In this document: piece after piece, positions 1 through 30,864 of the stretch
Position numbering within the stretch: the first letter of the stretch is position 1
Layout: each line of letters starts with the position of its first letter
The notes under the pieces: generated by a model
The model's database searches: none
What the model saw: only the letters and a program-made list of their open reading frames with translations
What the model was told of the DNA's origin: nothing
Source: a virus
IMG/VR virus record: IMGVR_UViG_3300046782_000434
Location: 1 to 30,864 of that record
Length of the DNA: 30,864 nucleotides
Reading direction: 5' to 3' (one strand)
Program-made: the position numbers and the translations under genes

Positions 1-5
1 CTTTC

Positions 6-488
6 TTAGGTCTTATCTTTTGGATCAGAAGAAGATTCTATCAGGGTTACATTTACCGAAGAAGAGACCGAAGAAGTTTGTGTTGCAGCTGGATAAATTA
101 TCTGACGAACAACTTTTCGTTCTGAAGCAGTACGGGATTCTGAAATAAGTCTTGAGAAAGATTCAAAATCCAAGCAGACCATTAGATTTGATCTGTTGCG
201 TCTAAATACGACAGTTGGAATTCTAATATCTCCAACATTGCTTTCATCAAGATGAGAGACTGCCTGCTCATAAGCTTCCCAGATATTGAGTCTTTCTTGA
301 TTCTTTATCTCAAATACTAATGGGATTAGTTTCTGAGCTTTGGGGCTAAGTTTTAAATCTTCTCCCGTAGATCCACTCGAAGTGACTTGGATGTCTCCAT
401 CCTCTAGCTCAGGGAATGCCCACAGGAGAGTTTCTTTGGCTTCCTGGCAAGCCTTGCGGCCTTTGGCCTTACATGAGGACGTCTTCAT
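6..488 (-). CDS. PD-(D/E)XK-like phage nuclease (putative)
   Basis: A 160-aa protein with the arrangement of a small PD-(D/E)XK endonuclease. After an N-terminal helix ([14 protein letters not shown], about residues 9-22) come a conserved-looking GEDLKLSP segment with Asp44 and then FEIKN, giving Glu60-x-Lys62 as the E-x-K half of the active site. A following helix ([11 protein letters not shown]) and a VVFRRNRS strand near residue 93 complete a pattern I recognise from many phage proteins annotated as putative nucleases or resolvase-like. The likely role is cutting phage or host DNA during replication or recombination; the substrate is not readable. The C-terminal 30 residues are Ser/Thr-rich and probably disordered. 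The start at 488 is the only ATG in frame before an upstream stop; no clear ribosome site precedes it. Its start codon lies only 15 bp from the oppositely oriented gene at 504. Confidence 0.65.
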
Positions 489-503
489 GCTACAATCAGG
501 CCT

Positions 504-668
504 ATGCCGCTTCTAAAAGGCAAGTCAAGAGAAGTTATGTCTGAGAACATCAAGACAGAGATGCATGCTGGGAAACCTCAGAAGCAAGCTGTTGCTATTG
601 CCTATTCAGAAGCAGGATTGTCTAATAAGAATAAAGCTAAGCATGTTAGACGAATGAAAGAGGGTTAA
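504..668 (+). CDS. Small basic phage protein, [11 protein letters not shown] family
   Basis: A 54-aa ORF whose protein starts [20 protein letters not shown] and continues with [18 protein letters not shown]. This matches a widespread family of 50-70 aa phage and metagenome proteins that share the pattern P-L-x-K-G-K-S followed by [12 protein letters not shown]. Their function is unknown. The protein is strongly basic, which would suit nucleic-acid binding, but that is inference. It is followed after 4 bases by the gene at 673, so the two probably form a small operon. The upstream ribosome site is weak (AGG five bases before the ATG). The family resemblance is what makes this short ORF credible. 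Confidence 0.75.
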
Positions 669-672
669 AAAA

Positions 673-942
673 ATGGCAATGACACCAAGACATCCAACAG
701 CTCGTTTTGAAGGGGAACATCCTAGTCATAAAATGGAGTCTGATGTTGAGCGTAAAGACGCCGACGAAGGTCCAGAGGTCTCTGAACCTGATCATGGCTA
801 TAAAGTAGACAAGTCTGTCTACATGAAGCCACAGGGGCAGCCTGTTCAATTTGAAGAATCTGAAATGGCAGCTAGGCGCGGAGAGAAATCAAAGATGGCT
901 CCTAAGCTTGGCGATGGCTATTTCAAAGGCCAAGGCTACTAA
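673..942 (+). CDS. Hypothetical hydrophilic protein
   Basis: An 89-aa ORF with a good ribosome site (AGAGGG, eight bases before ATG 673). The product is very hydrophilic, rich in Glu, Lys, Asp, Gly and Pro, with no hydrophobic core, membrane segment or cysteine, so it is probably largely disordered. It begins MAMTPRHPTARFEGEHP and ends GDGYFKGQGY. I do not recognise a family. It sits 4 bases after the 54-aa basic protein and converges with the leftward 60-aa gene; the two stop codons overlap at 939-942. A virion-associated or DNA-packaging accessory role is possible but not supported by any motif. Confidence 0.6.
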   Translation: MAMTPRHPTARFEGEHPSHKMESDVERKDADEGPEVSEPDHGYKVDKSVYMKPQGQPVQFEESEMAARRGEKSKMAPKLGDGYFKGQGY

Positions 943-1121
943 ATACCCATCTCTGGGTGTTCTTTAAGCCACTTCCATAGCTTTTTTTGATTCATATTAA
1001 GTGAGCCCGTCTCGAGGCTTACTAAGCTATGTCTAGATAATAGCTTTAGTTCCCCAAGTTGCTGACGAAGCTCTAGGAGCTCATCGTGCTCAGTGTACGG
1101 CGGCTCTAGGCGTTCGGTCAT
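939..1121 (-). CDS. Hypothetical small helical protein
   Basis: A 60-aa ORF whose ATG directly follows the stop codon of the 652-aa gene, with no gap, so it is probably translated from the same message. The product (MTERLEPPYTEHDELLELRQQL...) has a Leu-rich amphipathic helix at about residues 13-35 (DELLELRQQLGELKLLSRHS) that could form a short coiled coil. The C-terminal part is Lys/Trp-rich (KKLWKWLKEHP). No family is recognised. By position it could be a small chaperone or accessory protein of the large lyase-like protein upstream, since small ORFs after fibre or depolymerase genes often are, but this is position-based inference only. Confidence 0.55.
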   Translation of the reverse strand: MTERLEPPYTEHDELLELRQQLGELKLLSRHSLVSLETGSLNMNQKKLWKWLKEHPEMGI

Positions 1122-3080
1122 TTACCAAGATTTCCAATTGTCATTATCGCAGAAGAACTGCCCAGGCTGTGGGACTTGGTCTGCATCAATGATTGGCTTT
1201 ACATGAGTCAGAATGAACTGAGAACCAGGCAAGTTAGGATACTTAGATGCAAGCATCACCCATCCAGCCCACCACGAAACTCCAATTCCACCTAGCTGCT
1301 GAGTAGCAGGCGCTGCAAACTGGAAGTAAGTAATAGGAGTTCCTGCTTCAGTGAAATATTTATCAACAAAGTCTAAGTATCTTAAATCAGCAACAGACTG
1401 ATCAAGCATAGCTTCAACTTCCATATGGAATCCAGTTTGCCAACCAACAGCAACTTCAGATGGGCACCAACCTGAAAGACCGTTATTTACTCTTGGATCA
1501 CAGCCATCAAATGGGCAACAACCTGCGATATTAGAGAGCGCTAGTCTCTGCGTCACTGCAGTCTTAAAGATCTCATGCTTATCGTTAGCTAAAGGAAGTA
1601 ATGCTGGAAGGAAATGAGCTAGGCCATAAGCACACTTAAGAGTTCTAGTTCCTCGTTCGGCTTCAATATTTGGCTGCCACTTCGTAAAGAAGTCAAAAGC
1701 TATAAGTGAGCCATAATAAGTAAGAACGTCTTCAAGATATGGGTCGCCTGTCAATTCGTAACAAGCTTGTAAGTGATTGATGGACCAGTGTTGGTTGTCA
1801 TACCCACCCCAGTTATCAAAGTTACCTGGGTTATAGTTCCCTGAACGACTAATCCATGCGGGATATTCAGCATTCCAGGAAGAATCAAAATGAGGCCTAG
1901 AACCCCAAAAGAACAGATTGGGATAAGTCGATAATCTACACCTCTCCATTATCCCATTAATAGAATCCCAGTAAAAACTTGGTCTAAAGCATTCTCGATA
2001 AACACTTAACAAGACTCGACCAAACTGCTTAGTCGAATAGCACTGCAAGCTCTTAAGAAGAGCGACTGGCATTCCTGATGCAAAATCAGGTTGAGCCCCC
2101 GTATTTGGCGGGTTCTGGCATATATGCCCTAGATAGTCTTTAGGTTGAGCAATCGGAAAACTAACTTGAGAATCGATCTGGTTCTTTACGCTAATGGTAC
2201 TAAGAACGTCAAAGCGAGGAGCTGGGAGCTCAAAGCCATTTAATAGAGCGTGAGTTCTCTTATATTCCCCGTACCACTCAAACCCAACTAGCTCACACTG
2301 AGAGCGTGCCTGTGCTGTGGAACTAAATGTTTGGTCGCTAGATGCTGATAAGAAGTACTTAAGAGCTAAGGTCTGGCCATCAGCTAATGTGACGTTCTTA
2401 TTTCCAAAGCTCGCATCGTTTTGGAGCCACATCGGATATTGGCAATTAACGTTTAGATTATTAATTAAGAGCCCACCAGAGATAGGCATCTCTAAAGAGT
2501 CATTGCCCAGTACGAACTGAAACTGCACAACTGGATTTAAGGTCTCAATAGTTACATAAGTCGTAAGACTTAATGGTGTTCCTATAGCTGGAACGCCTTG
2601 AGTGAAGTAGCAACGGGTTCTATAAATTAAGCTACCCGGATCGGCCCTAAGAACCTTTAGCTGTCCAAGCATAGGTAAGGCATGAGCTTGAGCGCCGTTT
2701 ACAGTGCAAGATAACACTAAACTCGAGTTGATAATGTTTGCAGCATTTCCTAAGTCTGGATGAAGAACGAAGCTCTTAAGTGCATTGTTAGAAGCAAGTA
2801 ATTGCTCTTGTGCCATTTCTCCAGGCGTCAAAAAGAACGGCATCTTGATTTGAGCTAATGCAATAGATCCATCTTGCCATTTCTTAAGGACATGCCACTG
2901 ATAAGGTCTGCTTAAAGAACCGTAGCCAGTGAGATCGGTACGCTCACCCTTAGCAAAGGATATTGTGGTTGGAATCCATCCAAGAAAGGCTGCCGTCGTA
3001 GGATTGCTCACTACAACTAATTTCTCCGTCGCTATTGACTGTATATTCTCCTGAAATGGAGTGTTTGTTGGAAGCTGCAT
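1122..3080 (-). CDS. PcRGLX/YetA-like polysaccharide-active protein (putative depolymerase)
   Basis: A 652-aa protein. The N-terminal third reads like the first beta-sandwich of the exo-rhamnogalacturonan lyase/YetA-like family: a 'FAKGE' segment near residue 43, then a Q-W-H-V-L-x-x-W-x-DGSI stretch at about residues 61-73. The middle is beta-rich. The C-terminal half is helical and aromatic, with WGGYDNQHWSINHLQACYEL near residue 430, as expected for an (alpha/alpha)6 barrel that binds sugar polymers. The likely job is cleaving a surface or environmental polysaccharide, as a tail-associated or released depolymerase. The start at 3080 has a ribosome site (GAGGGG, 7-8 bases upstream). The N-terminus overlaps the upstream 104-aa gene by 131 bases in another frame. 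No signal peptide is seen. The family call is from memory of motifs; another carbohydrate-active family with the same barrel is possible. Confidence 0.55.
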   Translation of the reverse strand: MQLPTNTPFQENIQSIATEKLVVVSNPTTAAFLGWIPTTISFAKGERTDLTGYGSLSRPYQWHVLKKWQDGSIALAQIKMPFFLTPGEMAQEQLLASNNALKSFVLHPDLGNAANIINSSLVLSCTVNGAQAHALPMLGQLKVLRADPGSLIYRTRCYFTQGVPAIGTPLSLTTYVTIETLNPVVQFQFVLGNDSLEMPISGGLLINNLNVNCQYPMWLQNDASFGNKNVTLADGQTLALKYFLSASSDQTFSSTAQARSQCELVGFEWYGEYKRTHALLNGFELPAPRFDVLSTISVKNQIDSQVSFPIAQPKDYLGHICQNPPNTGAQPDFASGMPVALLKSLQCYSTKQFGRVLLSVYRECFRPSFYWDSINGIMERCRLSTYPNLFFWGSRPHFDSSWNAEYPAWISRSGNYNPGNFDNWGGYDNQHWSINHLQACYELTGDPYLEDVLTYYGSLIAFDFFTKWQPNIEAERGTRTLKCAYGLAHFLPALLPLANDKHEIFKTAVTQRLALSNIAGCCPFDGCDPRVNNGLSGWCPSEVAVGWQTGFHMEVEAMLDQSVADLRYLDFVDKYFTEAGTPITYFQFAAPATQQLGGIGVSWWAGWVMLASKYPNLPGSQFILTHVKPIIDADQVPQPGQFFCDNDNWKSW

Positions 3081-3264
3081 AATCTAACCCCTCAATCCAT
3101 CTAGCATAGTTAAGTAACCAATTACCCAAATCCCGTATCTCAGAAGGCGCAACAGTAAAGTTCTTCGACTTAGTAAACTCAGGAATAATGCATGACTCGC
3201 CGTGGAGATCTATAATCTTTAAATCAAAGTGTTCGCTTTTAAAGTTATCAGGCTTTTTATTCAA
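2950..3264 (-). CDS. Hypothetical protein overlapping the depolymerase-like gene
   Basis: A 104-aa ORF starting at a TTG (3264) that overlaps the stop of the upstream 105-aa gene, which suggests coupled translation. The first 65 residues look like a genuine folded protein: FDLKIIDLHGESCIIPEF, then VAPSEIRDLGNWLLNYARWIEG. The last 40 residues are Ser/Asn-rich and are encoded in the region that overlaps the start of the 652-aa gene by 131 bases. That overlap is large for a phage; the distal part could be a non-conserved extension created when the downstream gene was inserted. No family is recognised. Confidence 0.5.
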   Translation of the reverse strand: MNKKPDNFKSEHFDLKIIDLHGESCIIPEFTKSKNFTVAPSEIRDLGNWLLNYARWIEGLDYAASNKHSISGEYTVNSDGEISCSEQSYDGSLSWMDSNHNILC

Positions 3265-3578
3265 ACGGCACCCGAAATCTTGTGTTCAACTTTATCTGTG
3301 TAGTGAGCATCTGAAAGTCTGCCTTCTTCATAGGCTTTAGCGAGTAAAATATAGAGAATCTCTCTTGGGAACTTAAGAGACATTAAATCTGACTGATCAA
3401 GCAGGTCATTAATAACTTTATTTTTATGATCCAAACGCCCAATCCTCTTTTGCTGGGAAAGTAGCGTGGCTATGTCTACTGCGTCAACCAAAGAATAAGC
3501 AGTAGCAACTCGCATATCTCCATCGATCACATCGATTGCGCCAGTTTGCTCATAATGTTTAAGATCAAGTTCAAACAT
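3261..3578 (-). CDS. Hypothetical protein
   Basis: A 105-aa ORF, mixed alpha/beta, starting MFELDLKHYEQTGAIDVIDG with a helical C-terminal half (LKFPREILYILLAKAYEEGR). It has no cysteine cluster, signal peptide or membrane segment. It appears to be the first gene of a leftward run of four (3578 down to 939) that leads into the depolymerase-like gene; the next gene's start overlaps its stop. No family is recognised. Its 5' end lies 54 bases from the rightward gene at 3633, so a divergent promoter pair probably sits at about 3579-3632. Confidence 0.6.
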   Translation of the reverse strand: MFELDLKHYEQTGAIDVIDGDMRVATAYSLVDAVDIATLLSQQKRIGRLDHKNKVINDLLDQSDLMSLKFPREILYILLAKAYEEGRLSDAHYTDKVEHKISGAV

Positions 3579-3632
3579 GAGATGTGCTTAGCGTTAGGCT
3601 ATGTTAAATTCAATAGAAGACTGGGGAATAAA

Positions 3633-3980
3633 ATGAATATTAAGAAACCTTCAGAGTATTGTCCAAAAGAGAGCTCACTCTACGATTATCTAGGTCATTT
3701 CAGGCAATCAAAGTTCCTTGACCAAGGACATAACGACTCTAAATATCCTGGCGATGAAAGAGGCCCTGCCGATGCTTTTGAAGCTAACCAAGGGGTAGCC
3801 GATAGAGCTTCAAAATCATATGGAGTTGATTCTGTTAAGTCTTCGACCAAGGAGCCTATGGTTGATCAAGGACAGGAACAAAATAGAAAAGTGTATTTAA
3901 AAAAGATGGAGCAAGAGGCGCCTAAAAAACAAAAGCCTTTTATTAAAGCTATTCAAAAGGCCGGGAACTTTGGGTCCTAG
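3633..3980 (+). CDS. YLGHFR-motif protein, copy A
   Basis: A 115-aa protein from ATG 3633, chosen over the upstream ATG at 3546 because GGGGA sits six bases before it and because its N-terminus then aligns with two paralogs in this window. Residues 1-34 carry the shared block: M-N-I-K-K-P-S-E-Y, then YLGHFRQSKFLDQGHN. The rest is hydrophilic, Lys/Asp/Gln-rich and probably disordered. The same N-terminal block is found in the leftward genes ending at 8110 and 8367. The gene converges with the Cys-bearing gene at 3977-4207, and their stop codons share one CTAG (3977-3980). The same arrangement occurs at 8110-8113. No known function; the conserved His, Arg and Asn could bind a ligand or nucleic acid, but nothing proves it. 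Confidence 0.65.
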   Translation: MNIKKPSEYCPKESSLYDYLGHFRQSKFLDQGHNDSKYPGDERGPADAFEANQGVADRASKSYGVDSVKSSTKEPMVDQGQEQNRKVYLKKMEQEAPKKQKPFIKAIQKAGNFGS

Positions 3981-4207
3981 CCCCTTAGGCCTTCTCCATC
4001 GTTAGAATCATCCTGAAAGTCATCTAGATCTATTGGGAGTTCTCGACGTTCCACGCATTTTGTCTTCCAGGTTGGCATTTCTCCCAATAGGTCAAAGTTA
4101 ACTCGGCTTCTTTCGCACTTCTCTCGTGACATATTTGAGCAATATGCTTGAGTTTCATGAGTCAAAACGTCTTGACCTAAAACGCAGATCACAAATAGGT
4201 ATTTCAT
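3977..4207 (-). CDS. Small exported Cx7C protein, copy 1
   Basis: A 76-aa protein with a short hydrophobic N-terminus (MKYLFVICVLG) that could act as a weak signal peptide or anchor, followed by a polar Cys-bearing domain with cysteines at 23, 31 and 51. The cysteine frame C-x7-C and a Lys-Cys pair at residues 50-51 are shared with the 75-aa protein at 7886-8113, which also faces a YLGHFR gene. I infer the two are diverged paralogs. An oxidised periplasmic or surface location would suit the cysteines. The C-terminus is acidic (DLDDFQDDSNDGEG). It starts four bases inside the end of the upstream 113-aa gene, so it is probably the last gene of the leftward operon beginning at 4841. Confidence 0.6.
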   Translation of the reverse strand: MKYLFVICVLGQDVLTHETQAYCSNMSREKCERSRVNFDLLGEMPTWKTKCVERRELPIDLDDFQDDSNDGEGLRG

Positions 4208-4545
4208 GTGTCCTTCTTGATGACTTTAACGGTCTGATATTCGGTATGTTTAACCAGGCCTAGCTCCCTAATTTTAGCTTCGAGGCCAGCTTGTTTAAAT
4301 GCATCCATTCCAAGCAAGGAATCACGACTAGAGCTTTGAACAGAAACGATATGGTTAGTTGTGGCATGGGTCCCTCTTTCTAAAAGTATGGCTCGGAGTT
4401 CACGTTTACGTTCTTCGAGGCGTCTGAGGCCCAAAGAAACGTCGTAGTAGGCATTTGCGATGGCATCGTCAGAGTCGCTAGGATCGATTGTCAGTAGCTT
4501 TAGGATTTGAATAGCTAGTTCTTGGTCTTCAGTGATGGTTTTCAT
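4204..4545 (-). CDS. Hypothetical helical protein
   Basis: A 113-aa ORF in the middle of a tight three-gene leftward operon, with 4-base ATGA-type overlaps on both sides. The N-terminal half is helical and charged (LGLRRLEERKRELRAILLER at about residues 38-57) and likely forms a coiled coil; the C-terminal half ends HTEYQTVKVIKKDT. No cysteine, signal or membrane segment. No family is recognised. The tight overlaps are good evidence that it is translated. Its neighbours are a Cys-rich putative zinc-binding protein upstream and an exported Cys protein downstream. Confidence 0.6.
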   Translation of the reverse strand: MKTITEDQELAIQILKLLTIDPSDSDDAIANAYYDVSLGLRRLEERKRELRAILLERGTHATTNHIVSVQSSSRDSLLGMDAFKQAGLEAKIRELGLVKHTEYQTVKVIKKDT

Positions 4546-4841
4546 CGGTCTTCCTCTTGCCTATCGTAGGCTTCATCTGCGCCGTCATCTGGCTCGACTT
4601 CTTTCCCGCAATCTATGCAAATATTCCATTCCTTATCGATCTTAAAGTGTTGACAATTAGCTTGTTTTATAAGTTGAAGTGCTCTTGCTTTATCGATTTC
4701 AATTCGATTTGGGATAAAGATCGTGCTCTTACAAGAACAATCAAACCACCACCCGGCCATGTCCCCTGTTGGGATAGCCTTATGGTTCTCTGGTAGAACC
4801 GCATAAAAATTACCGCAATAACAAGTCTTATTGATCTTCAT
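4542..4841 (-). CDS. Putative zinc-ribbon protein
   Basis: A 99-aa protein rich in paired cysteines: C-Y-C near residue 7, C-S-C near 35, a single N-C-Q-H near 63, and C-I-D-C-G-K near 76. The last pair is a typical zinc-ribbon knuckle; the whole pattern suggests one or two zinc sites. Small zinc proteins are common in phage early regions and may bind DNA, RNA or host proteins. I prefer ATG 4841, preceded by GGAAG at good spacing, over the ATG at 4853, which lacks a clear ribosome site. The C-terminus is very acidic. It is the first gene of the leftward operon 4841-3977, and its promoter should lie in about 4850-4950. Confidence 0.6.
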   Translation of the reverse strand: MKINKTCYCGNFYAVLPENHKAIPTGDMAGWWFDCSCKSTIFIPNRIEIDKARALQLIKQANCQHFKIDKEWNICIDCGKEVEPDDGADEAYDRQEEDR

Positions 4842-4984
4842 TTGAGCTTCCATACATGGAAGTAATGCAATGTCAGTGCCAAAGCTAAGTCTTTGATTTC
4901 ATTCAATGCTCATGTGATTAAACTGTTGAACTTATGATTAATGACTAGGTCTTAAACATGTGTCTTTTAGTACCTGTACGTCTA

Positions 4985-5131
4985 AATGCGCCGACGCCCC
5001 TTTCAGACCTTGCGATCTTAATCGGGGCGTGGTTAATTGAACTTTCTTGGAACTCAATTGGGGTTAGATTTCATCTTTCAACTCAATATTTCAAGAGAAA
5101 AGTTAAGTTAGTGGACTGGCTTCCTGCAGTC
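4985..5131 (+). other. AT-rich hairpin-bearing stretch upstream of the large RNA candidate
   Basis: This part of the roughly 1-kb gene-free interval (4854-5906) has three local inverted repeats: ACGCCCC at 4994-5000 with GGGGCGT at 5024-5030; AATTGA at 5035-5040 with TCAATT at 5054-5059; and GACTG with CAGTC at about 5114-5131. A 63-codon open frame (4958-5149) crosses it but has no ribosome site. It may be the 5' part of the large RNA, a leader, or an unrelated regulatory or origin region. I see no A/T-rich iteron array or protein gene here. Confidence 0.3.
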
Positions 5132-5156
5132 AGCTCTCTGTTAGTTTAGAAAGTGG

Positions 5157-5184
5157 TTGATTCTATTAGAGATAGCTCTCTAAC
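5157..5184 (+). promoter_or_regulatory. Possible promoter with dyad operator for the large RNA
   Basis: TTGATT (5157-5162) and TCTAAC (5179-5184) are separated by 16 bases and could be weak -35 and -10 boxes. They would place a start near 5191, just before the first base of the RNA's closing helix at 5198. The spacer holds a perfect 7-bp inverted repeat with a 4-base centre (TTAGAGA, TAGC, TCTCTAA; 5166-5183), which would be an apt repressor site or, if transcribed, a hairpin. The -10 match is poor (4 of 6). Confidence 0.25.
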
Positions 5185-5190
5185 TAGGTG

Positions 5191-5825
5191 CGGATTGGTT
5201 CCTAGGTACTAGCGGACACAACATGAGAAATGGGAGAGCACAAGCCCAGAGGCTATTCTGATAAGGGCTAAGCAGGGGAATATATGCGACCGACAGGGGC
5301 TGGCTCCGGGTTTATACTGCCACGTCTGTTAGTAAAGGGATGCGTATTCTAGAGAGATTACTCCTAGAGGATTCTATGGGGGTAAGGGGGCTATTTGTTT
5401 AATACGAAGAGAGCTACCTCTAGGAACGCTCCCTCAAAAGGCATTCACCGGATTTGCCTGCCACACCCTTGAAGGGATTGTAATAGCAAGGAACGTTGAC
5501 ATTAGGTAGGACTGCTAAGATCATGGGGGGAGGGGGGGTACAGAGGTCTGCGCTTCAAGCGCAGCTTGAGTAGTACCTAAGACTAGATGAGATGCCGTTT
5601 GAGGACATGTAAGTGTCCGAGATAAGGCAATCGAATCGTCCGGCAAGAAGTAGTTCCGGGCAGCACTAAGCAGCACGGTAACCACAGGACTAAGCACTTC
5701 AAGGTACCTGACTAACACCCACCAACTACTCAGGATACTAGTAGCATGCAAGAAGTATACCTAGGAACGCTAAGGGGCCCTCCCACCCTGGCATAGCCCG
5801 GCCAGAGGGACCTGGGATGGGGTTC
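5191..5825 (+). ncRNA. Large structured RNA candidate, ROOL/GOLLD size class
   Basis: About 630 bases without a credible protein gene but full of pairing. The ends join by an 11-bp perfect helix (5198-5208 with 5758-5768). Inside are consecutive hairpins: 5243-5250/5257-5269; 5362-5370/5417-5425 (9 bp); 5439-5443/5455-5459; 5466-5468/5474-5476; 5484-5488/5513-5517; a two-tier stem 5537-5541/5573-5577 around 5548-5553/5559-5564; and a stem 5591-5596/5626-5632 enclosing 5603-5608/5613-5618 capped by a GUAA (GNRA) loop. A last long arm covers 5778-5821. CGTATT 5343-5348 with AATACG 5401-5406 would cross the 9-bp helix as a pseudoknot. Two helices need G-U pairs that exist only on the + strand, which sets the orientation. 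Size, phage setting and end-to-end closure recall ROOL and GOLLD RNAs, but I cannot match a consensus, so it may be a new class. Confidence 0.55.
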
Positions 5826-5878
5826 GTATCACTCCTCCAACTTAAATCAATCTTACTATGCTTTAGTATTCGTATCAA

Positions 5879-5900
5879 GTATACTTAGTATACAAGAGGA
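5879..5900 (+). promoter_or_regulatory. GTATAC inverted repeat and strong ribosome site before the 5907 gene
   Basis: Two GTATAC palindromes separated by TTA (5879-5893) form a compact inverted repeat immediately before AGAGGAGGGA, a near-perfect ribosome site for ATG 5907. The repeat contains TATACT (5880-5885), a good -10 box, but no clear -35 lies at the right distance. It could be an operator, or a 6-bp hairpin on the mRNA beside the ribosome site. CTCCTC at 5831-5836 could also pair with GAGGAG here. Confidence 0.35.
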
Positions 5901-5906
5901 GGGATT

Positions 5907-6089
5907 ATGAGAATACCGGAGCATATGGTGCCGTTAGTAGTTTGTAGGTGTGGGATACAGCACTGGGAGTTCCCAAAGGGAGCAAAGGTAGAGGAAGGAA
6001 GAATAGTGTTTAAGTGTGATGGTAGGGAGTGTGAGCAGGAGTTAGTGATTAAGAGTGAGACAGTTGTAGAGCCCTTAGATGTTCTTTAG
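5907..6089 (+). CDS. Small zinc-ribbon-like protein
   Basis: A 60-aa protein with C-R-C-G (Cys13, Cys15) and C-D-G-R-E-C (Cys37, Cys42) about 22 residues apart, consistent with one zinc site in a small beta ribbon. The start at 5907 has a very strong ribosome site (AGAGGAGGG). It is the first gene of the rightward operon after the large RNA candidate, and no terminator with a T-run separates them, so the RNA could read through into it. No specific family is recognised; small host-takeover or nucleic-acid-binding proteins of this build are common in phages. Confidence 0.65.
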   Translation: MRIPEHMVPLVVCRCGIQHWEFPKGAKVEEGRIVFKCDGRECEQELVIKSETVVEPLDVL

Positions 6090-6163
6090 GTCTTAGGAAG
6101 AAGAATAGGCATAGGTAGCTTGGCATGAGGAGTGCAGTAGGTACTTCTTAGGAGGCTACGAGA

Positions 6164-6949
6164 ATGGATCATCAGACCTTGCTAGTGTGTGCACAAGCTT
6201 TAGCACATAGCATAGCTCCAGTATTAGACCATCACGCTCCTAGAGTAATAGTTCATAAAGAGAACGAGTCTACGGTGGTAGTAGTGCATGGAAACGGTGG
6301 GTCACCACGATCTATGGATTGGATCACTGATGAGCTTGTAAGAGAGCACCACAACGTAATCCAAGTAAAGCTACCTGGACATGGAACAACTCCTAAGGAC
6401 TTAGATGGCATCGAGCTTAAAGAGTTCGTTAATGCTGTTAAACGGGCAATAGGAGAAGCTAACCTCCTTACCCCTACTCAGGTGTACGTAGCTGGCTATA
6501 GCTTCGGTGGTGCCCTTGCTATTGCTTCTAGTGAGGATTCTACAGTGCAAGGAGGGATACTCTTTGCTCCTTCTTTTGGTCCAGTGCCCATAGTTAAGAC
6601 TCTGCTTGAGCGTAAACTTAAGAAGGTTCCAGCTAATACTCTGATGGATTGGTCAGAGACTGGGTATAAGCAGATCACTTACGAGCAAGCAGATCTCTTA
6701 CTAGCTAGGAACATCGAGATGGGTTCCATAGCTCTTAAGAAGACACTTAAAGCTAAGTTCCTATTGATCTCTGGGTCTAAGGATAACTACGCAGACCCCT
6801 CTCTAGTTAAAGCGTTCTGCGATTCTAATAATTGCGAGCTCATTACTTTTGACGCGGCGCATCATGACTTACTTGGTTCTGAAAGCTTTAAGGCCACCCT
6901 CTCAGAGAAGATCAATGCTTGGAGCAAGAATATTAGGAGTACCAAATGA
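6164..6949 (+). CDS. Alpha/beta hydrolase (serine esterase/lipase type)
   Basis: A 261-aa protein with all hallmarks of the alpha/beta hydrolase fold: the oxyanion strand-turn VVVVHGNGG (about residues 38-46), LPGHG at 70-74, the nucleophile elbow GYSFGG with Ser113, a late acid in SGSKDNYAD (Asp207 or Asp211) and the histidine in DAAHH (His233 or His234). A small lid region lies at about 140-190. It should hydrolyse an ester or similar bond; the layout resembles monoacylglycerol-lipase or carboxylesterase types. No signal peptide is seen, so it acts in the cytoplasm unless released at lysis. The ribosome site TTAGGAGG is strong, and the next gene starts in the ATGA overlap. In a phage it might attack host lipids, help lysis or detoxify a compound; the substrate is not readable. 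Confidence 0.85.
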   Translation: MDHQTLLVCAQALAHSIAPVLDHHAPRVIVHKENESTVVVVHGNGGSPRSMDWITDELVREHHNVIQVKLPGHGTTPKDLDGIELKEFVNAVKRAIGEANLLTPTQVYVAGYSFGGALAIASSEDSTVQGGILFAPSFGPVPIVKTLLERKLKKVPANTLMDWSETGYKQITYEQADLLLARNIEMGSIALKKTLKAKFLLISGSKDNYADPSLVKAFCDSNNCELITFDAAHHDLLGSESFKATLSEKINAWSKNIRSTK

Positions 6950-7110
6950 ATAAGCTAAAGCTAGATACCCAGAAGATAAACGACATGCTTTCTGCTCTGT
7001 CGTTCTTTGCAAAAGAATACCCAGATAAAAGAGGCTCTTTAGCTTCTAGGAAGAACATGAAGAAGATCTCTGTAGAGCTGTGGAAGTTATTGAAGAAGTC
7101 ACAACGTTAG
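6946..7110 (+). CDS. Small hypothetical basic protein
   Basis: A 54-aa ORF whose ATG overlaps the stop of the hydrolase gene (ATGA at 6946-6949), the usual sign of coupled translation. The product is Lys-rich and helical (MNKLKLDTQKINDMLSALSF, then KNMKKISVELWKLLKKSQ). It has no cysteine, signal or membrane segment. No family is recognised. It could be a small partner of the hydrolase or a nucleic-acid-binding peptide. Confidence 0.55.
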   Translation: MNKLKLDTQKINDMLSALSFFAKEYPDKRGSLASRKNMKKISVELWKLLKKSQR

Positions 7111-7125
7111 TGTATACAGCGTAAC

Positions 7126-7263
7126 ATGAGTGATCATGTAGCTAGAGAATTAATAGAGCAACTACAGGACAATGTCCTTGAGTTAGTAAAGGATACGAAC
7201 AGGTTAATCGAGCTAATAAATAAGCTCGAAAAGCGGATCTCTCTATTAGAGGCGAAGCAATGA
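7126..7263 (+). CDS. Small coiled-coil protein
   Basis: A 45-aa ORF made almost entirely of one heptad-like helix (ELIEQLQDNVLELVKD, then RLIELINKLEKRISLLEAK), so it very probably forms a parallel coiled coil. The start at 7126 has no strong ribosome site, but the stop overlaps the start of the next gene by an ATGA (7260-7263), which supports translation of the pair. It has no membrane segment, which argues against a spanin. Function unknown; it may oligomerise with the 66-aa protein that follows, which also starts with a coiled-coil helix. Confidence 0.5.
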   Translation: MSDHVARELIEQLQDNVLELVKDTNRLIELINKLEKRISLLEAKQ

Positions 7264-7460
7264 CTAAAGACATCCTGATCAAGAAGATAAAGACGTTAGA
7301 GGAAAAGAACCAGCTTTTGCTAAATGGATTTATGGAGCTGTGGTATAAGCAGATGTCTCAAAGTAGGTGGATGGTTAAATCAACCGCACCCGAATTAACG
7401 GGTGTAAGTAGGCTCAGTCTTCGAAAGAAGTTGGATAAAGCTGAAGGGACCACACGATAA
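7260..7460 (+). CDS. Small helical protein
   Basis: A 66-aa protein with an N-terminal amphipathic helix (LIKKIKTLEEKNQLLLNG) and a basic C-terminal part with a helix-turn-like stretch (ELTGVSRLSLRKKLDKAEG). The tail resembles the end of small DNA-binding helices of Fis type, but it is too short to name. The start overlaps the previous stop (ATGA), and the stop is immediately followed by the next gene's ATG at 7461. It is a member of the rightward early-type operon. Confidence 0.55.
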   Translation: MTKDILIKKIKTLEEKNQLLLNGFMELWYKQMSQSRWMVKSTAPELTGVSRLSLRKKLDKAEGTTR

Positions 7461-7835
7461 ATGAAACCCGGTAGAGAGCTAGACGCCCTAATCGCAGAGA
7501 AGGTGATGGGAGCGACAAGGCTTCCTGGTTACAATGTGCTGACTGTCTGCAATACTGGGCGCATAAGAGATCATTGGCCTGTCCCAGATTGGGACACCGG
7601 CGAGTGTATTCCATTTTATTCAACGAACATACTCGCAGCTTGGGAAGTGGTGGAGAAGATTAAGTCCCTTACAGAATATAACGGGAAGCTTCATGCTACG
7701 CGTGAGCCTTGGTTGGTCTTCTGCACGAACCTGTCAGATATCGACGATGGCTTTAATTTGAACTTCTGGGATGTGAACCCACTCACAATCTGTTTGGCGG
7801 CCATAGAGACGATTGGTGTGTCTAACCCCTCCTAG
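7461..7835 (+). CDS. Phage ABA-sandwich domain protein
   Basis: A 124-aa protein that matches the common phage ABA-sandwich family: an N-terminal helix beginning ELDALIAEKVMG, a central tract ending in Y-S-T-N-I-x-A-A-W-E-V-V-E-K at about residues 53-66, and a C-terminal strand-helix leading to LTICLAAIETIG. These are the family's signature features. The function of the family is unknown; members lie in phage early or accessory regions and may bind small molecules or nucleic acids. The length is usual for the family. It is the last gene of the tight rightward operon that starts at 5907. Confidence 0.8.
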   Translation: MKPGRELDALIAEKVMGATRLPGYNVLTVCNTGRIRDHWPVPDWDTGECIPFYSTNILAAWEVVEKIKSLTEYNGKLHATREPWLVFCTNLSDIDDGFNLNFWDVNPLTICLAAIETIGVSNPS

Positions 7836-7885
7836 GCATGGACCGACACACTTACGCTTCTCCCAGGGGCTGTTAAAGTCTCTAT

Positions 7886-8113
7886 ATGAGGAACGTAATA
7901 GCTTTGGTCTTTGTCTGTTTGATTGCTCGTCAGCAAGGTGATGTAGATTACCTATTTAACTGGTGCTACTTCAAAACTAACAAAGAATGCTTAGAAGCTA
8001 AGGGGTTTCTAAAAGAAAAGGGTGACGAACTAAAATGTTCTTCTAAACCCGCTTTGACAGGAAAGATCAGGTATGAGCCTTTTGAGAAGAAAAAGATTCC
8101 AGAAAAGATCTAG
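7886..8113 (+). CDS. Small exported Cx7C protein, copy 2
   Basis: A 75-aa protein with a hydrophobic N-terminus (RNVIALVFVCLIA) likely to serve as a signal or anchor, then a polar domain with cysteines at 27, 35 and 51 and a Lys-rich tail. The C-x7-C spacing and the Lys50-Cys51 pair match the 76-aa protein at 3977-4207; the two also have nearly the same length. Both converge with a YLGHFR gene and share a CTAG at the stops (here 8110-8113). I infer diverged paralogs of an exported, possibly disulfide-bonded protein. The ribosome site is weak: the nearest AGGGG is 14-19 bases upstream, so the start is less certain. Confidence 0.6.
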   Translation: MRNVIALVFVCLIARQQGDVDYLFNWCYFKTNKECLEAKGFLKEKGDELKCSSKPALTGKIRYEPFEKKKIPEKI

Positions 8114-8370
8114 TCTTCGCCTCTAGCTTTATCGAGTCCCCTTTGAACATAAGCTCCGGCAGGAGACATGCCCTTGTACTTAGCTTCTTTAGCATCTGAT
8201 TTGGCTTTATCTGCTGCATCATAGCCAGCAAACATCTCTTCGCATTTGGCCTTGTCAGCTGCACCTTCACACCGGTTATGGCCCTCATTCAGGTATTTAT
8301 CCTGACGGAAGTGCCCGAGGTATGCTTGGTTGTCCATCTTAGCCCAGTCGCTTGGTTTACGAACCTTCAT
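8110..8370 (-). CDS. YLGHFR-motif protein, copy B
   Basis: An 86-aa protein beginning with the shared block: K-x-R-K-P-S-D-W-A-K, then YLGHFRQDKYLNEGHN (about residues 17-32). It then carries C-E-G-A-A-D-K-A-K-C-E-E-M-F (Cys34 and Cys43), followed by an Ala/Lys-rich helix. That Cys pattern (C-x-G-A-x-D-x3-C-x2-M-aromatic) recurs in the lipoprotein at 8673-9047. The ATG overlaps the stop of copy C (ATGA at 8367-8370), so the two paralogs are translated as a pair. No signal peptide is visible. Function unknown. Confidence 0.7.
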   Translation of the reverse strand: MKVRKPSDWAKMDNQAYLGHFRQDKYLNEGHNRCEGAADKAKCEEMFAGYDAADKAKSDAKEAKYKGMSPAGAYVQRGLDKARGED

Positions 8371-8603
8371 TTGCCTAATCCCCCTTCTTTAAGAGCCATA
8401 CCAGCATATGGACTCCTAGCCTTTAGGAATCTGATCTCTTTAGGTGAAGCAGGCTTCTTAAAAGGAGCTCCCTGCTGAGTAATACCAGGAAGTCCCGGGA
8501 AGATGTCATTGTGTCCCTGGTCTAGGTACTTATCTTCCCTAAAGTGTCCCAGGTATTCTTGGTTATTGCATTTAGCCCAATCAGAAGGTCGTCGGATATC
8601 CAT
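8367..8603 (-). CDS. YLGHFR-motif protein, copy C
   Basis: A 78-aa protein from ATG 8603, chosen over the TTG at 8621 because the N-terminus then aligns with copies A and B. It carries M-D-I-R-R-P-S-D-W-A-K, then YLGHFREDKYLDQGHN. After the block come a Gly/Pro-rich tract (IFPGLPGITQQG, shared in part with 'HND..PG' of copy A) and a basic C-terminus. It is the first gene of the leftward pair C-B. Its start is 69 bases from the divergent lipoprotein gene at 8673, so promoters for both lie in 8604-8672. Function unknown. Confidence 0.7.
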   Translation of the reverse strand: MDIRRPSDWAKCNNQEYLGHFREDKYLDQGHNDIFPGLPGITQQGAPFKKPASPKEIRFLKARSPYAGMALKEGGLGK

Positions 8604-8672
8604 GTGCCAAGTCTGACACAATTACGAAACCTAAAGAAGCTTGAGATCATAGTCATATAGGAGAACGTTGTT

Positions 8673-9047
8673 ATGAAAACTTACTTTTACCTCTCTGCCC
8701 TAACCTATGCTCTAGCCTTCATTGTGACTGGCTGTGCCTCTGGCGCTTATAAGAACTGCAAGGGTGCCCCTGATGAGTCCTACTGCCAAAAGATGTACGA
8801 CAATATCAGCGCTAAACAAGCCATGGTCCTAGACACGATTAAAGAGTTTAAGAAGGATCAGACTGAAGAAGGCTATGCGTTAGACACGGTGTGCGCTGAA
8901 GAAAAAGCCCCCCAAGCATCTTGTGTGTTTAACTGCGCTAAAGATGAGCAGCCTCATACTTGGCAAGAATGTGCACAGACATGCAGAGACATGCAGATCT
9001 CTCATAATTTTGTGGAACATTATAAAAGAACTCGGTATTCACGGTAA
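8673..9047 (+). CDS. Cys-rich lipoprotein
   Basis: A 124-aa protein with a signal peptide (MKTYFYLSALTYALAFIVTG) ending in the lipobox V-T-G-Cys21, so it should be lipid-anchored in the host membrane. The mature part has many cysteines, including C-K-G-A-P-D-E-S-Y-C-Q-K-M-Y (Cys29, Cys38) and a C-terminal group (S-C-V-F-N-C near 83, then E-C-A-Q-T-C), which suggests several disulfides. The first Cys motif has the same spacing and residues as one in YLGHFR copy B. The ribosome site AGGAGA is good. Phage lipoproteins often block superinfection or act in lysis; either is possible. It is divergent from copy C and is followed directly by the second RNA candidate. Confidence 0.75.
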   Translation: MKTYFYLSALTYALAFIVTGCASGAYKNCKGAPDESYCQKMYDNISAKQAMVLDTIKEFKKDQTEEGYALDTVCAEEKAPQASCVFNCAKDEQPHTWQECAQTCRDMQISHNFVEHYKRTRYSR

Positions 9048-9250
9048 CGTTGAGCGCAAGTCGGCACGGGAAGCTGTGGAATAGGCCTGGAGATTAGGGA
9101 CTGGTCTTGAGCCAGCGGCACATAATCGAAGCGCCCCACTGGAGACGTGCGACGAAATGGGATGAAAAAGAAACAAGGCGACTGGCGTGTCTCCCATACT
9201 GTTCGCCAGTCCGGCAGGAGTCGCGTCCTGCACTGCGCTCACCTTTTAAT
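9048..9250 (+). ncRNA. Structured small RNA candidate, about 200 nt
   Basis: The non-coding interval after the lipoprotein gene folds on paper into a closed RNA. TGAGCGCA (9051-9058) pairs with TGCGCTCA (9234-9241). GTC-G-GCACG (9060-9068) pairs with CGTGC-GAC (9146-9153) with one bulge. CTGGT (9101-9105) pairs with GCCAG (9111-9115) using a U-G pair that exists only on the + strand. GACTGGCG (9180-9187) pairs perfectly with CGCCAGTC (9204-9211), and GCAGGA (9214-9219) with TCCTGC (9226-9231). The loop of the 8-bp hairpin can pair with GGAGAC (9141-9146) or ATGGGA (9157-9162), a possible pseudoknot. CCTTTTA follows the closing stem, a modest terminator-like end. TATAAA at 9021-9026 could be its -10 box. 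It does not match the consensus I know for 6S, SRP, RNase P or tmRNA. Confidence 0.5.
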
Positions 9251-9286
9251 CCTCAAAGATAGAGAAAGTGTGTTACACGGTAAACC

Positions 9287-9388
9287 ATGTGGCGGAAACT
9301 GTGGTTGTTAATAGCCGGAATAGGATGGTTTGGGTTTTGGATATTTATTGTGTCCTACATGACAATTTATATGGTGCTGCGTGATTAG
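9287..9388 (+). CDS. 33-aa single-pass membrane protein
   Basis: A 33-aa ORF whose product is a single hydrophobic, Trp-rich helix (LWLLIAGIGWFGFWIFIVSY, about residues 5-24) with a basic N-terminus (MWRK) and a short C-tail ending LRD. It is too short for a classical holin but could be a holin-like, antiholin or membrane-toxin peptide, or a membrane anchor for a partner. Its last 8 bases overlap the GTG start of the lipoprotein gene at 9381, which suggests coupling. The ribosome site is weak (ACGG). Credible mainly for its clean transmembrane helix and overlap. Confidence 0.45.
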   Translation: MWRKLWLLIAGIGWFGFWIFIVSYMTIYMVLRD

Positions 9389-10781
9389 ATCGAAGCACTT
9401 AACTAGTATTTTAATACTACTCACAGCCTGTGCCCATACACCGGCAAGGCCGTTTAATGCTGAAGTTCAAGAATCGTGCTCTGCAATCTTTAGGGCACAG
9501 GAAGTCTCTGTTGTAAGAGAAGGGACCCTATTTACATTTAGATTCAGTCAACCAGTGGATCTTGTCTATTCAATCAACGGTGACCCACTCGTATTAGAGT
9601 CATCGACAGTTGTATCGGTAACCCCAGAAATGACTCTAGTCGGGAGTGACATCACAAACGGGATGATGAAGAACCCTCCTGTTACTCCGCAAACTTCAAA
9701 GCAAGCTTACGACAGCAGAACGCCTTATGGGTTTGATAGGACTCTACTTGCTACGTTACCGATCCAAATAAACGAAGGTGATTCCCTAGTTGTAGCGCAC
9801 TCAGAGATCCCGACAGGGCATTTCGCATTTGATGGATCTCCAAAGATCTCCTTCATAGAATCTGCAGCAGTGCTTACTGGTTGGAATAAACAAGACGTTT
9901 GTAGTTCTTACGTCCTTAGTCAGAACCGAGTCACACTGTTTAGGCCAAGTTTCTCTGGAGTAAAGCAAGCCTTTGACGGTATTCACTTTAGATTCGATAA
10001 ACTACCCATACCAATTCACATCCCAAATCCACCCAGCGTGAATTTATTCCTAGGGTCGTCTCCAAAGTTAAATCTAACTAGTTCTTCATGGGCAGGGGAA
10101 TATTGGTCTCCAAATGATTTAGGAGAAAACTATCAAGCATATCTTGGAAGACTTTGGGGTGAGCGCTTACTTCTAGCGATGGGTGACTCTGTAAACTTCG
10201 AGCAAAAGATTGAGTTATTGGTAACAGCGGTTCAGAACCAAATTGATATTGTAGGAGTACTAAAGGGGGGCGGGGGATGGCCAGCAGAAGACGGCGGAGG
10301 CCATCAAATCGGATTACTCGCTCAGATTAGATTCTTTGGTCACATGTTTGACCAGCCAGATCTCGCACACCCATTACTCAATGACGGTAAGTTTACGGAG
10401 CACAACGGACAATTTTATTTGTCTGGCCCAGGATTCTTTTACGAGCCAAATCAGAAGTCTCTTTGGCGGATGTCACTTGGTGGCGCTCCACTAATGGAGC
10501 AGAGCGCATTAAGCTGGGATGCAACCGCAAGACATTCTATGTTGTATCTCGCGTGTTGCACCGTATCTCAAAGCATGGCCGGATGGATGGCTTTATCCAT
10601 CTTGGGAGTATTTGATTCGCAGAATGATCCAGCGGACAAACAGCTCCATGATTTTACTAAATGGTATTTCGCTCCTATTAGTCCACAGTTCCAAGTAGAC
10701 GCTAATATTCCAGGACTATGGTCCTCGGTGAGCGGGATCGCGGCGCAACTCATGCCTCAGTATGGAGAAGCGTTTCGATGA
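9381..10781 (+). CDS. Large lipoprotein, possible polysaccharide-active enzyme
   Basis: A 466-aa protein starting at GTG 9381. The N-terminus has basic residues, a short hydrophobic core (LTSILILL) and a lipobox L-T-A-Cys17, so it should be exported and lipid-anchored. The first half is beta-rich (about residues 30-215); the second half is helical and aromatic, with GEYWSPNDLGENYQAYLG near 240 and a striking GGGGWPAEDGGGHQIG at about 295-311, followed by helices. The layout (beta domain plus helical barrel-like part with a Gly-rich H/D motif) recalls polysaccharide lyases and related phage proteins, but I cannot name the family. It could modify the host surface glycan to block reinfection. 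The next gene starts in the ATGA overlap. Confidence 0.6.
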   Translation: MIRSKHLTSILILLTACAHTPARPFNAEVQESCSAIFRAQEVSVVREGTLFTFRFSQPVDLVYSINGDPLVLESSTVVSVTPEMTLVGSDITNGMMKNPPVTPQTSKQAYDSRTPYGFDRTLLATLPIQINEGDSLVVAHSEIPTGHFAFDGSPKISFIESAAVLTGWNKQDVCSSYVLSQNRVTLFRPSFSGVKQAFDGIHFRFDKLPIPIHIPNPPSVNLFLGSSPKLNLTSSSWAGEYWSPNDLGENYQAYLGRLWGERLLLAMGDSVNFEQKIELLVTAVQNQIDIVGVLKGGGGWPAEDGGGHQIGLLAQIRFFGHMFDQPDLAHPLLNDGKFTEHNGQFYLSGPGFFYEPNQKSLWRMSLGGAPLMEQSALSWDATARHSMLYLACCTVSQSMAGWMALSILGVFDSQNDPADKQLHDFTKWYFAPISPQFQVDANIPGLWSSVSGIAAQLMPQYGEAFR

Positions 10782-11074
10782 GTGACTGGCAAGAAGTCGC
10801 TAAAGAGTTTGGATGGGATGCTGCAGGCGAACTTGAAGACGCGTCCAACACTGCAGCGGAGCGTATGTCTAAAGAGATCGTGAGGCTTCGGATTTGGTCA
10901 TCAGACAGCCACGTAACTGACTTGGAAGATATTCTCAAAGCCGAACGCACTTACAGCGAGAAGCTGAGAGAGGCGCTGGTTGCAGTAGACGGATGTTCAA
11001 GTCTACTCTGTGGTCAATGTCATGAACAGATTGATCTAGCTCTCGCCACGAAGCGGCCAGGAGAAGATAAATGA
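10778..11074 (+). CDS. Hypothetical small Cys-bearing protein
   Basis: A 98-aa protein from ATG 10778, which overlaps the previous stop (10779-10781) and has GGAGA upstream; the longer frame from 10718 would lie wholly within the lipoprotein gene. The N-terminus (MSDWQEVAKEFGWDAAGELE) and middle are helical, with a predicted amphipathic helix at about 50-70. Near the C-terminus is C-S-S-L-L-C-G-Q-C, which could bind a metal. The following gene overlaps by four bases. No family is recognised. Confidence 0.6.
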   Translation: MSDWQEVAKEFGWDAAGELEDASNTAAERMSKEIVRLRIWSSDSHVTDLEDILKAERTYSEKLREALVAVDGCSSLLCGQCHEQIDLALATKRPGEDK

Positions 11075-11271
11075 GTGACTTCTGTAAGCAGTGCTCAATA
11101 AAAATATTTAAGGAAGACTTTAAAGACCTTGCAGGGTTGGGGCAACGGGCGGAAGTTCTTTGCGAAGAATGTGGCCCGATATTTGTAAACATGGATGGGG
11201 AGCGCATGGGCACAAGCGACAAAGAGCCGTATGAATTTTTCGAGATTAAAGCCCCAGGGGAGGAGAGGTGA
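11071..11271 (+). CDS. Phage zinc-ribbon protein, MSDFCKQCS family
   Basis: A 66-aa protein with Cys5-x2-Cys8 and Cys31-x2-Cys34 in the contexts F-C-K-Q-C and C-E-E-C-G-P. This pattern, with EDFKDLAGL between, matches a family of small phage zinc-ribbon proteins that I have seen repeatedly in phage accessory regions. Function unknown. It overlaps its neighbours by four bases on each side, so it is part of the same operon (10778-11865). Confidence 0.75.
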   Translation: MSDFCKQCSIKIFKEDFKDLAGLGQRAEVLCEECGPIFVNMDGERMGTSDKEPYEFFEIKAPGEER

Positions 11272-11480
11272 AGATTGCAGAAATTCTAAAACTCTACTTG
11301 GCGATTAAAGGCGTCACAATTCGTGAATTTGGTAAAGAGATAGGGATATCTGGTTCTACTGTAAGTCGGATTACAAATGGTGGAGTTATGGATCTTTACA
11401 CGTATCTTAAATTGAATTCATGGTTGTTTGGTGAAACAAATCATCCCGGAATTGTGAGGTCGAAATGCCAGAAGAACTAA
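11268..11480 (+). CDS. XRE-type helix-turn-helix regulator
   Basis: A 70-aa protein that reads as a minimal Cro/C1-type DNA-binding domain: helix 1 (AEILKLYLAIKG), helices 2-3 (TIREFGKEIGISGSTVSRI, about residues 17-35; the last is the recognition helix) and two further helices (TYLKLNSWLFG). It starts at a GTG overlapping the previous stop, with GGAGGAGAG as a strong ribosome site. It likely binds an operator as a dimer and controls nearby phage promoters; the dyads in the 5166-5183 and 12166-12173 intervals are candidate sites, though this is unproven. Its end overlaps the next gene by 16 bases. Confidence 0.75.
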   Translation: MKIAEILKLYLAIKGVTIREFGKEIGISGSTVSRITNGGVMDLYTYLKLNSWLFGETNHPGIVRSKCQKN

Positions 11481-11650
11481 ATGTTAACATCACGGGCGGC
11501 CCTAAAATTACCCTGCCATCTGTTACGGAAGCCGCCATGCAAACCCTGGATGTTCTCTTAGGTGTGACTAATGTTCTTGAGAAGATGTGGTCGGCGAATA
11601 TTGGGGCCACTTACAATATTGAAGTAGATACAGATAAGTTAATCAAATGA
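11465..11650 (+). CDS. Hypothetical small protein
   Basis: A 61-aa protein, starting at ATG 11465 with GAGG five bases upstream and overlapping the regulator's end by 16 bases. It has a beta-strand N-terminus (LNVNITGGPKITLP), a helix (SVTEAAMQTLDVLLGVTNVLEKMW) and a strand at the C-terminus. No cysteine or signal. Its stop overlaps the next start (11647). No family is recognised. Confidence 0.55.
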   Translation: MPEELNVNITGGPKITLPSVTEAAMQTLDVLLGVTNVLEKMWSANIGATYNIEVDTDKLIK

Positions 11651-11865
11651 AATTGATTCTAGAATTCGATCTTCCAGACGACCAAGAGGAGTTTGAGATT
11701 CATAAAAAGGCCTTAGCCATGGACGCTATGATTAACGAATTCAATAATTATATAAGGGCAGAGATTAAGTACAAAGAGCCTAAACATAGGGCTAGTGTCC
11801 AAGAGATCTATCAAGAGTGGCATGAACGTCTCGAATCAATTGGAACAAGCCCGTCAAAAACTTGA
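11647..11865 (+). CDS. Small acidic phage protein, MKLILEFDLPDDQEE family
   Basis: A 72-aa protein starting MKLILEFDLPDDQEEFEIHK, a start shared by a large family of phage proteins of 70-100 aa with the pattern [IV]-x-F-x-L-P-[ED]-D-x-E-E followed by helices. Their function is unknown; they are found in early or accessory operons. The rest is helical, with an internal EFNNYIRAEIKYK segment. It is the last gene of the operon beginning at 10778 and is followed by a hairpin with a T-rich tail at 11894-11917. Confidence 0.75.
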   Translation: MKLILEFDLPDDQEEFEIHKKALAMDAMINEFNNYIRAEIKYKEPKHRASVQEIYQEWHERLESIGTSPSKT

Positions 11866-11893
11866 TATTTAACTGGCTTGGTTTATTCTTATT

Positions 11894-11917
11894 GAAGCGA
11901 TTAGGGCTTCTCTCTTT
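11894..11917 (+). terminator. Possible intrinsic terminator of the 10778-11865 operon
   Basis: GAAGC (11894-11898) and GCTTC (11906-11910) form a 5-bp stem with a 7-base loop, followed by TCTCTTT. The stem is short and the tail imperfect, but its place, just after the last gene of a rightward operon and before a leftward gene, supports a stop in transcription. Confidence 0.4.
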
Positions 11918-11919
11918 GG

Positions 11920-11952
11920 CTCGGGGCAGCGCACAAGGACGTGCCTCCCGAG
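11920..11952. terminator. Two-tier hairpin between convergent genes
   Basis: CTCGGG (11920-11925) pairs with CCCGAG (11947-11952), and inside it GCAC (11931-11934) with GTGC (11941-11944). It lies between the convergent genes ending at 11865 and 11957. No clear T-run follows on either strand, so it may be a pause or protein-bound terminator, or a 3' end stabiliser. Confidence 0.35.
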
Positions 11953-11956
11953 TGCT

Positions 11957-12136
11957 TTAAGCCTTAGCCTTACGTTTCTTTCCAGCCGAAGCCATCTTAG
12001 CCATTTTTTCTTTACCGAATTTTTTACGTCCCACCGCAGCGGCAACAGCCTTAGGATTCTTAACCCCGCCCTTAGCTTTAAGCTGTTCGACCATATTCTT
12101 GAATCGTTTACCTGAACCTAATTTAGGCTTAGCCAT
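11957..12136 (-). CDS. Very basic small protein (MAKPKLGSGKRF...)
   Basis: A 59-aa protein, nearly one third Lys/Arg, starting MAKPKLGSGKRFKNMVEQLK and continuing with GGVKNPKAVAAAVGRKKFG and a Lys-rich tail. It matches a recognisable class of short phage proteins with G-[VI]-x-[ND]-P-x-A-[VL]-A-A-x-[VI]-G-R-K-K-[FY]-G. The function is unknown; a DNA-binding or condensing role is plausible from charge alone. The ribosome site GGAGATAAAGAA lies well placed. It stands alone on the - strand, divergent from the structural module at 12201. Confidence 0.75.
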   Translation of the reverse strand: MAKPKLGSGKRFKNMVEQLKAKGGVKNPKAVAAAVGRKKFGKEKMAKMASAGKKRKAKA

Positions 12137-12156
12137 TTCTTTATCTCCGAGTTACG

Positions 12157-12185
12157 TTGTGTACGGGTTAACCAAAGAATAAAAT
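12157..12185 (+). promoter_or_regulatory. Possible promoter for the structural module
   Basis: TTGTGT (12157-12162) and TAAAAT (12180-12185) are 17 bases apart, a fair -35/-10 pair with a good -10. The spacer holds the palindrome GGTTAACC (12166-12173), a possible operator. The predicted start near 12192 leaves a very short leader before the GTG at 12201, which weakens the call. The interval is the only space in front of the long rightward structural run. Confidence 0.3.
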
Positions 12186-12200
12186 ATTACAGGGGTTAAG

Positions 12201-12758
12201 GTGGAAGACAAGGATTTATCTCCGCTTAAAAGCGCCATCTTAGAAGATCACTCTCTTAGAGACAGAGACTTCGATTACAAACAAAAAGCTATTCTTCACT
12301 TAGCAGCAGTTGCTGCAACACCCAAAGAAATATCCGCACATCTAGATCTCCCGCTAGCCACGGTTAAACAAATCCTTGGATCGATTAGTGCTAGAGAAGA
12401 GATTGAAAGAATTCAAATGGATATCTTTGGCTTTGATCAGGCAAAGATCTTTAAGAGTATCCTTCCAAAAGCAGTGAACGTAGCGCTAGGCATCATGATG
12501 GATGAGAATGCCAAGGAAGCCATTAAAGCAGATGTAGCGTTTAAATTCATGGACAGAGCATTAGGGAAACCAGTTCAAGAGATTAAGCAAGAATCTGGAG
12601 GTCTAAAAGAGCTCTTTGAGAAGCTTGATCAGATACAAAAAGGTATTCCTAAAGGGGCTACTATTGACGCAGACTTCGTAGAGGTTAAGGAAGAGCAGAA
12701 GGATAAAAAGCAAGATATACTAGACCCCATAGATAAGTGGGCGGAAGAGAATCTGTGA
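12201..12758 (+). CDS. terS: Terminase small subunit (putative)
   Basis: A 185-aa protein with the usual small-terminase plan: a helix-turn-helix at about residues 28-60 (KQKAILHLAAVAATPKEISA, then LDLPLATVKQILG), a central helical part (AVNVALGIMMDENAKEAIKA, then FMDRALGKP) of the kind that forms the oligomer, and an acidic, charged C-terminal tail that would contact the large subunit. In this family it recognises the phage DNA to be packaged and guides TerL. The start is GTG 12201 with AGGGG upstream. It leads the head-tail module, but TerL lies 3.5 kb downstream, after a fibre-like gene, which is not the commonest order. Its stop overlaps the next small gene. Confidence 0.7.
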   Translation: MEDKDLSPLKSAILEDHSLRDRDFDYKQKAILHLAAVAATPKEISAHLDLPLATVKQILGSISAREEIERIQMDIFGFDQAKIFKSILPKAVNVALGIMMDENAKEAIKADVAFKFMDRALGKPVQEIKQESGGLKELFEKLDQIQKGIPKGATIDADFVEVKEEQKDKKQDILDPIDKWAEENL

Positions 12759-12910
12759 TGGCAATTAAAGATCCCTTTAAGAATTGGTCTAAGGACCTAA
12801 AGAAGGAAGCAGAGAAGAAAACAAAGCCAGCTTCTCGTGGGGTTATGGACCTAAAGCAAGTTAGGCTCATGCTTAAGAAGATTAATAAGAAGAACAAGGG
12901 TTTTAATTAA
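12758..12910 (+). CDS. Small basic hypothetical protein
   Basis: A 50-aa ORF whose ATG overlaps the TerS stop (TGATG at 12756-12760), so translation is probably coupled. The product is Lys-rich (MAIKDPFKNWSKDLKKEAEK, ending KKINKKNKGFN) with one helix. Its stop is directly followed by the ATG of the next gene at 12911. No family is recognised; its place between TerS and a virion protein suggests a packaging or structural accessory role. Confidence 0.6.
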   Translation: MAIKDPFKNWSKDLKKEAEKKTKPASRGVMDLKQVRLMLKKINKKNKGFN

Positions 12911-15487
12911 ATGGCTACATCTAGCTCAAGAATTACACGCGGCGGATTAGCCGCTGAAGACACCCAACTAAATATCTTCACAAGACTTAACGACAGATCT
13001 CAAAAGAGTGTGCTCACTGACGGAACGCAAGATGTTACAGCTACCGCATCAGGCGGTAAGGTTGGCTTAGACGTCAACATCAATAGCGGAAGCATTACAG
13101 TAACTATAGGAACCGTGGCCCAGGATTTCGGAGTGTCGACCACGGCGCTTAGAACGGCGGCCTTAATTGGTAATTCTTCTGGGGCCGCCGCATTTGGAGC
13201 AGGCACTACTACTGCTCAAACACTAAGAGTGGTTCTTCCAACAGATCAGACAGTAATCCCTGTCTCTCAGAGCGGAACTTGGAGCACTGGACGTACGTGG
13301 ACGCTAGCTTCAGGAACCGATTCAGTATCAGCAGTTCAAAGCGGAACATGGACAGTCCAGCAAGGCTCAGCACCATGGTCGGTTAGTCAGTCTGGCGCAT
13401 GGAGTGTAACTGCGAACGCTGGCACCAATTTAAACACTTCTTTACTGGCCCTAGACACCTCAGTGAATGGGATACTTTTAGCTCAAGCATCAACAACAAG
13501 TGGGCAAACTGGACCATTAATTCAAGGTGCAGTAACAACAGCCGCGCCAACCTACACAACAGCTAAGACTAGCCCATTGTCTCTTACAACTACTGGTCTC
13601 TTACGAGTAGATAACTCTGGAGTAACTCAACCTGTATCAGGAACTGTAGCAGTCACTCAATCGACTAGCCCTTGGGTAGCTAATGTCACCCAGTTTGGAA
13701 GTAATAACGTTGCAACAGGTACGGGAGCATCTGGGGTCGGAGTACCTAGAGTCACAGTAGCCAATGACTCAAATATACTAGCGACACAGAGTGGAACCTG
13801 GACTGTTCAGCCAGGCAATACGCAAAACACAACAGCCTGGCTAGTTCAAGACACTGCAACAAACACAAGTGCAGCTACTGCTGCAACTCGCGGCATGCAA
13901 GTGATGGGCGTATTTAATACGTCTCCTGCGACACTCTCTAGTGGCCAATCAGGATTCCTTCAGCTTGATTCTGCACAGGACCTTCTTGTTAAGGTGAACG
14001 TCGCTTTACCTACTGGGGCAAATACTATCGGAGCAGTGACGCAGGCTTCTGGGCCATGGACCTCAAACGTGACTCAGTTTGGTAGCTCAAACATTGTTAC
14101 TGGTACTGGCACTAGTGGCTCAGGCATCCCAAGAGTTACTGTATCGAATGATTCCAACGTTCTAGTGACTCAGAGCACTTCTCCTTGGGTAGTAGCTGGT
14201 AACGTTGCATCAGCAGCGTCTGATTCAGGGAACCCAGTAAAAGTAGGCGGTGTATTTAATACCACTCAGCCAACAGTCACAACTGCTCAAAGAGTCGATT
14301 TACAAGCCACAGCACGTGGCGCTCAAATTGTTGCAACTGGTGTAGATAATTTTAATATCAACAATGTAAGTGGAACAGTAAGTCTGCCAACTGGCGCCGC
14401 AACAAGCGGCAACCAAACCACAGAAATTACGTCACTTCAAATAATTGATGATTTGCCGCTAGCCCAAGGATCAACCACGTCTGGACAAACAGGACCGATT
14501 GTTCAGGGAGCTGTAACCACAGCAGCGCCGAGTTATACCACTGCAAAAACAAATCCACTTTCACTTACAACAACGGGCGATTTAAGAGTCGCTGCAGCTT
14601 CATTGCCATTGCCAGCGGGAGCCGCTACAGCCGCAAGGCAAGACGCCCAGACTAGTGATCTGAATATCCTAGCAGGAGCTATTTATACCTCAGGAGGAGG
14701 CACTGGCATTACTTCTGCTATAGCCATAGTAGCTCAAGAAAACGGAGCTGGTGGTTCAGCAGTAGGCACAAGCGTGACATCAGCGGGGGCTCAGTGGGTT
14801 AATAATAGAGATAACTCTGGTAATGAAGTTGGGATTACGGCGGCCCCCCTTAAGGTAAGGATATCTGATGGAACTAATCAGGGCCCTTCAATGGATGCCG
14901 TTAGTCGTCCAGGATTCCAAAAGATAACTGACGGCACTAATACCATGCCAACTATGGATACTGCTGGTCGGGCGGGAGTGCAGAAACTGACCGATGCTTC
15001 TGGCATTTATAACGTTAGTCTTGCGATTGCTGCAGTTAGTGGAATCGGATTCTGTCCAACACTTCTTTATGATTCCTTACTTCATAATGCGATATTTAAA
15101 AGCACTGGAGAATTTCCAGTGCATGCCGGCAGCACCAATAACACTCTTGCAAACTCTACATATCTAAAGAGTCTATCGGATGGGACGCTCCTCCAAAGAA
15201 CTTCGGATAATACTTATAATACTGTAGCGGTATCGCAAACAGACCAGGTTTTGGGCGCGACCGGAGCTACTGGTGATTATTTGAAATTTCTCATTGTTAC
15301 TGTAGCAACAGCTGCGACGGGAACTTGCAGCATCAAAGACGGAGGAGGTGGAGTTATCCCTATAACGGCTGCTACTACCGTAGTAGGGGTGTATTCCATA
15401 TCCATAGGTGCCGTTAGCACAGGTGGAGCGTGGAAAGTCACAACTGGAGCAGGAGCTACTGCGATAGCTGTTGGGAGATTCACTTAA
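12911..15487 (+). CDS. Repeat-rich virion fibre-like protein
   Basis: An 858-aa, Ser/Thr/Gly-rich, beta-type protein with degenerate repeats and no signal or membrane segment. Two types are visible. One reads S-T-T-S-G-Q-T-G-P, then G-A-V-T-T-A-A-P, Y-T-T-A-K-T and P-L-S-L-T-T-T-G (about residues 190-235 and 515-560). The other reads N-V-T-Q-F-G-S, then T-G-T-G-x-S-G and P-R-V-T-V-x-N-D-S-N (about 255-295 and 385-425). Shorter Q-S-G-T-W-x-V and S-P-W-V units are scattered between. Such repeats are typical of phage fibres, head fibres or tail appendages that trimerise. No depolymerase domain is evident. A host-recognition or decoration role is likely. Repeat number may vary between relatives, since the repeats invite recombination. 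Confidence 0.7.
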   Translation: MATSSSRITRGGLAAEDTQLNIFTRLNDRSQKSVLTDGTQDVTATASGGKVGLDVNINSGSITVTIGTVAQDFGVSTTALRTAALIGNSSGAAAFGAGTTTAQTLRVVLPTDQTVIPVSQSGTWSTGRTWTLASGTDSVSAVQSGTWTVQQGSAPWSVSQSGAWSVTANAGTNLNTSLLALDTSVNGILLAQASTTSGQTGPLIQGAVTTAAPTYTTAKTSPLSLTTTGLLRVDNSGVTQPVSGTVAVTQSTSPWVANVTQFGSNNVATGTGASGVGVPRVTVANDSNILATQSGTWTVQPGNTQNTTAWLVQDTATNTSAATAATRGMQVMGVFNTSPATLSSGQSGFLQLDSAQDLLVKVNVALPTGANTIGAVTQASGPWTSNVTQFGSSNIVTGTGTSGSGIPRVTVSNDSNVLVTQSTSPWVVAGNVASAASDSGNPVKVGGVFNTTQPTVTTAQRVDLQATARGAQIVATGVDNFNINNVSGTVSLPTGAATSGNQTTEITSLQIIDDLPLAQGSTTSGQTGPIVQGAVTTAAPSYTTAKTNPLSLTTTGDLRVAAASLPLPAGAATAARQDAQTSDLNILAGAIYTSGGGTGITSAIAIVAQENGAGGSAVGTSVTSAGAQWVNNRDNSGNEVGITAAPLKVRISDGTNQGPSMDAVSRPGFQKITDGTNTMPTMDTAGRAGVQKLTDASGIYNVSLAIAAVSGIGFCPTLLYDSLLHNAIFKSTGEFPVHAGSTNNTLANSTYLKSLSDGTLLQRTSDNTYNTVAVSQTDQVLGATGATGDYLKFLIVTVATAATGTCSIKDGGGGVIPITAATTVVGVYSISIGAVSTGGAWKVTTGAGATAIAVGRFT

Positions 15488-15684
15488 TGCCAAAGATAGT
15501 TCATAAAGACGCAAATTCAGATCATGCCGAAAGACTTAAGAATCTTATTAAGATGACCATTCAATTTGCTGGTAAGTCCGGTATTGACCGAAAAGACCTA
15601 ATAGATAAGTTACTAGCCATAGGGTTTAATATTAACGAAATACAAGAACAGCTTAATGCTCTTATAGGAAAGGGTGAAGTATGA
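15487..15684 (+). CDS. Small hypothetical helical protein
   Basis: A 65-aa protein from ATG 15487, which overlaps the previous stop (TAATG); an upstream ATG at 15430 lies inside the fibre-like gene and is not used here. It is helical with a pattern of a small winged or bihelical domain: HAERLKNLIKMTIQFAGKSG, then IDRKDLIDKLLAIGFNINE and IQEQLNALIGKGEV. The last part resembles a winged-helix arrangement, but the protein is too short to name. It overlaps the next gene by four bases. Confidence 0.6.
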   Translation: MPKIVHKDANSDHAERLKNLIKMTIQFAGKSGIDRKDLIDKLLAIGFNINEIQEQLNALIGKGEV

Positions 15685-16274
15685 ATAACGTTAGTGCAAG
15701 GATCGAGGCCTCCATTGGGTCGTTTGCGTCATCTGCTAATGCGCTTAAGTCAGAAGTGGATGACATACTGTCAGCTTATTTCGCAACAGACGCATCAGGA
15801 TTTGTAGATGGCTTATCAAGTGCTTCAACTCCGGCGACTGTCTCGACAAAACTTACCAAGGGTCAATATCAGAATATGATAGGGACATTGCAACAGGTAC
15901 AGAAGTTTTTTACCAATCAAGTTGTCACAACGGGTGATTATCTAAACAGTATAGAAAACGTGCTCCACGCATCAGCTGTTTTAGTAACTCCTTTATCTAA
16001 TAATGTTGAGAGTATTGGAGAACGACTAAAGGCAGCCGGCGCAGTTATGGTGGGGTTATATTCAGATTCTAAGGCATCGGTTAAGGCTTATAACGTATCC
16101 GAATTAGGAGCTGCGGTAACCGCACTTTCATCTCAAACAATTGTGTTTGGATCATCTACGTCTGCATCTAAGTTTCTTAGTGGGGTTGTACTTATGGATC
16201 AGTTTTCTAGGATGATCGGGAATCTGTCTGTTACAACGGCAGATTATCTATCGACCGTATTGATTTGGATTTAA
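15681..16274 (+). CDS. Hypothetical virion-module protein
   Basis: A 197-aa mainly helical, Ser/Ala/Val-rich protein with two related-looking halves: G-x-Y-Q-N-M-I-G-T-L-Q-Q then V-V-T-T-G-D-Y-L-N-S at about 65-100, and L-M-D-Q-F-S-R-M-I-G-N-L then S-V-T-T-A-D-Y-L-S-T at about 168-193. This internal repeat (T-T-[GA]-D-Y-L-[NS]-[ST]) suggests duplication of one helical unit. No family is recognised. It is immediately followed by TerL with no gap and has a good ribosome site (AAAGGGTG). It could be a head completion or fibre-associated protein. Confidence 0.6.
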   Translation: MNNVSARIEASIGSFASSANALKSEVDDILSAYFATDASGFVDGLSSASTPATVSTKLTKGQYQNMIGTLQQVQKFFTNQVVTTGDYLNSIENVLHASAVLVTPLSNNVESIGERLKAAGAVMVGLYSDSKASVKAYNVSELGAAVTALSSQTIVFGSSTSASKFLSGVVLMDQFSRMIGNLSVTTADYLSTVLIWI

Positions 16275-17798
16275 ATGGATATAGAGGTCATAAAGAAACT
16301 TAGAGCGGATCCTTGGTTCTTTGCGACTAGCATGGTTAGGACTCTTGACGAAGACGATCCCCTTCAAAGCGTTAAGTCGTTTAAGAATGATAGCTATATA
16401 AGGCTATTTTATAAGGTTCTCCAAAAGCACAATAGAGTAGCTGTGCCTAAAAGTAGGCAAATGTTCTTCTCCTGGGCGACAATAGTTTATTTGTTGCATC
16501 AGACCATGTTCTTTTCTGGAAAAAGGACTGGGTTTATTTCTAAAAAAGAAGAAGATGCTGCTGCTCTTATTAAGAGAATTAAGTTTGTGTTAGAGAACCT
16601 TGATTACTCTGTCATCCCTAAAGAATTAATCCCAGTATGGGAGCCTAAGCATTGCCTTATAGAATTCCCTGAAATTAATTCATCTATTAGAGGGGTCCCT
16701 CAAGGGGAAGATCAGATTCGTGGTTACACTTATTCTAATATATTGGCTGATGAGAGTTCCTTTTGGGAGAAGGCAGAAGAAACCTACTCAGCCACTATTC
16801 CAGCACTTGGAGCAAACGGTAAACTCATCATGCTCTCATCTCCAGCGCCTGGATTCTTCCAGAAGATCGTATTTGATGAATTAGACGATACTGTGTCTCA
16901 AGATGATGGTTTTAAGCAGATCCCAAGATTCCCAATCCCAGGGATAGAGACTTGGATTAATCCAAAGAATAAGTTCTTTGTATTTCAGGCTCACTACTCG
17001 GCAGATCCCATTAAATCAGACCCTAAGTATATCGAAAACATTAAGGCAAATATGCCGATTTCTAAATTCAAGATGGAGTATGAGCTATCTTGGCAGTCTC
17101 AAGAGGGATCACCTGTATATCCAGATTTCCAAAAGCCACTTCATGTAGCTAAAGAACCTCTAGCTGCAGAGATTGGGCTACCGCTATTTGTAGGGATAGA
17201 CTTCGGGTTAACTCCAGCAGCGATTATCTGTCAGCTTCAAGGCGAAACTCTTCATGTTCTTAAAGAAGTAACCAGGGTGAACATGGGGGCAAGGAGATTT
17301 GCAGAAGTCCTAAAAGGGGAGCTTAGGAATACGTTCCCTAGTTGGCATGACATGAAGCGGGACATCATAATGTTTGTAGATCCGGCTGGATTCCAGAGAT
17401 CTCAAACTGAAGAGACTACGTGTGCAAAGATTCTTTTTGATGCAGGGTTTAAACCCACTCCTGGAAGCAATATCTGGGAAGAAAGACGCCAGTCAGTTGA
17501 GCATTTCCTTTTAAGAATGACTAAAAAGGGCCCGTCTTTAGTTATTGATGGAGGAGATTGCCCAATGCTTTGCCAGGGGTTTGACGGAGGGTATGCATAT
17601 CCTGCTAAAGCTTTAGAAATCGAGCCAGCAAAGATCAGACCAGTTAAGAATCAGTTTTCTCATGTCCATGATGCGTTCCAGTATGTATGCTATGGTTTAA
17701 TTAGACTTAGGACTAAGAATAGCGTGAAGATTCCTGGTCCGGGATATGCTTGGGGGAATAGTGCTAGAGGACCTTCTACAGAGCAACGAATTCTCTGA
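16275..17798 (+). CDS. terL: Terminase large subunit
   Basis: A 507-aa ATPase-nuclease that drives DNA into the capsid. The ATPase half has a P-loop of the variant kind, PKSRQMFFSW at about residues 58-67, with Lys59 at the front of the loop rather than in a GKS/T, as in lambda gpA-type motors. The Walker B ILADE (156-160, catalytic Glu160) and coupling motif LSSPAPG (187-193) follow. The C-terminal RNase H-like nuclease shows acidic residues at Asp308 (GIDFG), Asp368 (FVDPAG) and Asp465 (HDAF). The length is usual. It follows the previous gene without a gap and has only a weak ribosome site, so coupling is likely. The end overlaps the portal gene by 38 bases. Confidence 0.93.
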   Translation: MDIEVIKKLRADPWFFATSMVRTLDEDDPLQSVKSFKNDSYIRLFYKVLQKHNRVAVPKSRQMFFSWATIVYLLHQTMFFSGKRTGFISKKEEDAAALIKRIKFVLENLDYSVIPKELIPVWEPKHCLIEFPEINSSIRGVPQGEDQIRGYTYSNILADESSFWEKAEETYSATIPALGANGKLIMLSSPAPGFFQKIVFDELDDTVSQDDGFKQIPRFPIPGIETWINPKNKFFVFQAHYSADPIKSDPKYIENIKANMPISKFKMEYELSWQSQEGSPVYPDFQKPLHVAKEPLAAEIGLPLFVGIDFGLTPAAIICQLQGETLHVLKEVTRVNMGARRFAEVLKGELRNTFPSWHDMKRDIIMFVDPAGFQRSQTEETTCAKILFDAGFKPTPGSNIWEERRQSVEHFLLRMTKKGPSLVIDGGDCPMLCQGFDGGYAYPAKALEIEPAKIRPVKNQFSHVHDAFQYVCYGLIRLRTKNSVKIPGPGYAWGNSARGPSTEQRIL

Positions 17799-19656
17799 AT
17801 CTGACATTATTAAAACAAGCACTGCCTACATGGAAGAGTCGAGGCAGTCAAAAATTGACCGGATGAATAAGAACGGTCGTAATTTCGATTGCTACCATCT
17901 AAAGCAAGACTACTCACATAAGATCCCTGGACAATCTAGGGAATTCCTTCCTCGTCAAACAATGGCTATTGAACAAGTGGCTTCATTTTTTCAGCAAGCA
18001 TTAGCTGACATTGGAGAATGGTATGGAGTCGAAAGAGCTCCGGGCATTAAAGCGGCGGATTCATTATTTACAGAGCAAGAAGTACGTGAACTTATTAACC
18101 GACAACTTGAGCGTGCTGATTTTCTTACTTATGTTGGTGACGGCATTAAACTTGGCTTGCTTGGTTCTCTTATAATTTCAAAGGTGCACGGCGAGAAGGT
18201 AGATAAGCCGATATATTACACGGAATATAAATCCCTAGGGAATAACAAGAAAGTAGTGCTTAAGAAGGCCGAGAAGAAGAAATGGCAACTTAAGTTAGAT
18301 CTAGTAAGACACGAGAACTTCTATCCAGATCCTACAGGCAAGAGTCTTTATTTCATCGCGGTAGACCATGTTGATCTCTCGTTTTTAGAGCAGATGGAAA
18401 AAGACGGGATGTTCGATAAGGGTAAGCTAGAGCAAGTAGCGACTGTCATGCATGAAGAAGAAGTTCAGCAGCAGAGAATGGCTAGAGAAGTAGGCCAGAA
18501 TTATACATTCTCTAATTACCGCAGGCGCATAAAGATTGCAGAATATTGGGGTAATCTAATTGATTCTGTCACAGGGAAGCTTGTGATGGAGAACTGCACT
18601 TGGATTGTGGCTAATGATTCAGTAGTGCTTAAAAGCCCATCGCCAAACCCGTTTTGGCACGGCACTGATCCATACGTAGTGTCTCCAATTATTAGAGTCC
18701 CTCTTAGCGTGTGGCATCGCGCCATGATGGATTCACCTACTCTAATTAACGTAGCCCTTAATGAAATATTCAATCTGATTGTAGATTCTGGGATGATGTC
18801 AACGTTTGGTATTAAGCAAGTAAGAACAGATTGGCTTGAGGATGAGACTCAGATCTCTAATGGAGTTCGCCCAGGCGATACGATTAAGGCTAATTCAAAT
18901 ACTCCTGTAGGAGCCAAGGTCATTGAAAGAATTGACACAAGCTCAATGAGTAAAGAATCGTTAGATGTCTTTAATTTACTGGGCTCAGAGTTTAATCAGG
19001 CTGCTCTTACTAACGATTTACGTCAGGGCGTTCTTCCTCAGCGCGCAGTAAAGGCTACTGAAGTAGTAGAAGCTTCTCAAACGATTACGTCTGTCTTTAC
19101 AGGGATTGCTAAAGTACTAGAGGTGGAGTTTTTAGAAGCTCTACTAAGAAAGGTTTGGCTCACCATTCTCCAGAATATGGATGACATGGACGACCAGGAG
19201 ATGAAGGACCTTTTAGGTGAAGACAGAGCGCAGGCCATCTCAGCGCTATCTCCAGAAGAGAGATTTGCTAGATCGGCTACTGGCCATAAGTTCTTCGTGC
19301 ACGGCATTACTAGAACTCTTTCAAAGATTAAGGACTTCAAGAAGATCACGTCGTTACTTCAAACAATTGCAGGATCCCAGGTACTTACAGAAGAATTCAC
19401 GAAGAAATATGACTTTGGTAAACTCTTAGAAGAGATTATGAAGTCTCTAGATATTAATACTAAGAAGCTTGAGTTAGACCAAATTGATCAAGCAAGTATG
19501 CAAGTTGGTCAACAAGGTGGGCAGATGCAGGCAGCGGGGATGGGGGCAGCTGGTCCTCAACCGCAGACTCAGATACCTAGTGCTATGACTGGACCAATGG
19601 ATCAGTCAGTGCATTCGATGCTTCCTAGGACTAACTTTAGTGCAGTAGGACAGTGA
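17761..19656 (+). CDS. Portal protein
   Basis: A 631-aa protein directly after TerL, in the place, length and style of large podovirus portals. It has an N-terminal helical part with LPRQTMAIEQVASFFQQALA near residue 65, a central mixed region, a long helical stem-crown part (EFLEALLRKVWLTILQNMDD) and a Gln/Gly/Met-rich disordered C-terminus (QQGGQMQAAGMGAAGPQP). The portal forms the dodecameric ring through which DNA enters and leaves the head. I prefer GTG 17761, with GGGGGA at ideal spacing, over ATG 17746, which has none; the choice changes five residues. The family is assigned from position and layout more than from a diagnostic motif. Confidence 0.82.
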   Translation: MLEDLLQSNEFSESDIIKTSTAYMEESRQSKIDRMNKNGRNFDCYHLKQDYSHKIPGQSREFLPRQTMAIEQVASFFQQALADIGEWYGVERAPGIKAADSLFTEQEVRELINRQLERADFLTYVGDGIKLGLLGSLIISKVHGEKVDKPIYYTEYKSLGNNKKVVLKKAEKKKWQLKLDLVRHENFYPDPTGKSLYFIAVDHVDLSFLEQMEKDGMFDKGKLEQVATVMHEEEVQQQRMAREVGQNYTFSNYRRRIKIAEYWGNLIDSVTGKLVMENCTWIVANDSVVLKSPSPNPFWHGTDPYVVSPIIRVPLSVWHRAMMDSPTLINVALNEIFNLIVDSGMMSTFGIKQVRTDWLEDETQISNGVRPGDTIKANSNTPVGAKVIERIDTSSMSKESLDVFNLLGSEFNQAALTNDLRQGVLPQRAVKATEVVEASQTITSVFTGIAKVLEVEFLEALLRKVWLTILQNMDDMDDQEMKDLLGEDRAQAISALSPEERFARSATGHKFFVHGITRTLSKIKDFKKITSLLQTIAGSQVLTEEFTKKYDFGKLLEEIMKSLDINTKKLELDQIDQASMQVGQQGGQMQAAGMGAAGPQPQTQIPSAMTGPMDQSVHSMLPRTNFSAVGQ

Positions 19657-19670
19657 GACAGGGGGATTAT

Positions 19671-19910
19671 ATGGAAGATAAGAAATTTGCTCGTCCAAGT
19701 CAGCTTAATCGGTATCTAATGATGGATAGCGGCATGGATGCTACTGGATGGCTTAAGGAAATGGGAGCAGCTGATGTGCTTAGGCGCGGGTATCGCAAGG
19801 GCGATCTAGACCCAAGCACAGATCAGCAAGCTAAGATTACTCCTAAACAAGTCATAATTAACGAGACCAGGCAGCATCCTATTAAACGCAAAAGCGATGA
19901 TAAGTCCTGA
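19671..19910 (+). CDS. Small hypothetical protein after portal
   Basis: A 79-aa basic protein (MEDKKFARPSQLNRYLMMDS..., ending HPIKRKSDDKS). ATG 19671 has AGGGGG upstream; the GTG at 19653 overlapping the portal end is less likely. Its N-terminal half (GMDATGWLKEMGAADVLRRG) is probably helical; the C-terminus is disordered and basic. No family is recognised. It overlaps the next gene by 14 bases. The place between portal and scaffold suggests a head-assembly accessory role. Confidence 0.6.
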   Translation: MEDKKFARPSQLNRYLMMDSGMDATGWLKEMGAADVLRRGYRKGDLDPSTDQQAKITPKQVIINETRQHPIKRKSDDKS

Positions 19911-20187
19911 TTTAACTGAAAAAAAGTTAACTGTTATTAACAATGGACGCATGGCAGAAATTGCCTGGGAGCATTTTCATGCGACCCTTGAGCAAGAAAA
20001 GCAAACATTGTTAAGAAAACTACTTCAAATGCACAGATCTTCAGTTTATGATCTTTCTAGTATCGCAGGATTGATCGGTGGTTACGCTTCTCTAGAAGAT
20101 CTGGAGCTAAGGCTCAAGAAAACGATCTTACAGGGACGCAAAGATTACGCGGGGATTTTACAAGATGGAAGTACCAGTACCGGCTAA
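19897..20187 (+). CDS. Small helical protein before scaffold
   Basis: A 96-aa, almost fully helical protein (MAEIAWEHFHATLEQEKQTL, then LRKLLQMHRSSVYDLSSIAG, then EDLELRLKKTILQGRKDYAG). It overlaps its neighbours on both sides, by 14 bases upstream and 23 downstream, showing tight packing in the head operon. No signal or cysteine. No family is recognised; it may be a head-assembly or internal protein. Confidence 0.6.
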   Translation: MISPDLTEKKLTVINNGRMAEIAWEHFHATLEQEKQTLLRKLLQMHRSSVYDLSSIAGLIGGYASLEDLELRLKKTILQGRKDYAGILQDGSTSTG

Positions 20188-20875
20188 CGATAAATCAAAG
20201 CTCGGTCTAGATATCACTCAAATGACAACGGCTCCTAAAAAAGAAGAGCCAACCACCTTTACTCAAGAAGTTAATAAAGCAAAAGAAAAGGCTCCATCAG
20301 AAGACAAAGGCATCTTCTTTAATGGCAAAAAGTACGGCTCTACAGATGAATTAGCTGCTTACACTTCAAAGATTGAAGCAGAGAAAAAAGATCTAGAGTA
20401 CAAATTCAATCAAGCTAAGCAACAGTTTCAACCTAACGCTGCGCAAAAAAAGAATCACTTCGATGCATTCATTGAAAACCCAGAAGGGTTTGTGTCGGAG
20501 CTTGAGAGCAATATCACTCAAAAGATTGAGCAAAAATATACAGCGCATGAAACTGCCAAGGAAACTTGGAAAAAGTTTTATCAGGAGTATCCTGATCTTA
20601 GGGGTTATGAAGATTTAGTGGATCTAAGCAAGGCACGTGTTTGGTCGGAGGTGGAGAATCTTCCGGTTGATCAAGGTCTTGAGCGGATTGCTAAGGCAAC
20701 ACGAGATAGGCTTTCTGGAATCAGGGGCAAGTCTTTTGATGCTGTTAAGGAGTTACCAAGCGGGCAGGCGGTGACAATGCCGTCTGAGTCGGGCGGGGCT
20801 TCGCAGGTAGCCGTAAAAGTTGAGGCCAAGGACTTTATTACTCAGCTTAGGGCATTACAAAAACGAAGGGGATAA
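20165..20875 (+). CDS. Capsid scaffolding protein (putative)
   Basis: A 236-aa hydrophilic protein with a disordered N-terminus (about 1-50), a long charged coiled-coil region (YTSKIEAEKKDLEYKFNQAK at about 66-86), a helical middle, and a basic C-terminal helix (FITQLRALQKRRG). Charged coiled coil plus a short basic C-terminal capsid-binding helix, placed directly before the major capsid gene with three bases between, is the standard plan for a scaffold. No protease motif is visible. The scaffold organises capsid subunits and leaves the head before or during packaging. Confidence 0.75.
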   Translation: MEVPVPANDKSKLGLDITQMTTAPKKEEPTTFTQEVNKAKEKAPSEDKGIFFNGKKYGSTDELAAYTSKIEAEKKDLEYKFNQAKQQFQPNAAQKKNHFDAFIENPEGFVSELESNITQKIEQKYTAHETAKETWKKFYQEYPDLRGYEDLVDLSKARVWSEVENLPVDQGLERIAKATRDRLSGIRGKSFDAVKELPSGQAVTMPSESGGASQVAVKVEAKDFITQLRALQKRRG

Positions 20876-20878
20876 CAA

Positions 20879-21832
20879 ATGGCAAACTTCACATGGTCGT
20901 TTGATGCGCCAAGCGGCGTATTCAAAAATCATGAGATGTCTTCTTTGCTCAGACAGGCTGCCATTGCTGAAACCAAATTCATGCAATTTGTGAAGCCTGA
21001 GCCTGGGTATGGTCGACGTAGCGGTGAATCAATCACGATTACCCGCATCTCAAACCTGAGCGTTCCTACGAGCGGTCAGCTTACTGAGGGTATCAAGGTT
21101 CCAGAAGACGATCTTTCGATCTCTACTGTGGCTATCACTGTGGTTGAGTGGGGACGTTCGGTTCCCTACACATCCTTCGGTGATGACCTCTCGGAGTTCA
21201 ATATCGAAAATATTGTTCAGCGAGTTCTTAAGGACCAGATGCGTTTGGTTCTTGATAACGCTGCAGCATCGGCATTCAAGTCGACAAGCAACAAAATCAA
21301 ATACGCTCCAACAGGCGTTGCCGCTGGCACGTTTGACACGGACGGAACGATGTCGACGACTGCTCTTGCAAACTTAAACATGTTTCATGTGGAAGCTATT
21401 CGCGACTACATGTATGCCACTCTGAACATCCCAGCTTACGAAGGCGATGACTACATGTGCATCCTTTCGACGAAAGCAAAGCGCGGATTGATGAGTGATC
21501 CAGCTTGGATTGACTGGCATAAGTACACTGATCCAGAAGCCAAATATAATGGCGAGATCGGTCGTATTGAAAACATTCGTTTTGTGGAATCCAACCACAC
21601 CTCGGCACTCTCTGGCTCTAAGGGCTCGGGCGGCGTATTAGGTGAGGCTGTGTTCTTCGGAGCAGATGCAGTGGCCATGGCGGTAGTTCTTGATCCAGAA
21701 CTTAGGGCAGCGTTGCCTGGAGACTTTGGTCGTCAAAAGGCTGTTGCTTGGTACGGCATTCTACAATTTGGCGTTATTTGGGATACAGCAAACGCTGGTG
21801 AAGCCCGTATCGTCACTGTGACGTCTGCTTAA
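20879..21832 (+). CDS. Major capsid protein, N4-gp56 type
   Basis: A 317-aa protein that forms the capsid shell. The start ANFTWSFDAPSGVFKNHEMS, the G-E-S-I-T-I-T-R-I-S-N-L strand near residue 50, the long spine helix (ENIVQRVLKDQMRLVLDNAA, about 119-140) and the GRIENIRFVESNH segment near 227-239 are characteristic of the N4-gp56 branch of the HK97 fold. The length is somewhat short for that branch. It has a strong ribosome site (GAAGGGGAT) and visibly more regular codon use than its neighbours, as expected for a highly expressed gene. It is flanked by scaffold and a probable decoration gene. Confidence 0.88.
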   Translation: MANFTWSFDAPSGVFKNHEMSSLLRQAAIAETKFMQFVKPEPGYGRRSGESITITRISNLSVPTSGQLTEGIKVPEDDLSISTVAITVVEWGRSVPYTSFGDDLSEFNIENIVQRVLKDQMRLVLDNAAASAFKSTSNKIKYAPTGVAAGTFDTDGTMSTTALANLNMFHVEAIRDYMYATLNIPAYEGDDYMCILSTKAKRGLMSDPAWIDWHKYTDPEAKYNGEIGRIENIRFVESNHTSALSGSKGSGGVLGEAVFFGADAVAMAVVLDPELRAALPGDFGRQKAVAWYGILQFGVIWDTANAGEARIVTVTSA

Positions 21833-21844
21833 TAGGGGGAATCG

Positions 21845-22279
21845 ATGTATTCAAATAAAAAAGCTGGCGTAACGCCTTACGGGACTCTGGGGACAGCGGT
21901 TATTACTTCTACGGGAGTGCTTGCACACCGGTATGTGGCAATGACTCAGCTTTCTGTAACCAGGATTGCTCTAGTTATTACCACGACCGTCAGTAGCTCT
22001 GCTAATGCGGTTGTTAAGGTAAAGGCTAGGCCGACGATTGGTTCGTCAAGTGGTGAGATCGTGCTCGGAACTCTTAATATAGCCACAGGAACGGCAGCGG
22101 CTAGTGTTGTTTACGTTGATGTAAATGACCCTGCAGCTTCATCTGTTCTGCCTGGATATGAGATCTGTGCCGACGTTACTACGGCAGCCACATCGGCTGG
22201 TGCTGGTCTTTTGGTCTTCGAATGTGAAGAAGATCCTGAAGTGGCAGCTAACCAAGCCAATATGGTAGCTAGCTCGTAA
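21845..22279 (+). CDS. Putative capsid decoration or head protein
   Basis: A 144-aa Ala/Val/Thr-rich, beta-type protein 12 bases after the major capsid gene, with AGGGGG as ribosome site. No signal, membrane segment or cysteine cluster. The position and composition fit a head decoration (cement) protein, though no diagnostic motif is seen. It is followed by a perfect 10-bp hairpin at 22287-22326, which separates the most highly expressed genes from the next ones. Confidence 0.55.
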   Translation: MYSNKKAGVTPYGTLGTAVITSTGVLAHRYVAMTQLSVTRIALVITTTVSSSANAVVKVKARPTIGSSSGEIVLGTLNIATGTAAASVVYVDVNDPAASSVLPGYEICADVTTAATSAGAGLLVFECEEDPEVAANQANMVASS

Positions 22280-22286
22280 TTATTGA

Positions 22287-22326
22287 GTATTGGGGGTTAG
22301 GGATTAAGTTCTCTGGCCCCCAATAC
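22287..22326 (+). terminator. 10-bp hairpin after capsid and decoration genes
   Basis: GTATTGGGGG (22287-22296) pairs perfectly with CCCCCAATAC (22317-22326) around a 20-base loop. There is no T-run behind it; a strong ribosome site (AGGAGG) for the next gene follows instead. It is therefore more likely a partial terminator, pause, or 3' stabiliser that sets the capsid genes above the downstream genes than a full stop. Confidence 0.5.
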
Positions 22327-22346
22327 CAAAGATTTAGGAGGATGAT

Positions 22347-22904
22347 ATGGGAAATTTTGCGGCTAGTGATGTCACTTATACAATTAATAAAGTTTCTAGA
22401 GATGGATCAAGCATCGTTAAGGTACAGGCTACTCTCGCATTTGGAGATGGTGTTCTTACCTACGCTGCCGGTGGTATTCCGCTTACAAAAGGTAAACTGG
22501 GATGTCCCAATGTAATCTATTCTTTTAATGTTTTTGGTAACGCAGCAGCTTCGGTCGGATATGGATTTCAGTACGATAAAGCGAGTGAAAAATTGCTGAT
22601 CGTTCAAGGCATTGGTCAATCGGCCCACACGCACACTGTAGCTCACGCTCATGATCTATTGGTTAAGGGTGGACAAATTGGTTCTACCACAAACGATATA
22701 GCGCACTACGCTACTGACATTTTGGGTAAAGAGGCTGCCACAGATGCAACAATTTTGGGCTCAGCTTCCGCTACAAAAGGTGGTGTTATTTCTGCTACCC
22801 CAACAACTTCGTCATCTGGGGCTTTTTCTGCTGGAGGATTAGCAGAGGTCACTGGTGTAGCTATTGTTGCGCAGCTTATTGATGTAGAAGTCTTGGGTTG
22901 GTAA
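22347..22904 (+). CDS. Virion protein with His-rich HxH stretch
   Basis: A 185-aa protein starting MGNFAASDVTYTINKVSRDG, an opening I recognise from conserved phage virion-module proteins, followed by beta-rich sequence and H-T-H-T-V-A-H-A-H-D at about residues 93-102. HxH pairs like these bind metal in trimeric phage fibres, so a head- or tail-associated trimer is possible. The Ala/Ser/Thr/Gly-rich C-terminus is probably exposed. The ribosome site AGGAGG is strong. Exact role unknown. Confidence 0.6.
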   Translation: MGNFAASDVTYTINKVSRDGSSIVKVQATLAFGDGVLTYAAGGIPLTKGKLGCPNVIYSFNVFGNAAASVGYGFQYDKASEKLLIVQGIGQSAHTHTVAHAHDLLVKGGQIGSTTNDIAHYATDILGKEAATDATILGSASATKGGVISATPTTSSSGAFSAGGLAEVTGVAIVAQLIDVEVLGW

Positions 22905-22917
22905 TAAGGGAGAAGTA

Positions 22918-23175
22918 ATGGATTCTAATTTCATCGTCCACGTGAAGGATAAGAAGACCGGTACGGTTGTGTCGGCTAACCCATACCGAAGGTATGTGAC
23001 AGCCAAAGGCATTATCCATGAGCGTCCTCCGCACTCTGGGAACTTCTTTGATGAAGCTTGGGTTCCAATTAAGACTCCTACAAGTGAAGCAAATGTAGAA
23101 TCAGACGACGTTAAAGCAGCGCTTGATCAAGTGATCCACAGCACATCTAAGCCTGTAAAGACCAAGGGGAAGTAA
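22918..23175 (+). CDS. Small hypothetical virion-module protein
   Basis: An 85-aa protein, basic at both ends, with a beta-type N-terminal half (NFIVHVKDKKTGTVVSANPY) and a helical, polar C-terminus ending KPVKTKGK. It has a ribosome site (GGGAG) and is tightly spaced, 13 bases after the preceding gene and directly before the next. No family is recognised; it may be a head or neck accessory protein. Confidence 0.6.
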   Translation: MDSNFIVHVKDKKTGTVVSANPYRRYVTAKGIIHERPPHSGNFFDEAWVPIKTPTSEANVESDDVKAALDQVIHSTSKPVKTKGK

Positions 23176-23937
23176 ATGTACTCTAAGGGAAAACCGCTAC
23201 AGACATTGTTTAGTGGATATAACGATGTAGGCAAGGCTTCGGTGGTTTCTCCTGGAGCTGGGCAGCAGCTTCAAGTATTTAACTTCAAAGCTGGGAATAG
23301 ATCTGGCGGAGCAATTGATGTTGGTCTTCTTAAGAAGCTAGATACTAGTGCTTGGAAATTCTACACAATTGTCGCAGCGAGCACTCCAGACGCTGCAGAT
23401 GTAACGACTGCAGTGCAAGCAGGAACTACGACTACTGTCTTTACGACAACCAATAACGATGGATATATGGTCGGAGCCATTAAGCCATTTGGATTGATTG
23501 GACTCACGGTAGCGACAGCCCCCGCTGGAGGCTCTCCTGCTTACACGTATCAATATTATAATGGGACATCATTTGGGACGCTCACGACGATTGCTGTTCC
23601 TAGTTACGGTACTGGCACCAACCTTGTTGTATTTAACCCCCCCATTGATTGGGCAGTGGGTACTACTGCTGCAGTTGGTCCAACTGGGTCTTCTACTTAC
23701 AACATTTTAGTAAGGGCATCGACTGCTCCTAATGCGACTGCTGGAACGATTAGCGCTGCTTGGGTAGCTCAGTTCTTAGATTTCCAGGGCGCTGTGGCAG
23801 ATAAGTCTTTCTTAGAGAGGACTTATAACTTCGATAGGCCTCTTCTGTTGGATGGCAATGAGAGTCTCATGCCTTATTTTAGTGGATCAGCTAGTGCATC
23901 AAACTTTGTGGAAGCCGTTTACGCTATCCAGCAATGA
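23176..23937 (+). CDS. Putative head or tail structural protein
   Basis: A 253-aa beta-type protein, rich in Ala/Thr/Gly/Val, with strands throughout and few charges. It has the ribosome site AAGGGGAAG. Position between capsid and adaptor genes, and composition, suggest a decoration or outer-structural protein. The stretch Y-T-Y-Q-Y-Y-N-G-T-S-F near residues 123-134 resembles repeats in carbohydrate-binding virion proteins, but that is weak. No family is recognised. Confidence 0.55.
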   Translation: MYSKGKPLQTLFSGYNDVGKASVVSPGAGQQLQVFNFKAGNRSGGAIDVGLLKKLDTSAWKFYTIVAASTPDAADVTTAVQAGTTTTVFTTTNNDGYMVGAIKPFGLIGLTVATAPAGGSPAYTYQYYNGTSFGTLTTIAVPSYGTGTNLVVFNPPIDWAVGTTAAVGPTGSSTYNILVRASTAPNATAGTISAAWVAQFLDFQGAVADKSFLERTYNFDRPLLLDGNESLMPYFSGSASASNFVEAVYAIQQ

Positions 23938-23952
23938 GGTGTGGGGTGATTA

Positions 23953-25164
23953 GTGTCAAACTACACGACAGTAAGAGATCTTCATAAAGACATTCTTCTT
24001 CGATCTGGCGAAGTCCAAGACACTAATTCTGATTTCTATCAAAGATCTCTGACATACTTAAATAGAGCAAACCTTGCAGTCCTTGCTGGTTCAAACGAGC
24101 TTGGGATGGAAGTAGGGGAGCCTTGGCCGTGGGCTAAGACTGCAAGCCCAGCTGTGCTTAACCTTGTGGTGCCTTATGAAACGGGTACGGCGACGGTTAC
24201 TAATAGCTCTACTGCAGTCACTCTTAGTGACCCTCCTAGCTATAGTCTTTTGGGCTATCACATGAAAATTCCTGGAAGACAGGAATTCTTTAAGGTGACT
24301 GCTCATACTGCTTCTAATCCTAGCGTTACTCTAGATTCAATCTACACAGATGAGTCGGGCACAATGCCAATGATATTTTATAAGATGGAGTACGCATTAG
24401 CTTCAGGGATCTTAAGACTCATCACTCCAATGCGTATCTATAGGCTTCAAAGCTTTGATACCGACAATACTGGTCACGTGGACCACATAGCACTAGACAC
24501 GCTTTATCAAGATTATCCAATGCATCTTTTAAGGAGAACGCTTCCTACAAAGTTTGCACAAGTCTATCGGGACCAAATTGGAACTGTGACGATTAGGTTT
24601 AACTGGGTCACAGAAAAGCAGGTCAGATTAGAGTATGAATATATTCCGATCCCAAAGACCCTAAGATCATTGTCTCTAACAGATGCTTCCATTAATACCA
24701 CTACAGAGACGATTACATTTACCAATCACGGGCTATCAAATGACGAGCTTGTGCAGATCACAAACGAAGATGGGGCTTTGCCTACGGGATTAGCTGAAGA
24801 CACAAACTATTATGTTATCAGCGCAGCGGCTAATACATTTAAGCTCTCTAGCACTCTTGGCGGCATTGCCGTTGACATCACTGCAGCAACAGGCGGTGGA
24901 ACCCATTATGTTAGCAATATCCCTCTTATGCCTCTTGAGCATCGGGTGATCCTTGCCTATGCGGCTAGCTACTACCTGATGGTTGATAAAGAAGATTCTA
25001 AGTCCGCAGAAATGAAGCAATTAGCTATGGCAGGCTTTCAGAGTCTTGTTGCAGCGTTTAAAAGAGAGCGTATTCAGATTGGCCGTTACCACATGGGTAG
25101 GCTTGTACCGAGGCTTGAGCAGCAGAGCGCTCATCGAAGGTTCTTCACGCAAGAGGTCACTTAA
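23953..25164 (+). CDS. Head-to-tail adaptor/gatekeeper-like protein
   Basis: A 403-aa protein from GTG 23953, with GGGGTG upstream. The helical N-terminus (VRDLHKDILLRSGEVQDTNS, then TYLNRANLAVLAGSNELG) and C-terminus (EHRVILAYAASYYLMVDKED, then helices) frame a central beta part, the layout of podovirus head-tail adaptors. At about residues 240-318 an inserted beta module, ending G-G-I-A-V-D-I-T-A-A-T-G-G-G-T-H-Y-V, matches a module seen in many phage tail proteins with N-x-Y-Y-V-I and N-T-F-K-L-S. It likely sits below the portal and connects to the nozzle protein encoded next. Assigned from position and layout. Confidence 0.65.
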   Translation: MSNYTTVRDLHKDILLRSGEVQDTNSDFYQRSLTYLNRANLAVLAGSNELGMEVGEPWPWAKTASPAVLNLVVPYETGTATVTNSSTAVTLSDPPSYSLLGYHMKIPGRQEFFKVTAHTASNPSVTLDSIYTDESGTMPMIFYKMEYALASGILRLITPMRIYRLQSFDTDNTGHVDHIALDTLYQDYPMHLLRRTLPTKFAQVYRDQIGTVTIRFNWVTEKQVRLEYEYIPIPKTLRSLSLTDASINTTTETITFTNHGLSNDELVQITNEDGALPTGLAEDTNYYVISAAANTFKLSSTLGGIAVDITAATGGGTHYVSNIPLMPLEHRVILAYAASYYLMVDKEDSKSAEMKQLAMAGFQSLVAAFKRERIQIGRYHMGRLVPRLEQQSAHRRFFTQEVT

Positions 25165-25167
25165 GCC

Positions 25168-27108
25168 ATGGCTTATAGTGGGCAAAAGCAAGAGCTTGTC
25201 CTTGGAGAGATGGGCCTTCACACAGACGACTCTCAAGGGCAGATCCCAGCATCAGCACTTCTCTTAGCTACAAATGTTAACTTTTATAAGGGACTAATTG
25301 AAAGAGAAGGCGGCTCTCAGAGGTGGAATGGGACTGCGAAGCTTCCAGCTGGAGTGGTGTGCTTCTTTGATTATTTCCCTAACGACACAGTTCAAAGAAT
25401 CATTGCCGTTTGCAAGAACGGTAAAGTTTATAGATTTACTGATGCGTTTAACTTCACTGAAGTGACAGCGTCTGGGTCAGCACCTACAACACTAAACATA
25501 ACAAACGGTGCTTACATAGTATCTGGAGGGCAAGAGAACGCCTCAAACCCTAAGAAGCTATTCATCTTTACTGGAAATGATCCAGTTCAAGTGATCTCGG
25601 GAGATGGAACAACTAGAGCTAATCTAACTAATCCATCAGCAGATTGGTCGTCAGCGAACTATCCTAGATTTGGACTTATTCATCAGGGAAGAATCTTTGT
25701 ATTTGGTATTAGAAGCCAACCCCATCGGGCTTATGGGTCAACTCAAGAAAATCATGAGGACTTCACAACACTAGCAAATGTTCTTACTTTTAATGTATAC
25801 CCCGGTGAGTTTGAAAAACTTAACGCTGCTTGGGTCTATAAAGGCAAGCAGTTCGTAGCAAAAGCTCCTAGAGGTCTTTATGAACTGGTGGACACTGATT
25901 CAGATTCTACTAATTGGTATTACACGAAACTAAACGATGACTTTGGAGCAGCGTCTCCAAATGCTGCAATTATCGCAGCAGACGACGTGTTCGTAGCTGA
26001 TACGACTGGGTCTATTACATCTATGCAAGCGGCGTTTAAGTTAGGGAACTTAGACACAAGCGATCTTCTTTCGATTCTTAGAAATAAGACTTACATGAGA
26101 CAGAACACATCCCAGGCGTTTTTAGATGAACGTTTTGGAATGTTCTATGAAGATAAGAAGCAGCTCTACTTTACCTTTAGGGCTCCGACTGGCGTTAAGC
26201 CTGACAGAATCCTAGTTATCGATTTTTCTCATCAGAAGCCTAAAGTGTCATGGAGCGATAAGGATCAACCAAACACGTTAGGACTTATCAAAGATGTACG
26301 ACTCATTAAGAGACCTTTTTATGGCGCTGATGATGGCTATATCTATCAAATGGATAGGGAAGATCGAGTAGGCTATGCCATTCCTACACCAGCTGCTCCT
26401 ACAGCTAGTCTTGGCAGCGGTTCTGGGAATCTATCTAATGGTACGTATTCTTATAAAGTAACGATCTATAACGGAGCAGGTGAGACAGCTGCATCAGTAG
26501 CAAGTAACGTCGTCACCGTCATAAATCACACGGTTAACGGGAAGATAGAGCTCTCTTCTATTCCAGTAGATACAACAGGCAAAGGCTTTCATAGAAAGCT
26601 CTATAGGACTACAGCTGGTGGATCGACCTATTACTTCCTAGCGGACTTACTAGACAACGTAACAACTATTTATACTGATAATATAGCAGATTCTTCTTTA
26701 ACGACTACTAGGGTCGCGTCTTCGACAGACACCTCGACGTACTTCAACTCGATTTTTCAGACTCCTTACTTAGACTTTGGAGAGAGAAACACTAAGCTCT
26801 TTGATTTCCTAGAAGTGACCTTTGAGTCGACTGGGGAATGGAATGTTAGCTGCGACATCTTTGTAGACGGTAAGTTCGTCCAAACTAAGATGTTCATGCT
26901 TAATCTAGGAGCGGTGCTTGATCAGTTCGTTTTAGATAGAGACAAGCTTATGGATAGGATCCCTAGATCTATTAGGAAGCCTATTTATGGGTACGGTAGA
27001 TCTATAAGTTTTAAATTCTATGCCTCCCATGACTTCCAGAATTTTAGGATACAGAAGCTAGGAGTGCATTATAGACTGTCTAATCAGAATCAGAAGGGCG
27101 CGAAGTAG
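25168..27108 (+). CDS. Beta-propeller tail nozzle-like protein
   Basis: A 646-aa protein with repeated beta blades, for example R-I-I-A-V-C-K-N-G-K-V-Y-R-F near residues 77-90, G-R-I-F-V-F-G-I-R near 173-181 and R-P-F-Y-G-A-D-D-G-Y-I-Y-Q-M near 380-393. This is the style of podovirus nozzle or tail-needle-base proteins (T7 gp12/P22 gp10-like propellers). Between about 400 and 515 is an inserted fibronectin-like module (N-G-T-Y-S-Y-K-V-T, then R-K-L-Y-R-T-T-A-G-G). It should close the tail and pass DNA. The ribosome site is distant (GAGG about 14 bases upstream), so coupling to the previous gene, three bases away, is likely. Confidence 0.7.
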   Translation: MAYSGQKQELVLGEMGLHTDDSQGQIPASALLLATNVNFYKGLIEREGGSQRWNGTAKLPAGVVCFFDYFPNDTVQRIIAVCKNGKVYRFTDAFNFTEVTASGSAPTTLNITNGAYIVSGGQENASNPKKLFIFTGNDPVQVISGDGTTRANLTNPSADWSSANYPRFGLIHQGRIFVFGIRSQPHRAYGSTQENHEDFTTLANVLTFNVYPGEFEKLNAAWVYKGKQFVAKAPRGLYELVDTDSDSTNWYYTKLNDDFGAASPNAAIIAADDVFVADTTGSITSMQAAFKLGNLDTSDLLSILRNKTYMRQNTSQAFLDERFGMFYEDKKQLYFTFRAPTGVKPDRILVIDFSHQKPKVSWSDKDQPNTLGLIKDVRLIKRPFYGADDGYIYQMDREDRVGYAIPTPAAPTASLGSGSGNLSNGTYSYKVTIYNGAGETAASVASNVVTVINHTVNGKIELSSIPVDTTGKGFHRKLYRTTAGGSTYYFLADLLDNVTTIYTDNIADSSLTTTRVASSTDTSTYFNSIFQTPYLDFGERNTKLFDFLEVTFESTGEWNVSCDIFVDGKFVQTKMFMLNLGAVLDQFVLDRDKLMDRIPRSIRKPIYGYGRSISFKFYASHDFQNFRIQKLGVHYRLSNQNQKGAK

Positions 27109-27132
27109 GGTTTGGGGTGCTCTTGAAACCCT
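27107..27132 (+). promoter_or_regulatory. Hairpin between nozzle-like and tail genes
   Basis: AGGGTTT (27107-27113) pairs with AAACCCT (27126-27132), with loop GGGGTGCTCTTG, ending four bases before ATG 27137. No ribosome site is next to that ATG; the only G-rich tract is in the loop or stem. The fold would bring it closer to the start codon, so the hairpin may control translation of the tail gene. Confidence 0.4.
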
Positions 27133-27136
27133 CTAC

Positions 27137-29143
27137 ATGGTCGATCTCAATGCAGAGTTCGATAACGTAATTGCGAACTTTCTTCCGACTAAGGTCGATT
27201 CGTATTCTCATACTGTTACAGAGATGCGCATTCAGACTTCTCCTGGTGGAGTTGGGACTGAGTCTCAAGCAACATCTCTAGCTGGGGAACTTGAACGCTT
27301 ACGCTTCATGATTGCTGCAATCACTGGGCAAACTTACTGGTATCAATTGCCAAGTAAGTCGCTGGCTGCTGGATCGGCAAATATTGCCTGGTACTTAGCC
27401 TTTGATGGAGGAACAGCGCTTGAAGCCTGGCGTGATTCAATAGCAAGAGGGGCAATCATTAATGCAGCTTCTCGTATATCTGAAGACTTTGTTCCAGGAG
27501 ATCTAGATTCTACAAATAAGAAGTTTGGTAATTTCTCTTGGGATCTTGGAACTGGGAACTTCTTAGGGGCTTGGAATAACAATCAGAAAGCTGACCAAGG
27601 GACACTATCGGCACATTTCTATAATATCGGTGTGCAAGACTATATAGCCTATAACCCCCTCTTAGGCATTGAGCTAATGACGAACGCGTCAGGACATCTT
27701 GTTGCAAAGGTAACTAAATCAGCAACTGCTAGTGAAACGGATAAATCAACAGCATCAGTAACTGGAACAAATGTCGTCACAGGTAATGCGGTCTGGGCAA
27801 ATGTGATCATGAAGTGGGCCACTAATGGTGCCATGGGATCTGGCTCAGATGCGTTAGGTCTAAAGCTTAGCGGGACAGATGAAGGCACCCAGGTAACTAG
27901 CTCCACAATCTCTACTCAGTCTAGTCCTAATGCTCCATGGTTCTTAGGCGTGAAGCGTAATGATCCTACTTGGAGTCATTACTCAGCAATGCAAGTCGTA
28001 CCAAGTGCTGAAGCAGTAAGCGCATGGAGTACAACAGGTACGGGATCTGCAGCGGTCTCAGGTGGTGTTCTTACAATTACAACAGATGCATCTCATCTAA
28101 AAAGATTCTTCTCTAGAACAGACAACGTCACGCTTACTGGGATGACTGTTGAATTCAAGATGAAGATCAATAGTTACCAGCTAGGTGCCGCTGGGGAAAC
28201 GCCAAATCAATTTGATTCGCCAGTAGCAGTTCAGATCCGAAAGGATTCGGCAAACTTAAGTCTATATCTTGCATTTAGTCCAAACGGAATATCGCTAGTG
28301 GATGGTGATATTGGAGCTGCAAATATCTATAAGAACATTCAGCTTAATTGTAAGGACTGGCATGTTTATAGACTCGTATTTACATCAGCACTTAGTGTCG
28401 ATCTCTATATTGACGGAGCTAAGGTGTATACCTTCTCTCTACAAACGGCTGATGCCACGGCTGGCGATATTATAGCCTTTGGCGATATCACAGACACAGT
28501 CACTGGTTTTGCGGTATCACAGTGGGAGTACTTTGCTTACTCTAATGCTAGCGCGACTGCGCCTCTAGCAGCAGGATCTCAAGGATCCTTAGACGATGTA
28601 GTGCTACTCACTGATTATGTGAACGACACCTCACTTGAGGGATCGTTCTCAACAACTCAAGCAAGTGTAGTTGTTGGTAAAGACGTTCCACTTGCATCTA
28701 AATATGTGCCTGTTAAACGACAGATCTCATTGATTGATGGGTCCGGGAGTAACTCAATAACAGGGACTACGCTTACTAGTTTGCAAGGGCTCTTACTTGC
28801 AGCCATAGGTCTTGATGATTCAGTTTATGTTGCTTCAGACGGCGTTAGACCTACCCGAGTGATTATATCAGTGCCCGTAAGTCATAACGCTACTGGTGAA
28901 GGCGGATATTCCGTAATGAACATAGATAACGAAGTAAAAGCACTATCCGGTGATTTTGATCTAACGTATCCAATAGTAAATCTACTGAAACTTCAAGTAG
29001 ACAAGCGTGTCTATATTGTTCTTTCGCTCTGTCAGATTCTTAAGCCAGGACTAAGACAGCTTACTTACTGGAGCGCCTCTAATTCTGCCAATACCTATAC
29101 AACTGATATTGGTAACATGACTTATGACGTCATTCCGGATTGA
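27137..29143 (+). CDS. Tail protein with LamG-like domain
   Basis: A 668-aa virion protein. The N-terminus (about 1-65) is helical and would attach to the tail. The middle is beta-rich. At about 295-465 lies a concanavalin/LamG-like jelly roll: S-G-G-V-L-T-I-T-T-D, then V-E-F-K-M-K-I, then W-H-V-Y-R-L-V-F-T, then V-D-L-Y-I-D-G-A-K-V-Y, the usual strand order for a sugar-binding module. The C-terminal 200 residues are a separate beta/alpha domain. It most likely contacts the host surface glycan. The end overlaps the first GNAT gene by 20 bases. The start is set by the ORF and by the hairpin just before it. Confidence 0.65.
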   Translation: MVDLNAEFDNVIANFLPTKVDSYSHTVTEMRIQTSPGGVGTESQATSLAGELERLRFMIAAITGQTYWYQLPSKSLAAGSANIAWYLAFDGGTALEAWRDSIARGAIINAASRISEDFVPGDLDSTNKKFGNFSWDLGTGNFLGAWNNNQKADQGTLSAHFYNIGVQDYIAYNPLLGIELMTNASGHLVAKVTKSATASETDKSTASVTGTNVVTGNAVWANVIMKWATNGAMGSGSDALGLKLSGTDEGTQVTSSTISTQSSPNAPWFLGVKRNDPTWSHYSAMQVVPSAEAVSAWSTTGTGSAAVSGGVLTITTDASHLKRFFSRTDNVTLTGMTVEFKMKINSYQLGAAGETPNQFDSPVAVQIRKDSANLSLYLAFSPNGISLVDGDIGAANIYKNIQLNCKDWHVYRLVFTSALSVDLYIDGAKVYTFSLQTADATAGDIIAFGDITDTVTGFAVSQWEYFAYSNASATAPLAAGSQGSLDDVVLLTDYVNDTSLEGSFSTTQASVVVGKDVPLASKYVPVKRQISLIDGSGSNSITGTTLTSLQGLLLAAIGLDDSVYVASDGVRPTRVIISVPVSHNATGEGGYSVMNIDNEVKALSGDFDLTYPIVNLLKLQVDKRVYIVLSLCQILKPGLRQLTYWSASNSANTYTTDIGNMTYDVIPD

Positions 29144-29525
29144 ACCATTTGACCTAAAGAAACATTACGCGATTATCGCTAAATGGTGGTTTGATCGTTA
29201 TAGGCAGGCATTAGATTTAGGCTTAATACCTAGGACTGGGTTCATAGCAATAAGTAAAGATAAGCCTATTGCTGCTGCCTGGCTTTTACTTACTAACTCG
29301 CAGATGGCAGTTCTTTCTTATATTGTGAGCAATCCAAAGGCTGGGCTTAAGGAGATTTCGGTAGCGGTGAGTGCCCTTATTCAAACTGCGGAAGAAATGG
29401 CTAAGGCGTCTGGAAATACTTTCTTACTCAGTGTGTCTACATCTACCGGTCTTTCAAAGAGACTAAAGAAACGGTTCAACTTTTCTCCCTGGAGAATGCA
29501 TGAACTTGTCTTTAAGAAGATATGA
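29124..29525 (+). CDS. GNAT-family acetyltransferase-like protein 1
   Basis: A 133-aa protein of the small phage GNAT type: the N-terminal R-I-E-P-F-D strand, a helix, the central strands (G-F-I-A-I-S, A-A-A-W-L-L-L, A-V-L-S-Y-I-V-S) and helices, and a final L-x-K-R-F-N-F motif. The classical acetyl-CoA pyrophosphate loop (Q/R-x-x-G-x-G/A) is not evident, so catalysis is uncertain; it may be an assembly factor. It begins 20 bases inside the end of the tail gene and overlaps the second GNAT gene by four bases, so the three are co-translated. Confidence 0.7.
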   Translation: MTSFRIEPFDLKKHYAIIAKWWFDRYRQALDLGLIPRTGFIAISKDKPIAAAWLLLTNSQMAVLSYIVSNPKAGLKEISVAVSALIQTAEEMAKASGNTFLLSVSTSTGLSKRLKKRFNFSPWRMHELVFKKI

Positions 29526-29917
29526 TTAGGGGATTTAAAAAGTCAGACTATCCATTCATAGAGTCTTGGGCGATATCTAAAGGAATTACGACTCTTACGC
29601 GTGATCAGATCCCTAGTTGGTCTACGTTTATTTGGGAGGAAGATACGGTTCCAAAGATCAGCATTTCTCTACTTTTACCTAATGCATTAGAAGTAGCTTA
29701 TTTGGAATATTTCATAGCTGATCCTGAGTTTAGGCATCCTAAGAGAAGAGAAATGTCAAAATATTTGATAGAATACACTGAGGATAAAGCTAGAGCGTTT
29801 GGGTATAAGAAGCTTGTCTGTTTAGCGCCTAACGCTAAGCTTAGGGATTATTACGAGACGTTTGGGTACAGCCCAAATCTTGAGGGGTTGACTTTAATGG
29901 TTAAGGAGATCAAGTAA
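29522..29917 (+). CDS. GNAT-family acetyltransferase-like protein 2
   Basis: A 131-aa protein of the same fold as the previous one. It has the N-terminal I-R-G-F-K-K-S-D-Y motif, strand V-A-Y-L-E-Y-F-I-A-D-P near residues 58-68, an acetyl-CoA-binding-like helix (MSKYLIEYTEDKARAFGYKK) and the late Y-Y-E-T-F-G-Y-S-P motif, very typical of GNATs. The Arg-rich turn R-H-P-K-R-R-E at about 70-76 stands where the CoA loop usually lies. It is similar in length to GNAT 1 but little alike in sequence. Substrate unknown. Confidence 0.8.
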   Translation: MIRGFKKSDYPFIESWAISKGITTLTRDQIPSWSTFIWEEDTVPKISISLLLPNALEVAYLEYFIADPEFRHPKRREMSKYLIEYTEDKARAFGYKKLVCLAPNAKLRDYYETFGYSPNLEGLTLMVKEIK

Positions 29918-30825
29918 TGCCATTTCTAGCAGCTATCCCTGCAGCTATAGCTGGGATGTCTACGGCAACAGCAGTAGGAGCAGGAGTATCGGCAGCGGGC
30001 GCTATAGGCCAAGCAGCCTCTGGTAAGGGTGCCGCTAGTGCTCAAGAGCGAATGGCTCAAGCTAGGCTTCAGTCTGCTCAAGCTAATCGATCTCAGATGT
30101 TAGCTTCCGCAGAACCTACGACTGGAGAACTTGCTGAATTAGATAGACAGACTGGGATGCTTGATAAGTTTCTAAACATGCAGCAAGCAGGTCTTGCAAG
30201 GCAGGAGTCAGTCTTCTCCCAGATGGACCCCGTTTTTGCAGAATCTCTTAGGCAGTCTCAAGCGACATTAGAAGGAAAAGAGAGCTCCCTTAATGCCCCA
30301 ATGCAGAGGCAAAGAGCTCAGCAAAGAGAGGCTTTGGTTAATAGCCTTAGATCTCAGATGGGAGCAGGGTTTGAGACCTCTACAGCAGGAGCTCAAGCAC
30401 TAGCTAGATTTGATGCTGAGTCTCAAGGAGTATCTGCTCAAGTTCAGTCTCAAACTTTAGGACAGCTTAACTCTATGACTCAAGGGCTAGGGAATCTTAG
30501 AAACGCTACTGCTCAAACAGCAGGAGCATTGTCTGCTCAGCATATGTCAGCCATGGGACAGCTTCAGAATAGGAAGATCGGTGCTCTATCAGCAAGCGAT
30601 GTGACTAGGTACATGGCTCCTGAAGAAGTTGGGAACATTGGTAGGGCACATGCATCGGCTGGTTTATTTGGATCTATTGGAGATGTTGGCGGAACGGTTT
30701 TAGGAGCGGGGCTTACGGCCGGGAATGGACAGCAGCAATCAACTGGACAGGCCTTAGGTGGCGGGATGCCGCAGGCTGGGTTTGGTAACGATGAGGCAGC
30801 TTGGATGAAATATGCAAAATCGTAA
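29917..30825 (+). CDS. Putative ejection/internal virion protein
   Basis: A 302-aa protein with an Ala/Gly-rich hydrophobic N-terminus (AAIPAAIAGMSTATAVGAGV, about 5-25), a long Gln/Ala/Ser-rich helical region with coiled-coil character (about 40-210) and a Gly-rich, flexible C-terminus. This is the usual style of small podovirus internal or ejection proteins, which leave the capsid and insert into the host envelope to pass the DNA. It overlaps the GNAT 2 stop by one base and has AAGGAG upstream. No catalytic motif (such as transglycosylase) is seen. Confidence 0.65.
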   Translation: MPFLAAIPAAIAGMSTATAVGAGVSAAGAIGQAASGKGAASAQERMAQARLQSAQANRSQMLASAEPTTGELAELDRQTGMLDKFLNMQQAGLARQESVFSQMDPVFAESLRQSQATLEGKESSLNAPMQRQRAQQREALVNSLRSQMGAGFETSTAGAQALARFDAESQGVSAQVQSQTLGQLNSMTQGLGNLRNATAQTAGALSAQHMSAMGQLQNRKIGALSASDVTRYMAPEEVGNIGRAHASAGLFGSIGDVGGTVLGAGLTAGNGQQQSTGQALGGGMPQAGFGNDEAAWMKYAKS

Positions 30826-30864
30826 TAAGCTATTTCAATCTATTAAAGAGGTTCATGACAAGTT
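30812..30864 (+). CDS. Truncated start of the next virion-module gene
   Basis: The window ends 53 bases into an open frame from ATG 30812 that reads MQNRNKLFQSIKEVHDK. It overlaps the end of the ejection-like gene by 14 bases, as neighbours here do. A GGA lies six bases before it. Too little is left to classify; further internal virion or lysis genes are expected downstream. Confidence 0.45.
   Translation, partial: MQNRNKLFQSIKEVHDK

What the first reader, a model, noticed from the sequence alone, without database searches (positions are those of the whole stretch)
5191..5825. Large structured non-coding RNA closed by an 11-bp end-to-end helix
The longest gene-free part of the window has at least nine local helices, an 11-bp perfect pairing between its two ends (5198-5208 with 5758-5768), a GNRA-capped stem at 5603-5618 and G-U pairs that work only on the + strand. 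Size and setting match ROOL/GOLLD giant RNAs of phages, some of which form multimeric cages; I see no clear match to either, so a new class is possible.
Basis: partly seen in the sequence, partly recalled or inferred. Interest (0 to 1): 0.85.

Follow-up and report, generated by a model that had tools for sequence, protein, structure and literature searches.

The report
Gene-free phage region, giant RNA unproven
This 1-kb stretch of an uncultivated phage really contains no genes and has an unusually G+C-rich middle with one well-folding patch, but its folding is otherwise no better than that of ordinary sequence in the same phage and no relative was found, so it is most simply the control region between two oppositely read gene blocks; a giant structured RNA is neither shown nor excluded.

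Summary
The window is a phage record from IMG/VR. The 11-bp end-to-end complementarity (5198-5208/5758-5768) and the GUAA-capped stem (5603-5618) are present as described. The stretch sits in the only long gene-free gap (4854-5906, 1053 bp), between leftward and rightward genes. It is non-coding: every frame carries stops and there is no codon periodicity. It is also the most G+C-rich 635-nt stretch in the record (0.515), between AT-rich flanks.

The claim of a large structured RNA fails most tests. The fold energy of 5191-5825 is z -1.4 on + and -1.5 on -. Trimmed to the closing helix, it ranks 8th of 53 windows in its own genome. Hairpin number is at chance, and structure is no stronger on + than on -. 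A transcribed phage lncRNA (phage K lnc001) scores z -3 to -5.8 in the same test. Rfam gives no match and there are no tRNAs nearby. No relative of the stretch turned up in phages, plasmids, IMG/VR motif scans or the phage's own capsid relatives, so covariation cannot be tested.

One domain, 5534-5638, folds convincingly (z about -3.5 to -5), on both strands. Capsid relatives also carry unrelated ~1-kb gaps at divergent gene junctions. Best reading: an early divergent control region with a G+C-rich, possibly transcribed, untranslated body.

The parts
4854..5906 (.). gene-free divergent intergenic region between leftward and rightward genes
5191..5825 (+). G+C-rich (0.515) non-coding body; best single G+C segment of the gap is 5175-5839
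5198..5208 (+). 5' arm of the 11-bp end-to-end helix (GTTCCTAGGTA); near-palindrome GTTCCTAGGTAC
5758..5768 (+). 3' arm of the end-to-end helix (TACCTAGGAAC)
5208..5333 (+). predicted domain closed by a 10-bp helix 5208-5217/5324-5333
   Evidence: mean pair probability 0.96; prediction only
5334..5436 (+). predicted three-way-junction domain closed by a ~17-bp interrupted helix; z -3.7, boundaries chosen after the fact
   Evidence: fixed 105-nt windows over it reach only z -1.4
5534..5638 (+). best-supported local structure: two adjacent hairpin domains
   Evidence: z -5.0 (+) and -4.0 (-); z -3.5 (+) and -4.0 (-) with 200 shuffles on 5521-5640
5548..5564 (.). 17-nt perfect palindrome CTGCGCTTCAAGCGCAG, the longest perfect palindrome found in the window
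5603..5618 (+). 6-bp stem with GUAA (GNRA) loop
5420..5430 (+). direct repeat copy 1, CTAGGAACGCT
5761..5771 (+). direct repeat copy 2, CTAGGAACGCT
5879..5893 (.). 15-nt perfect palindrome GTATACTTAGTATAC just before the RBS of the first rightward gene; operator-like
   Evidence: position read from sequence
4542..4853 (-). first leftward gene, 103 aa, cysteine-rich, no family
5907..6089 (+). first rightward gene, 60 aa, CxC and cysteine pair, strong RBS AGAGGAGG

Best explanation
A divergent early control region of an uncultivated phage. The AT-rich left part (4854-5190) and right edge (5826-5906) would carry the promoters and operators for the leftward and rightward gene blocks. The palindrome GTATACTTAGTATAC (5879-5893) would be a repressor or activator site for the gene at 5907, possibly bound by a phage helix-turn-helix protein such as the one at 11268-11480. 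The G+C-rich middle (5191-5825) is probably transcribed rightward as an untranslated leader or modest non-coding RNA. Its folded domain at 5534-5638 would act locally, for instance on RNA stability, termination or protein binding, rather than as part of one giant fold. SHOWN: non-coding, divergent setting, G+C island, palindromes, one well-folding domain. INFERRED: promoters, transcription, operator function, the role of the domain.
For: Divergent gene layout and a 1053-bp gap. Non-coding character. Two capsid-related phages have equally long gaps between a leftward and a rightward gene (G011 950 bp, G017 1011 bp) with no sequence similarity to this one, so a long divergent gap recurs in the family independently of this sequence. 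The only two perfect palindromes of 7 or more pairs outside genes lie here. A small HTH regulator gene is present (11268-11480). The whole-region fold is ordinary. AT-rich flanks surround a G+C-rich, purine-rich body. The cumulative GC-skew minimum at ~4.5-5 kb fits a transcription divergence point.
Against: No promoter or terminator was found beyond chance (the host and so its promoter type are unknown). Promoters and operators need at most 100-200 bp, so they do not explain why 635 bp of G+C-rich non-coding sequence is kept. The unlikely long-range helix is left as coincidence. There are no transcription data.
Confidence: 0.5

Rival explanations
1. A discrete large structured phage RNA of a new, lineage-specific class on the + strand. 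Its two ends pair (5198-5206/5760-5768), enclosing a 5208-5333 domain, a 5336-5434 three-way domain and a 5512-5744 multihelix domain.
For: End helix probability 0.92-1.0 over 9 bp, and no shuffle of 1000 has arms as long 500 nt apart. Most G+C-rich 635 nt of the record although non-coding. Subdomains z -3.5 to -3.7 and -5.0. The trimmed closed segment is better than 97.5% of shuffles on +.
Against: Equal z on the antisense strand. Rank 8 of 53 windows in its own genome. Hairpin number at chance. 300-nt windows over the region are -1.25 or weaker on +. A transcribed phage lncRNA reaches -3 to -5.8 on its own strand. No homologue, terminator or promoter found.
Confidence: 0.22
2. Remnant or recent insertion: a G+C-richer piece of DNA, for example a decayed gene or acquired fragment, without present function.
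For: G+C jump at both borders (0.389/0.515/0.333). No relative anywhere, in a record whose whole 0.5-12 kb part lacks relatives in the family. No energy signal overall.
Against: No trace of codon periodicity or protein family in its open frames. Phage genomes tend to lose functionless DNA (general knowledge). Well-folded domain and perfect palindromes are kept.
Confidence: 0.15
3. DNA-level element, such as a replication origin or packaging/partition site, whose palindromes and repeats act as DNA.
For: Symmetric folding on both strands, as palindromic DNA gives. Cumulative GC-skew minimum at the gap. Perfect palindromes and inverted CCTAGG-centred copies.
Against: No iteron-like tandem repeats. 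The G+C-rich body is unlike an unwinding element. Skew minimum and palindromes are equally explained by divergent transcription and operators.
Confidence: 0.12

Closest known systems
ROOL RNA (Rumen-Originating, Ornate, Large)
   Same: Phage-borne, non-coding, similar size (~600 nt), ends predicted to pair
   Different: No covariance-model match even at E up to 10; no tRNAs nearby; no homologues or covariation; weak fold energy
[quoted passage not shown]
   Same: Phage-borne and non-coding
   Different: Shorter than the >800 nt of many members (PMC12286853); no model match; no tRNA setting; no conserved 3' region detectable
Phage K lnc001 (long non-coding RNA of Kayvirus; PMC9241854)
   Same: ~1-kb gene-free phage stretch without an Rfam match
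   Different: lnc001 is transcribed from its own promoter next to tRNAs and folds at z -3 to -5.8 with strand bias; this stretch does not
Divergent early control regions of phages (lambda-type divergent promoter/operator regions and leader RNAs; general knowledge)
   Same: Leftward and rightward blocks diverge from one AT-rich, palindrome-bearing gap; HTH regulator encoded in the phage; two capsid relatives have similarly long divergent gaps
   Different: Unusually long, with a G+C-rich 0.64-kb body; promoters and operators not demonstrated

Membership tests
ROOL | Match to the Rfam covariance model (sequence + structure) | tested here: not met
   no match at gathering, none for ROOL at E up to 10 on 4850-5950
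ROOL | Often located near tRNA islands in phages/prophages | tested here: not met
   no tRNA or tmRNA in the 30.9-kb window; PMC12286853
ROOL | Homo-octameric cage | not testable with these tools
   needs cryo-EM or mass photometry
GOLLD | Match to the Rfam covariance model, with conserved 3' region | tested here: not met
Large structured phage ncRNA (generic) | Non-coding stretch of >500 nt | tested here: met
   also no single long frame under TAG=Q or code 4
Large structured phage ncRNA (generic) | Fold clearly better than shuffled and stronger on the transcribed strand | tested here: not met
   positive control phage K lnc001 meets it
Large structured phage ncRNA (generic) | Covariation among homologues | tested here: inconclusive
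   no homologue found:
Large structured phage ncRNA (generic) | Discrete transcript with own promoter and terminator | tested here: inconclusive
   promoter- and terminator-like sites only at chance level; no RNA-seq available
Divergent early control region | Gene blocks diverging from the gap | tested here: met
   same layout in G011 and G017
Divergent early control region | Functional promoters/operators | tested here: inconclusive
   palindrome 5879-5893 and an HTH gene, but promoter scan at chance

The most novel reading that the evidence does not exclude
A previously undescribed, lineage-specific giant phage RNA of ~570 nt, closed by an end-to-end helix and built of three multihelix domains. 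It would occupy the divergent gap that related phages also keep, with rapidly changing sequence.
Probability: 0.15. Interest if true: 0.65.

Novelty: new member of a known kind. Interest (0 to 1): 0.25.

Why it matters
If it were a new giant RNA it would add a class to the very few large RNAs that may assemble without protein, in a phage lineage with many uncultivated relatives. As tested, it mainly shows that a striking long-range complementarity and a list of hand-picked helices do not establish a large structured RNA. The same fold test does recover a real phage lncRNA. The long gap at the divergence point of several relatives is worth following by transcriptomics.

Tried and rejected
Homologue hunts that gave nothing: blastn of 4900-5900 and 5191-5825 against phages and plasmids (the best at E 2-8 are 23-30-nt chance pieces). 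Exact motif scans of IMG/VR: TACCTAGGAACGCTAAG, 0 hits; GTTCCTAGGTACTAG, 11 hits, and CCTAGGAACGCTAA, 27 hits, none with similarity beyond the motif. Searches by the esterase-like protein and the 466-aa protein next door found no relatives. The capsid alignment found 80 related loci, but the left 12 kb has no counterpart there apart from the RusA-like gene at 6-488, found in 3 loci. The genome-collection scan with the capsid gave none. The 652-aa leftward protein has one distant relative, in a Kofleriaceae MAG, without the RNA stretch. The covariance model of 5538-5640 found only itself in 1.39 Mb of family sequence and controls. The 34-nt match in one of 237 genomes (E 0.004 per genome) is expected by chance. 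The 19-nt match in the relative G001 lies near the end of its contig but is inverted and not beyond chance. A long reading frame under recoded stops was rejected. A first sliding-window script timed out. Two genome-search calls failed on a handle form. An exact two-arm gap pattern was not accepted by the search tool.

Full report
WHERE IT IS. The window is a 30,864-base virus record. Its right part (12.2-30.8 kb) carries a phage structural block: large terminase 16275-17798, head-tail connector 17746-19656, major head protein 20879-21832. The head protein alignment brought 80 related loci from IMG/VR at 55-78% identity, so the phage belongs to a populous uncultivated group. Of the left 12 kb only the first gene (6-488, RusA-like) has a counterpart there, in 3 loci. 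Every protein tested between 1122 and 11865 lacks a relative in those loci. The stretch in question lies in this orphan part.

THE OBSERVATION. The gap 4854-5906 is 1053 bp without a credible gene, by far the longest in the window (next 306 bp). It lies between leftward genes ending at 4853 and rightward genes starting at 5907. All six frames are closed by many stops, no ORF of 30 aa or more has a ribosome-binding site, codon-position composition is flat, and recoding TAG or TGA does not open one long frame. The 11-bp arms are exactly where stated, and 9 of the pairs are predicted at 0.92-1.0. In shuffles, such arms 300 or more nt apart appear in 1.3%, and 500 or more nt apart in 0 of 1000. 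The core CCTAGG is self-complementary, so any two copies give six pairs for free; in this AT-leaning record there are seven copies, two of them here.

IS IT A LARGE STRUCTURED RNA? For 5191-5825 the minimum free energy is -210.7 kcal/mol on + against shuffles of -201.0 (sd 6.9; z -1.40), and -192.5 on - against -183.4 (z -1.49). Trimmed to the closing helix (5198-5768), z is -2.13 (+) and -2.28 (-). In this record's own windows of the same size it ranks 8th of 53 (+) and 10th of 53 (-). Hairpin number is at chance on both strands. 300-nt windows across it are -1.25 or weaker on +. [quoted passage not shown] It reaches z -2.95 to -5.75 on the transcribed strand and less on the other, and it too has no Rfam match. 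So the method sees a real phage lncRNA, and a missing Rfam match alone means little.

WHAT DOES STAND OUT. First, one local domain, 5534-5638 (two adjacent hairpins, one on a 17-nt perfect palindrome, one with a GUAA loop), has z -5.0 on + and -4.0 on - with 14 shuffles. It is second on + among 15 independent domains of z -3 or lower in the window; with 200 shuffles the slightly larger 5521-5640 gives -3.5 (+) and -4.0 (-). G+C-rich non-coding bodies are typical of RNA genes in AT-leaning genomes, but phage K lnc001 shows no such island, so this is suggestive only. The capsid relative G011 has a 950-bp divergent gap that also holds the most G+C-rich stretch of its 20-kb locus, without fold signal on its + strand and only z about -2.6 on the other.

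RELATED SEQUENCES. No similarity to the stretch was found in 50,697 phage records, 72,556 plasmids, the capsid relatives' records, or 237 genomes of the phylum of the one genome that encodes a distant relative of the 652-aa leftward protein. A covariance model of 5538-5640 finds only itself. Gaps of similar length exist at divergent gene junctions in G011 (950 bp) and G017 (1011 bp) but are unrelated in sequence. Long divergent gaps are thus a habit of the group. No Rfam family reaches threshold in the window or in 384 kb of relatives.

HOW IT MOST LIKELY WORKS. The simplest account is an early divergent control region: promoters and operators in the AT-rich edges, with a perfect palindrome GTATACTTAGTATAC just ahead of the ribosome-binding site of the gene at 5907, and a phage HTH regulator at 11268-11480 as candidate binder. 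The G+C-rich middle would be an untranslated, probably rightward-transcribed leader or modest RNA whose 5534-5638 domain acts locally. Transcription, operator function and the role of the domain are inferred. A single giant fold remains possible and is given 0.22 (0.15 for the full new-class reading).

COMPARISON. ROOL and GOLLD are excluded as families by the covariance models at permissive thresholds and differ in setting: there are no tRNAs here, whereas both are often found near tRNA islands (PMC12286853). Whether it works like them, as an RNA-only assembly, was not testable.

VERDICT. Real non-coding region, partly confirmed observation, interpretation undecided and leaning to ordinary. 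Interest 0.25.

Noticed in passing
window 489-12200: Apart from the RusA-like gene at 6-488 (counterparts in 3 loci), the whole left third of the record has no relative in 80 capsid-related loci. It includes a 652-aa protein (1122-3080) without any family whose only relative is in a Kofleriaceae MAG (31% identity, E 1e-66), and putative lipoproteins at 8673-9047 and 9381-10781, which may hint at a deltaproteobacterial-type host.
   Followed up: partly
window 4921-5060, - strand: Hairpin with ACGCCCC/GGGGCGT stem and an inner GCAA-capped stem upstream of the leftward genes (z -3.5, 0 of 200 shuffles); possible structured leader of the leftward transcript.
   Followed up: partly
window 22285-22330: Strong intergenic hairpin GTATTGGGGG..CCCCCAATAC between two structural genes (window z -6.0, the strongest + strand local fold), without a T-run; terminator- or processing-site-like.
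   Followed up: no
L141:13480-13860: In relative G015 a gene-free stretch holds two adjacent long hairpins inside a closed domain (z -6.5 over 381 nt, -8.7 in the best 300-nt window). A far better structured-RNA candidate than the finding itself; no copy in other loci.
   Followed up: partly
L046:3344-4293 and L146:5613-6623: Relatives G011 and G017 also have ~1-kb gene-free gaps at a divergent gene junction; in G011 it holds the most G+C-rich stretch of that locus.
   Followed up: partly
window 6164-6949: Alpha/beta hydrolase (Hydrolase_4/Abhydrolase_6) second in the rightward early block, unusual cargo for an early phage operon.
   Followed up: no
window 29124-29917: Two adjacent acetyltransferase-like (GNAT-type by eye) genes near the end of the structural block; the first matches phrog_17252 of unknown function.
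   Followed up: no
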